Shown here one piece after another: positions 1 to 64,000 of a DNA stretch of 64,000 nt. Origin of the DNA: Burkholderiaceae bacterium (GTDB taxonomy: Bacteria > Pseudomonadota > Gammaproteobacteria > Burkholderiales > Burkholderiaceae_A); assembly GCA_018402635.1 (NCBI GenBank), contig JAGYIP010000005.1:186001-250000 (forward strand), read 5' to 3'. Every line of letters starts with the position of its first letter. Position 1 is the first letter of the stretch. The notes below the pieces were generated by a model. The model was given only the letters and a program-made list of their open reading frames with translations, did no database searches and was not told the DNA's origin. The position numbers were made by a program, and so were the translations under genes.

Positions 1-157
1 GGGGGTTCAGAATCTCGGTGAGTTGAAGGGGTTCGGTGTGTCCCCGAACCAGGTTCACAAGGTCGGTTAATAGATCAATGCGCTGGGCAAAGAGGCGCTT
101 AAATACGTAGTCGTTCTTGGGGTCGAGCAGTGGTGCGTCACTGGAGACTGAAGGCAT
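1..157 (-). CDS. Rpn family recombination-promoting nuclease/putative transposase (partial, 5' end only)
   Basis: The ATG at 157-155 opens a frame that runs off the left edge of the window, leaving 52 residues. The N-terminus contains LLDPKNDYVFKRLF, the usual opening of the Rpn/YhgA-like PD-(D/E)XK nuclease family (the old putative transposase group). The catalytic core lies outside the window, so activity cannot be judged. Known members are DNA endonucleases that promote RecA-independent recombination and are often scattered, mobile or decayed. It is transcribed away from the relic and toxin-antitoxin genes to its right, in keeping with an accessory region. Confidence 0.8.
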   Translation of the reverse strand, partial: MPSVSSDAPLLDPKNDYVFKRLFAQRIDLLTDLVNLVRGHTEPLQLTEILNP

Positions 158-185
158 GGAACATAAGCCCGGCCATCCCGGGCAT

Positions 186-230
186 GGTGTGAAGGAGTGC
201 GAACCCTAAACACCACTCCTTCTGCACACC
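186..230. repeat. Imperfect inverted repeat upstream of the Rpn gene
   Basis: GGTGTGAAGGAGTG (186-199) pairs with CACTCCTTC plus CACACC (214-230), with a 3-nt bulge and a 14-nt loop. It lies about 30 bp upstream of the Rpn start codon in a stretch without an intact gene. No T-run follows on either strand, so it is not an obvious intrinsic terminator. It could be an operator, a leader structure or the end of a mobile fragment. Seen directly in the sequence; function unknown. Confidence 0.5.
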
Positions 231-271
231 ACTAGCCGTTTCGGCGGGGGCTTGGCAACTTCACTGCTTGA

Positions 272-466
272 GTGACGCTCCCAGGGCTAGACGCCCAGCA
301 TGACTGCGCTAAGCGGCAGACGACTTTAGTCGGCCCATGCAAGAGCTTGTCACCAGTTACTGCTGGGGCAATATCTGGAGCCGGCCCGGGCTTGATCACC
401 GGTCGCGCAGCTAATTTTCTTCAACCTAGCGCATTACTAATTCAGCAGATTCGACCAGACGTTTGA
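272..466 (+). pseudogene. Decayed 4-carboxymuconolactone decarboxylase (PcaC/CMD family) fragment
   Basis: Read in one frame (313-411) the DNA encodes AADDFSRPMQELVTSY followed by CWGNIWSRPGLDHRSRS and then a stop. This matches the core of carboxymuconolactone decarboxylase (family pattern roughly LQELVTxYCWGxIWxRPGLDxxxRS). The preceding family motif (like LGDAHVDRA) is recognisable in another frame as PGLDAQHDCAKR (about 284-316). The following NLAMLTALNRP-like segment is split between two further frames (about 412-460). At least two frameshifts and no usable start make this a dead remnant. PcaC acts in protocatechuate ring cleavage; no other pca gene is visible here. The open frame at 272-466 is only a by-product of the decay. 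Confidence 0.65.
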
Positions 467-582
467 TTTTGTGCCACACCCTGCCGCAATAGTCTGCGTT
501 TGCCCAGCGGGCTTTGTATTTACAAAGTAAACTAAATAAACTAAGGTCTGCGGAATTGAATGTTAAATTTTTCTACCAAGGT

Positions 583-810
583 GTGCACTTTGTATGGGAC
601 GACGACAAGGCAAGAACGAACAAGATCAAGCATGGGATTGGCTTTGAAACCGCTACCACCGTCTTTTTCGATCCCCTACTCAAAATTATGGACGCAACAA
701 GCGGTAATGAGTTGCGACACGCAGTGATTGGATTCGACTCTTCCGCCCGTCTTCTATTTGTCGTTCACCTTGTATCTGGAGACGATCAGATAAGAATTGT
801 TTCTGCATGA
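583..810 (+). CDS. BrnT family toxin, C-terminally truncated by an in-frame TGA
   Basis: The product starts VHFVWDDDKARTNKIKHGI, the usual opening of BrnT ribonuclease toxins (xFEWDxxKaxxNxxKHGVxFExA), and ends with the family's DDQIRIVSA. BrnT proteins then normally continue with an Arg-rich tail (SAR-A-xxRERxxYE). Here TGA (808-810) falls exactly where the first Arg codon should be, and the same frame reads on as RATRSEEKTYVD to a TAA at 847-849. A CGA-to-TGA mutation would explain this. The start is uncertain: GTG 583 fits the family length (75 aa), while a TTG at 514 would add 23 residues. The antitoxin follows directly. The toxin may be inactive; family assignment is confident. Confidence 0.75.
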   Translation: MHFVWDDDKARTNKIKHGIGFETATTVFFDPLLKIMDATSGNELRHAVIGFDSSARLLFVVHLVSGDDQIRIVSA

Positions 811-838
811 CGAGCCACCCGCAGCGAGGAAAAAACCT

Positions 839-1123
839 ATGTCGATTAATCGAATTAAGGAACGCCTTACAAAAAACAGGGCGATGAGAACTGTAACTGT
901 AAGGATGCCTGCAGACGCAGTGGAGGCAATGAAGCAAATCGCTCCACTCCGCGGATTCTCAGGCTATCAGACGCTATTGAAGCTTTATGTCAGCGAAGGC
1001 CTGCGACGTGATGAGGTGCTTCTTGATCCGCCGGTAACAAAGTTCATTCAAGCACTCCTGGATCGCGGGGTTCCAGCCAAGATTATTGAGCAGGCATCAC
1101 GAGAGATCGCTAGCAATAGCTAG
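839..1123 (+). CDS. Ribbon-helix-helix (BrnA/CopG-like) antitoxin
   Basis: This 94-residue protein has a basic N-terminus and then TVTVRMPADAVEAMKQIA and GYQTLLKLYVSEGLRRD, a strand-helix-helix arrangement typical of MetJ/Arc/CopG-fold DNA-binding antitoxins paired with BrnT toxins. The chosen ATG (839) has GAGGAAAA about 7 nt upstream; an ATG-less upstream extension to 797 lacks such a site. The C-terminal half (residues 60-94) would be the toxin-binding part. It follows the truncated BrnT gene and would overlap the tail of a full-length BrnT by about 11 bp, the tight coupling usual for this operon type. It presumably neutralises BrnT and represses its own promoter. Confidence 0.7.
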   Translation: MSINRIKERLTKNRAMRTVTVRMPADAVEAMKQIAPLRGFSGYQTLLKLYVSEGLRRDEVLLDPPVTKFIQALLDRGVPAKIIEQASREIASNS

Positions 1124-1334
1124 CAATGAGGTCCCGAAGATTATTCTGCCTTGTAGCACCGTAGCAAGAGGAGGCAAGAAATTTTCAGCCTCGAGCGCAT
1201 CCCAAACGTAAGCCTTGGCATCACGAGCCATAGATGCTCTAACGATCAGGGTTTAACCATGAGATACCCACTGCGCTGTATTCTGAAGCCCAGGCCGTGC
1301 GCAGAACCAAGGTCTTGGAGCAATAATAGGCGTC

Positions 1335-2545
1335 ATGAACCTCTCTGACACCGCAGCTGCCCTTCCCCTTTCACACCTTAAGGTGCTGGAGATGGGTCAG
1401 CTTATTGCTGGGCCCTTCTGTGCAAAAACCCTGGCCGATTTTGGTGCGCAGGTGGTTAAGCTTGAGCCGCCCGAGGGCGGCGACCCTCTGCGTAACTGGC
1501 GGGTGATGCGCAACGACGTTTCGCTCTGGTGGCATGTGCAGTCGCGCAATAAGAGGTCGGTAGCGCTCGACCTCCGAGTACCCGAGGGGCAGGCCATTGC
1601 CAAACAACTCGCCGGCCAGGCGGACATTCTTATTGAAAATTTCAGCCCCGGCACACTAGAGAAATGGGGCATGGATTACGGCACCCTTGCCAAAGACAAC
1701 CCGGGCCTCATCATGGTTCGCATCTCGGGCTTTGGTCAGACCGGCCCCTATCGCAAGAACCCGGGCTTCGGACTCATTGGCGAGGCCATGGGTGGGCTGC
1801 GTTACCTAAGCGGAGAGCCAGGGCGTAAGCCCGTGCGCGTGGGAGTTTCCATTGGCGATACGCTGGCCTCACTTCATGCCGTAGTGGGTATTTTTGCGGC
1901 TCTTGAGGCGCGTCGTAAAACCGGTAAGGGCCAGGTGGTGGATGTGGCTTTGTCAGAATCCGTCTTTAACGTCATGGAAAGCCTTGTGCCCGAGTATTGC
2001 CAGGCGGGTATTGTGCGCGAGCCAGCGGGCTCAGCCCTTCCGGGCATTACACCTTCAAACGCCTACAGCTGCACCGATGGGCTGGTGCTTGTGGCGGGAA
2101 ATGGCGATGGCATTTATAGGCGTCTTATGGAGGTCATTAACCGGCTCGACTTACGCGACGACCCCGAGCTTGCAAACAACGCCGGCCGGGCCAAACAGGC
2201 CGAGCGCATCGATGAGGCCATTGGCCAGTTCACATCTGTACGCAGCGTGAATGATGTGATTGCCCTGCTTGAATCGGTGCGCGTTCCCGCCGGTCGGGTT
2301 TACACGGCTGCAGACATTGCCAACGACCCACAGTATCAGGCGCGTGACATGCTGGTGGAGACCACCGCCTACGACGGCGAGCCTTTGACCCAGCCGGGCA
2401 TTGTTCCAAAGCTCTCCGAAACACGCCAGGCGCCATCTGGCAGCGCGCACCGAAGCTTGGTGAGCATACCCAGCAGGTTCTTGAGCAGGCGGGCTTCACT
2501 GCTGAGCAACTGGCAGACCTTCAAACCAAAGGAATCATTCGATGA
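1335..2545 (+). CDS. CaiB/BaiF (class III) CoA-transferase, frameshifted near the 3' end
   Basis: The protein (about 402 aa after correction) opens with PLSHLKVLEMGQLIAGPFC and has FGAQVVKLEPPEGGDP and SRNKRSVALDL, hallmarks of class III formyl-CoA-transferase-type enzymes. The Asp in VGVSIGDTLASLHA (around residue 175) is the expected catalytic residue. At 2421-2424 an extra AC (ACACG instead of ACG) shifts the frame; as written it reads to 2579 with a nonsense tail. In the other frame the family's normal ending (KLGEHTQQVLEQAGF and DLQTKGIIR) resumes and stops with TGA at 2543-2545. That stop overlaps the next ATG (ATGA), which supports the native frame. It moves CoA between carboxylic acids; the substrate is unknown. 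Confidence 0.85.
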
Positions 2546-3484
2546 CAAGCCCGTGGCCCAAGCAGGTGGTTCTATGTGATGTCTCGCCACGCGATGGCCT
2601 TCAGAATGAATGCAAGCTTGTCACCACGCCACAGAAAATAGCCTTGGTTCAGGGCCTTATGAATGCGGGCCTGCCTCGCATTGAGGTGACCTCGTTTGTC
2701 TCGCCCAAGGCCATTCCGCAAATGGCCGACGCCCACGATGTTATGCAAGGCGTTACGCGCAAGCCCGGCGTGGACTTTGGTGGTGCTTGTGCCCAACCAA
2801 AAAGGCGCCGAACGCGCCCTGGCCTGCGCACCCGATGAGCTTAACCTGGTGATGTCGGTAACAGGCTCACACAGCCGGGCCAACCTGCGCATGAGCCCCG
2901 AGCAGTCCTTTGAAACTTTACACGAGGTGATTCTAAAAACGCGCGAGAAGGTGAAGCTAAATGTATCGTTATCGTGCAGCTTTGGATGCCCCTTTGAGGG
3001 TCACGTGCCAAGCGATCAAGTGCTGCACTGGGTAACACGATTTCATGCGCTGGGGGTCACGGGCATCTCGCTTTGCGACACCACGGGTATGGCCTACCCG
3101 AGCCAGGTGCGTGAGCTGGTGCAGAAGGTGCAGTCGCTTGCGCCAACACTGCGCATCACCCTTCACTTCCATAACAGCCGCGGCCTGGGCCTCACGAATG
3201 TCTTTGAGGGACTGCGCGCAGGTGTGACCCACTTTGATGCCTGCACGGGCGGCATTGGCGGCTGCCCGTATGCGCCCGGGGCCTCGGGCAATGTGTGTAT
3301 GGAAGACATCGTGCATGCCCTTCACTGCGAAGGCATTGAAACCGGTATTGAGCTTGGGCGGCTACTTCAGGTTTCAAAAGACCTTGGTGAACTGCTTGAG
3401 CACCCATTGTCGGGCCAGGTGGTCTACGCCGGCCCGCGCAGCCGAACCTATGCGCTTGAGGACGCAGCGCGACAGGCGTCGTAG
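2542..3484 (+). CDS. mvaB: Hydroxymethylglutaryl-CoA lyase, frameshifted
   Basis: TIM-barrel HMG-CoA lyase, about 313 aa when the frame is repaired. It shows the N-terminal SPRDGLQNE with the catalytic Arg-Asp, the metal-binding LHFHNSRGLGLTNV, and the Cys loop ACTGGIGGCPYAPGASGNV. An additional G in ACTTTGG (2779-2780) separates the first 80 residues from the rest; deleting it gives a continuous DFVVLVPNQKGAERA. The ATG (2542) overlaps the CoA-transferase stop, so the two are translationally coupled. The lyase cleaves HMG-CoA to acetyl-CoA and acetoacetate, the last step of leucine breakdown. With a CoA-transferase partner it may instead use free HMG or a related branched acid (inference). 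Confidence 0.88.
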
Positions 3485-3495
3485 CTGTACACCCC

Positions 3496-4488
3496 ATGCT
3501 GAAACTTGGCTTTGATCTTGGTGGAACGAAAACCGAGGCGGTGCTGCTTTCTGCGAGCGGAGGGGTCTTAGCGCGGCAACGTCAGCCAACCCCCGTAGCA
3601 GGCGGTGCAAAGGCCATTGTTAATTCGCTGGTCAACCTTCGCGACGACCTTCTTCATTCCCTGGGATCCCCGCCTGGCCCATTCACCATCGGGCTCGGCA
3701 CCCCCGGTAGCCTCTCACCCTCAACCCAAATGCTCCGTAACTCCAACACCCAGTGCTTAAACGGCCTGCCCTTTCAGGCCATGGTTGAGCAGGCCTTGGG
3801 ACAAACCGTTGCCATTGAAAACGATGCCAACTGCTTTGCCCTTGCCGAGGCACTAGCAGGCGCAGGCCAAGGCTACGACTGTGTCTTTGGCGTCATTATG
3901 GGAACGGGCTGCGGAGGCGGTTTCGTTATTGACGGCCGACTGCGCTCGGGCCCGAACCGTCTTGCTGGCGAATGGGGCCATGTCTCGGTGGACCCCAATG
4001 GGCCAAGCTGCTGGTGTGGTCAGAAGGGATGCCTTGAAACCTATTTATCAGGCAGTGGGCTTGAAGCCATGTTTCGTGAGCGTCTGTTCTTGCAGGATAC
4101 TGCGAAGGGAAGGACAGACAAACCCCTGTTGCTCTCGGCAACCGGTCCTGCCACCTCAACACCAAACCTCTCGGCACAAAATATCTTGCAGGCCTATGAG
4201 ATGCATCGAACCGACCTTCCCTACTGGCCCACCCTTTGCGAAGTGACCGAGGAGTTTCTTGAAATGTTTGGTCGCGGGCTTGCCCAGGTTTGCGCAGTTA
4301 TTGACCCCGATGTCATTGTTCTAGGCGGCGGCCTTTCAAACAGCCCACTGCTTTATAAGCATGGGCCCGAGTGGCTTAAGCGTTACGCCTTTGGCGGTGA
4401 ACTCACCACGCCTATTGTGAAGAACACACTTGGTGATTCTGCGGGGGTAATTGGAGCCGCCTGGTTGGGGGCGGCACGGGCAGGCTAA
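3496..4488 (+). CDS. ROK family sugar kinase
   Basis: A 330-residue ROK protein. It contains DLGGTKTEAVLL (ATP phosphate-binding, residues 7-18), IENDANCFALAEA with the catalytic Asp (about 98-110), IMGTGCGGGFVIDG (about 134-147) and LAGEWGHVSV followed by SCWCGQKGCLETYLSG, the ROK zinc site and signature. It has no N-terminal HTH, so it is a kinase, not a NagC-type repressor. The substrate (glucose, fructose or an amino sugar) cannot be told from sequence. It begins 11 nt after the HMG-CoA lyase stop and could share its transcript, although no pathway link is obvious. Confidence 0.85.
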   Translation: MLKLGFDLGGTKTEAVLLSASGGVLARQRQPTPVAGGAKAIVNSLVNLRDDLLHSLGSPPGPFTIGLGTPGSLSPSTQMLRNSNTQCLNGLPFQAMVEQALGQTVAIENDANCFALAEALAGAGQGYDCVFGVIMGTGCGGGFVIDGRLRSGPNRLAGEWGHVSVDPNGPSCWCGQKGCLETYLSGSGLEAMFRERLFLQDTAKGRTDKPLLLSATGPATSTPNLSAQNILQAYEMHRTDLPYWPTLCEVTEEFLEMFGRGLAQVCAVIDPDVIVLGGGLSNSPLLYKHGPEWLKRYAFGGELTTPIVKNTLGDSAGVIGAAWLGAARAG

Positions 4489-4504
4489 CGTTTTAAGTTA
4501 GGCC
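4482..4504. terminator. Possible bidirectional terminator between convergent ROK kinase and HepT
   Basis: GGCTAAC and GTTAGGCC flank GTTTTAA, forming a short imperfect hairpin that contains the stop codons of both converging genes. It is AT-rich in the loop and lacks a strong T-run, so its activity is doubtful. Confidence 0.3.
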
Positions 4505-4987
4505 GTAGTTTTTCTTGCAAAATAGACGCAACCGCTCGTTCCAGTCTAACAAGTCTGGAATAGACTCAGCGACTGTTTGAAAAAACTCCGCAAGGCGCAC
4601 AGGGTTCTCTTCGTATTCATGATTAATTGCGTTGCGTAATGCTCTTAATTGCTTCCAAGCCTCTGCCGAGTCAATAACCTGAAGCTTTTCCATGTAAAGC
4701 AAAACGCCAGTGAAAGGCTCAACATCCTGCTCCTCCTCAATAGCAACTGCCCGCATAGCTTTACCCACATGCTCCTGAAACTCACTGAAACGGACCCGAA
4801 ATGCCGCGAGCGCCTGATGATTTTCGGCAGTCAGGGCCTTCCAGTCTGTAATGGGAAGAAGTAGATTAACTTGCTGCAGAGAGTACTGAAGATAACCGCG
4901 CATTCGACCTAACTGATCGAGCCGCCGCTGAAGAAGTTGCAAGCGATCAGTCAAGTCGTTTCCCCTGATTCTTTGCAATACGTGCAA
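4493..4987 (-). CDS. hepT: HepT-like HEPN domain toxin (RNase or AMP-ylation target)
   Basis: A 164-residue mostly helical protein carrying RNAINHEY at residues 118-125, an exact RX4HXY motif, the catalytic signature of HEPN ribonuclease toxins. It lies directly downstream of, and overlaps by about 40 nt, a minimal nucleotidyltransferase (MntA). In characterised HepT/MntA pairs, MntA adds AMP units to the Tyr of this motif and so blocks the RNase. An internal TTG near 4954 would shorten the overlap and cannot be excluded as the start. The pair is convergent with the ROK kinase and sits beside tRNA-Ser. Confidence 0.75.
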   Translation of the reverse strand: MHVLQRIRGNDLTDRLQLLQRRLDQLGRMRGYLQYSLQQVNLLLPITDWKALTAENHQALAAFRVRFSEFQEHVGKAMRAVAIEEEQDVEPFTGVLLYMEKLQVIDSAEAWKQLRALRNAINHEYEENPVRLAEFFQTVAESIPDLLDWNERLRLFCKKNYGLT

Positions 4988-5234
4988 TGGGGCTGTCGTC
5001 TTGAAACGGCCTTACGAGAAGATCAACCGGCATATCGAGCCTTTCCTCGAGACTTACTTTACAGCGAAGTTCATCCAATAAAGCGGGCGAATCCGTTTCT
5101 ACGTAAAGATCGACATCACCGCCCCGAGCCTCATCGTTAATACGAGACCCGAAAAGCCATACGGCGGACGAGGATCCGATGTGCGTCAAAACTTCTTGTC
5201 TAATAATTTTGGCTTGCTCAGCGCTTAGTCGCAT
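4947..5234 (-). CDS. mntA: MntA-type minimal nucleotidyltransferase antitoxin
   Basis: A 95-residue MNT domain protein. AVWLFGSRINDEARGGD (about residues 24-40) followed by VDLYVE contains the GSR and GGDVDLYV motifs that hold the metal and ATP. The ATG at 5234 is preferred over an upstream ATG at 5279, because the MNT fold starts about 20 residues before GSR; neither has a clear Shine-Dalgarno site. The gene precedes and overlaps hepT on the same strand. By family knowledge it would di- or tri-AMPylate HepT and act as the antitoxin; DNA repair-type pol beta functions are unlikely given the small size. Confidence 0.78.
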   Translation of the reverse strand: MRLSAEQAKIIRQEVLTHIGSSSAVWLFGSRINDEARGGDVDLYVETDSPALLDELRCKVSLEERLDMPVDLLVRPFQDDSPIARIAKNQGKRLD

Positions 5235-5321
5235 AGTCAACGGCCCGAATCCATATGGTCTAGATGAAGCACCACTCAAGTTTACAGAAGGCGGGAGAAC
5301 CTTTGGTAAACTCTCGTTTGT

Positions 5322-5411
5322 GGAAGCGTGGCAGAGCGGTTGAATGCACCGGTCTTGAAAACCGGCGAAGGGGAGACCCTTCCGTGAGTTCGAATCTCAC
5401 CGCTTCCGCCA
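5322..5411 (+). tRNA. tRNA-Ser(UGA)
   Basis: A 90-nt class II tRNA with encoded CCA. The acceptor stem GGAAGCG pairs with CGCTTCC. The anticodon stem-loop CCGGTCTTGAAAACCGG displays TGA at 34-36. The long variable arm (GAAGGGGAGACCCTTC) is typical of tRNA-Ser, and the T-loop is GTTCGAATC. It borders the accessory genes to its left, a common integration setting, but I see no second copy of its 3' end in the window to mark an island boundary. Confidence 0.97.
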
Positions 5412-5421
5412 AGGCAAGAGC

Positions 5422-6207
5422 CTACTTAATCGGCTCTCGAAAAATATGTGAAAACCGAAGCTGATTCATCAGGTGCATTCTTTTGAGCCCCGCAAGAATA
5501 CACAGCCGCACAAGTGCACTCTCCTCGAGCATTTTTGCTCGAACATGGTCAGCCTCAAGCACAATGAGCGTGCTGTCCTGCGCAGCACGAGCATAGGAGC
5601 CACGCGGAACGCCCTTAAGTAGGCTTCTCTCCCCAAAAAAATCCGTCTCGCCGAGTTGACCGATCTCAGCATTGTTCGCCGTGTAGAGGGTCACAGCCCC
5701 TTTCAGTATGAAATAGAAACGGTCGGCTACATCGCCCGGCGAATAGATAAACTCACCCTCCGGATAGCTCCGGCGGCTGTAGTGGTTGCGAAACACCTTT
5801 AAGAATTGGTCTTCGAAATTGGCATTGGGCTTCTTCTCGGTCTGAAAGATTCGCTGAATGCTCGTGCGAATGATTTCGCGCGAAAAAAAACTGCCACGGC
5901 TTACCGCCTGACGAAGCAATGCGCCTTCAATTGGAACGGCCTGCAATTCTTCTTTGAAAGTGAAGGTGGAGCGCCACGGACGCTTACTAATTGTCTCTGC
6001 AATGCCAATGGGGTCTCCGGCCTCAAAGGCTTGGGTCGAGTGAACATCGGCAGAGAAAACGCTGCTGTCACGAAGCAGTGCAGTGCCCTGAAGAATAATG
6101 AAGGCCCGGTCGTCCTCACCCCAGGCAACTGTGTTGTCGAGTTGACAGGGCTCTGTAACCACCCCCTCTGCGGCTAGGTCGGCCAATAATGAATCAATGC
6201 TAAGCAT
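5422..6207 (-). CDS. Protein with two cyclic-nucleotide-binding-like domains
   Basis: A 261-residue protein. The second half (about 140-240) is a clear cNMP-binding beta-roll: FIYSPGDVADRFYFILKGAVTLY, a FFGERSLL segment (the FGE turn of the phosphate-binding cassette) and GSYARAAQDSTLIVLE. The first half (about 10-110) resembles a degenerate copy (DDRAFIILQGTALL, FEAGDPIG). There is no recognisable C-terminal winged helix, so it is unlikely to be a classical Crp/Fnr DNA-binding regulator; it may be a sensor or a scaffolding partner. It is convergent with tRNA-Ser and divergent from the ABC exporter. The ligand and role are unknown. Confidence 0.75.
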   Translation of the reverse strand: MLSIDSLLADLAAEGVVTEPCQLDNTVAWGEDDRAFIILQGTALLRDSSVFSADVHSTQAFEAGDPIGIAETISKRPWRSTFTFKEELQAVPIEGALLRQAVSRGSFFSREIIRTSIQRIFQTEKKPNANFEDQFLKVFRNHYSRRSYPEGEFIYSPGDVADRFYFILKGAVTLYTANNAEIGQLGETDFFGERSLLKGVPRGSYARAAQDSTLIVLEADHVRAKMLEESALVRLCILAGLKRMHLMNQLRFSHIFREPIK

Positions 6208-6479
6208 AAGTACCTCTTATAGCGACAACGCCACTAAGTGCGAAAGTGTAGTGTCTCTCTTCAGCCAAATGTCCACTGCGGTGAGAATAAGTTGACGCTG
6301 GCTGGGGTGGCAGCCCTTTCCTTAATGAGCGTTCGAAAGCCAGGTGAAACCGTTTAAACTTGTAAGCGGGAAGTTCAGCTCACTTCAAGAAATTCAGTCG
6401 TTCCGTCTCAAACCCTTTGAAGCCCGACTCGACCAAAAGAAACTACGGTCGAAGTTTTCGATTAAAAGGCGACAAGTCT

Positions 6480-7259
6480 GTGCCTAGAAACAATCTTTTT
6501 TTGAAACAAACCCTTGCTGTCTCTCGGCGGCTCTTACTTGAGCAATGGCGGCAGAGGCGTGGGCTGTTTTTCTGGGCTATTTTTCCAGCAACGATGATGC
6601 TCTTATTCGGGTTGGTTTACGCGCACAACATCACTATGCGCGCCGGGCTTGATGCAGCCGCCGCCGGAATTTTAGTTGGTGCAGCACTTTTTTTCAGTTG
6701 CCTTGGAGGAACGGTTGCTGTCATAGCAGCTGAACGGGAACGAGGCACGCTGCCTCGCCTGCTCACGACACCACTAAACCCAGCGGCGTACTTTTTGGGT
6801 GTGGTAATAGCCCAGCTGTCACTGGCTGTGGTGCAAGTCGTGATGCTCTACAGCATTGCCTGGTACGTGGGGGCCCAATACCATGGCAGCCTTCTTCTGG
6901 GCGGGTTGATCTTGCTGCTTTCAGTCTTCACCTATGTGGGAATGGGATTTTTTCTAGGTGTACGTTTTGCTAAACGAAGCGAAGAAGTGGTGGTTGCCTT
7001 GTCAGCCATTGGTGTGCCTTTATTGGTTTTGGGGGGCACCTTCTTTCCGCTTGAAATCATGCCCCAGGCCATGCAAGCTTTAGCACAAATCAACCCCATA
7101 CTGCATATGAACCAGGCCTTCAAGGGTGTTGCAGCCTATGGCATGGGCATGGTGGATCTTCGCTTTGAACTGACTTTTCTGGTGGTGTTCTGCGCGCTTT
7201 CTATGGCGCTTGGCATTCGGTCTTATCGGCGCCTGCTTGCAGTGGACAAGACCAAATGA
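6480..7259 (+). CDS. ABC-2 type exporter permease
   Basis: A membrane protein of about 259 aa with six predicted hydrophobic segments. It has the ABC-2 pattern: a first TM (LFFWAIFPATMMLLFGLVY), an EREGTLPRL-like coupling motif (here AERERGTLPRLLTTPLNP) and the late segment LGGTFFPLEIMPQAMQALAQ. The GTG at 6480 places a usual short cytoplasmic lead before TM1; the frame also stays open to a TTG at 6417. Its stop overlaps the start of the ATPase gene (ATGA), so the two form a coupled operon. This order (permease before ATPase) is less common but known. It is probably an exporter of drugs, lipids or polysaccharide; the substrate is unknown. Confidence 0.82.
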   Translation: MPRNNLFLKQTLAVSRRLLLEQWRQRRGLFFWAIFPATMMLLFGLVYAHNITMRAGLDAAAAGILVGAALFFSCLGGTVAVIAAERERGTLPRLLTTPLNPAAYFLGVVIAQLSLAVVQVVMLYSIAWYVGAQYHGSLLLGGLILLLSVFTYVGMGFFLGVRFAKRSEEVVVALSAIGVPLLVLGGTFFPLEIMPQAMQALAQINPILHMNQAFKGVAAYGMGMVDLRFELTFLVVFCALSMALGIRSYRRLLAVDKTK

Positions 7260-8185
7260 CAACAGCGCTGCAAATGAAGGATGTTCACAAATGGTTTGGC
7301 AGCCATCAGGTCCTGGACGGCTTTAACCTGCATATCGAAACAGGTGAAATACTGGGGCTGCTAGGGCCAAATGGCTGCGGAAAGACCACTGTGCTCAATA
7401 TCGTCTGCAATTTGCTTTCCTATGACGAAGGTGAGGTTCTTCTCATGGGTGAACCAATTAATAAACTTAGCTTTCAAGTAAGTTCGCGAGTGGGGTTTTG
7501 CACCCAGCGCACCGCACTCTACCCCGATTTACTTCCAGCCGAAAATCTGCTCTTCTTTGCCCGCCTCTACGGGCTTTCCGAAACGCAATGCAAGCAACGT
7601 GTTGCTGAATTAATAAGTGATTTCGAGCTTGATGCCTTTGCTACGACCCGGGTGGGGCAGCTTTCAGGTGGCTGGCAACAGCGCCTGCACCTGGCGGTAT
7701 CTTTGGTGAACCGGCCCCTGTTTCTAGTGCTTGATGAACCTACATCCGCTGTCGATTTGCAAGCGCGAATGGATCTTTGGAAGCTCATTGATGGTCTGCG
7801 GGAGAACGGCACGACCATCTTGTTAACCAGCCATTACCTTCCCGAGGCAGAGCGACTCTGCAGCAGAGTTGCTTTAATGCGCAATGGACAAGTGGTTGCC
7901 GCGGGAAGCGTGCCTGAATTATTGGCCCGCACACCCGGTCAGGCTGTAGCAAAGGTGCAGGCAACCAATAACGAGGCCATCATGCAAAGGGCAATCAATT
8001 TAGGATGGCCAGTTCGCCACCATGCCGGTGAGATTCGACTCTTCCTTCCACACCCGTTGAGCTTGCGTGAAATTATTGATGCCCTTGACGGCACCAATGT
8101 AAGCGCGGTGAGTGTTCAGCCTGTCACGTTAGAGGATGCCTACCTTGAACTGGTTGGTGAGGATCCATCGACGGTATTGGGCTAA
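7256..8185 (+). CDS. ABC transporter ATP-binding protein (drug/polysaccharide exporter type)
   Basis: A 309-residue ATPase. It shows Walker A GPNGCGKTT (about 38-46), a Q-loop GFCTQRTALYPDLLPAEN, the variant signature LSGGW (about 139-143), Walker B LFLVLDEPTSAVD and the switch His in LTSHYLPEAERLC. The signature LSGGW instead of LSGGQ is unusual. The C-terminal 90 residues form the extra domain seen in CcmA/NatA-type exporters. It is coupled to the upstream ABC-2 permease by a 4-nt overlap; together they make a homodimeric-type export complex in the inner membrane. Confidence 0.9.
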   Translation: MTTALQMKDVHKWFGSHQVLDGFNLHIETGEILGLLGPNGCGKTTVLNIVCNLLSYDEGEVLLMGEPINKLSFQVSSRVGFCTQRTALYPDLLPAENLLFFARLYGLSETQCKQRVAELISDFELDAFATTRVGQLSGGWQQRLHLAVSLVNRPLFLVLDEPTSAVDLQARMDLWKLIDGLRENGTTILLTSHYLPEAERLCSRVALMRNGQVVAAGSVPELLARTPGQAVAKVQATNNEAIMQRAINLGWPVRHHAGEIRLFLPHPLSLREIIDALDGTNVSAVSVQPVTLEDAYLELVGEDPSTVLG

Positions 8186-8216
8186 ACAGACGTCATTGAA
8201 TTTGCTAGCCCCCTGC

Positions 8217-9246
8217 ATGCTTTGGGCCAGGCGCCTAGGTTTAGCCCTTAGCTTAAGTATTACAGTAAGCTGCGCCGTCTCAACACCTCCTATCATTCGC
8301 CCGTTGCCCTCTCTTCAAACCATACCCTCACAGGTGCTGCCGTCTGTGCCTATGCGTTTTAACTTGCCCGATGGCTCGAGCCTGGTCGCACGGGTCTGGG
8401 CCAGGCCTGATCCCCGGCAGATCATCCTGGCTGTCCACGGCTTTAATGACTACAGCAAGGCCTTTGAATCGCTGGCGCAGTTCCTGTCTGCAGATTCAGG
8501 CGCCACCACCTACGCCTATGACCAACGCGGCTTTGGGGCCAACCCTCAGCCTGGCATCTGGACCAGCAGCGATCAGCTGGTGGCCGACCTGCGCAACATC
8601 GCCACGCAGCTGCGAGAGCGTCACCCAGGATTACCTTTGACGGTCGTAGGAGAGAGCATGGGCGGCGCCCTGGTACTCATTGCAGCAGCCGAATCACCTG
8701 GTCTGGTTGCCGACCAAATTATTCTTCAAGCGCCTGCTGTCTGGGGGGCGCAGAGCATGCCCTGGTACCAGCGCATCAGCCTAAAGTTTATGAACGCTGT
8801 GGCGCCCGAGATGACCTTCACCGGCAGAGGTCCGCAGGCCTTGGGTATCACACCTACCGACGACCTCGAGGTACTGCGCAATCTTGGTCGAGACCCACTC
8901 TTCATCAAAGCCACTCGCGTGGGCAGCTTGGCGGGCGTAACCGAACCTGATGGGACGAGCCCAGAGTCTTCGCCATCCACCACCTCAGCGCAGCCTGGTT
9001 CTCTATGGGCTGCGCGACAGCATCATCCCGCCAGCACCTGTGTGCGATTGGCTTACACACCTAAGCGCCAATAATGCGTCAATTCCAAACCTGGATTTCC
9101 TGATCTACCCCAATGGTTTTCACTTCCTAACACGCCAACTACGAAGCCATGACGTCCTGCAGGATATTTCTGAGTGGCTGAATCAAAGCCCACTACCTGG
9201 TCGGGTGAGCACGCGGCAGGCACGCGACCTGGTCTGTGACAGGTAG
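8217..9246 (+). CDS. Alpha/beta hydrolase (lysophospholipase/monoacylglycerol lipase-like), frameshifted
   Basis: About 342 aa when repaired. It has ILAVHGFNDYSKAFE (oxyanion region), TTYAYDQRGFG, the nucleophile elbow VVGESMGGA (Ser in GESMG) and, in the second frame, LYGLRDSIIPP with the acid residue and YPNGFHFLTR with the catalytic His. One extra G at 8943 (GTAACCGAACCTG) breaks the frame; removing it restores a continuous NLMGRAQSL. The N-terminus (ATG 8217) is a signal-like hydrophobic stretch ending TVSC, so it may be a secreted protein or a lipoprotein, but the lipobox is weak. The gene overlaps nothing and follows the ABC exporter by 31 nt. Confidence 0.82.
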
Positions 9247-9308
9247 ACATTTAAGGCTAGAAAGATGGTGTATCTTCATGTTGAAACACCACCTACGTAC
9301 TCCACCCC

Positions 9309-9989
9309 ATGAACGAAACCAACTTTTTTTTCATACGCCATGGTCAGACCGACTGGAACCAGGAACGGCGCATACAAGGTCAGACCGATATCGCCCTAAA
9401 CAGCGAGGGACTGGACCAGGCAGAACGGCTGTGTCATTTCATTCGCAAGGCAGGAGATGAGTTAAGCCCAATAACCCAGTGCTCGGTTCTCTACTCCAGC
9501 TCGCTTGGCCGTGCCGTGCAGACGGCAGATCCCCTTGCCGTCCTTCTAAACAAGCCCATTACACCTCTTGATGCTCTGCAAGAGCGCCACTTCGGAACCA
9601 TTCAAGGCATGACCTACCCTGAGCTTGAATCCAGAATGCCGCTTGAATCCCAGAAAATAAATCAACGTGACCCTGAATTCCGCCCGCATACGGGTGAAAG
9701 CCTTCTCGACCTGCGTGCCCGAGTGCAGGCTTGTCTCTCGTTCCTATTAAAGCAACATGCCGGTGAAACATTAGTTTGTTTTACACATGGCGGGGTGCTC
9801 GACCTTATCTACCGGGAAGCCACAGACACTGCCATTGATACCAAGCGCGCCTGGGATATTCCGAATGCAGGTGTGAATCATCTTGTTCACAGGCCGCAAG
9901 AAACACCACCATGGCGAGTTCAGAAATGGGCCTTTATTAAGCACCTAGAAAGCCAAACAGCTGGCGCAAACACCAACGCCGACTTCTAA
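9309..9989 (+). CDS. Histidine phosphatase family protein (phosphoglycerate mutase-like)
   Basis: 226 aa. The N-terminal FIRHGQTDWN carries the catalytic RHG histidine (about residue 11). RRIQGQTDIALNSEG, a YSSSLGRAVQTA segment and the C-terminal FTHGGVLDLIYR (second catalytic His) complete the branch 1 histidine phosphatase pocket. The protein has the broad-specificity phosphatase architecture rather than glycolytic dPGM features. It converges on the aminotransferase with an 8-nt gap. Likely a small-molecule phosphatase in the cytoplasm; the substrate is unknown. Confidence 0.85.
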   Translation: MNETNFFFIRHGQTDWNQERRIQGQTDIALNSEGLDQAERLCHFIRKAGDELSPITQCSVLYSSSLGRAVQTADPLAVLLNKPITPLDALQERHFGTIQGMTYPELESRMPLESQKINQRDPEFRPHTGESLLDLRARVQACLSFLLKQHAGETLVCFTHGGVLDLIYREATDTAIDTKRAWDIPNAGVNHLVHRPQETPPWRVQKWAFIKHLESQTAGANTNADF

Positions 9990-9997
9990 CAACCGCC

Positions 9998-11169
9998 CTA
10001 CCCTAAACGCTGCAGCCTATTTATGGCCTCATCTAAGGTGGCCTCTTGCTTGGCAAAGCAAAACCGAATGGTGGTCTGCTCAAACCCGTTGGAATAAAAA
10101 ACAGACAACGGAATAGCAGCCACTCCAATCTCTTCGGTAAGCCAAATGCAGAAGTCGTATTCGTTTAAGTTTCGCTCGGCAATGCGCAGCCCATCGTATC
10201 GGGCACACTGAAAGAAACTACCCTGGCAGCCAAGAAGCTCAAAGGCCGTGGACTGCATACCCTGCCGGAAACGGTCGCGCTTGGCACCATAGAAGCTGGG
10301 CAGGCTTGTATAGGTTTGCGGGTCTGCCATGTAGTTGGCCACACCATGCTGCATAGGCGTGTTCACCGTAAACACATTGAACTGATGCACCTTTCGAAAC
10401 TCTTGTGTTAAGGCCGCTGGCGCCACACAGGCGCCTAACTTCCAGCCTGTGACATGAAAGGTTTTGCCAAAGCTTGAGACCACAAAGGCGCGCGCATAGA
10501 GCCCCGGATACTGACTCACACTGCGGTGTTGCCCAGGCGCATACACCATGTGCTCGTAGACCTCATCACTTAAAAGCAGCGTGTCAGTCTTCTCAAGCAG
10601 CGCCTGCAGCTGCAAGAGCTCGTGATCGTGCCAGACCACCGCACTTGGATTGTGCGGCGTGTTGATAATAAGAAGCCGGGTCTTCGTACTTAAGGCAGAC
10701 GCAATGGCAGCAAAGTCTGGACGAAAACTACCCGGTGTTAAGGGCACCGTAACCACCGTACCTCCAGCAAGCGAAATAGCCGGAATATAGCTGTCGTAAC
10801 AGGGTTCAAGCACAATAACCTCATCACCTGGGCGCACCACCGCCTGCACCGCACTAAAAATAGCCTCGGTTCCGCCGGCTGCAATGGTGACCTCGGTCTG
10901 CGGGTTGTAGCTTGCACCATAGAGCGAGGAAATTTTTTGGGCCACCGCCTGGCGCAGTGGCTCGGCACCCGCCATAGGGGGTACTGATTAAACCCCTGCT
11001 GCATGGCCTGGGTCACGGCATTGACAATGCCCGGGTCGCAATTGAAATCGGGAAAGCCCTGGCCCAGATTAATGGCCTTGCGCTCGATGGCAAGCGCAGA
11101 CATAACCGTGAAAATAGTGGTTCCAACGTTAGGGAGCTTGGAGCTTAGGTCGGGGGCCCGCGCATTCAT
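9998..11169 (-). CDS. Class I/II PLP aminotransferase, methionine aminotransferase (YbdL)-like, frameshifted
   Basis: About 390 aa when repaired. It begins LPNVGTTIFTVMSALA and INLGQGFPDFNCD, characteristic of the YbdL/kynurenine aminotransferase branch. It contains AAGGTEAIFSAV, LEPCYDSY, INTPHNPSAVVW, LLSDEVYEHMVY (PLP Asp and Tyr) and SFGKTFHVTGWKLG with the PLP-binding Lys. A run of five G at 10977-10981 (C on the coding strand) should be six: NQYPPMAGAEPLR is then continuous. The ATG (11169) overlaps the OsmC stop (ATGA). It transfers the amino group of methionine or aromatic amino acids to a 2-oxo acid. Confidence 0.88.
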
Positions 11170-11654
11170 GCGCCTGCCTCCCCTGCCTTTACCGCGGAGC
11201 TCGACGCCCCTGCTGCATCCTGAGACGCACCAAGCTCCTCAACCACCTCAAAGCTATGTGAAATGTCCGCTGTAAGCCCCAGCATTTTTGTGGCCGAACA
11301 ATACTTCTCGTGCGAAAGCCCGATCGCCCGCTGCACTAAATTGGGCTTCAAGTTATGGCCACGCACCTTGAAATGCATATGAATGCGCGTGAAGACCTTA
11401 GGGTCGGTCTGCGCGCGATCGGAGTCGGTCTGAACCTCGCAGCCCGTAATTGCCTGGCCACTTTTTCGAAGGATAAGAACCACGTCGTAGGCCGTGCAGG
11501 CTGCAGTGCCCGAGAGCACAACCTCCATGGGCCGAGGGCCGAGGTTACGACCACCGCCTTCGGGTGCGCCGTCCATAACGAAGCTGTGGCCTGAGCCTGA
11601 CTCGGCAATGAAGCTCATGGTGTCGGCGCCCGCCCAACGAATGGTGCAGTTCAT
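11166..11654 (-). CDS. OsmC family peroxiredoxin-like protein
   Basis: 162 aa. GGGRNLGPRPMEVVLSGTAACTAYDVVLIL contains one of the conserved OsmC cysteines, and LSHEKYCSATKMLG the second. The N-terminal strands and RIHMHFKVRG match the YhfA-type (thiol-dependent hydroperoxide/unknown) branch. The last 20 residues are an Ala/Ser-rich tail that is not part of the domain. It sits in the run of minus-strand genes after the nuo operon, 18 nt below the holin-like gene, and is coupled to the aminotransferase. A likely role is hydroperoxide detoxification. Confidence 0.85.
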   Translation of the reverse strand: MNCTIRWAGADTMSFIAESGSGHSFVMDGAPEGGGRNLGPRPMEVVLSGTAACTAYDVVLILRKSGQAITGCEVQTDSDRAQTDPKVFTRIHMHFKVRGHNLKPNLVQRAIGLSHEKYCSATKMLGLTADISHSFEVVEELGASQDAAGASSSAVKAGEAGA

Positions 11655-11672
11655 ACAATGCTGTCCTTTTGC

Positions 11673-12185
11673 CTAAGGGTCTTTACGTTCGTGGACTTCA
11701 ACATCAATAACATCGTCGCTGCGCGGTGGAGACGAATAACCGGGACGCGCCGTCCGGTCATTCCGATCGCCCCGATCCGGCCGAGCACGACCCCCACCAC
11801 GCCCCAAACGCCCCTGCATCTGAATGCGTCCAATCGTAATATTAATTAGGAAAGAAATAAGCGAGATAAGCAAGGCCGCAACCACCGCCACCCCATAACC
11901 CGCCAAATGGAAACCAAGCACCAGCTCATCGACGATCATTAGCAAAAGACCATTCAGAAGAGGTAAGGCAAGCCCAAGCGTGAAGACCATAAGAGGCAGC
12001 GTAAGCACCATAAGAATGGGCTTTAAGAACATGTTCACAAAGGCAAGGATGAAGCCACTAACCAGCAGGCTAACCCAGCCATCAAGCCAGACGCCTTCGA
12101 ACACGGCATCGGTGATGTAGAGGCCTAAGCAGGCGCTAAGCCAGAAAAAAACAAACGAGGGAAGGTAAAGACGAAGCCAGGCCAT
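11673..12185 (-). CDS. Phage holin family (superfamily IV-like) four-TM membrane protein
   Basis: 170 aa with four hydrophobic segments in the first 115 residues (FVFFWLSACLGLYITDAVF; LLVSGFILAFVNMFLKPIL; LPLMVFTLGLALPLLNGLLL; VVAALLISLISFLINI). The NMFLKPILMVLTLPLMVFTLG signature is that of the mycobacterial-type 4-TMS holin family found widely in non-phage bacterial genomes. The remaining 55 residues are Gly/Arg/Asp-rich and probably disordered in the cytoplasm. No lysis gene is nearby, so a phage role is unlikely. It is probably cotranscribed with NUDIX and OsmC. Confidence 0.75.
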   Translation of the reverse strand: MAWLRLYLPSFVFFWLSACLGLYITDAVFEGVWLDGWVSLLVSGFILAFVNMFLKPILMVLTLPLMVFTLGLALPLLNGLLLMIVDELVLGFHLAGYGVAVVAALLISLISFLINITIGRIQMQGRLGRGGGRARPDRGDRNDRTARPGYSSPPRSDDVIDVEVHERKDP

Positions 12186-12196
12186 GAGCTGAAAGC

Positions 12197-12829
12197 CTAG
12201 CTTGACTGCCAGTTCGGTGCCCAGCCCTTATAAGCCATTTCGTTGAGCCAGAAGGCAAACGCTAAGGTTTTGGAATCGGTGATGCTTCCATCGCGAACCA
12301 TGGTGAAAAAGTCGTCCTGGCCTATACGTTCAAGGGTAAGGCACTCGCCCGCCTCGAGGGCTGCCGAGCCTTTCACGAGGCCGCGGGCTGCCAATAAATG
12401 GATGATCTCGGTGGAATACGAGATAACCGGATGCATGCTGCCAAGGTAGGCCCATTGACTCGCCGCGTAGCCAGTTTCTTCACGCAGCTCGCGACGTGCA
12501 GAGGCAAGGACCTCTTCGCCCGCCTCAAGCTTACCTGCAGGGAACTCTAGAAAGCTGCGGTTCAATGGATAACGCCACTGACGCTCCATGAGCAGACTGC
12601 CGTCTTCAAACATGGGCATAACTGCGGTGGCCCCGGGGTGCAGGGTGTACTCGCGAATGGCCTTATGACCATCAGCACAGACCACCTGGTCACGATGAAT
12701 TTTGAGCAGAACACCGTCGTAAACTGCCTCTCCCGACAATCGGTCTTCGGCAAGCACAATGCCCTCGTCATGGGCTAACGCCAGAGGCCTTGGGTCATCA
12801 ACCTTCGAACCTGCGTTGGCCTGACTCAT
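12197..12829 (-). CDS. NUDIX hydrolase, ADP-ribose pyrophosphatase type
   Basis: 210 aa. GKLEAGEEVLASARRELREE plus TGY is a complete Nudix box (GX5EX7REUXEEXGU) near residue 105. Upstream, YTLHPGATAVMPMFEDG and RQWRYPLNRSFLEFPAG match the NudF/ADP-ribose pyrophosphatase branch. The ATG at 12829 overlaps the DUF2818 stop (ATGA), so a longer frame up to 12937 is rejected. It hydrolyses ADP-ribose or similar nucleoside diphosphates to AMP and sugar phosphate. It follows nuoN and DUF2818, a conserved order in Burkholderiales. Confidence 0.88.
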   Translation of the reverse strand: MSQANAGSKVDDPRPLALAHDEGIVLAEDRLSGEAVYDGVLLKIHRDQVVCADGHKAIREYTLHPGATAVMPMFEDGSLLMERQWRYPLNRSFLEFPAGKLEAGEEVLASARRELREETGYAASQWAYLGSMHPVISYSTEIIHLLAARGLVKGSAALEAGECLTLERIGQDDFFTMVRDGSITDSKTLAFAFWLNEMAYKGWAPNWQSS

Positions 12830-13170
12830 CCTTGCTTGCCCCCTGCCTCGCTGTCGCCGCCTGCTGCACGTCGAGTGGCGCCGCGACGAAGGTACCGCCA
12901 GACAAACCCCGGGTAGGCCATAAGCACAAAAATACACAAACTAATGGCGTAGAAATTCCAGGTTTGGGTCTGCATCCGGCCCATAGAGCCCTCAAGGCCA
13001 AACCCGATGGCCAGCAAGAGCGAAAAACCCACGGCGAGCTCAAGGAGTCGAAAACCCATGGTCTTTAGTCCCCGCCCAAAAAACAAAAACTTCTTCTCAC
13101 TAAGGAAGGGCCAGTTCGCAAAGACGAAGCCTGACACAAGCCAGACAAAGGCAGCGGCAGTAATGTTCAT
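12826..13170 (-). CDS. DUF2818 family membrane protein
   Basis: 114 aa with three or four hydrophobic segments (AAFVWLVSGFVFANWPFL; RLLELAVGFSLLLAIGFGLE; WNFYAISLCIFVLMAYPGFVWRY) and a basic tail. FANWPFLSEK and a WNFYAISLC segment are typical of DUF2818, which occurs directly after nuoN in Burkholderiales. It overlaps nuoN by 4 nt on one side and the NUDIX gene by 4 nt on the other, so all are co-translated. The placement suggests a link to complex I assembly or stability, but that is inference. Confidence 0.8.
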   Translation of the reverse strand: MNITAAAFVWLVSGFVFANWPFLSEKKFLFFGRGLKTMGFRLLELAVGFSLLLAIGFGLEGSMGRMQTQTWNFYAISLCIFVLMAYPGFVWRYLRRGATRRAAGGDSEAGGKQG

Positions 13171-14660
13171 GCGGCAAGCGAGCTACGTACGGCATAGACA
13201 CAAAATGCCATAAGAGGTCCGGGCAAGAGGCCGAGTAGCAGCAAACCAAGGCCATTAACGCCAAGAACAACGGACTCGGACATGGGTATTGGTTGAACCG
13301 CCGCCCCGTTCGTACTTGCTGAATCAAAGAACATGAGCTTTATGAACCTTAAGTAAAAATAGGCGCCGACCAGCGACATAAGCACAGCAAAGATAGCCAG
13401 TTCAATGTAGCCCGCGGCAACCGCTGACTCAAGAACTAAAAGCTTGGCGTAAAACCCTGCTGTCGGTGGAATACCCGCCATTGATAACGAAAAAATAAGC
13501 ATAGTCCATGCAAGCAAGGGATGTGTCTGGGCAAGCCCCTTAAGGTCGTCTAGGCTTTCAAGCTCAAAGCCCTCGCGACTTGCAAGCAACAAAATGCCGA
13601 AACTGCCTAAAGCGGTGAGCGCATAAATGACAATGTAGAAAAGAGAGGACGCGTAGGCATCAATGGCGCCGCCGGTCTGCTCGCCAACAACTCCCGAGGC
13701 AATAGCAAGAACCATAAAGCCCATATGCGAAATGGTGGAGTAGGCAAGGATGCGCTTGATATCGGTCTGCACCAATGCCACCACGTTTCCAACAATAAGC
13801 GAAAGCACACAGAGAATGAGCAGCATCTGCTGCCAGTCCATGGCCACACCAAGAAGACCGGAAACCAAAAGCCTAATGGTGATGGCAAAGGCGGCAAATT
13901 TTGGTGCTGCGCCAATAAGAATAGTGGTGGCTGTGGGCGCGCCTTGATAGACATCGGGCACCCACATGTGAAAAGGAACAACGCCAAGCTTAAAGGCAAG
14001 ACCCGAGACAACAAAGACCGTGCCAAACACCATCACCAGTTTATCGGCGCCACCTGAACTAAGCGTGTCAGCGATTTCGGGCAGGTAAAGACTGCCGGTT
14101 GCCCCATAGATCATAGACATTCCGTAGAGCAGAAAGCCTGATGCCAGAGCGCCAAGAACAAAGTACTTCATGGCGGCTTCGGTCGACCCGGTGTCATCAC
14201 GTCGAAGTGCGACAGCGGCATAAAGCGCTAGAGACAGCAACTCAATACCGAGGTAGATGGTTAGAAGATGGGAGCCGGAGATCATGACGAACTGGCCAAG
14301 AAGGGCGAACAGAGCAAACAACTGAAACTCGCCCTGCCCCATTGACTGGTGCTTAAGATAGCGCCTGGCATAAAACAGGCTTACGGCTGTAACAAGGGCT
14401 GCCAAGGCCTTTAGGAACTGACTTAATGGGTCGATCACCATAAGACCATTCATGGCTGGTGTGGGGTCGACCGACTGTGCTTCCACCGCAAGGCCAAGGC
14501 CAAGAACCAAAAGACCAGCAATGCTTACAGCAAGACTAAGTGAGGCATAACGTGAACGGCCAAAGGCCTCGATAAGAAGAACGACTGAGAGCAGACCGAA
14601 GAGAAAAAGCTCAGCCCATATGGGCGCAAAGACAATGGAATCGACACTGGGCATGGTCAT
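13167..14660 (-). CDS. nuoN: NADH-quinone oxidoreductase subunit N
   Basis: 497-residue antiporter-like proton-pumping subunit of the complex I membrane arm, the usual length. Conserved features are LLTIYLGIELLSLALYAAVAL (with the TM5 Glu), FKLGVVPFHMWVPDVYQGAP (broken helix and Lys) and DIKRILAYSTISHMGFM. It is the last nuo gene of the operon, separated by 2 nt from nuoM and overlapping DUF2818 by 4 nt. Confidence 0.97.
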   Translation of the reverse strand: MTMPSVDSIVFAPIWAELFLFGLLSVVLLIEAFGRSRYASLSLAVSIAGLLVLGLGLAVEAQSVDPTPAMNGLMVIDPLSQFLKALAALVTAVSLFYARRYLKHQSMGQGEFQLFALFALLGQFVMISGSHLLTIYLGIELLSLALYAAVALRRDDTGSTEAAMKYFVLGALASGFLLYGMSMIYGATGSLYLPEIADTLSSGGADKLVMVFGTVFVVSGLAFKLGVVPFHMWVPDVYQGAPTATTILIGAAPKFAAFAITIRLLVSGLLGVAMDWQQMLLILCVLSLIVGNVVALVQTDIKRILAYSTISHMGFMVLAIASGVVGEQTGGAIDAYASSLFYIVIYALTALGSFGILLLASREGFELESLDDLKGLAQTHPLLAWTMLIFSLSMAGIPPTAGFYAKLLVLESAVAAGYIELAIFAVLMSLVGAYFYLRFIKLMFFDSASTNGAAVQPIPMSESVVLGVNGLGLLLLGLLPGPLMAFCVYAVRSSLAA

Positions 14661-14662
14661 GG

Positions 14663-16192
14663 CTAATTCACCGAAAGCTTGGACTGAGCGACATGCCGCA
14701 AGAGGCTATCGACCGACACCGTCATAGGGTCGGTAAAGACAGCGGGCCAAATGCCCATGAACAGCACAAAAGCAGCAAAGCCCATAAGAAGAATAAATTC
14801 GCGTTGGTTAAGGTCTTTAAGCTCGTTCACATGGTCGTTGGCAACATCACCAAAGACAACGCGTTTAATCATCCAAAGCGAATACGCAGCCCCAAGAATA
14901 AGTGTGGTGGCAGCAAGCAGGCCAATCCAGAAGTTGGCTTTTATGGCGGCAAGAATAACCATGAACTCACCCACAAAGCCGCTGGTTGCTGGAAGGCCCG
15001 CATTGGCCATGGCAAACAACACAAAGAGCGCAGCAAACTTAGGCATGCGGTTTACAACACCGCCGTAATCGGCAATTTGCCGGCTGTGCATGCGGTCGTA
15101 AAGCACACCAATACAAAGAAACATGGCGCCCGAAACAAAGCCGTGAGAAATCATTTGAACAATACCGCCTTGAACACCCAGGGGCGAGAACAAAAAGAAG
15201 CCAAGGGTGACAAACCCCATATGAGCAACCGATGAATAGGCCACGAGCTTTTTCATGTCCTCTTGCACCAGGGCAACAAAACCAATGTAAACCACAGCCA
15301 CTAAGGACAGCACGATCATAAGGTCGGCGAGCTCTAACGAGGCATCCGGTGCGATAGGCAGTGAGAGCCTTAAAAAGCCATAGGCACCAAGCTTAAGCAT
15401 AATGGCGGCCAGCACCACAGAGCCGCCGGTAGGTGCCTCCACGTGGGCATCGGGCAGCCAGGTGTGCACAGGCCACATGGGAACCTTCACTGCAAAGGCC
15501 GCCAAGAAGGCAAGGAAAATAAAAATCTGCTCGGTAAGACCAAGGGGTAAGAGATGCCAGGCCAGAATGGAGAAGCTACCCGACTTCACATACAGGTAAA
15601 GAATGGCAACGAGCGTTAGTAAAGACCCCAACAAGGTGTATAAGAAAAACTTAAAGGCTGCGTAAACGCGACGCACCCCACCCCAGATACCAACAATGAG
15701 GTACATGGGTATAAGCGTGGCCTCGAAGAAGACATAGAACAAAATGCCATCGAGGGCAGTGAAGACCCCAACCATAAGGCCCGAAAGAATAAGGAAGCTG
15801 CCCATGTACTGGGCCTGACGGTCTTCAATGACTTCCCAGCCCGCAACAACCACAACAACAGTAATTAGTGCCGTTAAGGGCACAAACCAGAGCGAGATGC
15901 CATCAACACCTAGGAAATATTGAATTTGAAACCGGTCAATCCATGCCGCCTGTTCAACAAACTGAAAGCCGTCAAAGCTTGGAATGAAACCTATAAGAAC
16001 GGGGATGGTGACGAAAAAGCTAAGAACAGCCGCAGCCAATGAGGCCTGACGCACCTGTTTTTGATTAAGTAGAGGCGAACCGCCAGAGCCTGCCAATGCA
16101 ATAACAAAGCCCAAAATAATGGGCAGCCATATTGAAAGGCTAAGCCAAGGAATGGAGGCAGGTAACAACATGGGAAGTGTCGAGGTGGTCAT
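14663..16192 (-). CDS. nuoM: NADH-quinone oxidoreductase subunit M
   Basis: 509-residue antiporter-like subunit of the complex I membrane domain. It shows FFEATLIPMYLIVGIWGG (essential Glu in TM5), AFAVKVPMWPVHTWLPDAH followed by VEAPTGGSVVLAA (the conserved Lys and the quinone-antiporter signature) and EDMKKLVAYSSVAHMGFVTLG. Length and motifs are complete. It lies between nuoL (15 nt) and nuoN (2 nt) and pumps protons together with L and N. Confidence 0.97.
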   Translation of the reverse strand: MTTSTLPMLLPASIPWLSLSIWLPIILGFVIALAGSGGSPLLNQKQVRQASLAAAVLSFFVTIPVLIGFIPSFDGFQFVEQAAWIDRFQIQYFLGVDGISLWFVPLTALITVVVVVAGWEVIEDRQAQYMGSFLILSGLMVGVFTALDGILFYVFFEATLIPMYLIVGIWGGVRRVYAAFKFFLYTLLGSLLTLVAILYLYVKSGSFSILAWHLLPLGLTEQIFIFLAFLAAFAVKVPMWPVHTWLPDAHVEAPTGGSVVLAAIMLKLGAYGFLRLSLPIAPDASLELADLMIVLSLVAVVYIGFVALVQEDMKKLVAYSSVAHMGFVTLGFFLFSPLGVQGGIVQMISHGFVSGAMFLCIGVLYDRMHSRQIADYGGVVNRMPKFAALFVLFAMANAGLPATSGFVGEFMVILAAIKANFWIGLLAATTLILGAAYSLWMIKRVVFGDVANDHVNELKDLNQREFILLMGFAAFVLFMGIWPAVFTDPMTVSVDSLLRHVAQSKLSVN

Positions 16193-16207
16193 AGTGCGCC
16201 CCTACCC

Positions 16208-18172
16208 CTAGCCTAACCCGGCGTCTAGGGCCAAGGGTGCAAACCACCAGAGCAGAAGTGCGACGCCAAGAATCATGGCAATCGCATAGTGATAAAGAAA
16301 GCCTGTCTGCCCTAGGCGTAACACGCCTGCAACGGAGGCCACAAGCCTTGCGGAACCATTAACGAAAAAGCCGTCAATAACCCCCTGATCGGCCTTCGCC
16401 CACAGGGAGGAACCAAGGCGTCGAGCCCCACCCGCAAAGAACCATAAGTTAAATCGGTCTAGGTAGTACTTTTCCATCCACAGGGTGTGCAACCAGCCAA
16501 AGGACTTTTGAATGGCTGCGGGCCACTGCGTGCGAACGATGTAAAGAACATAGGCAGCAAGAAGGCCGGCAAGCATAAGCCAGAAGGCAGGCGTTTGAAG
16601 GCTATGCAGGGTGAGACCAAGCGGACCATTAAAGAGCTCACGCAGGCCCTGCATGGATGTATGGCTAGGCAGCACAGTAATAGGCCCAACCATAACCTCG
16701 CCAAAGACAAAGGGGCCGATCATGAAGATACCCAGTAAAACCGAGGGTACGGCCAGCGCAATAAGGGGCCCGGTGACCACCCAAGGCGACTCGTGGGGAT
16801 GATGCTCGTGGGCCGACCAACGTGGGGTTCCGTGAAAGACCATGAAGAACATGCGAAAGCTATAAAAGGCGGTAACAAAAACACCCAGCAATAGCATGGG
16901 GTAAACAACGGCCGCAGGGCCCTGACTTGAGAACTTCACGGCTTCGATAATCATGTCCTTGGAATAAAAGCCCGAGAAAAAGGGCATACCAATAAGGGCC
17001 AAGGAGCCAAGCAATGACACGGCATAGGTAATGGGCATGTGGCGCCAAAGGCCGCCCATTTTGCGAATGTCTTGTTCGTGATGCATACCAATAATGACCG
17101 AGCCCGCAGCCAAGAAAAGCAGCGCCTTAAAAAAGGCATGGGTAACCAGGTGAAAAATGGCCACCGAGTAGGCCGAAGCACCAAGGGCAACGGTCATGTA
17201 GCCAAGCTGCGACAAGGTTGAATAGGCCACCACGCGCTTGATGTCGTTTTGCACGATGCCAAGAAAGCCCATGAAGAGCGCTGTAATGGCACCAATAACC
17301 ATAACAAAGCTAAGCGCAGTGTCACTAAGCTCAAAGAGAGGCGACATGCGTGCCACCATAAAAATACCTGCAGTCACCATGGTTGCAGCGTGAATGAGTG
17401 CTGAGATGGGCGTAGGGCCTTCCATGGAATCGGGTAGCCAGACATGCAAGGGAAACTGAGCTGACTTGCCCATGGCTCCAATAAACAGACAAATACAGGC
17501 CACGGTTATCAAGGAGACCTCGCTGCCCGGTATAAGGCTGATGGTCTGACCCACCAAGGTATTGGACTGCGCAAAGACCTCGGCATAGTTAAGGCTGCCC
17601 GCATAGGCAAACAAAAGACCAATACCCAACAGGAACCCGAAGTCGCCGACTCGATTAACCAAGAAGGCTTTTAGGTTGGCATGAATGGCGGTAGGCTTCT
17701 TGTACCAAAACCCAATAAGCAGGTAAGACACCAGGCCCACAGCCTCCCAGCCAAAAAAGAGTTGCAAGAAGTTGTTGCTCATGACAAGCATAAGCATGCT
17801 GAAGGTAAAGAGCGAGATATAACTGAAGAAGCGCTGATAGCCCTCGTCTTCTTCCATATAACCGATGGTGTAGACATGCACGGCCAAGGAGACGCTGGTA
17901 ACCACCACCATCATGGTGGCCGTTAAAGTATCAACAAGAAAACCTACCTCGAACCGCAGGCCGCCGATGGTGGCCCATGTGTAAATGCTCTCGTTAAAGA
18001 CACTGCCCGAAAATGCATCGAAGAGAGCAACCAGTGACAAGACGCAGGATAAGGCCACCCCCGCAATGGCAACCCGATGGCTGTTCACTCGGCCAAGCGT
18101 TTGCCCGAAAAAGCCAGTCGCTACAGCCCCAATAAGCGGCAGAAGGACGACAAGGAGATAGACGATTTTCAA
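16208..18172 (-). CDS. nuoL: NADH-quinone oxidoreductase subunit L
   Basis: 654-residue distal proton-pumping subunit. LLQLFFGWEAVGLVSYLLIG carries the TM5 Glu, SAQFPLHVWLPDSMEGPTPI the TM7 Lys and quinone-antiporter signature, and DIKRVVAYSTLSQLGYMTVA the later helix. The C-terminal 150 residues include the long lateral helix (HTLWMEKYYLDRFNLWFF) that clamps M and N. It is complete and starts 3 nt after the nuoK stop. Confidence 0.97.
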   Translation of the reverse strand: MKIVYLLVVLLPLIGAVATGFFGQTLGRVNSHRVAIAGVALSCVLSLVALFDAFSGSVFNESIYTWATIGGLRFEVGFLVDTLTATMMVVVTSVSLAVHVYTIGYMEEDEGYQRFFSYISLFTFSMLMLVMSNNFLQLFFGWEAVGLVSYLLIGFWYKKPTAIHANLKAFLVNRVGDFGFLLGIGLLFAYAGSLNYAEVFAQSNTLVGQTISLIPGSEVSLITVACICLFIGAMGKSAQFPLHVWLPDSMEGPTPISALIHAATMVTAGIFMVARMSPLFELSDTALSFVMVIGAITALFMGFLGIVQNDIKRVVAYSTLSQLGYMTVALGASAYSVAIFHLVTHAFFKALLFLAAGSVIIGMHHEQDIRKMGGLWRHMPITYAVSLLGSLALIGMPFFSGFYSKDMIIEAVKFSSQGPAAVVYPMLLLGVFVTAFYSFRMFFMVFHGTPRWSAHEHHPHESPWVVTGPLIALAVPSVLLGIFMIGPFVFGEVMVGPITVLPSHTSMQGLRELFNGPLGLTLHSLQTPAFWLMLAGLLAAYVLYIVRTQWPAAIQKSFGWLHTLWMEKYYLDRFNLWFFAGGARRLGSSLWAKADQGVIDGFFVNGSARLVASVAGVLRLGQTGFLYHYAIAMILGVALLLWWFAPLALDAGLG

Positions 18173-18175
18173 AAA

Positions 18176-18481
18176 CTAACCCTTTAACTGATCTAGCCGC
18201 TCGACTTCCACTGTCTTAAGACTGCGGAAGAGCACAACAAGAATGGCAAGGCCAATGGCAGACTCGGCTGCCGCAACCGTGAGAATAAAGAACACAAAAA
18301 CCTGGCCCGCTATATCGCCAAGGAAGTACGAGAAGGCGATGAAGTTGATGTTGACTGCAAGAAGCATGAGTTCAATAGCCATGAGCAACACGATAAGGTT
18401 CTTGCGGTTTAAGAAAATACCAACCACGCTGATGGAAAATAAAATGGCCCCAAGAATGAGGTAGTGGGCAAGCGTAATCAT
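18176..18481 (-). CDS. nuoK: NADH-quinone oxidoreductase subunit K
   Basis: 101 aa, three TM helices. [20 protein letters not shown] contains the conserved membrane Glu, and [17 protein letters not shown] the second Glu involved in proton translocation. The start overlaps the nuoJ stop by 4 nt, and 3 nt separate it from nuoL. Confidence 0.97.
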
Positions 18482-19209
18482 GATTTCGCCTCGGGGTTCG
18501 AACCACCGGGCGCTGCAGCTGGGCCTGAGCCACCCGTACCAGCCTGCGAGCCCGATGCAGTGCCAGATGCGCCAGGAAGACTTGGCGAGGGACCCGAGTC
18601 GCCGACCGCAGGAAGGCTTGCACCGGGCTTAAACTGGGCAAAGCGAAGCCGCTCGGCTGCCGTAACCCGCACCTGCTTACTGGGATCCTGACCTTTTACG
18701 TCTTTGCGATGGCGCAGCGTAAGTGCAATGGCCGCCACCATGGCCAAGAGCAACAAGACCGCTGCAAGTTGAAAGGCAATGAAGTAATCGGTGTATAGAA
18801 CGCGCCCGAGCGCCTCAGTGTTGCTAAGGCCCTCGTGCATTTCAGGGGCAGCCGTCTGAGGCATTTTGAAACTGCGCAGCAAGACGGCTGTCATCTCAAA
18901 AATAATAAGAAGGCCAACCGGTAGAGCCACCTTCAGGTTCGACCAAAAGCCCTGCCGTAGTCGATCAAGGTCGAGGTCGATCATCATGACAACGAACAGG
19001 AACAAGACCATAACGGCGCCGACATAGACAAGCACAAGGGCAATAGCGAGAAACTCGGCTTCCAAGAGCAGCCAGATCGAAGCCGCGCTAAAGAAGGACA
19101 GCACCAGATACAAGGCCGCATGCACGGGGTTGCGCGCAGTAATAACACGCAAGGCCGCTAAAACTAAAATGGCCGAGAAACTGTAGAAAAGGACGTCGTT
19201 AATAAACAT
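18478..19209 (-). CDS. nuoJ: NADH-quinone oxidoreductase subunit J with Gly/Ser/Pro-rich tail
   Basis: 243 aa. The first 175 residues are a standard five-TM NuoJ ([56 protein letters not shown]). The final 55 residues are low complexity, rich in Gly, Ser, Pro and Ala, with no TM potential, and make the protein longer than most NuoJ. The tail is probably a disordered cytoplasmic extension. The gene starts 34 nt below nuoI and overlaps nuoK by 4 nt. Confidence 0.95.
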
Positions 19210-19243
19210 TGTTGTTATAAGTTTTTTATGATTGGGTCAGGCT

Positions 19244-19732
19244 TTACCGATAAGGAGCATCCTTAGCTCGGTCACTCGCGATTTCCTCTTCGTAACGATC
19301 ACCCACGGCTAAAAGCATGTCTTTGGTGAAGTAAAGATCGCCGCGCTTCTCACCGTGGTACTCGTGAATATTGGTCTCGACGATGGAATCAACCGGGCAA
19401 CTCTCTTCACAAAAACCACAGAAGATACACTTGGTAAGGTCGATGTCATAGCGGGTGGTTCGACGCGATCCATCGTCACGCTGCTCAGATTCAATGGTGA
19501 TGGCCTTTGCCGGGCAGACAGCCTCGCAGAGTTTGCATGCAATGCAACGCTCTTCGCCATTGGGGTATCGGCGCAGCGCGTGCAGACCCCGAAAGCGAGG
19601 CGACATGGGTGTCTTTTCTTCAGGGTACTGAATGGTGATTTTTCTGGCAAAAAGGTTGCGTCCTGTGACAGCAAGGCCCTTAAGCATCTCAACCAACAGA
19701 AAGGATTTAAAAAACTGAACGATGGGTTTCAT
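19244..19732 (-). CDS. nuoI: NADH-quinone oxidoreductase subunit I (2[4Fe-4S] ferredoxin)
   Basis: 162 aa. Two ferredoxin motifs, [15 protein letters not shown] and [16 protein letters not shown], bind the N6a and N6b clusters that carry electrons from NuoG to NuoB. The N-terminal helix ([19 protein letters not shown]) is the usual membrane-surface anchor. It lies 13 nt downstream of nuoH. Confidence 0.98.
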
Positions 19733-19745
19733 AACATGCCTAACT

Positions 19746-20827
19746 CTAGTTGCCCCAGATGGACCATGGCGTCTGAATCCATATGCCTATAACAACCAGC
19801 CAGACGAGCGTGACGGGAATGAAGATCTTCCAACCCAGGCGCATGATCTGGTCGTAGCGGTAGCGGGGAAACGAGGCCCGAAGCCAGATAAACATGCTTA
19901 CAACTAAGAATGTTTTTAATCCAAGCCAGATCCAGCCAGGAATAAAGGCAAGCTCGGCAAGCGGCGCATCCCAGCCACCCAAAAACATAACGGCTGCCAA
20001 CATGGAAAGAAGAATCATGTTGGCGTACTCGGCCAAAAAGAAGATGGCAAACGACATGCCCGAGTACTCCACCATGTGGCCTGCAACAATTTCAGACTCG
20101 CCCTCCACCACATCAAAGGGATGCCGGTTGGTTTCGGCAACGGCAGAAATAAAATAGACGACGAAAATGGGTAGAAGCGGTAGCCAGTTCCAGGACAAGA
20201 AGTGCAGACCGGCCTCGTGGAACTGCCCTTTTGTTGGCCCAGAACAATCTCGGTAAGGTTTAGACTGCCTGACACCATAAGAACAACCACCATGGCAAAG
20301 CCAATGGCAAGCTCGTAGGAAACCATTTGGGCCGAGGCTCGCATGGCGCCAAGAAAGGCGTACTTCGAGTTCGAAGCCCAGCCCGCAAGAATGACACCGT
20401 AGACTTCAAGCGAGGTAATGGCTAAGAGAAACAAAAGGCCCGCGTTAATATTGGCAAGCACCACATCGGGGCCGAAAGGAATGACGGCCCAGGCAGCCAG
20501 AGCCGGCATAATGGTCATAACCGGGGCAATAAGATACAGACCTTTGCTTGCCTGAGTGGGAACAATAAGTTCTTTAGTAAGCAGCTTGAGGCTGTCAGCA
20601 ATCGGCTGAAGCAGGCCCAAAGGCCCCACTCGGTTCGGCCCAAGGCGCACGTGCATCCAGCCAATAAGCTTGCGCTCCCACAGGGTGAGGTAGGCAACAG
20701 CCCCAAGAATGGGAACCACAATAAGCATGATCTTCAATAGGTTGTAAACAACCGGCCAGGCAAGCCCCAAGTGGGTCTGGCCTAGCGTTTCAAGTGAAAC
20801 AAAGAATTCGGAGCTAAACAGACCCAC
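19746..20827 (-). CDS. nuoH: NADH-quinone oxidoreductase subunit H, frameshifted
   Basis: About 360 aa when repaired, the quinone-chamber subunit. The N-terminal part (from ATG 20827) includes [20 protein letters not shown] and [19 protein letters not shown]. After LGQQKG the frame fails; the rest ([56 protein letters not shown]) continues in another frame to 19746. A run of three C at 20226-20228 should be four, giving [15 protein letters not shown]. Because complex I needs this subunit and all its neighbours are intact, a sequencing error is the likely cause. Confidence 0.93.
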
Positions 20828-20828
20828 G

Positions 20829-23327
20829 CTAAGAAGGTTCCTTTAACAGGGCCTTGCTGGCGGCTGTGGCCTGACCCTGTGACGCCTTGGTGACCGGCTT
20901 GATGAAGACCCTGCCGTAGCCAATGTGAATGGCCTGCAAGGCAGGGTGACCCAGGCTTAGACGAATGACGTCAAGGGCAAGACGGGGGTCGCTTGCCAGT
21001 TCAAGTACAAGCTCGGAGTCGTCTTGTCGAACCTTCGCTGACATACCGGGAACCAAAGAGAGCTCTTTCAATTTCTCAGGATGCAACCACGCCTTTGGCG
21101 CCTCGGACTGCTGCGTCTGGCGAAGGCATTCTGAACGACGCACGATGCTGTCGACCATGTAAATGGGAAGATCGGGCAGACGCTCGAGTTCGGCATGACC
21201 AAGGCTAAGCGCCGCCACGGGTTCGCTGAGAGTCTTTGATTCGTCAACCGTCCAGCAAAGGCTTAGGAGACCATTGGCCTGAGGGGCGTAACCTTCAAGG
21301 GCCTGGCCGCGCACCTGCTCGGAGCTGTTCTGATCGAAGCCTTCAAGATCAAGCATATTGCCCAGCACCCGCAAGATCTTCCAGCCAGGACGGGTTTGAC
21401 CAGCCGGAGGCACAGCGGCTTCAAAGCTTTGTAGGCGGCCTTCTATGTTGACGTAGCTGCCCGAGGTCTCGGTAAAGGGCGCCATGGGTAACATGACATC
21501 GGCCAGCTGATCGACCGCAGAGCGATAGCTGGTAAGCGCCACAACCCCAAGGCCCGCCTTTAGCCCAGCAACCACAGCAGGCGCATTAAAGCAGTCGAGA
21601 GCAGGCTCGAGCTGGCAGACAAGGTAGGCCGAGGCGGGGTCTTCGAAGGCAGACACGGCGGACTTTCCGCCGGCTTCGACTTGAGGCAGTGCCCCAGCAA
21701 GACTTGCACCCACCCAGTTGGCGCCCGGAGTGAGCACGGCAAGCTTTCCGCCACGCCGGCTGGCAAGCTGCTGCGCCAATGCGATAAGCCGCGAGGCCTG
21801 GGGATGACGGAGGGCCTGTTCGCCAAGAACAACAATAAACGGCATCGGCTCTGCCTCGGGCCTTACAAAATGAGTGGCTGAAAGCCAGCCATGCAGGGGC
21901 TGCAGAGCAGAGGCTGCTGAGGCTAGCCCTTCGACTGCCGCGTCCTTCGCCTTGGCCTTTGCTGCCTTTGCCCCCTTGGCGGGCTTTTCGGGCTCTTTTC
22001 CACCTAGACCTGCAACAAGCTCTTCAAGTGCTGAGACCCAATGCGACGGAGGCAAGGCCACCGAAGCATGAACGGGCATTAAAAGCGCATCGTGCATAGC
22101 CGAAAGACTTGCCAGCTGAGCACCCTGCCGCACGGCCTGTCGAATACGCTGGGCAATAAGCGGCTGCTCGGCGCGCAGCTGCGTGCCTATAAGAAGAACA
22201 CGCTGAGCCACGGAGAACTCGGCCACGGGAAAACCAAAGGCCAGTGCACCCGAGACCGCCTGATCGAACCGAGGGTCGGAAAGCCCGACGCGAAAATCGA
22301 TGGACTGGCTCTTTAAGCCACGCGTGAGCTTGGCGGCAAGATGGGCCTCTTCCACTGTGACCATGGGCGATAAAAGGGCACGAACGCGATTGGCACCGCG
22401 TGCTGACGCTGATTTCAAAATACCCGCGGCTTTCTCGAGTGCCTCATGCCAGTCGGCCTCACGCCACTGGCCTCGTTCGTCGCGAACCATTGGGGTGGTA
22501 AGCCGGTCATCGCTGTTGAGCGCCTCGTAGCTAAAGCGGTCGCGATCGGAAATCCAGCACTCGTTTACCGCCTCGTTCTCAAGCGGTACAACCCGAAGAA
22601 CCTTGCCCGCCTTGGACTGCACAACCAGGTTGGAGCCAAGGCCATCGTGGGGGCTGATGCTGCGCCGGCGGCTGAGCTCCCATGTGCGGGCGGCATAACG
22701 GAAAGGCTTGCTGGTTAAGGCGCCAACCGGGCAGACATCAATCATATTGCCCGAGAGTTCGCTTTGCACCGCACCGCCCACAAAGGACATAATTTCTGAG
22801 TGCTCACCGCGGTGGGCCATGCCGAGTTCCATAACACCGGCAATTTCCTGGCCGAAACGAACGCAGCGCGTGCAATGGATGCAACGAGACATTTCCTGGG
22901 CAGAAATAAGCGGGCCCATGGACTTGTGAAAGACCACACGCTTGGCCTCGCTGTAGTGCGAGGCCGAAGGGCCATAACCCACGGCAAGGTCTTGCAGCTG
23001 GCATTCACCGCCCTGGTCGCAGATGGGACAGTCAAGGGGATGGTTAATAAGCAGGAATTCCATAACACCCTGCTGTGCAAGCTTGGCCTTCTCAGAGGCG
23101 GTAAACACCTTCATACCCGCGGCAACGGGCGTTGCACAGGCGGGTAAGGGCTTGGGTGCCTTCTCGACTTCAACAAGGCACATACGGCAATTGGCCGCAA
23201 TGGAGAGCTTTTTGTGATAACAAAAATGCGGCACGTAGAGCCCAAGCTTATGGGCTGCATCCATAAGCATGCTGCCGGCAGGTACCTCGACCTTTCGGCC
23301 GTCAATTTCAAGCTCAATCATAGCCAT
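20829..23327 (-). CDS. nuoG: NADH-quinone oxidoreductase subunit G
   Basis: 832 aa iron-sulfur subunit. The [2Fe-2S] site ([19 protein letters not shown] with a following CATPV), the His-Cys cluster ([19 protein letters not shown]) and the N4/N5 region ([16 protein letters not shown] and [15 protein letters not shown]) are complete. The C-terminal half is a molybdopterin-oxidoreductase-like domain without catalytic role. An Ala/Lys-rich insert ([18 protein letters not shown], near residue 455) looks like a flexible linker. ATG 23327 overlaps the nuoF stop by 14 nt; a second ATG at 23321 is an alternative start. Confidence 0.96.
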
Positions 23328-24654
23328 GGGGACTCACCAGACAGGTTTTATGAACAATGTGATGCTCGAATTCGCTGCGAAAATTCTTGATAAATGCACG
23401 AACCGGCATGGCTGCTGCATCGCCTAAGGCGCAGATGGTTCGCCCCTGAATGTTGTTGGCAATACGGTTGAGCTGTTCAAGGTCGCCCTCGTTGCCCTTG
23501 CCTTCTTCAATGCGCTTAACCATACGCCAAAGCCAGCCGGTGCCCTCGCGACAGGGTGTGCACTGTCCACACGACTCCTCATGGTAAAAATAAGAAAGAC
23601 GCAAAAGACTGCGCACCATGCAGCGCGTCTCGTCCATAACAATAACCGCACCCGAACCCAGCATAGAGCCCGCCTTGGCAATGGAGTCGTAGTCCATGTC
23701 GGTGGCCATGATGACCTCGGCGGTTAACACGGGCATCGAGGAACCACCCGGAATCACTGCCTTCAGGGCATTGCCGTTGCGCATGCCACCTGCAAGTTCA
23801 AGCAGCTTGGCAAAGGGTGTTCCCAAAGGAATTTCATAGTTACCTGGCCGCTCGACATCGCCACTAATGGAGAAGACCTTGGTACCACCGTTGTTCGGAC
23901 GGCCCACCTCAAGGTAGGCCTGACCGCCGTGGCGAATAATCCAAGGCACGGCGGCAAAGGTTTCAGTGTTGTTAATGGTGGTGGGTTTGCCATAGAGGCC
24001 GTAGCTTGCTGGAAAGGGCGGCTTAAACCGAGGCTGACCCTTTTTACCCTCAAGCGACTCGAGAAGCGCTGTTTCTTCACCGCAGATGTAGGCGCCGTAG
24101 CCATGGTGTGCATGCAGCTCGAAATGAAAACCCTTGCCCAGAATATTCTGGCCGAGAAGCCCCGCAGCACGGGCCTCGTCAAGGGCCTCCTCGAACCGCT
24201 CGTAGGCCGAGAAGATCTCACCATGAATGTAGTTGTAGCCCACCGTAATGCCCATGGCATAGGCGGCAATGGCCATCCCCTCGATGAGCACATGAGGGTT
24301 GTAGCGAAGGATGTCGCGGTCTTTAAAGGTGCCGGGCTCGCCCTCGTCGGAATTGCAGACCAGATACTTTTGAACCGGAAGCTTTGCTGGCATGAAGCTC
24401 CACTTCAGGCCGGTTGGAAAGCCCGCACCCCCACGTCCACGCAGGGCCGAGGCCTTTACTTCGGCAATGACCTCTTCTTGAGTCATGCCTGGGCCGCCAT
24501 CGGCACCCAGAATTTTACGCAGCGCCTTGTAACCATCTCGCGCCTCGTAGTCGCGAAGACGCCAGCCATCGGGGCTAAGGTCGGCAAGAATTTGCGGCGA
24601 GATATGCCTGCCGTGAAAGCAGGTATCAATAATTGGAATATCAGGTGCGCCCAT
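23314..24654 (-). CDS. nuoF: NADH-quinone oxidoreductase subunit F (NADH- and FMN-binding)
   Basis: 446 aa. [18 protein letters not shown] is the NADH/FMN glycine-rich loop, [18 protein letters not shown] the second nucleotide-binding element, and [14 protein letters not shown] plus the later Cys in [11 protein letters not shown] ligate the N3 [4Fe-4S] cluster. The start [17 protein letters not shown] at 24654 matches the family; an open extension to 24705 is not needed. It overlaps nuoE by 14 nt. It takes electrons from NADH into the chain. Confidence 0.96.
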
Positions 24655-25237
24655 TAAGTTCGGCCTCCTCTTTAAGTTCTTCCAACAAAGCATCAATGCG
24701 TTCAAACGACATAAAGCTGCACATACGATGGTTATTCACCAGCATGACGGGCGAGTCACCACAGGCGCCCATGCACTCCCCTTCCTGAAGGGTGAACAGG
24801 CCATCGTCGGTGGTTTCGTTTAGGCCAATGCCAAGCTTAGCCTTAAGGTAGGACGCAATTTTTTCGCCATCACGTAGCGCGCAAGGCAGGTTGGTACAGA
24901 CGGTTAACTTGTAGCGACCAATGGGCGACTGGTTGTACATGTTGTAGAAGGTCGTAACCTCGTGCACGGCCATGGGGGCCATGCCCAGGTAGGCCGCAAT
25001 TTCAACCTCGACCTCAGGCGAGATAAAGCCCTTTTCAACCTGTGCGATGCGAAGCGCTGCCATAACAGCCGACTGGCGCTGGTCGGCAGGGTATTTAAGA
25101 AGTTCACGGTCGATCTGTCTGTAGGCCGCTTCCGATAGCGCCCTTGCCGGGGGGCTGAGTCCACCGGCAAGATCGATGGGCATCTGCGCCAGCATAGGCT
25201 GAACCTTAACGACCTGAGGCTTATTGCCCGTGCTCAT
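24641..25237 (-). CDS. nuoE: NADH-quinone oxidoreductase subunit E (24 kDa thioredoxin-like)
   Basis: 198 aa. The four cysteines of the N1a [2Fe-2S] cluster are seen in [12 protein letters not shown] and [13 protein letters not shown]. The preceding [17 protein letters not shown] is family-typical. ATG 25237 overlaps the nuoD stop (ATGA); the longer open frame to 25441 lies inside nuoD and is rejected. Confidence 0.96.
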
Positions 25238-26487
25238 CGGTCGATTTCTCCGAAGACAATGTCTTGGGTTCCAATAATGGTGACTACGTCGGCAAGCATG
25301 TGACCCTTCGACATTTCCTCGAGGGCCTGAAGATGGGCGAAACCAGGGGCGCGAATTTTGACGCGCCAGGGCATGTTGGCCCCATCGGAGACGAGGTAAA
25401 TGCCGAACTCGCCTTTCGGATGTTCTACCGCCGCATAGCATTCGCCTTCGGGCACATGGAAGCCCTCGGTAAAGAGCTTGAAATGGTGGATTAGCTCTTC
25501 CATGTTCGACTTCATGGATTCCCGATCGGGTGGGGCCACCTTGTGGTTATCGGAAATCACCGGCCCAGGGTTGGTGCGCAGCCACTGGACGCACTGTTGA
25601 ACAATGCGGTTGCTCTCACGCATCTCGGCCATGCGCACCAGGTAGCGGTCGTAGCTGTCGCCCTCTGTGCCTATGGGCACATCGAACTGCAGACGGTCGT
25701 AGACCTCGTAGGGCTGGGTTTTACGTAGATCCCACTCGACACCCGAGCCGCGCAGCATGGGCCCGGTAAAGCCCAGTGCCTTGGCGCGTTCCGGGCTAAC
25801 CACACCAATGCCTACAAGCCTTTGCTTCCAGATACGGTTGTCAGTAAGCAGTGTTTCGTATTCGTCAACGCAAGACGGGAACCGTTGCGTGAAGTCATCA
25901 ATAAAGTCGAGCAGAGACCCTTCGCGGTTTTGATTCAGCCTGCGAACCTTGGAATTACTGCGAAGACGGTTCACCTGGTACTTGGGCATGGCATCGGGAA
26001 GGTCGCGGTAGACGCCGCCCGGCCTGTAGTAGGCCGCGTGCATGCGTGCCCCCGATACGGCCTCGTAGCAGTCCATAAGGTCTTCGCGCTCGCGGAAGGC
26101 ATAAAGGAAGACCGCCATGGCACCGACATCGAGCCCGTGGGCACCAATCCACAAGAGATGGTTGAGGATGCGTGTAATTTCGTCGAACATAACCCGGATG
26201 TACTGGGCACGAATAGGAACCTCAACGCCCATGAGCTTCTCGATGGCCATAACATAGGCGTGCTCGTTGCACATCATTGAGACGTAGTCGAGCCGGTCCA
26301 TGTAGGGCACCGACTGCAAAAAGGTTTTCGACTCGGCAAGTTTTTCCGTGCCGCGATGAAGCAGACCAATATGCGGGTCGGCGCGCTGCACCACCTCGCC
26401 ATCGAGTTCAAGCACAAGACGCAAGACACCGTGGGCGGCAGGATGCTGAGGCCCAAAGTTGAGCGTGTAGTTTTTAAGCTCGGCCAT
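25234..26487 (-). CDS. nuoD: NADH-quinone oxidoreductase subunit D (49 kDa)
   Basis: 417 aa. It begins [20 protein letters not shown], the classic NuoD start with the quinone-site His, and continues with [26 protein letters not shown] and the C-terminal [19 protein letters not shown]. The frame stays open upstream to 26742 inside nuoC, but the family start at 26487 overlaps the nuoC stop by 14 nt. With NuoB it forms the quinone-binding pocket. Confidence 0.97.
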
Positions 26488-27118
26488 ACTGCTCCTCGCG
26501 AACAACGCGTGGGGTAATTTCACGCGGTTCAATGGTGACTGGCTGATAGACCACTCGACGCTGTTGGGCGTCGTAGCGCATTTCAACGTAGCCCGAGGTG
26601 GGGAAGTCTTTGCGGAAGGGATGACCGACAAACCCGTAGTCGGTAAGAATGCGACGAAGGTCGTTGTGACCGGCAAATACAATGCCATAGAGGTCAAAGG
26701 CCTCACGCTCGTACCAGCCAGAAGCGGGCCAGACCGAGACAAGACTTGGTACCTGCGGTAGGTCGTCGTCGGTGCAGAAGACCTTTAAGCGAATACGCTG
26801 ATTACGCACGACCGAGAGCAGATGAACCACCACAGCGAACCGAGGCCCTTCATAGCGCCCGTCTTTAAACCCCATGTAGTCAACGCCACAGAGGTCGATG
26901 AGCGTGTCGAATTCCAGGCCTTGGGTGTCGCGCAGGGCAAGACCAAGTTCAATGAGCGTGGCGCCAGGTGCCTCGACGGTTACCTCACCAAGGCTTTCGT
27001 AGGCGCGCGAGACCAGGCCCCCAAGCTTTGCTGAGGCAGACTGAACCAGCTGCCCTGCAAGCGAGAGCGGCAGGCTCTGGGGCTCAAGGGCATTGGCGGT
27101 TTCAGGCGTATCGGGCAT
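26474..27118 (-). CDS. nuoC: NADH-quinone oxidoreductase subunit C (30 kDa)
   Basis: 214 aa, separate from NuoD as in most betaproteobacteria. The signature [20 protein letters not shown], followed by [21 protein letters not shown], is complete. It starts 19 nt below the nuoB stop. Confidence 0.97.
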
Positions 27119-27137
27119 GGCTGAGGGGACCCTTAAT

Positions 27138-27617
27138 TTAGCCGCGCGCGATGGTGCTGGTGCGTCTTATTTTGTTCTGCAGCTGAATGATGCCGTACAT
27201 CAGGGCCTCGGCCGTTGGCGGGCAGCCGGGCACGTAAATATCAACTGGCACAATGCGGTCGCAACCGCGCACCACGGAATACGAATAGTGGTAGTAGCCA
27301 CCCCCATTGGCGCAGGAGCCCATGCTAATAACCCAGCGCGGCTCGGGCATTTGATCGTAGACCTTACGAAGCGCGGGGGCCATTTTGTTGCAAAGCGTGC
27401 CTGCAACGATCATAAGGTCGGACTGCCGAGGGCTCGGCCGAAAGACCACTCCGAAGCGATCGAGGTCGTAACGTGCCGCACCCGCATGCATCATTTCGAC
27501 CGCGCAGCAGGCAAGACCGAAGGTCATTGGCCAAAGCGACCCCGTGCGTGTCCAGTTAATAACCTGGTCGGCCGTGGTGGTGATGAACCCTTGCTTCAGA
27601 ACGCCGTCTATAGCCAT
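27138..27617 (-). CDS. nuoB: NADH-quinone oxidoreductase subunit B (N2 cluster)
   Basis: 159 aa. The tandem cysteines in [20 protein letters not shown], with those in [20 protein letters not shown] and [17 protein letters not shown], ligate the terminal N2 [4Fe-4S] cluster that reduces quinone. The gene lies 3 nt below nuoA. Confidence 0.98.
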
Positions 27618-27620
27618 GGT

Positions 27621-27980
27621 TTACTCCCAGTCAAGGGCTCCCTTCATCCACTCATAAATGAAGCCTAATACTAAGATGGCAAGAAAGGCCATCATTGAAA
27701 GAAACCCGAAGAGTCCAATGGAATCAAGACTGACTGCCCAGGGGAAAAGGAAGGCGATTTCGAGATCGAACAAAATAAAAAGAATAGCCACGAGGTAATA
27801 ACGCACGTCGAACTGCATACGGGCGTTCTCAAAGGCTTCAAAGCCGCACTCGTAGGGTGATAGCTTTTCGTCATCGGGCCGACTGGGCCCAATTAACTTG
27901 CCTAACACCATGGGGCCCACGCCCACAGCAATACCCACCAAAATAAAAAGCAAGATGGGAAGGTAAGACTCGAGACTCAT
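27621..27980 (-). CDS. nuoA: NADH-quinone oxidoreductase subunit A
   Basis: 119 aa, three TM helices. [20 protein letters not shown] contains the conserved Cys loop beside the quinone site, followed by [20 protein letters not shown]. It is the first nuo gene, only 13 nt below the 3' end of tRNA-Leu, with no room for an independent promoter of usual size, so it is probably expressed from upstream. Confidence 0.97.
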
Positions 27981-27993
27981 AAACCCCCCTAAC

Positions 27994-28078
27994 TGGTGCC
28001 GACGGCGAGACTCGAACTCGCACAGCTTTCGCCACTACCCCCTCAAGATAGCGTGTCTACCAATTCCACCACGTCGGC
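27994..28078 (-). tRNA. tRNA-Leu(GAG)
   Basis: An 85-nt class II tRNA with encoded CCA. On the minus strand the acceptor stem GCCGACG pairs with CGTCGGC. The anticodon stem CTATC closes a loop with GAG at the decoding position, a long variable arm follows, and the T-loop is GTTCGAGTC. It lies between secG and nuoA, the normal place in Burkholderiales. Confidence 0.97.
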
Positions 28079-28100
28079 TTAAAACGAAACCATCAAAGCA

Positions 28101-28466
28101 CTACTTTTCCGGGCTTGTTTTGGTTGTGTCTGAAGAGCCGGGCACCGGAACCTCAGGGTTCGACGCCGGCGCCTTTTCTGCCGGAATATTGCCCATGATA
28201 CCGCCAGAATCCCCTGTTGTTCCTATGTTACGGCTGCCAAGATAGGAAAGCCCCAGGGTTGTGGTGAAGAATATCGCCGCTAGAACGGCCGTGACTCGGG
28301 ACAGAAAGTTACTGGAGCCCGAGGCACCAAAAACAGAGCCTGAGCTTCCGGAACCGAAGGCTGCTCCCATGTCGGCACCCTTGCCCTGCTGAAGCAGCAC
28401 GAGAACGATAATGGCCAAGGCAGAGACGACCTGGATGATGATAAGTAAGTTGGTGTACCAAGGCAT
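28101..28466 (-). CDS. secG: Preprotein translocase subunit SecG
   Basis: 121 aa. Two TM helices (LLIIIQVVSALAIIVLVLLQ and LSRVTAVLAAIFFTTTLGLS) flank the Gly/Ser-rich loop (QGKGADMGAAFGSGSSGSVF) that is diagnostic of SecG. The tail is Pro/Ser-rich. It stabilises the SecYE channel. It follows tpiA by 14 nt and is upstream of tRNA-Leu. Confidence 0.95.
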   Translation of the reverse strand: MPWYTNLLIIIQVVSALAIIVLVLLQQGKGADMGAAFGSGSSGSVFGASGSSNFLSRVTAVLAAIFFTTTLGLSYLGSRNIGTTGDSGGIMGNIPAEKAPASNPEVPVPGSSDTTKTSPEK

Positions 28467-28480
28467 GGCAATGGGATGTC

Positions 28481-29278
28481 CTAGTGAGGGCTTTGAGCCG
28501 CTGGGCAGGCAGACTGAATAATGCTGGAAAACTCTGAAGCATCGAGCGAGGCACCACCAACAAGCGCGCCATCGATATCGGGCTGCGCAAACAGGTCGGC
28601 AGCGGTGGCAGCCTTGACGCTACCACCATAAATAATGCGAATAGCCTGCGCCGCTGACTTGGACTGCTGAGAGAGCTCTTCTCGGATGGTGGCATGCATG
28701 GCCTGTGCATCGGCACTTGATGCAGACTTACCCGTTCCAATGGCCCATATGGGCTCGTAGGCAATGACCAGGGCTGCAAGCTGTTGGTCATTTAAGCCCT
28801 TGGTGGCGGCCCGTACCTGCCCCACCACGAAATCTTGCGCCGAACCTTTTTCACGCTCAGAAAGTGACTCACCCACACAGACCACAGGGGTAAGGCCCTT
28901 GTTAAGAAGCTGGCCAAGCTTAAGGCCAACGAGTTCATTGGTTTCGGCGGCCCGTTGACGACGCTCGGAGTGGCCCACCAAGGAAAACTGGCAGTCGAAT
29001 TCTTTAAGCATGTCGGCAGAGACCTCGCCCGTGAAGGCGCCAGCGACCTCGTTGGAGCAGTCTTGACCGCCCCAGAGTAGGCCCGACATACGCAGACGGG
29101 TGGCCACCTGAAAGAGATACGGCGCAGGCACAGCCACACCTGCCTGCAGGCTATCGTGCTTGATGGCGGTGTCTGCCTCGGGGCCAAGGCTGCCGAGCAG
29201 CCCCTGAAGCAGGGACTCGTTGGCCTGAACCGAGCCGTTCATCTTCCAGTTTCCGAGAACAAGCGGCACGCGCTGCAT
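28481..29278 (-). CDS. tpiA: Triosephosphate isomerase
   Basis: 265 aa. LVLGNWKMNGS holds the Asn and Lys of the active site, SLVGHSERR the catalytic His, and VIAYEPIWAIGTGKSAS the catalytic Glu and flexible loop; IIYGGSVKAATAADL binds phosphate. It interconverts glyceraldehyde 3-phosphate and dihydroxyacetone phosphate. It starts 5 nt below pnp and is probably cotranscribed with it. Confidence 0.97.
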   Translation of the reverse strand: MQRVPLVLGNWKMNGSVQANESLLQGLLGSLGPEADTAIKHDSLQAGVAVPAPYLFQVATRLRMSGLLWGGQDCSNEVAGAFTGEVSADMLKEFDCQFSLVGHSERRQRAAETNELVGLKLGQLLNKGLTPVVCVGESLSEREKGSAQDFVVGQVRAATKGLNDQQLAALVIAYEPIWAIGTGKSASSADAQAMHATIREELSQQSKSAAQAIRIIYGGSVKAATAADLFAQPDIDGALVGGASLDASEFSSIIQSACPAAQSPH

Positions 29279-29283
29279 AAGGG

Positions 29284-31434
29284 CTAGGCCTCACTCCCAG
29301 GGCTGCCCACAGCGGCAGCGGCCTCGGAGCCGGACTCTTCGAGCAGCGCCTTCATAGAAAGACGCAGCCTGCCCTTCTCATCGGCCTCAATAACCTTAAC
29401 GCGAACCTGCTGGCCTTCTTTGACGAAGTCGGAGACCTGGTTGACGCGCTCGTGGGCAATTTGGGAGATGTGCAGCAGCCCGTCTTTACCAGGAAGAATA
29501 GAGACAATGGCGCCGAACTCGAGAAGACGCAGAACCGTGCCCTCGTAGACCTTGCCCACCTCGACCTCGGCCGTAAGCTCTTCAATGCGCTTAATGGCAT
29601 GGCGGGCGGCCTCGGCGGTGGTGGCTGCAATGGTTATGCTGCCCGACTCGTCAATGTCGATGGTGGTACCGGTTTCTTCTGTAATGGCACGAATGGTGGA
29701 GCCGCCCTTACCAATAACGTCGCGAATACGCTCGGGGTTGATCTTTATGTTGTAAAGACGCGGCGCGAACTCGGAGAGCTCTTCACGGGCTGTGCCCATG
29801 CAGTCTTTCATCTTGCCAAGAATATGCATACGGGCATCTTTGGCCTGCGCCAGTGCAACCTGCATGATTTCCTTGGTGATGCCCTGAATTTTGATGTCCA
29901 TCTGCAGCGCGGTAATGCCGGTTTCGGAGCCCGCCACTTTAAAGTCCATGTCACCCAGGTGATCTTCATCGCCCAGAATGTCGGTTAGCACTGCAAAGCG
30001 TCCGCCCTCTTTAATAAGACCCATGGCAATGCCGGCCACATGTGCCTTTAAGGGAACACCAGCATCCATAAGCGCCAGGCAGCCACCGCAGACAGAGGCC
30101 ATGGAGGACGAACCATTGGACTCCGTAATTTCGCTGACCACCCGCATGGAATAGGCAAAGTCTTCAGGCTTTGGAAGCACTGCAATTAAGGCGCGCTTGG
30201 CAAGGCGTCCATGGCCAATTTCACGACGCTTGGGCGTACCCACGCGACCGCATTCGCCTGTTGCATAGGGGGGCATGTTGTAGTGAAGCATGAAGCGATC
30301 GCGGTACTCGCCGCCTAAGGCATCGATAATTTGCTCGTCACGATTGGTGCCCAGAGTGGCCACAACAAGCGCCTGAGTTTCACCGCGTGTGAACAGCACC
30401 GAGCCATGGGCCCGTGGCAACACGCCATTACGAATTGAAATAGGACGAACCGTTCGGGTGTCACGGCCATCGATGCGCGGCTCGCCGCCAAGAATTTGAC
30501 CACGAACCACCTTGGACTCAAGGCCAAACAGGGTGTCATTCAGAAGGTTGCCCGTCGGTGCGGCCAGGCTTCCGGACTCAACCTGCTCGGCCAGCTTGGC
30601 CTCGACGCTGGCATAAATTTCCTTAAGCCGTGAGGACCGAGCCTGCTTGTCACGCAGCTTGTAGGCCTCTTCAAACGAGGCATGGGCAAGCTCTGTGATT
30701 TTGGCAACAACGGCCTGATCTTGGGGCTCAGGGCTCCATTCCCACTCGGGTTTACCAGCCTTTTCAACCAGGCGGTTAATGGCATCAATGGCCGACTTCA
30801 TTTGCTCGTGGCCGTAAACGACGGCACCCAACATGACATCTTCGGGAAGTTGATCGGCCTCGGACTCCACCATGAGAACCGCTGATTCGGTACCTGCGAC
30901 CACCAAGTCCATTTGCGAATGAGGCATATCGGAGGCCTTGGGGCACAGGACATACTGGCCATTGATAAAGCCAACACGCGCTGCACCAATGGGGCCATTA
31001 AAGGGAACGCCGGAGATGGCAAGTGCTGCCGAGGCGCCAATCATGGCGGGAATGTCGGGGTCGATCTCGGGGTTTAGCGAGATTACGGTGCAGACGACCT
31101 GCACCTCGTTATAAAAGCCTTCGGGAAAAAGAGGCCGTAAAGGCCGGTCGATAAGCCGCGAGGTAAGTGTCTCTTTCTCGCTGGGACGGCCTTCACGCTT
31201 GAAAAAACCGCCAGGAATCTTTCCAGCAGCGTAGGTTTTTTCCAGGTAATCGACCGTAAGAGGCAAGAAGTCTTGGCCCGGCTTGGACGACTTGGCTGCC
31301 ACCACAGTGGCAAGGACAACGGTGTCTTGCATGTTAACCACGACAGCCCCCGAGGCCTGACGAGCGATTTCGCCTGTTTCAAGGGTGACGGTATGCTGCC
31401 CGTAGCTAAAACTCTCGGTTGCGGTATTGAACAT
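29284..31434 (-). CDS. pnp: Polyribonucleotide nucleotidyltransferase (PNPase)
   Basis: 716 aa. Two RNase PH domains (the first with [20 protein letters not shown], the second with [15 protein letters not shown] and [20 protein letters not shown]), then a KH domain ([15 protein letters not shown], about 560-575) and an S1 domain ([20 protein letters not shown]). It degrades RNA 3'-5' by phosphorolysis and is part of the degradosome. It is downstream of rpsO with a structured leader, the classical rpsO-pnp arrangement. Confidence 0.98.
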
Positions 31435-31482
31435 GCGCGACTTCCTTTTCGAACAGTTAACGTGACAAGGCCTGCGTGAACC

Positions 31483-31516
31483 GGCGGCCTGAACCCTTTT
31501 TTGGGCCGGGACCGCC
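31483..31516 (-). promoter_or_regulatory. Stem-loop in the rpsO-pnp intergenic leader
   Basis: On the minus strand GGCGG (31516-31512) pairs with CCGCC (31487-31483), and an inner CCC/GGG encloses an A-run. It lies 49-82 nt upstream of the pnp ATG. In E. coli a hairpin in this position is cut by RNase III as part of PNPase autoregulation. A similar role here is inference; the hairpin itself is seen in the sequence. Confidence 0.4.
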
Positions 31517-31564
31517 TTTTAAAACGACAGGCAAGATGGAGGGGGCAGACGCGTGGACGGGTCA

Positions 31565-31834
31565 CTACTTACGCAGACCCAACTTCTCGATAAGCCCGCG
31601 ATACGACTGCAGGTTCGTCCTTTTTAAATAATCGAGAAGCTTTCGGCGACGACTGACCATTTTTAAGAGCCCTCGACGGGAGTGATGGTCTTTGGCGTGC
31701 GTCTTAAAATGCCCCGTGAGATAGTTAATGCGCGCGGTAAGAAGGGCAACCTGAACCTCAGGGGAGCCGGTATCGCTTGGGGCGCGTTGGAAACTGGCGA
31801 CGATATCGCCTTTTGTCATTTCGGCAACGGTCAT
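31565..31834 (-). CDS. rpsO: 30S ribosomal protein S15
   Basis: 89 aa, standard length. [40 protein letters not shown] and [13 protein letters not shown] are the conserved S15 signatures; it binds 16S rRNA helices 20-22. Its ATG has GGAGATTT-like purines just upstream. It has its own promoter (31944-31972) and leads the pnp-tpiA-secG block. Confidence 0.98.
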
Positions 31835-31943
31835 GGAAATCTCCTATTAATATGACCGGAGGGCGCCAGACAACAAAACTACGGGCCTGAACTACCCTCC
31901 AAACGTGCGATCGCATCTGCCGGATGCGTCGTGTAAGCGTTTG

Positions 31944-31972
31944 ATTTTAGGTTAAAACCAAGGAATACGCAA
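31944..31972 (-). promoter_or_regulatory. Sigma-70 type promoter for rpsO
   Basis: Minus-strand TTGCGT (31972-31967) and TAAAAT (31949-31944) are separated by exactly 17 nt. Transcription would start near 31937, giving a leader of about 100 nt before rpsO, long enough for the S15 autoregulatory fold. Found by eye; not proven. Confidence 0.6.
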
Positions 31973-32000
31973 AAACCCTTAGGCAGAAAACTGGTTTCGA

Positions 32001-32032
32001 GCTCGTCCCAGGCTTTAAAGCCTAGGACGAGC
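32001..32032 (-). terminator. Hairpin downstream of leuA, probable terminator
   Basis: GCTCGTCC (32001-32008) pairs with GGACGAGC (32025-32032). Inside, after one C-A mismatch, AGGCTT and AAGCCT extend the stem. On the minus strand the hairpin begins 9 nt after the leuA stop and is followed by only a short T-containing stretch (CCAGTTTTC), so it is a terminator with a weak U-tract. Confidence 0.6.
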
Positions 32033-32040
32033 CCTGACGG

Positions 32041-33576
32041 CTAAGGCTGCTGTGGATTAGCCTTCGGCGCTGTGGAGAGCCGATTAAGGGCATTAAGGTA
32101 GGCGATGGCTGAGGCAACAACAATGTCGGGGTCCGCGCCCACCCCGTTGACCACCCTACCCGCCTTCTGAAGCCGCATGGTGACCTCGCCCTGGGACTCG
32201 GTTCCGGTTGTAATGGCATTGACCGAGAACAACAAAAGTTCGGCGCCGCTCTTGGCCTCTTTCTCAATGGCCTTGACTGTGGCATCAACAGGGCCATTGC
32301 CCTCTGACTCCACGCGAACCTCCTCGCCTCCAATGCTAAAGACCACCCGAGACAAGGGCTTTTCTCCCATCTCGGAGCTCTGTGACATGGAAATAAGCTT
32401 GTAGCGCTCGCTGCTAGGGCCCGCCTCGCCAGCAACAATGGCCTGAAGGTCTTGGTCAAAGATTTCCGACTTGCGGTCGGCCAGTTCTTTAAACCTTGAG
32501 AAGGCCTCGTTGAGGGCCTGCTCGGACGAAGGCGCTATTCCGAGCTCCTCAAGCCTTTGCCGAAAGGCATTTCGCCCCGAGAGCTTACCGAGCACAATGC
32601 GGTTGGCCGACCAGCCTACATCTTCGGCTCGCATAATTTCATAGGTTTCCCGGTGCTTAAGCACGCCGTCTTGGTGAATGCCCGACTCGTGGGCGAAGGC
32701 GTTGGCTCCGACCACGGCCTTGTTCGGCTGAACGGGGTAGCCCGTAATTTGCGAGACAAGCCGAGACGATGGAACGATCTGAGTGGTGTCAATGTTGGAA
32801 TCGCAGGCAAAGACATCGCGGCGGGTTTTCACCGCCATCACAATTTCTTCAAGGCTTGCATTGCCTGCCCGCTCGCCAAGGCCGTTTATGGTGCATTCCA
32901 CCTGACGGGCACCGTTAAGAACCGCCGATAAAGAGTTGGCAACCGCCATACCCAGGTCGTTATGACAATGGGTTGACCAGACAACCTTGTCTGCGCCTGG
33001 CGTTCGCTCAATCAGCTGGCGCATGCGCTCGCCCCATTGGCCTGGAACGCTGTAGCCCACCGTATCGGGCACGTTAATGGTGGTTGCCCCTGCCTTAATC
33101 ACTTCACCAAAAACGCGAACAAGAAAATCGATGTCGGAGCGCACAGCATCTTCGGCCGAGAACTCGACGTCGGCTGTGAAGCTTAAGGCATGCCGAACGG
33201 CGGCAATGGCGGCCTCCACCACCTGGTCTGGGTTCATACGAAGCTTTTTCTCCATATGAATGGGACTTGTGGCAATAAAGGTATGAATACGCCCGCGTGC
33301 CGCAGGTGCGACTGCCTTACCCGCAGCATCGATATCGCTGGTGGTGGCCCTTGCCAAGGAACAGACGGTGCTGTCCTTCACCGACTCGGCGACCGCACGG
33401 ACGGCTTCAAAGTCGCCAGGACTTGCAGCGGCAAAGCCCGCCTCAATCACATCCACACGAAGACGTTCGAGCTGCTTGGCAATTCGGACCTTCTCGTCCT
33501 TGGTCATGGAGGCGCCCGGGCTTTGTTCGCCATCGCGCAAGGTGGTGTCAAAAACAATTAAACGATCGGAATTCAT
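32041..33576 (-). CDS. leuA: 2-isopropylmalate synthase
   Basis: 511 aa, long bacterial form. [17 protein letters not shown] opens the catalytic TIM barrel; [16 protein letters not shown] gives the metal His pair; [15 protein letters not shown] is the second signature. Residues from about 390 form the leucine-binding regulatory domain. It condenses acetyl-CoA with 2-oxoisovalerate, the first committed step to leucine, and is feedback-inhibited. It lies 170 nt below pssA, so it probably has its own promoter in that gap, which I could not define. Confidence 0.97.
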
Positions 33577-33746
33577 GTGCTTCCCCTTTGGACACTTTAT
33601 TTTAAAGTTGATTAACGCCTGCTAGGTAAGAGGTCGGCACAGGCCACCGACGCGGTCGAGAATTAGCGCCCGAGGCGCAGTCGACCTAGGGGAAGGAGAA
33701 GCGGAGTTGGCGAACCAATGAAAAACGTAGACCTCATAGAACTGAA

Positions 33747-34526
33747 CTATAACTCTTTCTTCTCGTCTTCGGCAAACATACTTACAGGCTCCCCGTTGGC
33801 TTTACACCACACAAAATAAACATAGCCCGACACGGAATAAAGGAGCACCAGGGTGAAGAGAATGGATGGAGGGTCTTGCGAGACCACCACAAGCACCAGT
33901 GCGCCCAAGGCAACAAAGACGAAGGGGACACTTCGCCGTAGGTTCAGCTCTTTGAAACTGTAGAAAGGAACGTTGCTCACCATGGTGACCCCAGCATAGA
34001 CCATAAGCACCCAGACAACCCAGCCCAGGGTTACCGGGTCAAGGGTTACAAGCCCCTGTGGGGCCCATTCAGTGACAAGCCAGACCAGTCCAGCCACAAG
34101 GGCTGCAGCCGCAGGACTCGGCAGGCCTTGAAAAAAACGTTTATCGACCATGCCAATGTTGGTGTTAAAGCGAGCAAGTCGAAGGGCTGCGCCTGCCAGA
34201 TAAACGAAGGCTGCAACCCAGCCAAGCTTGCCCATATCTTTCAGGGCCCAGACGTAGCCCACAATGGCCGGTGCCACGCCAAAGGAGACCATGTCCGACA
34301 GGCTGTCGTAGTTCGCTCCAAAGTCGGATGTGGTGTTTGTAAGCCTGGCCACACGGCCATCGAGGCTATCGAGCACCATGGCAACAAAAATAGCCACGGC
34401 TGCATGCGAGAACTGCCCGCTGATGGCCATCACGATGGCATAGAAACCGCTAAAGACACAGGCCGTTGTAATGAGGTTTGGCAACAAATAAATACTCTGT
34501 CGCCGGCGTGGCATCTGCGTCCTCAT
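33747..34526 (-). CDS. pssA: CDP-diacylglycerol-serine O-phosphatidyltransferase
   Basis: 259 aa integral membrane enzyme. DSLDGRVARLTNTTSDFGAN with the following YDSLSD is the CDP-alcohol phosphotransferase motif (DGxxARx8Gx3Dx3D) near residue 53. PNLITTACVFSGFYAI and several later hydrophobic segments match the family. It makes phosphatidylserine, the substrate of the Psd encoded 12 nt upstream. M1 (34526) or M5 may be the start. Confidence 0.95.
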   Translation of the reverse strand: MRTQMPRRRQSIYLLPNLITTACVFSGFYAIVMAISGQFSHAAVAIFVAMVLDSLDGRVARLTNTTSDFGANYDSLSDMVSFGVAPAIVGYVWALKDMGKLGWVAAFVYLAGAALRLARFNTNIGMVDKRFFQGLPSPAAAALVAGLVWLVTEWAPQGLVTLDPVTLGWVVWVLMVYAGVTMVSNVPFYSFKELNLRRSVPFVFVALGALVLVVVSQDPPSILFTLVLLYSVSGYVYFVWCKANGEPVSMFAEDEKKEL

Positions 34527-34538
34527 GGACTGGGCACT

Positions 34539-35216
34539 TTAGGTTTCAGGCCCCGATGTGGGCCATTGGGCAAGAACCGAGCGGTGGGCTGAAACCTTAT
34601 CGCCAACCGCAACTTCCGAGCGTGAGCCCTCGGGCAGGAAAAGGTCAACCCGCGATCCGAAACGAATAAAGCCATAACGCGCGCCACGGCCAAGCTGATC
34701 GCCTTCTTCAACATAACAAAGGATACGTCGGGCAATGAGACCTGCCACCTGCACGCAGGTGAGGCGTCGGCCGTTAGGGTCGACAAGCACAATAAGGTTG
34801 CGCTCGTTTTCGAGCGAGGCCTTATCGAGCGCAGCGTTTAGAAATCGGCCTGGGAAATACTGAACATGTTTGACCTGACCGGCAATCGGGGCGCGATTAG
34901 AATGCACATTAAAAACATTCATGAAGACACTGATTTTTAATGCTATTTCGTTTGTTACGGGGTCCCTTTCGGGGCCCACATAGACAATGCGGCCGTCGGC
35001 GGGCGAGGCGATGGCCTGAGGGTCCGACGGCCCGGTACGTGGTGGATCGCGAAAAAACTGAATAACAAAAACCGCAATAACCCACAAAGGAATGGCAGCG
35101 AGTTCGGCGCCGAGCCCGGTAACAATGACTGCAAGGCTTACAGAGAGGGCGACAAACCCCCAGCCCTCTTTGGCAATAATGGGATGGGGATACCGCTGAA
35201 TGTCAGGCGAATTCAA
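34539..35216 (-). CDS. psd: Phosphatidylserine decarboxylase proenzyme (short type)
   Basis: 225 aa. IQFFRDPPRTGP, IASPADGRIVYVG and MNVFNVHSNRAPIAG are conserved. RYGFIRFGSRVDLFLP contains the Gly-Ser bond that self-cleaves to give the pyruvoyl group (alpha chain starting at Ser, about residue 190). The N-terminus has a hydrophobic anchor. It makes phosphatidylethanolamine. It sits between ilvC (8 nt upstream) and pssA. Confidence 0.95.
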   Translation of the reverse strand: MNSPDIQRYPHPIIAKEGWGFVALSVSLAVIVTGLGAELAAIPLWVIAVFVIQFFRDPPRTGPSDPQAIASPADGRIVYVGPERDPVTNEIALKISVFMNVFNVHSNRAPIAGQVKHVQYFPGRFLNAALDKASLENERNLIVLVDPNGRRLTCVQVAGLIARRILCYVEEGDQLGRGARYGFIRFGSRVDLFLPEGSRSEVAVGDKVSAHRSVLAQWPTSGPET

Positions 35217-35224
35217 AATAAGAA

Positions 35225-36271
<1,047 letters not shown>

Positions 36272-36280
36272 TTAAAACAA

Positions 36281-36772
36281 TTAAACCCGCAGAACCCGGT
36301 CGCCACGGGCAATGCCCGAGGCCCCTGTTCGCACGGTTTCCAAAATACAGTCGGACTCAAGGGCCTCAAGAAAGCCATCGAGTTTGGTGCTGTCGCCGGT
36401 GAGCTCAATGGTGTAGCTTTTGTCGGTGACATCAATGATACGACCCCGAAAGATGTCGGCCATACGCTTGAGCTCTTCACGCTCACGGCCCACGGCGCGA
36501 ACCTTAACCAGCATAAGCTCGCGCTCGATATGAGGCTGCTCGGCGAGGTCCATGAGCTTGACCACTTCAACAAGTCGATTCAGGTGTTTGGTAATTTGCT
36601 CAATAACATCGTCCGACCCCCGAGTGACAATTGTCATGCGTGAGAGCGAAGGATCTTCGGTGGGCGCAACGGTTAAGGACTCAATGTTGTAACCGCGGGC
36701 CGAAAAGAGCCCAACCACACGCGATAGGGCCCCTGGCTCGTTTTCGAGCAGCACAGAAATAATATGTTTCAT
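36281..36772 (-). CDS. ilvH: Acetolactate synthase small (regulatory) subunit
   Basis: 163 aa. The N-terminal ACT domain (MKHIISVLLENEPGALSRVV, GLFSARGYNIESLTVAPTED) binds valine for feedback control. The C-terminal half (RELMLVKVRAVGREREELKR) activates the catalytic subunit. It follows ilvI by 20 nt. Confidence 0.97.
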   Translation of the reverse strand: MKHIISVLLENEPGALSRVVGLFSARGYNIESLTVAPTEDPSLSRMTIVTRGSDDVIEQITKHLNRLVEVVKLMDLAEQPHIERELMLVKVRAVGREREELKRMADIFRGRIIDVTDKSYTIELTGDSTKLDGFLEALESDCILETVRTGASGIARGDRVLRV

Positions 36773-36792
36773 TGTTCTTATCCTTATCTGGC

Positions 36793-38511
36793 TTAGAGCT
36801 CTTCGGCACCTAAAAGCATTTCAGTAAGGCCTTTGCCCGACTGCACCATGGGCCAGACGTTTTCGGTTTGGTCGGTGATGAAGTCCATAAAGACAAGCCG
36901 ATCTTTCAACGCAAAGGCCTCGCGCACGGCGCCTTCGACGTCGGCAGGCTTATCGATACGCATGCCCACGTGCCCATAGGACTCGGCCAGCTTTACAAAG
37001 TCGGGCAGGGAGTCCATGTAGCTCTCAGAGTAACGACTGCCATACTCAATTTCCTGCCACTGGCGAACCATGCCCAGGTAGCGGTTGTTGAGGTTCACAA
37101 TCTTGATGGGCAGGCGATACTGCTGGCAGGTGGAGAGCTCTTGAATACACATTTGGATAGAGGCCTCCCCTGTTATGCAGACAGCCTCCGCTTCGGGGTT
37201 TGCAAACTTCACGCCCATGGCATAGGGCAGTCCCACGCCCATGGTTCCTAGCCCACCGGAGTTAATCCAGCGTCGGGGCTTATCGAACTTGTAATACTGC
37301 GCCGCCCACATTTGGTGCTGACCGACATCGGAGGTGACAAAGGCATCGCCCTTTGTATGACGCCAGACCGCCTCGACCACCGACTGCGGCTTAATAAAGG
37401 TGTCGCTGGTCTTATAGGCCAGGCAGTCTTTGGTGCGCCACTGCTCAATTTGTGCCCACCAGTTTGAAAGGCCCTGGGAGGCCGGCTTCTCGCCGGCTTT
37501 GATCGACTCTTTTAAAAGCGAAAGAAGTTCGACCATCACTTCTTTCACATCGCCCACGATAGGAACGTCCACCTTGACCCGCTTGGAAATGGACGAGGGG
37601 TCGATGTCGATGTGAATAATTTTGCGTGGGTTTTGCGCAAAATGTTTAGGATTTCCAATAACGCGGTCGTCAAAGCGCGCGCCAATAGCAATAAGAACAT
37701 CGCAGTTCTGCATGGACATATTGCACTCGTAGGTTCCATGCATACCGGGCATGCCAAGAAACTTCTTGTCGGTTGCCTTGTAGGCACCAAGACCCATGAG
37801 CGTGTTGGTGCAGGGGTAGCCCAGCAGATTAACCAGCTCGTTGAGCTCCTTGGAGGCATTGGCAAGAATAACCCCGCCTCCGGTGTAGATCATGGGGCGC
37901 TCGGCCGAAAGTATCATTTGTGCAGCCTTGCGAATCTGCCCTGAATGACCCTTCACCACTGGGTTGTAGGAGCGCATGGTAATGGTCTGCGGGTACTCGT
38001 ATTTGCATTTGGCCATGGTGATGTCTTTGGGAACATCAACAAGCACTGGGCCTGGCCTTCCTGTGCTGGCCAGGTGAAAGGCCTTCTTCATGGTGACCGC
38101 CAGGTCTTTGACGTCTTTGACCAGGAAGTTGTGTTTGACGCAGGGCCTGGTAATACCAACGGTGTCGCACTCTTGAAAGGCATCAAGGCCAATGGCATGG
38201 GTTGGTACCTGACCACTAATAATAACCAGGGGTATAGAGTCCATGTAGGCCGTGGCAATGCCTGTCACGGCATTGGTTACACCTGGCCCACTGGTTACGA
38301 TGCAGACCCCAACCTTCTCGCTTGACCGCGAGTAGGCATCTGCCGCATGCACGGCCGCCTGCTCATGGCGCACAAGAATGTGCTTGAAGGTTTTTTGCTT
38401 AAAGATTTCGTCGTAGATATAGAGCACAGCCCCGCCGGGGTAGCCAAACAGATGCTCTACTTTTTCTTCCTGGAGACAACGCACCAGGATTTCAGCGCCA
38501 GTTAATTCCAT
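36793..38511 (-). CDS. ilvI: Acetolactate synthase large (catalytic) subunit
   Basis: 572 aa ThDP enzyme. MELTGAEILVRCLQEEKVEH starts the family; LVRHEQAAVHAADAYSR carries the catalytic Glu; the C-terminal ThDP motif reads CITGEASIQM with NLNNRYLGMVRQWQ, that is GEA in place of the textbook GDG. The start at 38511 is preferred over the open frame to 38559. The gene leads ilvI-ilvH-ilvC-psd-pssA, with a promoter at 38694-38722 and a leader of about 175 nt. Confidence 0.97.
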   Translation of the reverse strand: MELTGAEILVRCLQEEKVEHLFGYPGGAVLYIYDEIFKQKTFKHILVRHEQAAVHAADAYSRSSEKVGVCIVTSGPGVTNAVTGIATAYMDSIPLVIISGQVPTHAIGLDAFQECDTVGITRPCVKHNFLVKDVKDLAVTMKKAFHLASTGRPGPVLVDVPKDITMAKCKYEYPQTITMRSYNPVVKGHSGQIRKAAQMILSAERPMIYTGGGVILANASKELNELVNLLGYPCTNTLMGLGAYKATDKKFLGMPGMHGTYECNMSMQNCDVLIAIGARFDDRVIGNPKHFAQNPRKIIHIDIDPSSISKRVKVDVPIVGDVKEVMVELLSLLKESIKAGEKPASQGLSNWWAQIEQWRTKDCLAYKTSDTFIKPQSVVEAVWRHTKGDAFVTSDVGQHQMWAAQYYKFDKPRRWINSGGLGTMGVGLPYAMGVKFANPEAEAVCITGEASIQMCIQELSTCQQYRLPIKIVNLNNRYLGMVRQWQEIEYGSRYSESYMDSLPDFVKLAESYGHVGMRIDKPADVEGAVREAFALKDRLVFMDFITDQTENVWPMVQSGKGLTEMLLGAEEL

Positions 38512-38693
38512 ATGTTTCGGTCCTAAACAGTTCCAGAGTTCCCTGCCCGCCGGCGCCACCGAGCAGACTCGGCGACACAGACCTTGGTACGGGGCCTTTG
38601 AGCTGATGGATCGTGGGCGGAGAGTCTTTTTGGGACAACCGCCAACGGCATTCCTTTATCAGTCGCTCACCAATGGTTTTTGGCAAGCCCTAG

Positions 38694-38722
38694 ATAATAG
38701 GTTGCTGCAATTATTCGGTCAA
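38694..38722 (-). promoter_or_regulatory. Sigma-70 type promoter for the ilvIHC operon
   Basis: On the minus strand TTGACC (38722-38717) and TATTAT (38699-38694) are separated by 17 nt, a close match to the consensus. The start of transcription would be near 38687. The long leader to ilvI could hold a regulatory structure, but I see no leader peptide rich in branched-chain codons. Confidence 0.65.
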
Positions 38723-38762
38723 ATCGATTACGCCAAACGGGGCTGCGGACTGCAAGGTTTTT

Positions 38763-39353
38763 CTAAGTGCGATGAATAAGCTGGGTGCCCGCCATAAGGT
38801 CGTGCAGGGTCTGACGGTCGCGCCGAAAAAGTGGCACGAGAAGCCAAAGGCCCGTGACCAGGCTAAGGGTTGCCCAGCCGAAGCGTTTAAGCGCCTGGAC
38901 TCGGCGCACCGGACCTCCGGATTCGCGATCGACGAGCTTTATTTGAAGGGTCTGCATGGGAAGCGTGACCCTTCCGAGGCTCCAGCCCCAGACAAAATAG
39001 GCGGCAATGGCCCCATAGACGCTGAGCTGTAGACCGATTCGGCGCAGAAGTTCAGGCGCGCCCTGCCCCGGCTGGCCGGTTGAGACGTCCTGCGGCGTGC
39101 CAGTCTCAGCCGCCGCACCACTTAACCCTGGACCACTTGACGTTGCGGCAGCCTCGGCTGGCGCTTCAGACGGCGGGCTTCCCGTAAGGACGGTGTAAAG
39201 AAAGGCAACCACAAGCACCGGGCCCATTAGCAGGAAGACCTCGTAGCCCATGCCGACGAAGCGGCGCCAGATGGAGACAAAGCGGCGCTGATCGGCCGGC
39301 ACGGGGGCGAGCCATTGGCTGCGTAACTGGGCTTTAGTGGACGATGCGCTCAA
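38763..39353 (-). CDS. RDD family membrane protein
   Basis: 196 aa. [20 protein letters not shown] is the RDD opening (Arg and first TM; the Asp is replaced), followed by a hydrophilic Ala/Gly/Pro/Ser-rich loop (about 60-110), then a second TM ([20 protein letters not shown]) and [10 protein letters not shown] and [20 protein letters not shown]. The C-terminal [15 protein letters not shown] is the usual end. It overlaps the clpB stop by 20 nt, so it is co-translated with clpB. The function of RDD proteins is mostly unknown. Confidence 0.8.
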
Positions 39354-41949
39354 ACGACAAGACCCCTTCTTTTAGATCAACGGGAACAACATCGTTGGGC
39401 CCAAAACGGCCCTGCAGAATGAGCTTGGCCACCGGGTTTTCAATGCGCGACTGAATGGCGCGCTTGAGGGGGCGCGCACCAAAGAGGGGGTCAAAGCCCA
39501 CCTTGGCAATCTCATCAAGGGCTTCCTCAGACACCTCAAGCTGCATATCGCGCTCTGCAAGACGTGCGGCCAGACGCTGCAGCTGAATGCCTGCGATGCG
39601 TCGAACATGGTCCTGGCCCAAGGCATGAAAGACCACAATTTCATCGATACGGTTAATAAACTCAGGCCGGAAATGATTCTTTACTTCCTCCATGACAGAA
39701 AATTTAATGTCGGCAAGTGGCTGGCCCGCCATGCGTTGAATTTCGTGAGAACCTAGGTTCGAGGTCATGACCACCACGGTATTTCGAAAGTCCACCGTAC
39801 GTCCCTGACCATCGGTAAGCCTGCCGTCATCAAGCACCTGCAGCAGGACATTGAAGACATCGGGGTGAGCCTTTTCAACCTCATCAAGCAAAATAACGCT
39901 GTAAGGCTTACGCCGCACTGCCTCGGTTAAGGTGCCGCCTTGGTCATAGCCCACATAGCCAGGAGGCGCGCCAATAAGGCGTGAGACCGAGTGCTTTTCC
40001 ATGAACTCACTCATGTCGATGCGCACCAGATGATCTTCGGCATCGAATAGAAACTGGGCCAAGGCCTTGCAGAGCTCGGTCTTACCAACCCCTGTGGGAC
40101 CAAGGAAAAGAAAAGAGCCGTAAGGCCGGTTGGGGTCGGAAAGCCCCGCACGGGATCGACGAATAGCATCGGCCACCAAGGTTACCGCCTCATCCTGCCC
40201 CACAAGCCGGTTGTGCAAGGTTGCCTCCATGTCCAAAAGCTTCTCGCGCTCCCCCTGCATCATTCGGCTAACTGGAATGCCCGTGGACCGCGAAACAACC
40301 TCAGCAATTTCCTCGGCACCCACCTGGGTTCGCAGCAGTTTGGGCCGCTGGGTACCAGGGGCGTTACGCCCACCGTTATTCGCAATGTCATCGGCAGTCT
40401 TTAGCTTTGCCTCAAGCTCAGGCAGCCTGCCGTATTGAAGCTCGGAGACTTTCTGCCAGTCGCCCTTGCGCGTGTGCTGCTCGATCTCAAGCTTTGCACG
40501 CTCGATGTCTTCCTTAATGAACTGCGTGCCCTGCACTGCCATTTTCTCGGCCCGCCAGATTTCTTCAAGGTCGGCTGCCTCGCGCTCAAGCTTAAGAATC
40601 TCTTCCTCGATCAGATCAAAGCGCTTCTTCGAGGCATCGTCTTTTTCTTTGCGTACGGCTTCACGTTCAATTTTGAGCTGAATAAGCCGGCGATCGAGCT
40701 TGTCCATCGACTCGGGCTTGGAGTCGATCTCCATCTTGATGCGGCTTGCAGCCTCATCAATAAGGTCAATGGCCTTATCGGGTAGGAATCGGTCGGTGAT
40801 GTAGCGATTGGAGAGCTCGGCAGCCGCAACAATGGCGGGGTCAGTTATTTCGACCCCATGGTGAAGTTCGTAACGTTCTTGCAGGCCACGAAGTATGGCA
40901 ATGGTGGCCTCAACCGAGGGCTCACCCACAATCACCTTTTGGAAACGTCGCTCAAGTGCTGCGTCCTTCTCGATGTACTTGCGGTATTCATCAAGCGTTG
41001 TGGCACCGATGCAATGCAGTTCGCCACGCGACAAGGCGGGCTTAAGCATATTGCCTGCGTCCATGGCGCCCTCGGCCTTACCGGCGCCAACCATGGTGTG
41101 AATCTCGTCGATGAACACAATGGGGTGGCTGCCTTGTTCGGACATAGCGGCCACGTCTTTAAGCACGGCCTTAAGCCGCTCTTCAAACTCGCCACGAAAC
41201 TTGGCGCCGGCCAAAAGCGCTGCCATATCGAGGCTAAGAACCTTCTTACCCTTTAAGCCCTCTGGCACCTCGCCATTGACAATGCGCTGGGCCAGGCCCT
41301 CGACAATGGCTGTTTTACCGACACCAGGCTCACCAATAAGTACCGGGTTGTTCTTCGTGCGCCTTTGCAGAATTTGAATGCAACGCCGAATTTCATCGTC
41401 ACGACCAATCACAGGGTCAAGCTTGCCCAAGGCCGCCCGCTCGGTTAGGTCGATGGTGTACTTTTTCAGTGCCTCACGCTTTTCTTCCGAGTCGGGCGCG
41501 TCCACCGTACCGCCGCCGCGAACAGCCAAGATTGCAAGTTCAAGGTTCGAACGGGTAACACCGCCCTCGCGCAGCAGCTTGCCGGCCTCAACCTTGTCGT
41601 CAACCAAGACCAATAAAAAGAGCTCACTGGCAACGAACTGATCGCCCCGCTTTTGCGATTCGCGGTCGGTCAGGTTGAGCAAGCGGCTCAGGTCGGAGCT
41701 AATGGTGAGCTGCCCACTGGGCTGCGAGATCTTGGGCAGACGCTCAAGCCCCTGCCGCGCCTCTTGCGTAAGTTTCTGTACATTGCCGCCTGCGCGCGCC
41801 AACAGAGACCGGGTCGAGCCTTCGGGCTGCTCAAGCAAGGCAAGCAGAAGATGCATAGGCTCGATGGCCGTGTTGTCCTGGCCGATGGCCAGGCTCTGGG
41901 CATCGGCCACAGCCTGCTGAAAGGCTGTGGTTAGTTTTTCAAGTCGCAT
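39334..41949 (-). CDS. clpB: ATP-dependent disaggregase ClpB
   Basis: 871 aa. N domain ([20 protein letters not shown]), first AAA+ domain with [13 protein letters not shown] and [12 protein letters not shown], a coiled-coil M domain of about 120 residues (roughly 410-530), and second AAA+ domain with [17 protein letters not shown]. The C-terminal lacks a ClpX-type peptidase contact. It rescues aggregated proteins with DnaK. No heat-shock promoter was identified in the 73 nt to dcd. Confidence 0.97.
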
Positions 41950-42022
41950 GGGTCATCCTTCTGAACTTTAGGCAGCCTTTTAGCTGCGATTACCCTAGAA
42001 GGTGGGGGCGAAAACCGAAAAA

Positions 42023-42589
42023 TCAAGCCTTGGGCAGGGTGACGCCGGTCTGGCCCTGGTACTTTCCTGCTCGGTCTTTATAAGAGGTTGCGCAGACCTC
42101 GTCGCTTTCAAAGAAAAGCATCTGTGCGCAGCCCTCGCCTGCATAAATTTTCGCAGGAAGGGGCGTGGTATTGGAGAACTCAAGGGTCACGTGGCCTTCC
42201 CATTCAGGCTCAAGCGGCGTCACATTGACAACAATACCAACACGAGCGTAGGTGGACTTGCCAAGGCAGACCACCAGGGTTGACCGGGGAATGCGAAAGT
42301 ACTCCACCGTGCGGGCAAGCGCAAAAGAGTTCGGTGGAATGATGCATTCGTCGGCCTTTAAATCGACGAAGGAGCGGACATCAAAGTTCTTTGGGTCGAC
42401 GATGGTGCTGTTGATGTTGGTGAAAATCTTGAATTCGTCGGCACAGCGCACGTCGTAGCCATAGCTTGATGTGCCATAGGAGATCATTCGGCCGCGGGGG
42501 CCCTCGCGAACCTGATCGGGCTCGAAGGGTTCAATCATGCCGCAGTCTCGCGCCATACGGCGAATCCAGTGGTCGCTCTTAATTGTCAT
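42023..42589 (-). CDS. dcd: dCTP deaminase
   Basis: 188 aa. [20 protein letters not shown] and [20 protein letters not shown] (with the catalytic region Glu in [13 protein letters not shown]) are conserved. It deaminates dCTP to dUTP for thymidylate synthesis. It is divergent from metG, whose start codon lies 41 nt from the dcd start, so the promoters overlap. Confidence 0.97.
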
Positions 42590-42629
42590 GCCGGCATTAT
42601 CACCGATCTGCGTCTACACTTACGGCCTT

Positions 42630-44369
42630 ATGACTCAGCGCTCCATTTTCTTAACCTCCGCCCTTCCCTACGCCAACGGTGCCATTCATTTGGGCCACCT
42701 GGTTGAATACATACAGACCGATATCTGGGCCCGGTTCCAACGCATGTCGGGCCACGAGCTCGTCTACATTTGCGCAGACGACACCCATGGCACGCCCGTT
42801 ATGTTGAGGGCGGAAAAAGAAGGGATCTCACCCGAGGCACTTATTGACAGGGTCTGGGCCGAGCATTTTCGAGATTTCACAGGCTTTGGGGTTAAGTTTG
42901 ACCACTACTACACCACGCATTCCGAAGAGAACCGAGAGCTTGCCGAAGGCATTTACAAGGCCTTGCGTGCCCAAGGCCTGATTGAAATTCGACAGATTGA
43001 CCAGATGTACGACCCGGTCAAGAGCATGTTTCTTCCCGACCGTTTCATTAAAGGGGACTGCCCGCGTTGCGGGGCGGCTGATCAGTACGGCGACTCCTGC
43101 GAGGCCTGCGGGGCCACTTATTCCCCCACTGATCTGAAAAACCCCATTTCCGCTGTTTCGGGGGCTAAGCCCGAGACCCGGCAGAGCGAGCACCATTTCT
43201 TTAAATTATCCGACCCCCGATGCGTTCAGTTTTTAAGGCAGTGGGCACTGCAAGACAATCGACTGCAGCCCGAGGCCGCGAACAAGCTGCGGGAATGGCT
43301 TGGCTCGGGCGACAACCCTGATGAGTCGGAGCTTGGCGACTGGGACATCTCGCGCGATGCCCCCTATTTTGGCTTTGAGATTCCGGATGCTCCGGGAAAG
43401 TATTTCTACGTCTGGCTGGATGCGCCAATTGGCTACTACGCAGGGCTAAAGAACTGGTGCGCTAAAAATGGACGGGACTTCAACGCCTTTACAGCCCCGA
43501 ACTCAACGACCGAGCAAGTCCACTTCATTGGCAAAGACATTCTTTATTTTCACACCCTATTTTGGCCCGCCATGCTGCAGTTTGGTGGCTTTCGGCCGCC
43601 CTCGCGGGTCTATGCCCACGGCTTTCTTACTGTGGATGGCGCGAAGATGAGCAAATCGCGCGGCACCTTCATTACGGCTGAGAGCTACCTGAAGGAAGGA
43701 CTTAACCCCGAATGGCTTCGGTATTACTTCGCCTGCAAGCTCAATGGCAGCCTTGAAGACCTCGACCTCAACTTCAACGACTTTGTTGCTAGAGTGAACA
43801 GCGACCTTGTGGGTAAGTTTGCCAACATCGCAAGCCGAACAGCGGGTTTTGTGCGCAAGCTTTTTAATGGCCAGCTACTTGATGATGCAAGGCCTGCAGG
43901 CGGGCTCGTCGCAGGGTCTACCATGGATGACCACCAGGCGCTTGAGGCTGTGTTTATTGCGCGCGCGCCTGCCATTGCCGAGGCCTACGAGGCTCGGGAC
44001 ACGGCCAGGGCAACACGCGAGATTAGTCAGCTTATGGATGCCGTGAACACCTACATCGATCAGTTCAAGCCCTGGGAGCTTGCAAAGTCAGGCCAAGCCA
44101 GCGACCTGCCTAGGCTGCACCGTGTCTGCTCAACCAGCCTGCGCTGCTTTGCCCGGCTCTGCGTTTTGCTGCAGCCTATTCTTCCAGTGGTCTGCCAGAG
44201 GGCGCGTAAGGAGGTCTTTGGGCTCGAGCCGGCGCAAGACGACCAGGCCTGGCTTTGGAACGAGATCGACTGGCCCGCCGTAGGACGGGTTGAAGTATTT
44301 GGCCATTTGTTTAGCCGGGTCGACCGCAGCCAGATTGATTCCTTAATTCATGCGAACATAGAAGGCTAA
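42630..44369 (+). CDS. metG: Methionine-tRNA ligase, form without C-terminal tRNA-binding domain
   Basis: 579 aa. [20 protein letters not shown] carries the HIGH motif (HLGH); [19 protein letters not shown] is the zinc knuckle; KMSKSRG (about 345) the KMSKS loop. The protein ends soon after the anticodon-binding domain ([20 protein letters not shown]), without the 100-residue OB-fold dimerisation domain found in E. coli and many Burkholderiales. I see no such domain downstream in another frame; DUF3460 begins after 20 nt. ATG 42630 is the family start. Confidence 0.96.
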
Positions 44370-44389
44370 GTTACCCAATAGGCTCCCGC

Positions 44390-44590
44390 ATGCGTCTTAG
44401 TCGCCCCCATTACGAGTCGGACATCACCAAGTTTCTTACAGAACTTAAAGCGCAAGACCCACAACTCGAGTCACGCCAAGTTCAAGGCCGCCTGCGACTC
44501 TGGGACCGCCCGGCGGTCAAGCTTGACGATATGCAGCGCGCCCAAGAGGCCAAGGTTCCGCTGAAGGCTTATGTCTACCAGCCTCAGTGA
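44390..44590 (+). CDS. DUF3460 family protein
   Basis: 66 aa. It has YESDITKFLTELKAQDPQLE and RLRLWDRPAVKLDDMQRAQ, the DUF3460 pattern, restricted mainly to Burkholderiales and usually beside scpA. It overlaps scpA by 20 nt, so translation is coupled. No TM or signal. The function is unknown. Confidence 0.85.
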   Translation: MRLSRPHYESDITKFLTELKAQDPQLESRQVQGRLRLWDRPAVKLDDMQRAQEAKVPLKAYVYQPQ

Positions 44591-45392
44591 GGCAACGGCA
44601 AAAGGGCTGATTCCAGCCGATGCCATTGCAAGGCTTTACGGTCAGCCGCTTCTAGACCTTCCCAAAGACCTTTACATTCCGCCAGACGCCCTCGAGGTTA
44701 TTCTCGAGGCCTTCGAAGGGCCACTCGACCTTCTGCTCTACCTTATTCGTCGCCAGAACTTCAACATTCTGGACATCCCCATGATGGAGGTGACGCAGCA
44801 GTACCTTCGCTACATCGATGAGGTGCGTTTGACCAACCTTGAGCTTGCGGCCGAATACCTTCTTATGGCGGCAATGCTTATTGAAATTAAGTCGCGCTTG
44901 CTTCTTCCTGTCAGGCCCAGAGATGGCGAGGAGGACGTTGCCGATCCAAGAGCTGAGCTTGTTCGCCGCCTTCTTGAATACGAAAAGATTAAACTTGCGG
45001 CCCATAAAATTGATGCCATTCCGCAGCTTGGTCGCGATGTTGTAGCAGCCCAGGTTTACCTTGAGCAGAGTATGCCAAGGCTGCCAAACATTGACCCGGC
45101 AGACCTTCAGGCAGCCTGGCGCGACCTTGTGCGGCGCGCAAGGCTGGTTGAACATCATCACATTAGTCGTGAGGCGCTTTCCGTACGCGAGCACATGGCC
45201 CGTATTCTTAAGGCCTTAAAGAATCAACGGTTCATAGAATTTCGCGAACTTTTCTCAGAGCCCATTGCGCCGGGCAAAGGCATTGCGGTCATTGTTATTC
45301 ACTTTCTTGCCCTGCTTGAACTTGCTAAAGAGGGGCTCATCGACATCACACAGGCGGTGCCATTCGCACCCATCTATGTGCGCCTAAGCTAG
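44571..45392 (+). CDS. scpA: Segregation and condensation protein A
   Basis: 273 aa kleisin. FEGPLDLLLYLIRRQNFNIL (about 48-67) is the N-terminal Smc-binding signature; YLLMAAMLIEIKSRLLLP follows; the C-terminal winged-helix (VIVIHFLALLELAKEGLIDI) is complete. It links Smc heads with ScpB in chromosome compaction. No scpB is in the window. Confidence 0.95.
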   Translation: MSTSLSEATAKGLIPADAIARLYGQPLLDLPKDLYIPPDALEVILEAFEGPLDLLLYLIRRQNFNILDIPMMEVTQQYLRYIDEVRLTNLELAAEYLLMAAMLIEIKSRLLLPVRPRDGEEDVADPRAELVRRLLEYEKIKLAAHKIDAIPQLGRDVVAAQVYLEQSMPRLPNIDPADLQAAWRDLVRRARLVEHHHISREALSVREHMARILKALKNQRFIEFRELFSEPIAPGKGIAVIVIHFLALLELAKEGLIDITQAVPFAPIYVRLS

Positions 45393-45427
45393 ACAAGTGC
45401 GCGCCCTAGCGCGCTACGACCACCGCC

Positions 45428-46471
45428 ATGCCCATACCCCTTCAATCGCTCAACACACTCGGGCTTGCCGCCTGGACCGATGAGCTTGTAAAGGTCACCG
45501 ATTCCACACAACTGCCTGCCATCAGCCAGGCCATCGCCAACAAAGATCGCTTTATTCTTGGCGGAGGAAGCAATCTGGTTCTGCAGTCAAGCCAAGACGC
45601 ACCCCTTGCTCTGGTCTGCCTTCAGTCAGGCCTTAAGGGCATTGTTCGGCTTCCCGTACGCGAGGGCCTTAGCCGACTGCGCTGTGCAAGTGGGGAGAAC
45701 TGGCATGACTTTGTCATGTGGACCCTTGCCCATGGGCTAGGTGGCCTGGAAAATCTTGCACTTATTCCTGGAACGGTGGGCGCTGCACCCATTCAAAACA
45801 TTGGCGCCTACGGTGTGGAAGTGGGTGAACATATTGAGGCCGTTCATGCCTGGGACTTCGAGCGCCACGACCATGTTGTCTTTCCTACTGAGAGCTGCCA
45901 GTTTGGCTACCGCCACAGCCTTTTTAAAGAGACTAGCTTCCAAGGGCCTTGGAATAGGCCTCGTTTTTTTATTACGGCCGTTGACTTCGCCCTCGCACCC
46001 GCCACAAAGACCCACCCCATTCTGAGCTACAAAGGCATCACGCAACGGCTTGCCGAGCTTGGCGTTACCCAGCCCCCGTTGCCCATGCAGGTGGCCCATG
46101 CAGTCATCTCGTTGCGCAAGGAAAAACTTCCCGACCCCAACGAGGTAGGCAATGTTGGCAGTTTCTTTAAGAACCCTGTGGTCAGCGCAGAGTTTGCAAA
46201 GGCGCTTGCCTCGCAGAACCCCGGGCTACCCGTTTTCCATCAGAACAATCAGACCAAGCTGAGTGCGGGCTGGCTTATTGAGTCTGCTGGGATGAAAGGT
46301 GTGCAGCGGGGAGAGGCGGCCGTGTCTGCAGACCATGCACTTGTTTTAACCAATCTGGGTGCGGCAACAGCCCGTGATGTTCTGGGCCTCGCCCATGAAA
46401 TTCAAGAAGCAGTCATGGCACGCTTTGGTCTGTGGCTCGAACCCGAGCCACAAATTATTCCGCCCGTTTAA
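45428..46471 (+). CDS. murB: UDP-N-acetylenolpyruvoylglucosamine reductase
   Basis: 347 aa, type I (E. coli-like) MurB. FILGGGSNLVL and LALIPGTVGAAPIQNIGAYG bind FAD; FGYRHSLFK has the Tyr/Arg loop of type I; VGNVGSFFKNPVVS carries the catalytic Ser. It makes UDP-MurNAc in the cytoplasm. Its stop overlaps the convergent yaaA stop by 4 nt. Confidence 0.97.
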   Translation: MPIPLQSLNTLGLAAWTDELVKVTDSTQLPAISQAIANKDRFILGGGSNLVLQSSQDAPLALVCLQSGLKGIVRLPVREGLSRLRCASGENWHDFVMWTLAHGLGGLENLALIPGTVGAAPIQNIGAYGVEVGEHIEAVHAWDFERHDHVVFPTESCQFGYRHSLFKETSFQGPWNRPRFFITAVDFALAPATKTHPILSYKGITQRLAELGVTQPPLPMQVAHAVISLRKEKLPDPNEVGNVGSFFKNPVVSAEFAKALASQNPGLPVFHQNNQTKLSAGWLIESAGMKGVQRGEAAVSADHALVLTNLGAATARDVLGLAHEIQEAVMARFGLWLEPEPQIIPPV

Positions 46472-47304
46472 CCCAGGCCGTTCGTATCGGCCTCGGTACG
46501 CCGAAACACAGGCTGCAGGGGCTTGGAGGCCTGGGCATCGAATTGGTAGCCCTCAAGGTTGAAGGCTTGCAGTTGCTCTGACCTACGCACACGCTTTTGC
46601 AGAACGAAACGCGCCATAAGCCCCCTTGCTCGCTTGGCATAAAAGCTTATAACTTTGAACTTGCCCGACTTTTCATCTTGAAAGACAGGGCTAATCACCT
46701 GCACCGGCTTACCGTTAACCTGATGCTTATGAAGGCCCTGCGCAGCCTTAAAGTATTCGTCCGAGGCAAGGTTAAGCACCAAAGGGTCGGACCCTAGGCC
46801 TGCAAGCTCCTTACCCAATGCCTCAACGAGTTGAAGGCCCCAATAGTCGTAAAGGCTGGAAAAAGCCTTGCCACCTGCCTGGCCCTTAAGCGAGGTGCCC
46901 ATTTCGAGCCGATAGGCCTGAAAGGCGTCCATAGGTCGTAAAACGCCGTAGAGCCCAGAGAGCATACGAAGCCGGCCCTGCGCATCTTCAAGCTGCGCCT
47001 TTGTTAGGCTTGCAGCCTCAAGGCCTTCGTAAACATCGCCATTGAAGGCAAAGACAGCGGGCCGGACAGCGGTGGCCTTAGGGCGTGAGGACCAATCAGA
47101 GAATCGCTTGGCGTTGAGGCTTGCAAGCTTGGGGCTAATGCCCATGAGCTTTTCAAGCTCCACTGCGGGCATGGGCTGAAGAACCTTAACCAGCTCTGCA
47201 GCCTGACTCATAAGAGCGGGCTTCGTTACCTCGAGTTCCTGGGCCTGCTTGGGCAGGGGGGTTTCAAAATCGAGTGTTTTTGCAGGCGATAAGAGAATAA
47301 GCAT
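46468..47304 (-). CDS. yaaA: Peroxide stress protein YaaA (DUF328)
   Basis: 278 aa. MLILLSPAKTLDFETPLP, AVFAFNGDVYEGL, MLSGLYGVLRPMDAFQAYRL, LVNLASDEYFK-like NLASDEYFKAA and VISFYAKRARGLMARFVL are all diagnostic. In E. coli YaaA lowers free iron under hydrogen peroxide stress and binds DNA. It lies 48 nt below the Anbu gene with a 9-nt repeat between. Confidence 0.95.
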   Translation of the reverse strand: MLILLSPAKTLDFETPLPKQAQELEVTKPALMSQAAELVKVLQPMPAVELEKLMGISPKLASLNAKRFSDWSSRPKATAVRPAVFAFNGDVYEGLEAASLTKAQLEDAQGRLRMLSGLYGVLRPMDAFQAYRLEMGTSLKGQAGGKAFSSLYDYWGLQLVEALGKELAGLGSDPLVLNLASDEYFKAAQGLHKHQVNGKPVQVISPVFQDEKSGKFKVISFYAKRARGLMARFVLQKRVRRSEQLQAFNLEGYQFDAQASKPLQPVFRRTEADTNGLG

Positions 47305-47325
47305 GATGTCGTCGACACGATGAGG

Positions 47326-47352
47326 GCGGTAAAAGCGGTAAAAGCGATAAAA
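47326..47352. repeat. Tandem repeat, three copies of a 9-nt unit
   Basis: GCGGTAAAA occurs twice, followed by GCGATAAAA, filling the gap between the Anbu stop and the yaaA start. The copy number could vary by replication slippage. Confidence 0.8.
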
Positions 47353-48135
47353 CTACTGCTGCTCCTGATGGAACATGGAGGCAAAGAAGACGCTTTTTGA
47401 TTTGTCGCTCGCAATGCTCTGCCAGTCAGGGTCGGGAAGAGCGTGGAAGGCATCTTGCAACAGGTTGCCCCAGCGCGAACGAATGCCTTCAAAGTAGGCG
47501 TTGCCTTCATTAATTTTTGCGACCATTGAGACAGCAAGTGCGTCTGTTTCGTACACCAAAAGATCAAGCGGAAGGCCCACCGACAGGTTGGACTTCAGCG
47601 TGGAGTCCATCGATATAAGCAGGCATTTCGTGGCGTCATCAAGCGAGGTCTCGGGTTTAAGAACGCGGTCGAGAACGGGCTTACCGTACTTTGACTCCCC
47701 TAACTGAAAATAATGGCTTTCGGGCGAGGTCTCAATAAAATTGCCCGCGGTGTAGACGTTAAAGAGGCGGCAACGCTCGCCACGAATCTGGCCTCCCACC
47801 AGAAAACTGCAGTTGAACTCAAGGCCGAAGCTGTTTAAGGCCATTTGATCGCGCTGATGCAGTTGGCGCAGGGCCTCACCCACCACCACCGAGATATCGG
47901 CCATGCTTGAGGCTGACCACATTCTGTCGGACAGGGGGCCTTGGCTGAGGATTTCGATGACATTTTGAGAGATGGACAAATTACCAGAGGTAAGCAGCAC
48001 AACCACCCGATCGCCCGCCCGCTCAAAGACAGTCATTTTGCGATAGGTAGAGATTTGATCCATCCCCGCGTTTGTGCGCGAGTCGGATAAAAACACAAGG
48101 CCTTGGTCTAAAACAGCGGATACACAGTAGGTCAT
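47353..48135 (-). CDS. Anbu-type proteasome-related peptidase
   Basis: 260 aa Ntn-hydrolase. After the initiator Met comes TYCVSAVLDQGLVFLSDSRT: Thr2 would be the nucleophile, and the Asp and Ser/Arg of FLSDSRTNAG match the proteasome beta fold. Anbu (ancestral beta subunit) forms open lock-washer or ring assemblies in studied bacteria. The genes upstream, alpha-E and permuted ATP-grasp (9 nt and overlapping), form its standard neighbourhood, proposed to make and cut a peptide modification. The transglutaminase-like gene often present is not in the window. Confidence 0.88.
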   Translation of the reverse strand: MTYCVSAVLDQGLVFLSDSRTNAGMDQISTYRKMTVFERAGDRVVVLLTSGNLSISQNVIEILSQGPLSDRMWSASSMADISVVVGEALRQLHQRDQMALNSFGLEFNCSFLVGGQIRGERCRLFNVYTAGNFIETSPESHYFQLGESKYGKPVLDRVLKPETSLDDATKCLLISMDSTLKSNLSVGLPLDLLVYETDALAVSMVAKINEGNAYFEGIRSRWGNLLQDAFHALPDPDWQSIASDKSKSVFFASMFHQEQQ

Positions 48136-48144
48136 GTAAGCATT

Positions 48145-49101
48145 CTAATCGGTAGTGCCTGGGGATGCTTCAAGTGGAACAAGAAACTCGTGACTAAGAA
48201 TGACACCGAGCTCATTCACCTGTGTTACGAACTGCTTTAAGAACTCGTGCATCTGGTCTTGAAAGGTTTCATCGATGCTTAGGTATTCAAGGCTTGACCG
48301 TATGCGACCGGCCTGTTTAAGCGCCTTTTGGCGACCTGGGCTGCTAACGTGGCTTAAGTTCATCAAAAGTTCATCCAGACAGGCTCGAAGCGAGCGCGGC
48401 ATGTCACCACGTTGAATAAGGAGTTCAGCAATGCGTACAGGTGTAAAGCTGTCGCGGTAGACCTTTCGATAAATTTCATAAGCTGACACCGACCGAAGAA
48501 GCGACGACCAAAAATAGAAGTCGGCGCGCTCTTCAAAGTCATCCTGCACCATCAGATACTTCACATCAAGAATGCGCGCAGTGTTGTCGGCGCGCTCTAA
48601 AAACGTGCCCATACGCACGAAATAAAAGGCTTCGTCTTTAAGCAGGGTTCCAATGGTGACACCACGAAACAGATGCGACTGAAGCTTTACCCATTCAAAG
48701 ACGCGTGCAGGTTCTTTCACAAAGCTGCCATCCTTCACCATGCTTCGCGCCTCAAGCCAGATGTTGTTCACGACCTCCCAGATGTCCGTGGTGAGCACCC
48801 CACGGACGGCACGAGCGTTCTCGCGGGCGCGCTCAAGGCAGTTAATGATGCTCGAAGGGTTAGAGCTGTCGACAAGCATGAAGCGTAAGACCTTATCGGC
48901 AGAGAGCTTGGCATAGCGCTTGTCATAGGCTTCCTGAAGCTCGTTCAAGTCAAGCAGCGTCTTCCACTGGGCGTCAATGGAACTGGCTTCACTGGGCAGC
49001 ATGGCTGCCTGCATCTGGACATCGAGCATGCGCGCAGTGTTCTCGGCACGTTCTATGTAGCGCGACATCCAAAACAAATGGTCTGCAAGCCGGCTAAGCA
49101 C
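48145..49101 (-). CDS. Alpha-E domain protein (DUF403)
   Basis: 318 aa, all-helical. MLSRLADHLFWMSRYIERAE and, as a second copy, FVRMGTFLERADNTARILDV are the repeated Arg/Glu signatures of the alpha-E domain; residues 150-200 carry the second half. It overlaps the ATP-grasp stop by 8 nt. Comparative genomics links it to a circularly permuted ATP-grasp ligase; no reaction has been shown. Confidence 0.88.
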   Translation of the reverse strand: MLSRLADHLFWMSRYIERAENTARMLDVQMQAAMLPSEASSIDAQWKTLLDLNELQEAYDKRYAKLSADKVLRFMLVDSSNPSSIINCLERARENARAVRGVLTTDIWEVVNNIWLEARSMVKDGSFVKEPARVFEWVKLQSHLFRGVTIGTLLKDEAFYFVRMGTFLERADNTARILDVKYLMVQDDFEERADFYFWSSLLRSVSAYEIYRKVYRDSFTPVRIAELLIQRGDMPRSLRACLDELLMNLSHVSSPGRQKALKQAGRIRSSLEYLSIDETFQDQMHEFLKQFVTQVNELGVILSHEFLVPLEASPGTTD

Positions 49102-50551
49102 GATGCAGCACCCAGGTGTCTTTTGTGCCGCCGCCTTGCGAGGAATTCACCACCAGCGAGCCGCGCTTTAAGGCAACCCGAGTAAGACCCCCTGCCACCA
49201 TCGACACCGTTTTGCCTGAGAGCACGAAGGGACGTAGGTCAACATGGCGTGGAGCGATGCCTTCATTTACAAGCGTTGGACAGGTTGAAAGGGCAAGCGT
49301 GGGCTGAGCAATATAGCGGCTGGGGTGGGCCTTGAGCCTTGCACGGAAGTCTTCAAGCTGAGCCTTGGACGCCTTTGGGCCAATAAGCATGCCGTAACCG
49401 CCAGAGCCCTGCGCCTCTTTCACAACAAGGCTTTCAAGATTGGCCAGAACAAACTCAAGCTCTTTTTTTCTGCGGCAGAGGTAGGTTGGCACGTTCTGCA
49501 AAAGCGGCTCTTCCCCAAGGTAGAAGCGAATCATCTCGGGGACGAAAGGGTAGACCGCCTTATCGTCGGCAATACCGGTTCCAATGGCGTTGCAGACGGT
49601 GACACCTCCCTTTTGCACAAGCTCGACAAGCCCAGGCACACCCAAGGTGGAATCGCTACGAAAGCAGCGTGAGTCAAGGTAGTCGTCATCCACACGACGG
49701 TAAATGACATCGACCCGCCGTGGCCCGGACGTGGTCTTGGAGTAAAGACGATCGCCCTTCACAAAAAGATCCTGGCCCTCGACAAGCTCAACGCCCATCT
49801 GCTGAGCCAGGTAGGAATGCTCGAAATACGCGCTGTTGAAAATGCCGGGTGTAAGGACCACCACCGTGGGATTGTCAACATCCTCCGGGGACACAGAGCG
49901 CAGTGTTTTAAGTAAGAGGTCGGGGTAGTGCTCAACCGGCGCCACTTTATGTAAGGAAAAGAGCTCCGGAAAGAGCCGCATCATGACCTTACGGTTCTCA
50001 ATCATGTAGGAAACGCCTGAGGGAACACGCAGGTTGTCTTCAAGTACGAAAAAGTCACCCTCACCTGCCCGCACCAGGTCGACACCAACGATATGGGCCC
50101 AAAGGGTTCGCGGAAGGCTTACGCCTTGCATCTGCTTGCGATACTGCTCATTGCCAACAATGAGCTCCTTGGGAATCTTCTTTTCGTTGAGAATGCGCTG
50201 CTCGGAATAGATGTCTTGTAAAAAGGCATTTAAGGCCTGCACCCTTTGCACAAGGCCACGCTCAATCTTCTTCCACTCCGCGTTCGGAAGAATTCTTGGA
50301 ATGAGATCGAAGGGAATGAGTCGCTCTGCTCCTGCCTCATCGCCATAAACATTAAACGTAATGCCAACCCGACGAAAAAGCAGATCGGCATCTTGCTGGG
50401 CCTTTTCGAGCACCGACTTCGGTTGCTCGGTGAGCCATTGCCAGAAAACCTTACTATGCGCGTAGGCTGTTGCCGAGCCAAGACCCGCCGCGCCACCTGG
50501 CATGCATGCAAGCAGTTCATCAACGAAAACAGGAGATCGCGAGTCGGACAT
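49094..50551 (-). CDS. Circularly permuted ATP-grasp type 2 protein (DUF404/DUF407)
   Basis: 485 aa. GITFNVYGDEAGAERLIPFD and PRILPNAEWKKIERGLVQRV open the family. FVLEDNLRVPSGVSYMIENR, VDVIYRRVDDDYLD and LVVKEAQGSGGYGMLIG give the ATP- and metal-binding acids and the Gly loop in permuted order. The start at ATG 50551 (MSDSRSPVFV) has purine-rich DNA upstream; the frame is open to 50698. It heads the cluster with alpha-E and Anbu and likely joins an amino acid to a peptide or small molecule (inference). Confidence 0.88.
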   Translation of the reverse strand: MSDSRSPVFVDELLACMPGGAAGLGSATAYAHSKVFWQWLTEQPKSVLEKAQQDADLLFRRVGITFNVYGDEAGAERLIPFDLIPRILPNAEWKKIERGLVQRVQALNAFLQDIYSEQRILNEKKIPKELIVGNEQYRKQMQGVSLPRTLWAHIVGVDLVRAGEGDFFVLEDNLRVPSGVSYMIENRKVMMRLFPELFSLHKVAPVEHYPDLLLKTLRSVSPEDVDNPTVVVLTPGIFNSAYFEHSYLAQQMGVELVEGQDLFVKGDRLYSKTTSGPRRVDVIYRRVDDDYLDSRCFRSDSTLGVPGLVELVQKGGVTVCNAIGTGIADDKAVYPFVPEMIRFYLGEEPLLQNVPTYLCRRKKELEFVLANLESLVVKEAQGSGGYGMLIGPKASKAQLEDFRARLKAHPSRYIAQPTLALSTCPTLVNEGIAPRHVDLRPFVLSGKTVSMVAGGLTRVALKRGSLVVNSSQGGGTKDTWVLHRA

Positions 50552-50666
50552 TCTTTTTTCTACCTTCTGCATCGTCTCAGCAAGCCATGTGCCAAGCCTG
50601 TAAGTAAGGGGGCTTCTGCGATACTTGGCCCAGACAAGAAAAGTAACGCACCAAAAAAAGGCACGA

Positions 50667-51314
50667 ATGCCCAAAGCCAAGGCAGATTCCCGCACCACCC
50701 TAGGTCAGTCAGCGCCCGATTACTGGGATGCTGCCCTCGCGCATTTAGGCGTCAAAGACCCTGTCATGCGCAATCTCATCGAAGCATACCCGGGTTCCTT
50801 CTTACGCAGTCGGGGTGCACCCTATGAGACGCTTGTGCGATCCATCGTGGGGCAACAAATTTCCGTAACCGCTGCAAACACAATTTGGGAGCGACTTGAA
50901 TCACGACTTGGCAAACCCGTGACCCCTCGGGCCGCTCTGGCTGTTGGTGAGCCCATTCGCGAGGTTGGGCTCTCGGCACGCAAGGCAGGCTACCTGCTTG
51001 ACCTTAGCCAATGGTTTGCAAAGACCAAAGGTCTTGAGGGCTCTTTTTCGAGCATGACCGATGATGAAGTCATTCAATGCCTGGTGGCCAGACCTGGCAT
51101 AGGCCCCTGGACGGCAGAGATGTTTTTAATGTTTTGTCTGCGGCGCCCCGATGTCTTTGCTGCTGCCGACCTTGGTCTGCTTAAGGCCATTGAGCGCCTG
51201 TACAACAAGGACCGCAGTCAGGCCAAGGACATTGCCGATACCTGGCGGCCTTACCGTACGGTTGCGAGCTGGTTTCTTTGGCGCAGCCTCGACCCCATTC
51301 CCGTGGAATACTAG
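50667..51314 (+). CDS. alkA: DNA-3-methyladenine glycosylase II
   Basis: 215 aa HhH-GPD glycosylase. LVRSIVGQQISVTAANTIWE opens the core; CLVARPGIGPWTAEMFLMFC is the helix-hairpin-helix; VFAAADLGLLKA holds the catalytic Asp. There is no Ada or N-terminal AlkA beta domain, as usual in the short forms. The ATG at 50667 follows AAAAAAGG; the frame extends to a TTG at 50625. It removes alkylated bases. It is divergent from the ATP-grasp gene and 3 nt ahead of rlmJ. Confidence 0.9.
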   Translation: MPKAKADSRTTLGQSAPDYWDAALAHLGVKDPVMRNLIEAYPGSFLRSRGAPYETLVRSIVGQQISVTAANTIWERLESRLGKPVTPRAALAVGEPIREVGLSARKAGYLLDLSQWFAKTKGLEGSFSSMTDDEVIQCLVARPGIGPWTAEMFLMFCLRRPDVFAAADLGLLKAIERLYNKDRSQAKDIADTWRPYRTVASWFLWRSLDPIPVEY

Positions 51315-51317
51315 CCT

Positions 51318-52322
51318 ATGTTCGCCTATCGCCATGCCTTTCACGCCGGCAATCATGCCGATGTTATTAAACATGCGGTTGCACTTAGCTGCCTGAAGCT
51401 TATGCAGCAAAAAGAGGCGGCCATAATGGTTGCCGACTCGCATGCGGGCTCGGGGCTTTATCGTATCGGCGAGGCCCTCATGCGCGGACGCGGTGAATTC
51501 CCCAATGGGCTTGCCAAGCTCTGGCCTCATCGCGCAGCCCAGATGCCCGAGCTGGTTCGGGACTACCTTCAGTCTGTCATCGGTTTTAACCAAGGACGTT
51601 CGCTTGAATGGCTGCCGGGCTCACCCGTTATGCTGGCCCGTGCCCTACGGTCGCACGATCTGCTTTATGCCTACGAGATTCACTCCTCGGACTACCCCCT
51701 TCTCGAGACCAATCTTTCGGACTATGGCCGCAGGGTGAAGTCCTTCCGCACAGATGGCTTTCAGTCGGTGCTGTCACTCTTGCCAACCGTTTCGAAACGC
51801 GCCATGTTCCTGGTGGACCCTCCCTACGAAGATAAACGCGACTACGAGCGCACCTTTGTGATGGTGCGCGAGGGCCTGCAACGCATGTCGAACACCTGCT
51901 TTGTGGTCTGGGTTCCCATGGTGGCGCGTTATGACGTTGAGCGACTGCTCAAACGGCTTCAAGCGCTTGCAGGCGAAAAGCTGCGCATTGATCTTTGTGT
52001 TCAGCCAGCGGCATTGGATGGTCTTGGCCTTACTGGCAGCCATCTGCTTGTTTTTAATCCGCCCTTTGGTCTGCAGGCTTTATGCGAAGAGGCTTTGCCC
52101 TGGCTATTTAAAAAACTAAGCCAGACACCTTTGGAGCAGGCAAAAAAAAGGGGGGTCTTGGCCCCCCATTTCAAAGTCTCCCTCCAGCCCCCACAACCTT
52201 TAAAAACATTCAAACCTGTTAGGCAACCTTCTTTATCTCCGACCGGGTATCAAAAAACTGCTCGTCCTCGGTCGAGCCCTTCAGGGCTGCCGTCGAAGCC
52301 TCGCGCTCGATCGTCGTCGTAA
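51318..52322 (+). CDS. rlmJ: 23S rRNA (adenine2030-N6)-methyltransferase, with an odd C-terminal tail
   Basis: [20 protein letters not shown] is the RlmJ start. It continues with DSHAGSGLY (AdoMet loop) and [15 protein letters not shown] (the NPPY-type catalytic motif, here DPPY). The family ends near residue 280, but this frame runs to 334 residues. The last 50 ([13 protein letters not shown] onwards) read through the aceA terminator and 104 nt into aceA on the other strand. One added base in the A8G6 run at 52142-52155 would instead end the gene at 52222, a 4-nt overlap with the aceA stop, which looks more natural. Confidence 0.92.
52142..52167 (-). terminator. Strong intrinsic terminator of aceA
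   Basis: On the minus strand GGGGGG (52167-52162), a 6-nt loop and CCCCCC (52155-52150) are followed by eight T (52149-52142). It begins 52 nt after the aceA stop and lies inside the rlmJ reading frame of the other strand. Confidence 0.85.
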
Positions 52323-53541
52323 CCGCATCGAAGTAGCCCGTGCCAACCTCACGCTGATGCTTAACAGCGGTGAAGCCTCGCTCGGCCGCGGCGAATTCAG
52401 CCTGCTGCAGCTCCACAAAGGCGGTCATGTTGCTGCGAGCATAGCCGTGTGCCAGGTTGAACATGGAATAGTTCAAGGCATGGAAGCCGGCCAGCGTAAT
52501 GAACTGGAATTTATAGCCCATGGCGCCAAGCTCACGCTGGAACTTGGCAATGGTTGCGTCATCCAGGTTCTTCTTCCAGTTAAACGAAGGCGAGCAGTTG
52601 TAGGCAAGCATCTTGCCGGGGAACTGCTTGTGAATAGCCTCGGCAAACGAACGTGCATAGGCAAGATCGGGCGTTCCCGTTTCACACCAGATCATGTCGG
52701 CATAAGGCGCATAGGCAAGACCACGTGCAATGGACTGGTCAAGACCATTGCGTGCACGGAAGAAGCCTTCGACCGTGCGCTCGCCCGTTAGAAAGGGCCT
52801 GTCGTTGTCATCGACGTCGGATGTAACAAGATCAGCAGCCTCGGCATCGGTGCGGGCAAGTAGAACGGTGGGCACGCCCATAATATCGGCCGCAAGACGC
52901 GCAGCAACAAGCTTGGCAACGGCCTCACGGGTAGGAACAAGAACCTTACCGCCCATGTGACCGCACTTCTTCACAGAGGCCAGCTGGTCCTCAAAGTGCA
53001 CGCCGGCAGCGCCTGCATCAATCATGGACTTCATAAGCTCAAAGGCGTTGAGCACGCCGCCAAAGCCCGCCTCTGCATCGGCAACGATGGGAAGAAAGTA
53101 GTCGGTGTAGCCTTCGTCTTCAGGATTTTTGCCCTCCGACCATTGAATTTGGTCGGCGCGGGTGAAGGTGTTGTTAATGCGGCGAACAACACTGGGCACC
53201 GAGTTGGCGGGATAAAGCGACTGGTCGGGGTACATCTCGCCCGACAAGTTGGCATCACCAGCCACCTGCCAGCCCGACAAATAAACAGCTTTCAGGCCGG
53301 CCTTAGCCTGCTGCAGCGCCTGGTTGCCGGTGAGTGCACCGAGGGTGTTCACAAAGGGCTCGTTGGTGACGAGGTTCCAGAGCTTTTCAGCACCACGCTT
53401 GGCCAGCGTGTGCTCGGGCTGCAACGAGCCACGAAGACGAATAACGTCTTCGGCCGTGTAGCCTCGCTTAATCCCCCTCCAGCGGGGATTCTCAGACCAG
53501 TCTTTCTGAAGCTGCTGGGCAGCCTGCTCGCGTGCGTTCAT
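52219..53541 (-). CDS. aceA: Isocitrate lyase
   Basis: 440 aa. [36 protein letters not shown] (catalytic Cys and loop), [19 protein letters not shown] and [10 protein letters not shown] are the isocitrate lyase hallmarks. It is complete. It splits isocitrate to glyoxylate and succinate for growth on acetate or fatty acids. Its upstream region (53542-53797) is AT-rich and holds inverted repeats, in keeping with carbon-source control. Malate synthase is not in the window. Confidence 0.98.
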
Positions 53542-53633
53542 GGGTCAACTCCTTTAATAGAGAGAAAAGTAAAAAGTTCGTGACAGAATGATAAAGGCCA
53601 TCTGCTGCCCTGCATTACGTTTTTCAGAGCAAG

Positions 53634-53698
53634 TGATTTATATTTTTTCTTCTTTAAATCAGTTAATTAAATAACTAATTTTATAATATGAAATGAAA
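53634..53698. promoter_or_regulatory. AT-rich segment upstream of aceA, probable promoter region
   Basis: About 65 nt of nearly pure A and T (with TTAATTAAATAACTAATT and TATAATAT) in an otherwise GC-rich window, 90-160 nt upstream of the aceA ATG. Several -10-like hexamers are present, and no single promoter can be chosen. Confidence 0.5.
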
Positions 53699-53720
53699 TG
53701 GCGGGATTTGGAAACGAATC

Positions 53721-53779
53721 TTGCGGCTTCGCAACACAAGTTTTCACAATGCAAAATTACAATTTCGCAATACGAAATT
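53721..53779. promoter_or_regulatory. Palindromic putative operator sites upstream of aceA
   Basis: TTGCGGCTTCGCAA (53721-53734) is a palindrome with a 4-nt centre. AATTTCG CAATA CGAAATT (53761-53779) is a second. Both contain CGCAA or TTCG elements, and ATGCAAAATT lies between them. The arrangement suggests a regulator that binds near aceA. The identity of the regulator is unknown. Confidence 0.5.
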
Positions 53780-53797
53780 TCGGTCGCTTAAGACACC

Positions 53798-56330
53798 CTA
53801 GGCCTGCAGTCTGCGAAAGGCCAAGATGGGCGGGGTGGACAGAACCTGGCGCAGGGCGATCCAGCCCGCACCAAGGCTTACAACACTACCCACCAAGGCG
53901 CCAATCAGAGGCCAGGTAAGACGAAACGGAACGGGCAGATCAAAGACCTGCTCAGCCAGTAGGCTGCCAAGAAGCTGCGCAACCAGGCCTGCAGCAAAGC
54001 CCGCAACCGCCCCAACCAGCAATAGCTCGGTCGCCTGACGCACGACCAGTCGCGCGCGGGGTGCACCGAGCGCTCGTAACAACGTGGCCTCGCGTATGCG
54101 CTCGTCACGGCTTGCTAAGAGTGCCGCCCAGAGCACAAGAACCCCTGAGGCAAGGCTAAACATGAAAAGCGCCTGCACAGCACCAATGACCTGCTCAAGC
54201 ATTCGCCGCACTTGGCTAATCATTGCATCAAGATCAATTAGGCTAACCCCGGGAAAGCGGCTGGTCAGACTCTGGTTCAGCCCCGCAGCCTCAGAGGAGG
54301 CCGGGAGATAAAACGAGGTGATGAAGGTCTGTGGCATGTCTTGCAGCACGGCCGGCGAGAGAATCATAAAGAAGTTCACCTGCATGGAGTCCCAGCGAAG
54401 GTCGCGCAGGCTCGTTACCTTCGCCCAGGCGGGCTCGCCGGAAATATCAAAGCCAAGCCGATCGCCAACTTCAATGCCTAAGGTGCGGGCAATGCCCGAC
54501 TCCACCGACACCTCGTTGGCCCGGGGTTCAATCGGGCTGCCTGTCCGTATGACGTTGTAATCGGGAACCTTGCCGTACGACAAGTTCAGCTCTCGGTCCA
54601 AAAGCCGCTGGGCACGCTGATCGTCAAAGTCGTCAGGGCCCACAGGCTGATTATTAATACTTACAAGCCGACCCCGCACCATGGGGTAAAGGACAGCCTG
54701 CTTAATTCCCGCGGACTCAAGAATGGTCCCGACCTCTGTCTCTTGGCCTGGCTGAATGTTAAGCAGGAACCGATTGGGGGCATCCTGGGGTAGGCTTCTG
54801 CCCCACGCCTGAAGCAGGTCTTGCCTAAGAAACGCCAATAACAACAAGGCTGACATGGCCAGGCAGAGCCCAAGCACCTGCACGATAAGGCCCGAGCCGC
54901 GCCGACTTAGGATGCGTTGCAGGCTGGTTAGCGTCCAGCCCAAATGAGGCACCGTGGCAAGGCCCGCGGCTGTTACCCGAAAGCCAATCCATAAAACTGC
55001 AAAAAGAAGAAGGCCGAAAACCGAAAGGCCAATGGATGTATAGATGGCAAGCTCAAAGTTGCCACTGCCCATCCATAAAAGCAGCGTCATACCCAGTAAA
55101 CCCAGTGCCCCCAGCCCTGCACGTGCAACAAGCCCGCCAGAGCTTGTTGCCATGGAGTAGGAGTCGGAAGGCCGCAGACTTTGCCAGACCGGCGCCTGCA
55201 GCGCCTTCCAGACCGCGGGGCCAACAAAAAGCAGCGTCATACCCAGGCTTAAGGCGAAGGCCTGCAGAACAGGAAGCCATGCAAAAAAGCCAGTAAGGCC
55301 AAGGCTTGACCCAAACAACTCATTAAGCACGTGGCTGCCAATGCCCTGAAGCAAAAGACCCTGCACCGGTTCCCACAAGCCATGCAAGGACCACCATGCC
55401 CAGCAGAAGCCCAAGCCAGTAGCTCAGAAGCAGCCAACGTGTTGCGCCCATGGCCTTCATGACGGCGAGCCTTTGGGTGTAGAGAAGCCCAAGTCTGCGG
55501 CCTGAGAGCGCCATGGCCGCTGAGGCCGTAAGCACAGAGACCATGGCCGCAAGCGCAAGAAAACTTGTTGCACGATCGAGCGCATCACGAAGTTCGGGCC
55601 GGGCATTCTCGATGGTCTCAAGCCGCTGGCCCGCCCGAATGCGCCCTTCCATGGACTTATCGAAGGCCTCAAGCGCCTTGGGATCGTCGCTACCGAGCCA
55701 GAGCCGAAAGCGCACGCGGCTTCCGGGCGCTAGTAGGTTTGATGCAAGAAGTTCATCATGGCGCATCAGCACGCGGGGCGAGATATTCACGAAGTTCATG
55801 CCTCTGTCAGGCTCAAACTCAACAATCCCACCAATACGGTACGAGCGATCACCAAGTTCAATGGTGTCGCCCAGTGCAAGACCAAGGCGGCCTACAAGAC
55901 TGTCATCCACGAAGACCTCACCCGGTAGTAATGGTGGGTTCAGACGCAGTCCCTGAGCATTTCGCACTTGAAGGCTGCCACGCAGTGGATAGCCCTGCTC
56001 CACCGACTTTACCGAGACCAGCAGGTTACTGCCCCGCGCCACAACCATGCTTGGAAACTGACTGCCTTGAACCATACGCAGGCCCTGCGCCTTGGCCGCG
56101 TCAATCCATGCCTCGGGAAGGCTGCGGTCAGAGACCAGGAGTCGGTCGGCCCCAAGGCTTGCACGCGCATCGGCAAAAAGCGCAGACTCCACGCGACTGG
56201 CCAGCACACCGACCGAAACGATGGCCGCTACAGAAATTACGACGGCGGCAAGCATGAGACTCATTGCGCCTGAGCGCAGATCGCGCCAGGCAAGTTGTAA
56301 GGCAAAAGCGGGTCGAAGCTTAGGCTGCAC
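53798..56330 (-). CDS. YbbP-like ABC exporter permease (FtsX superfamily), frameshifted
   Basis: About 843 aa when repaired, near the length of E. coli YbbP. The N-terminal half includes LAWRDLRSGAMSLMLAAVVI, ASLGADRLLVSDRSLPEAW, FPSMVVARGSNLLVSVKSVE and GYPLRG. The C-terminal half contains ILSRRGSGLIVQVLGLCLA and REATLLRALGAPRARLVVRQ, and ends IALRQVLSTPPILAFRRL. The halves are in different frames; an additional base near 55366 (CACCGG) splits them inside TM segments. The start is probably GTG 56330, overlapping the stop of the previous permease. It is the last gene of the export operon. Confidence 0.8.
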
Positions 56331-57494
56331 GCAGGGCCTCCACAATGGCAATTCGCGAGGCACGAATGGCAGGAGCCATACCCCTAGAACGCCCATAAGA
56401 ACTGAGAAAACCAGGCTTTGAATGACGATGCCTGGTGTGAGATAAAAACCAAACGAGAGCTCAGAAAAGCTTTGAAAGTTTGTTGTTGAGAACTCGGTGA
56501 GCTGCATGAGGCTTGCGAAGGCAAGCCCAACCCCACCGCCCACCAGGGCAAGAAAAACCGACTCGGCAAGAAAGGCGAGAAGTATTGCGCTTCGTTGGAA
56601 ACCAAGCGCACGAAGGGTTCCAATTTCGTTAACCCGTGTTGCCACGGCAGCCTGCATGGTTATGGTGGCTCCAATTACCGCACCAATTGAAAAAATAACG
56701 GTAAGCGTAAGACCAAGAATTCGAATGAAGCGCGATAAGGTCTCGCTCTGATCCTCGTAGTACTGGCGTTCTGTCTTCGCCTTTAGAGGAAGCCGTGGAT
56801 CGTCCTCAATACGGCTGCGAAAGACATCCGCCTGACCCGGGTCCATAAGCCGAACAATGACAGACGAATAGGTGGTTCGACGAAACGACTGACGCAGAAT
56901 CTCTCCATCGGCCCAGATCTCGTTGTCAAAACCGCTTCGACCACCATCGAAGTGACCAACAATTCGCCAATCCCTTCCACCAAATCGCACCGACTCGCCA
57001 ATGGTCATACCCGCAAACTGCTTGGCCGTTGCCTGGCCAACCATGATCTCGTTGGAGCCCTGGCGAAAGAGCCGTCCATCAATCACTTGCACCTGCCTGC
57101 GCATATTAATACCTTGATGGTCAAGGCCACGAATTACGACATTCGATGGTCGCCCGGTCTCACGCTTTTTAAGGTTGACAAGCACGACCGTCTCACGCGA
57201 GGCAAGCGCCTCAAGATTCGTTGCCACCTCGGGGAACTGCGTAACAATATTTGCCTGGCTACGGTCAACGGAGCTCTGTACCTCGGTTACCGAACCCTGT
57301 CGGGTCACAACCATGTTGTCTGCCTCACCGGTACTAACAAGGGTTTGTTTAAGGCCGGCATCAAGCATCAGAACCGCTGCAAAAACATAAACCACCAAGG
57401 CCATCCCCATGGCGGTAAGGCCGGTGGTAAGTCGACGTACCCAGAGGTTTCGAAGGCTGTAGCTTAGTGGGACCGAAAAAAGTGCCTGCGCCAT
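56320..57494 (-). CDS. FtsX/MacB-type ABC permease (second), frameshifted at the 3' end
   Basis: About 391 aa when repaired. MAQALFSVPLSYSLRNLWVR and RLTTGLTAMGMALVVYVFAA give TM1; a periplasmic MacB-like domain follows; VNEIGTLRALGFQRSAILLA is the FtsX motif. The four C at 56381-56384 should be five; the frame then ends IRASRIAIVEALRAA with a TAA at 56322-56320, the typical end of these permeases. As written it fuses into the YbbP-like gene, producing an artificial 723-residue frame. It lies 12 nt below the first permease. Confidence 0.8.
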
Positions 57495-57506
57495 GGGTCG
57501 GCCGCC

Positions 57507-58667
57507 TCAAATGGCCCGAAGGCCCTCGACTATACGAATACGGTAGGCACGTATGCAGGGAAATACAGCAGCGACGAGGCCTGTTGCAAGCGCGGCACCG
57601 AGCTGCATAAGGCTGGTGTCAAACGAGACTGCAAAGTGGCGAAACATGTTGCCGGTCAATCCCTGAAAGACCATGGCCACCGGAAAGGTTAAGGCCATTG
57701 CCGTGAGCCCTCCAAGAACGGCAAGCAGCATGGACTCTGCAAGCACCAAGCCTGCAACAAATCGCGGTGAGAAACCAAGGGCCTTTAAGGTGGCGTATTC
57801 GGGGGTACGCTCGCGCGCCGTCATCGACATAGTGTTGGCCATCACCGCCATGATGATAAGAATGACAACGAAGGAGACGGCTCGAATGGCCACCACAATG
57901 GCCTCGGTCATGGCAACAAAGCCAAGCTGAAACGCCTGCTCGGTTTCCGTAAGTGTTTCTTTGGGCGAATTGGTGAATAAGGCATCAATGGCCATACCCA
58001 CCTCGGCAGCCCGCGAGGGATCTGGAACACTGGTAATGAAAACACCTACTGAGTTGGCATCGCGACTTATGTTGCGTTTTTTAACCTCTTCGTTCAGGTA
58101 AACCCAATGAAAATACATCTTTCCAGTATCGGTTTTTTCTTCCTTGCCGTCGTAGATGCCGGCAATTAGAAACTCCCACTGGCCTGGGAAAATCTGGCCC
58201 TTCAGCGTTATAAGATCTCCCACCTTAAAGCCGTGTTCATTGGCCAGCCTGCGGCCCACCACGGCGCTGCGTCGGTCTCGATAAAAGGCGGCACGCTCCT
58301 CGTCCGACAACATGTATTCGGGATAAATTTCAAAATAGCTAGGTGGATCCACCCCGAACTGCGGAAAGAAGTTTCGCGTGTCCTTGTAGACACCGCCAAA
58401 CCAGCGCGAGTAGGTCATGCGCTCCACACCATCAATACCGCGAATGCGCTCTCCGTAATTAAGGGGGAGTGGGAAAATAAGAGAGATGGAGCTACGCGTA
58501 ATAAGCCTTGCCTCGCTTGCGGCCTCTGCGCCTGCGTACCAGGCCTTCACCACAGTTGAGAGCAGCCCAAAAGCAAGAACCGCCACAAGCAGACCAATAA
58601 AGGTAAGCAAGGAGCGCATTCGGTTGCGCCAGATATTTAGAAAGAGCAGTTTAAAAATAAGCATCAA
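57507..58667 (-). CDS. FtsX/MacB-type ABC permease (first)
   Basis: 386 aa, intact. TM1 at LLFLNIWRNRMRSLLTFIGL, a periplasmic domain of about 220 residues (VVGRRLANEHGFKVGDLITL), then TM2-4 with ERTPEYATLKALGFSPRFVA and the end IRAYRIRIVEGLRAI. It is unlike the second permease in the periplasmic part. It is the first of three permease genes, 90 nt below the ATPase across a short tandem repeat. Confidence 0.9.
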   Translation of the reverse strand: MMLIFKLLFLNIWRNRMRSLLTFIGLLVAVLAFGLLSTVVKAWYAGAEAASEARLITRSSISLIFPLPLNYGERIRGIDGVERMTYSRWFGGVYKDTRNFFPQFGVDPPSYFEIYPEYMLSDEERAAFYRDRRSAVVGRRLANEHGFKVGDLITLKGQIFPGQWEFLIAGIYDGKEEKTDTGKMYFHWVYLNEEVKKRNISRDANSVGVFITSVPDPSRAAEVGMAIDALFTNSPKETLTETEQAFQLGFVAMTEAIVVAIRAVSFVVILIIMAVMANTMSMTARERTPEYATLKALGFSPRFVAGLVLAESMLLAVLGGLTAMALTFPVAMVFQGLTGNMFRHFAVSFDTSLMQLGAALATGLVAAVFPCIRAYRIRIVEGLRAI

Positions 58668-58702
58668 ACTCTAAACCAGCGTTGACTTCGGGCATCGGGC
58701 AT

Positions 58703-58742
58703 CTGATAACCGGATAACGGGATAGCGGGATAGCGGGATAGC
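58703..58742. repeat. Tandem repeat, five copies of an 8-nt unit
   Basis: Units CTGATAAC, CGGATAAC and three perfect GGGATAGC lie between the ATPase and the first permease of the export operon. The identical copies make slippage likely. The change would alter spacing between the two genes, not a reading frame. Confidence 0.85.
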
Positions 58743-58757
58743 GTGTATTCATCTTGC

Positions 58758-59438
58758 CTAGGCGGCCACAGGCTGCGACTCAAGCTGGCCTTTATCGAGA
58801 TGCACCATGGCACCGGCGTAGCTTGCCGCCTTTGGATCGTGGGTCACCATAAGAATGGTCTTTCCCTGATTGCTGTTCAGACGCTGCAGCATTTTCAAGA
58901 CCTCCTCGCCCGCGGCTCGGTCAAGGTCGCCAGTGGGTTCATCGGCAACAATAAGCGATGGGCTTGTAATGAGTGCACGGGCGATGGCCACGCGCTGCTG
59001 CTGGCCTCCGGAGAGTTCATTGGGGCGATGGCCCATGCGATCGGAGAGGCCCACCTGGGCAAGTGCCTGCTCGACACGTTGCCTGCGCTCGCTTGCAGAA
59101 GCGTTAGTTAGCTGCAAAGGCAGTTCAACATTTTCGTAGGCCGTTAGCACAGGGATGAGGTTGTAAAACTGAAAGATAAAGCCAACGTTTTCGGCTCGCC
59201 ATGCCGCAAGCTGGGAATCGGAGAGATTCACAATGTCGAGGCCTTCAATTTCAATCGAACCCTTCGTCGGCCGATCGATGCCAGCAATAAGATTCAAAAG
59301 CGTGCTTTTGCCCGAGCCCGAGGGGCCCATTAAGGCAAGAAAAGAACCCTGGGCGACATCGAGGCTGAGATCGTCAAGGACAGTCAGGACTTGATCACCG
59401 CGCTGATACGACTTGCATAAGTGACGTATGCGAATCAC
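58758..59438 (-). CDS. ABC exporter ATPase (MacB/LolD type)
   Basis: 226 aa. Walker [10 protein letters not shown] (about 38-46), [21 protein letters not shown]-loop, signature [16 protein letters not shown], Walker [14 protein letters not shown] and the switch His in MVTHDPKAA. It is a standard energiser of FtsX-type permeases. It overlaps the HlyD gene by 4 nt. Confidence 0.93.
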
Positions 59439-60556
59439 GACCCCGTCACCCTTCGAACCGATTGACCCGAACGAAGTCCGGCCGAGGGTCGAAGGACAAC
59501 GGTCTCGCCCACCTTGAGCATGGGTGCAGCAACAAGGTCGGCCTTGGGCGCCTCGATAAGCCCTAAGTCGATGGCCTCAAGCCTGTTGTCGACGACACGA
59601 AAGGCGCGCCATTGCCCGTCTTGCTCAACAACTGCGGCACGGTTAATCATAATTTGCGGAAGTCTTTCCTCAGGCTCAAGTGGCCGCTTAAGAAAAGAGA
59701 CCTTTGCCGACATGTCGGGAAGAACACGCGGGTCGATCTGATCGAACTGCAGTTTGACAAGGCGGGTCGCCTTGGCCCGATCGATGGTTGGCACCATGCG
59801 CGCAACCTTGCCTGGAAAACGCTCATTCGGAACTGCATCAAGTCCAATTTCAACCGGCTGGCCAACAACAATTTTTGCTGTGCTTGACTCAGACACATCG
59901 GCCTCGACTTCAAGGGTCGACATATCGGCCATCACCACCACAGCGCCCTTGGTGTCGGCCGCAGACGAAAAAGGTGTGATGTTGTCACCAACATTGGCGT
60001 TCTTGGTTAGCACAACCCCGTCGAAGGGGGCACGAATTTCGGCCTGTAACAGGGCTGCCTGGGAGACCTGCTGCGCCGCCCTTGCGGCATTCACCGAGGC
60101 AGAGGCCTTTTCAAGCCGGGCCAAGGCGGAGTCATGGGAGGCCTTCGAAATGTAGTTTTTCGCAAGCAAGGACTTCGAGCGTTCAAAGGCCCTTTGTGCA
60201 TCTGAGAGTTCAGCCTGGGCGAGGCCCACCTGCGCCTTGGCCTGATTCAACTGGGCCTGAAGCTCAGTGCTTTCAATCCTGGCTATAACATCGCCCTGCC
60301 GCACCGTTGAGCCCTCGGTCACTCCAAGCCATTCAAGCCGGCCGCTTGCTTTAGTTGAGACAGCGGCCTTACGCTGAGCAACAACGTAGCCGCTTGCATT
60401 TAGCACCGACAAAGCCTGCGAGGGAAAGACCGAGACCACTGTGGTGGTCTGAACAAGGGGCGGTTGCATCCACTGCGCAATACCCGCCACCAGTGCAATA
60501 ACAAGGACAAGCAGTGCAACGCGTCGTGGCCATGACTGGGGAATGAATGAGGGCAT
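59435..60556 (-). CDS. HlyD/MacA-type periplasmic adaptor
   Basis: 373 aa. A TM anchor (VALLVLVIALVAGIAQWMQ), a lipoyl half (GRLEWLGVTEGSTVRQGDVI), a coiled-coil hairpin of about 80 residues (LNQAKAQVGLAQAELSDAQR onwards), the second lipoyl half (IRAPFDGVVLTKNANVGDNI), a beta barrel and a membrane-proximal domain. It would connect the inner membrane permeases to an outer membrane channel such as TolC, not encoded here. Confidence 0.92.
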   Translation of the reverse strand: MPSFIPQSWPRRVALLVLVIALVAGIAQWMQPPLVQTTTVVSVFPSQALSVLNASGYVVAQRKAAVSTKASGRLEWLGVTEGSTVRQGDVIARIESTELQAQLNQAKAQVGLAQAELSDAQRAFERSKSLLAKNYISKASHDSALARLEKASASVNAARAAQQVSQAALLQAEIRAPFDGVVLTKNANVGDNITPFSSAADTKGAVVVMADMSTLEVEADVSESSTAKIVVGQPVEIGLDAVPNERFPGKVARMVPTIDRAKATRLVKLQFDQIDPRVLPDMSAKVSFLKRPLEPEERLPQIMINRAAVVEQDGQWRAFRVVDNRLEAIDLGLIEAPKADLVAAPMLKVGETVVLRPSAGLRSGQSVRRVTGS

Positions 60557-60574
60557 AGAAGAGCTTTTTTAAGC

Positions 60575-60596
60575 GACCTAGGGTTTACGATAGGTC
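60575..60596. repeat. Inverted repeat between SUMF1-like gene and HlyD gene
   Basis: GACCTA (60575-60580) and TAGGTC (60591-60596) flank 10 nt in the 55-nt gap. On the minus strand it is followed by an A-run, not T, so it is not a clear terminator. Perhaps a processing or attenuation site. Confidence 0.35.
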
Positions 60597-60611
60597 TAGT
60601 GTAACGACTTA

Positions 60612-61397
60612 CTAGGACGGCTTTTGAACACAACGAAAGCCAATGTAGGCAACACGGGTGTCCACCGGCTTTGTGGCAACGTCCGACTCTTTCTGACGTT
60701 CTGGCCCGTACCACCACGAGGCACTTCGGGTAATTGCTTCAGACCCTTTTCCAGAGTCTACCCATTCCCAGACATTACCACCCATATCCCACAGGCCGTT
60801 GACGCCCCGTTGTGTGGTCATAACTGCAACATGGCCGTCGCCTTGCCAGAGGCTGCCCTTGGGTGCCAGCCCCGCATATGACCCGCAGCCCCGAAGGCAA
60901 TGGGCCCCTTGAGGCGAATCGCCCGAGGGGTAGGTATAACGCTTGCCCTTTACAAACCCTGCGGGCGGAGCGGCCCGTTGTTCAAGGTAGGCTGCATCAA
61001 CCCATTCCTTATCGGTAGGCAGTCGCTTATTGAAGAACTGGCAGACGGCCTGAGCCTCTGAGAAGGTTAGATGAACGGCAGGCTCGTTGTCGGCCGCGGG
61101 CAGCCCAAAAGGTGACCGCCAGGTCCAGCCGGGCTTTTTTGTCCAGCCCGCCTCGTAAATGAAGCCACCAGCCTCGCGCTCGGCTTGGCTTAAGAAACCT
61201 GTGGCGCTCGCATAGCGCTTAAGGCTGCCCACCGAGACCTCGTGAGCATCCCAGAGCAGCTGCCCAACCGGTACCTGCCGCTCAAGCGCCTTCGCAGGCT
61301 GCTCAGTTGGGCCGGACTGAGCGCTGGCCTGGCCAGAGCTCAACGAAACAGCAACCAGGCAAATAAGCAAGGACAGTAGAAGAGTTGATCGGAACAT
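60612..61397 (-). CDS. Secreted SUMF1/PvdO-like (formylglycine-generating-enzyme family) protein
   Basis: 261 aa. An N-terminal signal peptide (RSTLLLSLLICLVAVSLSSG, cleaved near ASA-QS) and then the FGE-sulfatase fold: KRLPTDKEWVDAAYLEQRA, GLWDMGGNVWEWVDSG and VAYIGFRCVQKP. The Cys pair used by true formylglycine-generating enzymes is not present in the RSASWWYGPERQ region, so a classical FGE reaction is unlikely. It heads the export operon. The PvdO protein beside the PvdRT-OpmQ exporter in Pseudomonas is a possible parallel (inference). ATG 61397 is chosen for the signal peptide. Confidence 0.85.
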   Translation of the reverse strand: MFRSTLLLSLLICLVAVSLSSGQASAQSGPTEQPAKALERQVPVGQLLWDAHEVSVGSLKRYASATGFLSQAEREAGGFIYEAGWTKKPGWTWRSPFGLPAADNEPAVHLTFSEAQAVCQFFNKRLPTDKEWVDAAYLEQRAAPPAGFVKGKRYTYPSGDSPQGAHCLRGCGSYAGLAPKGSLWQGDGHVAVMTTQRGVNGLWDMGGNVWEWVDSGKGSEAITRSASWWYGPERQKESDVATKPVDTRVAYIGFRCVQKPS

Positions 61398-61484
61398 GTC
61401 ACTATTTTGTTGAGCCGTCGCAAGGATGGTGAAACTGCCCTTATCAACGAATGAAGCTGTCATTTTTGTGAAGGAGAGTGCGTG

Positions 61485-62183
61485 ATGTCGAGTGAATGGA
61501 TATCGGTTGCAAGTTCCGATGCAGGTCAATTCGAAGCTTATATCAGCCACCCCCCCACGGGGCGAGGACCAGGCCTACTGGTCGTACAGGAAATATTCGG
61601 CGTCAATGAGCATATTAGGGCGGTGGCCGATCAATACGCTGCCGATGGCTATGTCGTGATTGCCCCCGATGTCTTTTGGCGGCAGGCTCCGCGTATTGAG
61701 CTTGGCTACACGGCAGAGGGCTTTGAGAAGGGGCTCGCGCTTCTTGCAGGCCTTGAGATACATCGAACAGGCTCGGACCTGCAGCGTGCGGTTGAGGCCG
61801 TGAGGCATTTTGACTCCTGCACGGGCCTGGTTGGATCGGTGGGTTTTTGCATGGGAGGACTGCTTTCCTATGTGGCGGCGGCCCGAGCGGGTGTTGACAC
61901 CGCAGTCTGCTATTACGGCGGTGGCATACACAACCACCTTGATCTTGCGACCGACATAAGCTGCCCTGTGCTTTTTCACTTCGCCGCGAAAGATAGCTAC
62001 ATTCCCAGCGCTGCCGTTGAGTCCGTACGTAAGACATTTTCCGGCCGAGACAATGTGCGAGTCATTACGCATCCGGATGTTGACCATGGCTTTAACTGCT
62101 GGCAACGCCCCTCGTGGCATCAGCCAACGGCGGCCAGGGCCCGCGGCCAGACCCTTGTGCACCTATCGGAGACCTTGGTCTAG
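61485..62183 (+). CDS. Dienelactone hydrolase family protein
   Basis: 232 aa alpha/beta hydrolase. VVQEIFGVNEHIRAVADQYA, VVIAPDVFWRQ and SVGFCMGGLLSYVAA (Cys nucleophile in GFCMGG) are typical, with HPDVDHGFNCW bearing the catalytic His. AAGGAG at 61471 precedes ATG 61485 by 8 nt; GTG 61482 is an alternative start. Likely hydrolyses dienelactone or another carboxylic ester. It diverges from the SUMF1-like gene by 87 nt. Confidence 0.92.
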   Translation: MSSEWISVASSDAGQFEAYISHPPTGRGPGLLVVQEIFGVNEHIRAVADQYAADGYVVIAPDVFWRQAPRIELGYTAEGFEKGLALLAGLEIHRTGSDLQRAVEAVRHFDSCTGLVGSVGFCMGGLLSYVAAARAGVDTAVCYYGGGIHNHLDLATDISCPVLFHFAAKDSYIPSAAVESVRKTFSGRDNVRVITHPDVDHGFNCWQRPSWHQPTAARARGQTLVHLSETLV

Positions 62184-62207
62184 CGGCTGTGAAGCGCGCC
62201 CGAAAAG

Positions 62208-62239
62208 AAGGGCCTCACCCCATGCCTGGCGAGGCCCTT
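62208..62239. terminator. Bidirectional hairpin between dienelactone hydrolase gene and metY
   Basis: AAGGGCCTC (62208-62216) and GAGGCCCTT (62231-62239) make a 9-bp perfect stem with a 14-nt loop, between convergent genes. T-runs are short, but the position fits a terminator for both. Confidence 0.65.
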
Positions 62240-62253
62240 GCCGCAATGGTCGA

Positions 62254-63552
62254 CTAGGCGGCCTCAAGGGCCTGACGAAGATCCTCAATTAAGTCGTCGC
62301 GGTGCTCAATGCCGAGCGACAGGCGCACCATGTCTTCAGAAACACCCGCGGCCTTAAGCTCCTCGGGGCCCAGTTGGCGATGGGTTGTTGTGGCGGGATG
62401 GCAGGCAAGCGACTTGCAGTCCCCAATATTCACAAGACGTGTAAAAAGTTGGAGGGCATCTTGGAACTGCGCACCTGCCTGCCTTCCGCCCTTAAGCCCG
62501 AAGTTCAAAATGCCACTGGCTTGACCGTTCATGTACTTCTTAACAAGCGCATGGTCTGCATGACTGGAAAGGCCCGCGTAATTCACCCAGTTCACCTTTG
62601 GATGGCTTGAAAGAAACTCTGCAACAGCCATGCTGTTCTCACAGATTCGGTCCATACGTAAAGGCAGTGTCTCAATGCCCTGCATAATTTGAAAGGCATT
62701 AAAGGGGCTAATGGCTGCACCGGTGTTGCGCAGTGGCACAACACGCGCACGACCAATAAAGGCGGCTGGTCCAAGGGCCTCGGTATAGACCACCCCGTGG
62801 TAGCTGACATCGGGCTCGTTGAGCCGACGGAAACGCTCTTTGTGCTCGGCCCAGGGAAACTTGCCGCTATCGACAATGGCTCCCGCCACTGTTGTGCCGT
62901 GGCCACCCATGTATTTAGTAAGGCTGTGCACCACAATATCGGCGCCATGCTCAATGGGGCGGCACAGGTAGGGGCTTGGAACGGTGTTGTCAACAATCAA
63001 CGGAACGCCATGGCGATGAGCGATTTCTGCTAGACGACCAATGTCAGTGACATTGCCCAGAGGATTGCCAATGGTTTCGCAGTAAATAGCCTTGGTCTTT
63101 GCATCAATGTGGGCCTCGAACGACTCAGGCCTGCGGTAATCGGCAAACCGCACCTCAATACCGTACTGCGGCAGGGTGTGTGCAAACAGGTTGTAGGTTC
63201 CACCGTAAAGCGTGGCGGCAGACACAATGTTGTCTCCCGCCTCAGCGATGGTTTGAATGGCATAGGTAATGGCGGCCTGGCCAGAGGCCAGCGCCAGCGC
63301 GGCAATACCCCCTTCAAGCGCTGCCACCCGTTGCTCAAGCATGTCCTGCGTGGGGTTCATGATACGGGTGTAGATATTGCCCATGACCTTCAGATCGAAC
63401 AGGTCTGCACCGTGCTGGGTGTTGTCAAAGGCATAGGCCACGGTTTGGTAAATGGGTGTGGCAACGGCCTTGGTTGTTGGGTCGCCCGCAAACCCGGCAT
63501 GCACAGCCTTTGTTTCGAAACGCCAGTTGCTGCTATTGGATTGATCCGCCAT
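62254..63552 (-). CDS. metY: O-acetylhomoserine aminocarboxypropyltransferase/sulfhydrylase
   Basis: 432 aa. WRFETKAVHAGFAGDPTTKA and TPIYQTVAYAFDN start the Cys/Met gamma family; NIYTRIMNPTQDMLEQRVAA and ALASGQAAITYAIQ bind PLP; VVHSLTKYMGGHGTTVAG carries the PLP Lys. The length and the long insertion match MetY rather than MetB or MetZ. It makes homocysteine from O-acetylhomoserine and sulfide. Confidence 0.93.
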   Translation of the reverse strand: MADQSNSSNWRFETKAVHAGFAGDPTTKAVATPIYQTVAYAFDNTQHGADLFDLKVMGNIYTRIMNPTQDMLEQRVAALEGGIAALALASGQAAITYAIQTIAEAGDNIVSAATLYGGTYNLFAHTLPQYGIEVRFADYRRPESFEAHIDAKTKAIYCETIGNPLGNVTDIGRLAEIAHRHGVPLIVDNTVPSPYLCRPIEHGADIVVHSLTKYMGGHGTTVAGAIVDSGKFPWAEHKERFRRLNEPDVSYHGVVYTEALGPAAFIGRARVVPLRNTGAAISPFNAFQIMQGIETLPLRMDRICENSMAVAEFLSSHPKVNWVNYAGLSSHADHALVKKYMNGQASGILNFGLKGGRQAGAQFQDALQLFTRLVNIGDCKSLACHPATTTHRQLGPEELKAAGVSEDMVRLSLGIEHRDDLIEDLRQALEAA

Positions 63553-63655
63553 GGTTGTGTCTCCTTATTCGTTACCTGTTATTCACTATCTCTAAGGCCC
63601 AGGCATTGTCGTCTCCTGCCAGGCTTTCCTGCCATGGTACTGCCCGAAAGGCCAA

Positions 63656-64000
63656 CTAGGGAATGTTAAGTACCTTGTGGCTTTGAATCGACAGCCTCCA
63701 CTTGGGATTGGCCTTGCAGTAGTCAATTGCAGCGCGGGTGTTGGCCTGGCTGGCCAGCCCGTCCATGGGCTGAAGGAAGAAGTGGTCGAACTTCAAGGAC
63801 TCAAAAGAGGCTGGGTCGACCATGGGCTGCGGAAAGACAAGCTTAAGTTCCTGACCCGAAGTCTGCACGACTGGGTTTAAGGCCTTCGGACTTACACAGA
63901 CCCAATCAACATCGAAGGGCACGCGAAGGGTTCCATTGGTCTCAACCGCAATTGTGAAGCCTTGGCCATGCAAGGCATCAATAAGTGGTTGATCCAACTG
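63656..64000 (-). CDS. queE: 7-carboxy-7-deazaguanine synthase QueE (partial, C-terminal part)
   Basis: 114 residues; the start lies beyond the right edge. VETNGTLRVPFDVDWVCVSP, LKLVFPQP, FDHFFLQPMDG and WRLSIQSHKVLNIP are the C-terminal signatures of QueE. The radical-SAM CxxxCxxC part lies outside the window. It makes the deazapurine core of queuosine. About 100 nt separates it from metY. Confidence 0.9.
   Translation of the reverse strand, partial: QLDQPLIDALHGQGFTIAVETNGTLRVPFDVDWVCVSPKALNPVVQTSGQELKLVFPQPMVDPASFESLKFDHFFLQPMDGLASQANTRAAIDYCKANPKWRLSIQSHKVLNIP

Follow-up and report, generated by a model that had tools for sequence, protein, structure and literature searches.

Described systems and organization of the locus

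Exporters of the DevBCA and DarBCD type comprise an adaptor, a separate ATPase and one FtsX-type permease. LolCDE combines a separate ATPase with two different 4-TM permeases, and in MacAB-TolC (PDB 5NIK) the ABC domain and the permease are one chain, MacB, although the Spr0693-0694-0695 pump (PDB 5XU1) is described as having a separate ATPase. YbbAP-TesA of E. coli (PDB 9GE6-9GE8) is a known lipid-hydrolase complex, for which the published description gives a stoichiometry of 2:1:1 (PMC12646458).

The locus considered here lies in the window, that is, the whole 64,000-nucleotide stretch of Burkholderiaceae DNA that was analysed, and contains six genes, all on the minus strand (Table 1). It most probably brings together a two-permease exporter, an ordinary YbbP that has been relocated and is served by YbbA-TesA encoded elsewhere, and an independent SUMF1-like gene. 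This reading rests on what was observed of gene content, conservation, a separate YbbA-TesA locus, co-occurrence and one genome that has naturally lost the exporter but retained YbbP. An earlier note on this DNA had described a tightly spaced minus-strand operon behind a signal-peptide SUMF1-like gene; the shared strand of the SUMF1-like, HlyD, ATPase and FtsX genes and the 4-nt overlap of HlyD with the ATPase gene (59435-59438) stand, whereas the spacing is looser in places (∼90 nt between the ATPase gene and FtsX-1, 55 nt between the SUMF1-like gene and HlyD). Promoter predictions (4 found, 4.0 expected) and terminator predictions (13 found, 11.8 expected) were at chance level.

Table 1. Genes of the locus in the window, with the ybbA and tesA genes of the same genome (contig coordinates for the last two).
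Feature	Position	Strand	Basis
SUMF1/FGE-like gene, 261 aa	60612..61397	-	ATG 61397; Pfam PF03781 (FGE-sulfatase) 75.6 bits, cut-off 23.3
HlyD/MacA-type periplasmic adaptor, 373 aa	59435..60556	-	NCBIfam RND_mfp 173 bits, cut-off 94.9
Exporter ABC ATPase, 226 aa	58758..59438	-	NCBIfam LolD 238 bits, DarD 230, MacB 221, YbbA 211
FtsX-1, 4-TM MacB/LolE-type permease, 386 aa	57507..58667	-	Pfam FtsX + MacB_PCD
FtsX-2, second MacB-type permease	56320..57494	-	Pfam MacB_PCD + FtsX; frame broken near 56381
YbbP-type permease	53798..56330	-	NCBIfam NF041854 in two pieces; frame broken near 55359
YbbA, window's genome	G000:C7:260007-260678		Best NCBIfam match YbbA, below cut-off; next to tesA
tesA, window's genome	G000:C7 259308-259963		Two frames

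The HlyD-ATPase-FtsX-1-FtsX-2 exporter

Conservation of the exporter was assessed at the best 80 loci of the scan, each gene being scored only where the contig permits. Among these, HlyD is present at 66/66 testable loci, the ATPase at 67/67 and FtsX-2 at 64/65, which supports a conserved unit made up of one adaptor, a single ATPase and two 4-TM permeases that are unlike each other. YbbP follows FtsX-2 at 10 of the 62 loci that permit the test, and these 10 all belong to the window's family; the core occurs without YbbP at the other 52. Clustering of the open reading frames around the same 80 loci revealed no fixed accessory gene; besides the core, the recurring frames were antisense shadow frames and chromosomal neighbours, such as two found at 15 loci each, which from their sequences we take to be a Nudix protein and NadE.

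The window adaptor carries the TolC-docking RLS pattern RSKSLLAKNYIS (motif as defined in PMC3391258). The pattern R-x3-L-x6-S is present somewhere in 58 of 76 core adaptors (18 are without it), compared with 644 of 3800 shuffled proteins, and a crude pattern for its expected place, a fixed distance ahead of the second lipoyl half, is matched by 51 of the 76. A MacA-type adaptor with an RLS motif is thus shared with MacAB-TolC and the Spr pump, as is the permease fold, the AlphaFold2 model of FtsX-1 (mean pLDDT 85.3) giving a VIA Z of 23.9 to 5xu1 chain M. The exporter differs from both pumps in having two dissimilar permeases rather than one, and from MacB in that its ATPase is a separate gene.

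LolCDE resembles the exporter in gene content, a separate ATPase with two different 4-TM permeases (here a predicted heterodimer), in that the operon ATPase scores highest with the LolD model, and in the Z of 23.2 between FtsX-1 and LolE, but lacks an HlyD adaptor. The exporter proteins also fall below the curated cut-offs, the ATPase reaching 238.1 of the 307.75 bits required for LolD and FtsX-1 26.5 of the 362.45 bits required for lolCE (NCBIfam). The DarD, MacB and YbbA models likewise stay below their own cut-offs with this ATPase. Compared through NCBIfam models only, DevBCA and DarBCD are similar in combining an adaptor, a separate ATPase and an FtsX-type permease and in their ATPases (DarD 230 bits, DevA 219 bits), and differ in that the exporter has two permeases and does not reach the model cut-offs, that of DevA included.

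By analogy with LolC/LolE, FtsX-1 and FtsX-2 would form a heterodimer in a type VII (MacB-superfamily) ABC exporter, presumably driven by two copies of the single operon ATPase, and the MacA-like adaptor would pass cargo on to an outer-membrane channel whose gene lies elsewhere. A literature search for an operon of FtsX, FGE and HlyD genes returned nothing relevant, and neither a name nor a cargo for the two-permease core was found in the papers searched, those on adaptor-linked exporters included, although the print record may still hold one.

Interrupted reading frames of FtsX-2 and YbbP

The earlier note counted three permeases, and the count is right, but the last two open reading frames do not correspond to one permease each. 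The 723-aa frame (55323-57494) is FtsX-2 run together, out of frame, with a part of YbbP that covers positions 6-311 of NF041854, and the 538-aa frame (53798-55414) covers positions 314-798 of the same model. Over 5.3 kb the DNA is 91.8% identical to that of the nearest relative, G006, and between the YbbP stop and the FtsX-2 start the two sequences differ by 1-bp indels at two places, near 55359 and near 56381, both in short G/C runs. The two frames are open in G006, and four further relatives have a single open frame for each gene, of 384-387 aa for FtsX-2 and 845-859 aa for YbbP; FtsX-2, read in one frame, ends in GGMLPAIRASRIAIVEALRAA in three of these four and nearly so in the fourth.

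Since G006 reads both frames openly and nuoH in the window is similarly split, the two indels are likely assembly errors. Real frameshifts, with FtsX-2 and YbbP of the window decaying as pseudogenes, would agree with the division of tesA in the window's genome between two frames; the split nuoH, the position of the indels and the open frames of so close a relative make such decay improbable.

Identity and position of YbbP

The recognition in the earlier note of one permease as YbbP-like is upheld by the two NF041854 pieces and by the orthologue L057, which matches E. coli YbbP (9ge6_A) with an E value of 4e-85 over residues 11-828 (818 residues), so that the sequence is that of a full-length, two-domain YbbP. 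The NCBIfam YbbP cut-off of 999 bits was reached in none of 61 genomes, including 20 with an ATPase gene directly upstream of YbbP, and in 1 of 14 control genomes. The other double-FtsX protein of the window's genome (L052, 870 aa) was considered as a second YbbP and rejected, because an ATPase of its own accompanies it and the YbbP matches do not include it. It adjoins a 383-aa protein, without a match in an NCBIfam search, which we take to be CrtC/AttH-like.

A YbbP match, single in each case, was found in 23 of 26 genomes of the window's family, and in 22 of these 23 the gene stands behind FtsX-2 (G015 was placed from coordinates only, and the contigs of G006 and G021 end within the operon). 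In the window the gene directly upstream of ybbP is FtsX-2, not ybbA, as it would be in YbbAP-TesA. The likely start of YbbP, a GTG, overlaps the FtsX-2 stop by 11 nt, and the likely start and the stop overlap in G002, G003 and G004 as well, the case of G009 being unclear. This persistent place and the overlap suggest some gain from joint expression of YbbP with the exporter. Outside the family an ATPase gene lies directly upstream of YbbP at 20 of 27 outgroup loci and not at the other seven, and YbbP is found apart from ybbA elsewhere in the order also.

Such a position could mean that the operon ATPase is shared, driving the FtsX-1/FtsX-2 exporter and YbbP as two alternative complexes from one operon. 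The near-constant placement behind FtsX-2 and the start/stop overlap, seen in the window and in three of the four relatives compared, are in keeping with this, as is rate covariation, in which YbbP covaries with HlyD, FtsX-1 and FtsX-2 at least as strongly as with YbbA. Across 13 family genomes (four of 17, each with one of nine genes missing, were left out) the values for YbbP were 0.74 with FtsX-2, 0.70 with HlyD, 0.62 with FtsX-1, 0.62 with YbbA, 0.55 with the ATPase and 0.45 with TesA; with 8 genomes they were 0.87 with HlyD, 0.78 with FtsX-1, 0.78 with FtsX-2, 0.59 with the ATPase, 0.55 with YbbA and 0.53 with TesA. The 13 genomes do not single out YbbA as the partner and the 8 lean to the exporter, yet in neither set does covariation separate the candidate partners of YbbP.

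A shared ATPase is nevertheless unlikely. The exporter does without YbbP at the great majority of the testable loci described above, and in G001, where the exporter genes are gone from between DLH and ICL, YbbP persists at full length. Separate YbbA genes, treated in the next section, also speak against it. The YbbPs of 27 outgroup genomes have 120 conserved columns, of which 72 hold the same residue in at least 80% of 19 family YbbPs. In the presumed first coupling helix, placed by eye, one conserved residue departs from the ordinary YbbP, an Arg of the outgroup being Lys in 95% of family YbbPs, and this might reflect a change of ATPase partner.

YbbA and TesA elsewhere in the genome

The earlier note held that an ATPase of its own for the YbbP-like permease would speak against a single system, and such a YbbA is encoded elsewhere in the window's genome, next to tesA (Table 1). 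This distal ATPase scores higher against YbbA than against LolD (263 and 233 bits), the reverse of the operon ATPase (LolD 238, YbbA 211). Side-by-side ybbA and tesA genes are likewise found apart from the operon YbbP in genomes that carry it; the idea that the family had lost YbbA and replaced it by the operon ATPase was discarded, as YbbA is present, though unlinked.

Co-occurrence was examined in 61 genomes, 51 with YbbP and 10 without. YbbA is present in 50 of the 51, and neither YbbA nor TesA was matched in any of the 10 (p 1e-10 for YbbP with YbbA); four of these 10 are only 68-79% complete, and p is 2e-7 (Fisher) when they are set aside. The orthologue scores at least 285 bits in 49 YbbP genomes and the next best ATPases at most 279 bits, a thin margin between YbbA and its best paralogue. 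A second YbbA, beside the second YbbP of G030, is an exception to the latter bound. The fiftieth YbbA, that of G024, scores 262 bits and adjoins tesA. In G014, the remaining YbbP genome, YbbA, TesA and PurL, their neighbour in relatives, are all missing; a genome truly lacking YbbA was rejected here in favour of the likelier assembly gap. As a positive control, the TesA query found TesA beside YbbA in all 12 outgroup YbbP genomes tried.

No such association links YbbP to the exporter outside the family, where the latter occurs in 9 of 28 genomes with YbbP and 1 of 7 without (p 0.64). Over all 61 genomes YbbP and FtsX-1 are weakly associated (30/51 against 2/10, p 0.037) because the window's family, which is included, carries both.

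The operon YbbP is most likely the permease of YbbAP-TesA in a displaced position. It shares with that system its full-length similarity to E. coli YbbP and the presence of YbbA and TesA genes in its genome, and differs in that ybbP stands behind an exporter operon. It would be an orthologue of the ordinary YbbP and a self-contained pseudo-dimer, taking two YbbA subunits, which presumably power it, and TesA on the periplasmic side. The gene would have moved behind the exporter operon once, in an ancestor of the window's family.

The SUMF1-like gene

PvdO is described as necessary for the final oxidation step of the pyoverdine fluorophore (PMC6206403), and the earlier note drew a parallel between it and the SUMF1-like protein as a possible maturase or chaperone of exported cargo. 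The likeness is at family level, through the FGE-sulfatase domain, and the parallel is weak, neither a cargo nor a fixed exporter partner having been found. The protein has a Sec-type signal peptide, judged by eye, and its best PDB relatives are CalU17, SUMF2 and FGE; its AlphaFold2 model, from 5 sequences, was too poor for use (mean pLDDT 41.6). The catalytic Cys pair that the earlier note found missing is indeed missing: no cysteine occurs between GNVWEW and GFRC, the stretch that we take to be the place of the pair in FGE. Unlike the FGE family, the protein has an invariant pair, C167/C171, instead.

Close orthologues were found in 15 of 100 genomes searched, that of the window included. 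The gene directly precedes HlyD in six genomes of one genus (the window, G010, G009, G002, G003 and G004), and in G002 its stop abuts the HlyD start, an arrangement that would fit one system in which the adaptor, ATPase and three permeases export a cargo matured by the SUMF1-like protein. It is away from the exporter in the other nine (G001, G008, G013, G015, G017, G021, G023, G076 and G099), however, and accompanies the exporter at only 3 of 65 testable loci among the best 80. L061 is a fourth exporter locus with a SUMF1-like gene, on a contig too short for that count. The conserved co-occurrence of all six genes that the earlier note looked for is therefore absent, and the independent occurrence of homologues that it named as speaking against a single system is seen instead, the SUMF1-like gene standing apart as it does, the exporter mostly lacking YbbP and YbbP outlasting the exporter in G001; a single six-gene system was rejected on these grounds, and maturation of cargo within one is highly improbable. 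The SUMF1-like gene would be independent; its adjacency to the operon is confined to some members of one genus.

Significance

It is improbable that YbbP of the family works with YbbA-TesA and also with the ATPase or adaptor of the exporter. If so, the lipid-extracting hydrolase complex would be expressed and run together with the TolC-coupled exporter, clearing lysophospholipids, for example, by hydrolysis plus export, and a YbbP shared in this way would be unusual, a single permease belonging to two machines. The two-permease core, with its TolC-docking adaptor, occurs widely in Betaproteobacteria. With YbbP read as the displaced YbbAP-TesA permease, finding ybbP last in the operon of a different type VII ABC transporter does not imply that its product is part of that transporter. 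The ybbP gene has repeatedly been parted from ybbA-tesA in the order, a point to consider when the recently described YbbAP-TesA system is annotated.

Reading frames of the gene set

The six-gene export operon described in the earlier note consists of real genes on the minus strand (see table), the last two of which had been miscalled as open reading frames (ORFs), their frames being broken by two single-base indels. In the mechanically called 723-aa ORF, FtsX-2 is joined to an N-terminal piece of YbbP (NF041854 positions 6-311); the remaining YbbP sequence (positions 314-798) makes up the 538-aa ORF. FtsX-2 and YbbP each occupy a single open frame in four relatives (loci L043, L045, L048 and L049); in three of them, as in the window, the likely YbbP start overlaps the FtsX-2 stop. 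Across both coding regions, two single-base indels relative to G006, the closest relative examined (91.8% DNA identity), lie near 55359 and near 56381, both in short single-base runs. Assembly error is the likely cause of the frame breaks, since nuoH in the window and tesA elsewhere in the genome are likewise split over two frames; single-base errors seem to be present in the window's assembly. The gap between the ATPase and FtsX-1 is shorter in relative G005 and lacks the repeats found in the window.

Coordinates of the gene set and of other features discussed (window positions unless a contig or locus is named)
Feature	Location	Strand	Remarks
SUMF1/FGE-like gene	60612-61397	-	First gene, upstream end of the set (61397-53798); signal peptide (by eye)
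HlyD-type adaptor	within 61397-53798	-	Second gene, after SUMF1/FGE-like gene
ABC ATPase	58758-59438	-	Third gene; 4-nt overlap with HlyD
First FtsX permease (FtsX-1), second FtsX permease (FtsX-2), YbbP-type permease	to 53798	-	Last three genes, in that order
Gap between ATPase and FtsX-1	58668-58757		Repeated copies of CTATCCCG
nuoH	19746-20827	-	Two frames, NCBIfam NuoH matching both pieces
YbbA of the window's genome	G000:C7:260007-260678		Best NCBIfam model YbbA (263 bits) vs LolD (233 bits), both below cut-off
Other ABC set in the window's genome	L052 2403-6958 (G000:C3, ~163.4-168.0 kb)		ATPase, 870-aa two-FtsX-domain permease, 383-aa protein
Locus L115	2179-12175		FtsX-1 without FtsX-2 after it despite 10 kb more contig
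Locus L068 (Azospira sp. I13)	3233-13060		Other genes separate ATPase from FtsX-1; FtsX-1 to FtsX-2 ~1.9 kb

YbbP and its probable partner ATPase

That one ATPase serves three permeases, as the earlier note has it, is made unlikely by a separate YbbA in the window's genome and by the presence of YbbA in 50 of the 51 genomes with a YbbP match (61 surveyed). Each of the 23 family genomes with a match has one YbbP, that of the window's genome counting as two pieces; the YbbP frame of G024 is also in two pieces, and G030, outside the family, has two YbbPs. YbbP lies behind FtsX-2 in 22 of these 23, the exception being G001. In the outgroup (surveyed genomes outside the family), an ATPase is found directly upstream of YbbP in 20 of 27 loci, and a YbbA profile built from 11 of these ATPases detects one scoring at least 285 bits in 49/51 YbbP genomes; the best paralogue reaches 279 bits, when the second YbbA beside G030's second YbbP is set aside. 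A 262-bit ATPase adjoining tesA in G024 was counted as the fiftieth. None of YbbA, TesA and PurL was found in G014, which has YbbP, and because PurL, which adjoins YbbA/TesA in relatives, is missing as well, the absence points to an assembly gap. The operon ATPase is nearest to LolD (238 bits, vs 211 for YbbA; NCBIfam).

Neither YbbA at 285 bits or more nor a TesA match was found in any of the 10 genomes without YbbP; the TesA query, one family protein, recovered TesA, beside YbbA, in 12/12 outgroup YbbP genomes tried. Co-occurrence of YbbP and YbbA gives a Fisher p of 1.2e-10 over the 61 genomes, and 1.9e-7 after removal of four YbbP-less genomes only 68-79% complete, relatedness being ignored in both. 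Within the family YbbA is unlinked to YbbP and lies close to tesA instead, the two sharing a fetched locus in all 17 family genomes collected for the 13-genome rate-covariation run. The parting of YbbP from ybbA is not unique to the family: seven of the 27 outgroup loci lack an ATPase directly upstream, and those seven genomes have YbbA elsewhere, in G048 just one gene from YbbP. The 383-aa protein of the other ABC set in the window's genome is presumably CrtC/AttH-like.

The exporter core

Among the best 80 of at least 247 confirmed matches from an FtsX-1 profile scan of named genomes, HlyD is present in 66/66 and the ATPase in 67/67 loci on long enough contigs, and FtsX-2 in 64 of 65 testable loci (L115 being the sole exception), while YbbP follows FtsX-2 in 10 of 62, all within the window's own family. 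This makes HlyD-ATPase-FtsX1-FtsX2 the exporter core, to which YbbP has been added in that one family. The SUMF1-like gene occurs in 3 of 65 testable loci among the same best 80, and is also seen in a fourth, L061, whose contig is too short for that count. The single six-part system envisaged in the earlier note is unsupported. Most of these best 80 loci are labelled Betaproteobacteria, and a few carry the labels Bradyrhizobium, Brocadia and Nitrospiraceae. Two metagenome bins look mislabelled, one as Bordetella parapertussis (L061, in G004, which belongs to the window's genus) and one as Chitinophaga pinensis (L107): the loci in them fit other lineages. The genes lying between the ATPase and FtsX-1 in L068 include what we take to be an aldehyde dehydrogenase-like and a SelO-like protein.

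The window's adaptor contains RxxxLxxxxxxS, described as the motif docking MacA and AcrA to TolC (PMC3391258). The pattern is found in 58 of 76 core adaptors, and in 644 of 3800 sequences made by shuffling them; a crude position test places it in the tip of the hairpin for 51 of the 76. The predicted FtsX-1 model (mean pLDDT 85.3, 35 sequences in the alignment) resembles chain M of 5xu1, a MacAB-like pump, and LolE about equally (Z 23.9 and 23.2). Four-TM units of the MacB superfamily are reviewed as able to form homodimers, heterodimers (LolCE) or one fused chain (YbbP; PMC5985334). Gene content and fold suggest that FtsX-1 and FtsX-2 pair as a heterodimer, as LolC and LolE do, and work with an adaptor of the MacA type.

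The SUMF1-like gene is the direct neighbour of HlyD in six genomes, the window's own and G002, G003, G004, G009 and G010; the stretches fetched around it from nine more (G001, G008, G013, G015, G017, G021, G023, G076 and G099), some of them on short contigs, showed no exporter gene. At L041 its neighbours are presumably the gene of an rpoH-like sigma factor on one side and a CtaB-like gene on the other. C119, C167 and C171 are invariant in 15/15 aligned members, the latter two mostly arranged as CLxGC. The earlier note was right that the FGE catalytic Cys pair is lacking, there being no cysteine in the window's protein where we take that pair to lie. PvdO, whose role had been offered as a model, is reported as required for the final oxidation step in making the pyoverdine fluorophore (PMC6206403).

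Two probable systems in one operon

A 2025 study describes E. coli YbbP as a pseudo-dimer of 10 TM helices which binds two YbbA subunits and one TesA, and proposes that lysophospholipids or similar molecules are thereby drawn from the inner membrane for hydrolysis (PMC12646458). YbbP thus requires no second permease. FtsX-1 and FtsX-2 would be the two half-transporters required by the operon ATPase, and YbbP would have its own ATPase encoded elsewhere; with YbbP self-sufficient and the FtsX proteins paired, the three permeases would resolve into two systems. We infer that YbbP is powered by YbbA in the window's genome. What remains is an adaptor-linked exporter with two permeases, followed by a displaced ybbP, an arrangement that is new, built of known parts.

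Outside the family the exporter shows no tie to YbbP such as YbbA shows, FtsX-1 being found in 9/28 genomes with YbbP vs 1/7 without (p 0.64); over all 61 genomes, family included, the figures are 30/51 and 2/10 (p 0.037). In G001 (97% complete) full-length YbbP stands alone, the exporter genes, sought at this locus, being absent between its two flanking genes, presumably a dienelactone-hydrolase-like and an isocitrate-lyase gene; FtsX-1 was found nowhere in this genome, and ybbA and tesA lie side by side.

A quick tree built from 46 sequences (19 from the family) sets the family YbbPs together to one side of a branch with SH-aLRT 99, which fits a single relocation of ybbP. Of 120 columns with the same residue in at least 90% of the 27 outgroup YbbPs, 72 keep that residue in at least 80% of family YbbPs. 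In the presumed first coupling helix (placed by eye) one outgroup Arg is replaced by Lys in 95% of family YbbPs, so the ATPase contact may have changed. Background-corrected rate covariation with YbbP does not favour YbbA as the partner: over 13 genomes, in pairs that are not independent of one another, it is 0.74 for FtsX-2, 0.70 for HlyD, 0.62 for FtsX-1 and YbbA, 0.55 for the ATPase and 0.45 for TesA; over 8 genomes it leans to the exporter (HlyD 0.87, FtsX-1 and FtsX-2 0.78, ATPase 0.59, YbbA 0.55, TesA 0.53). YbbP has also kept its position in the operon, which suggests that joint expression with the exporter is of use.
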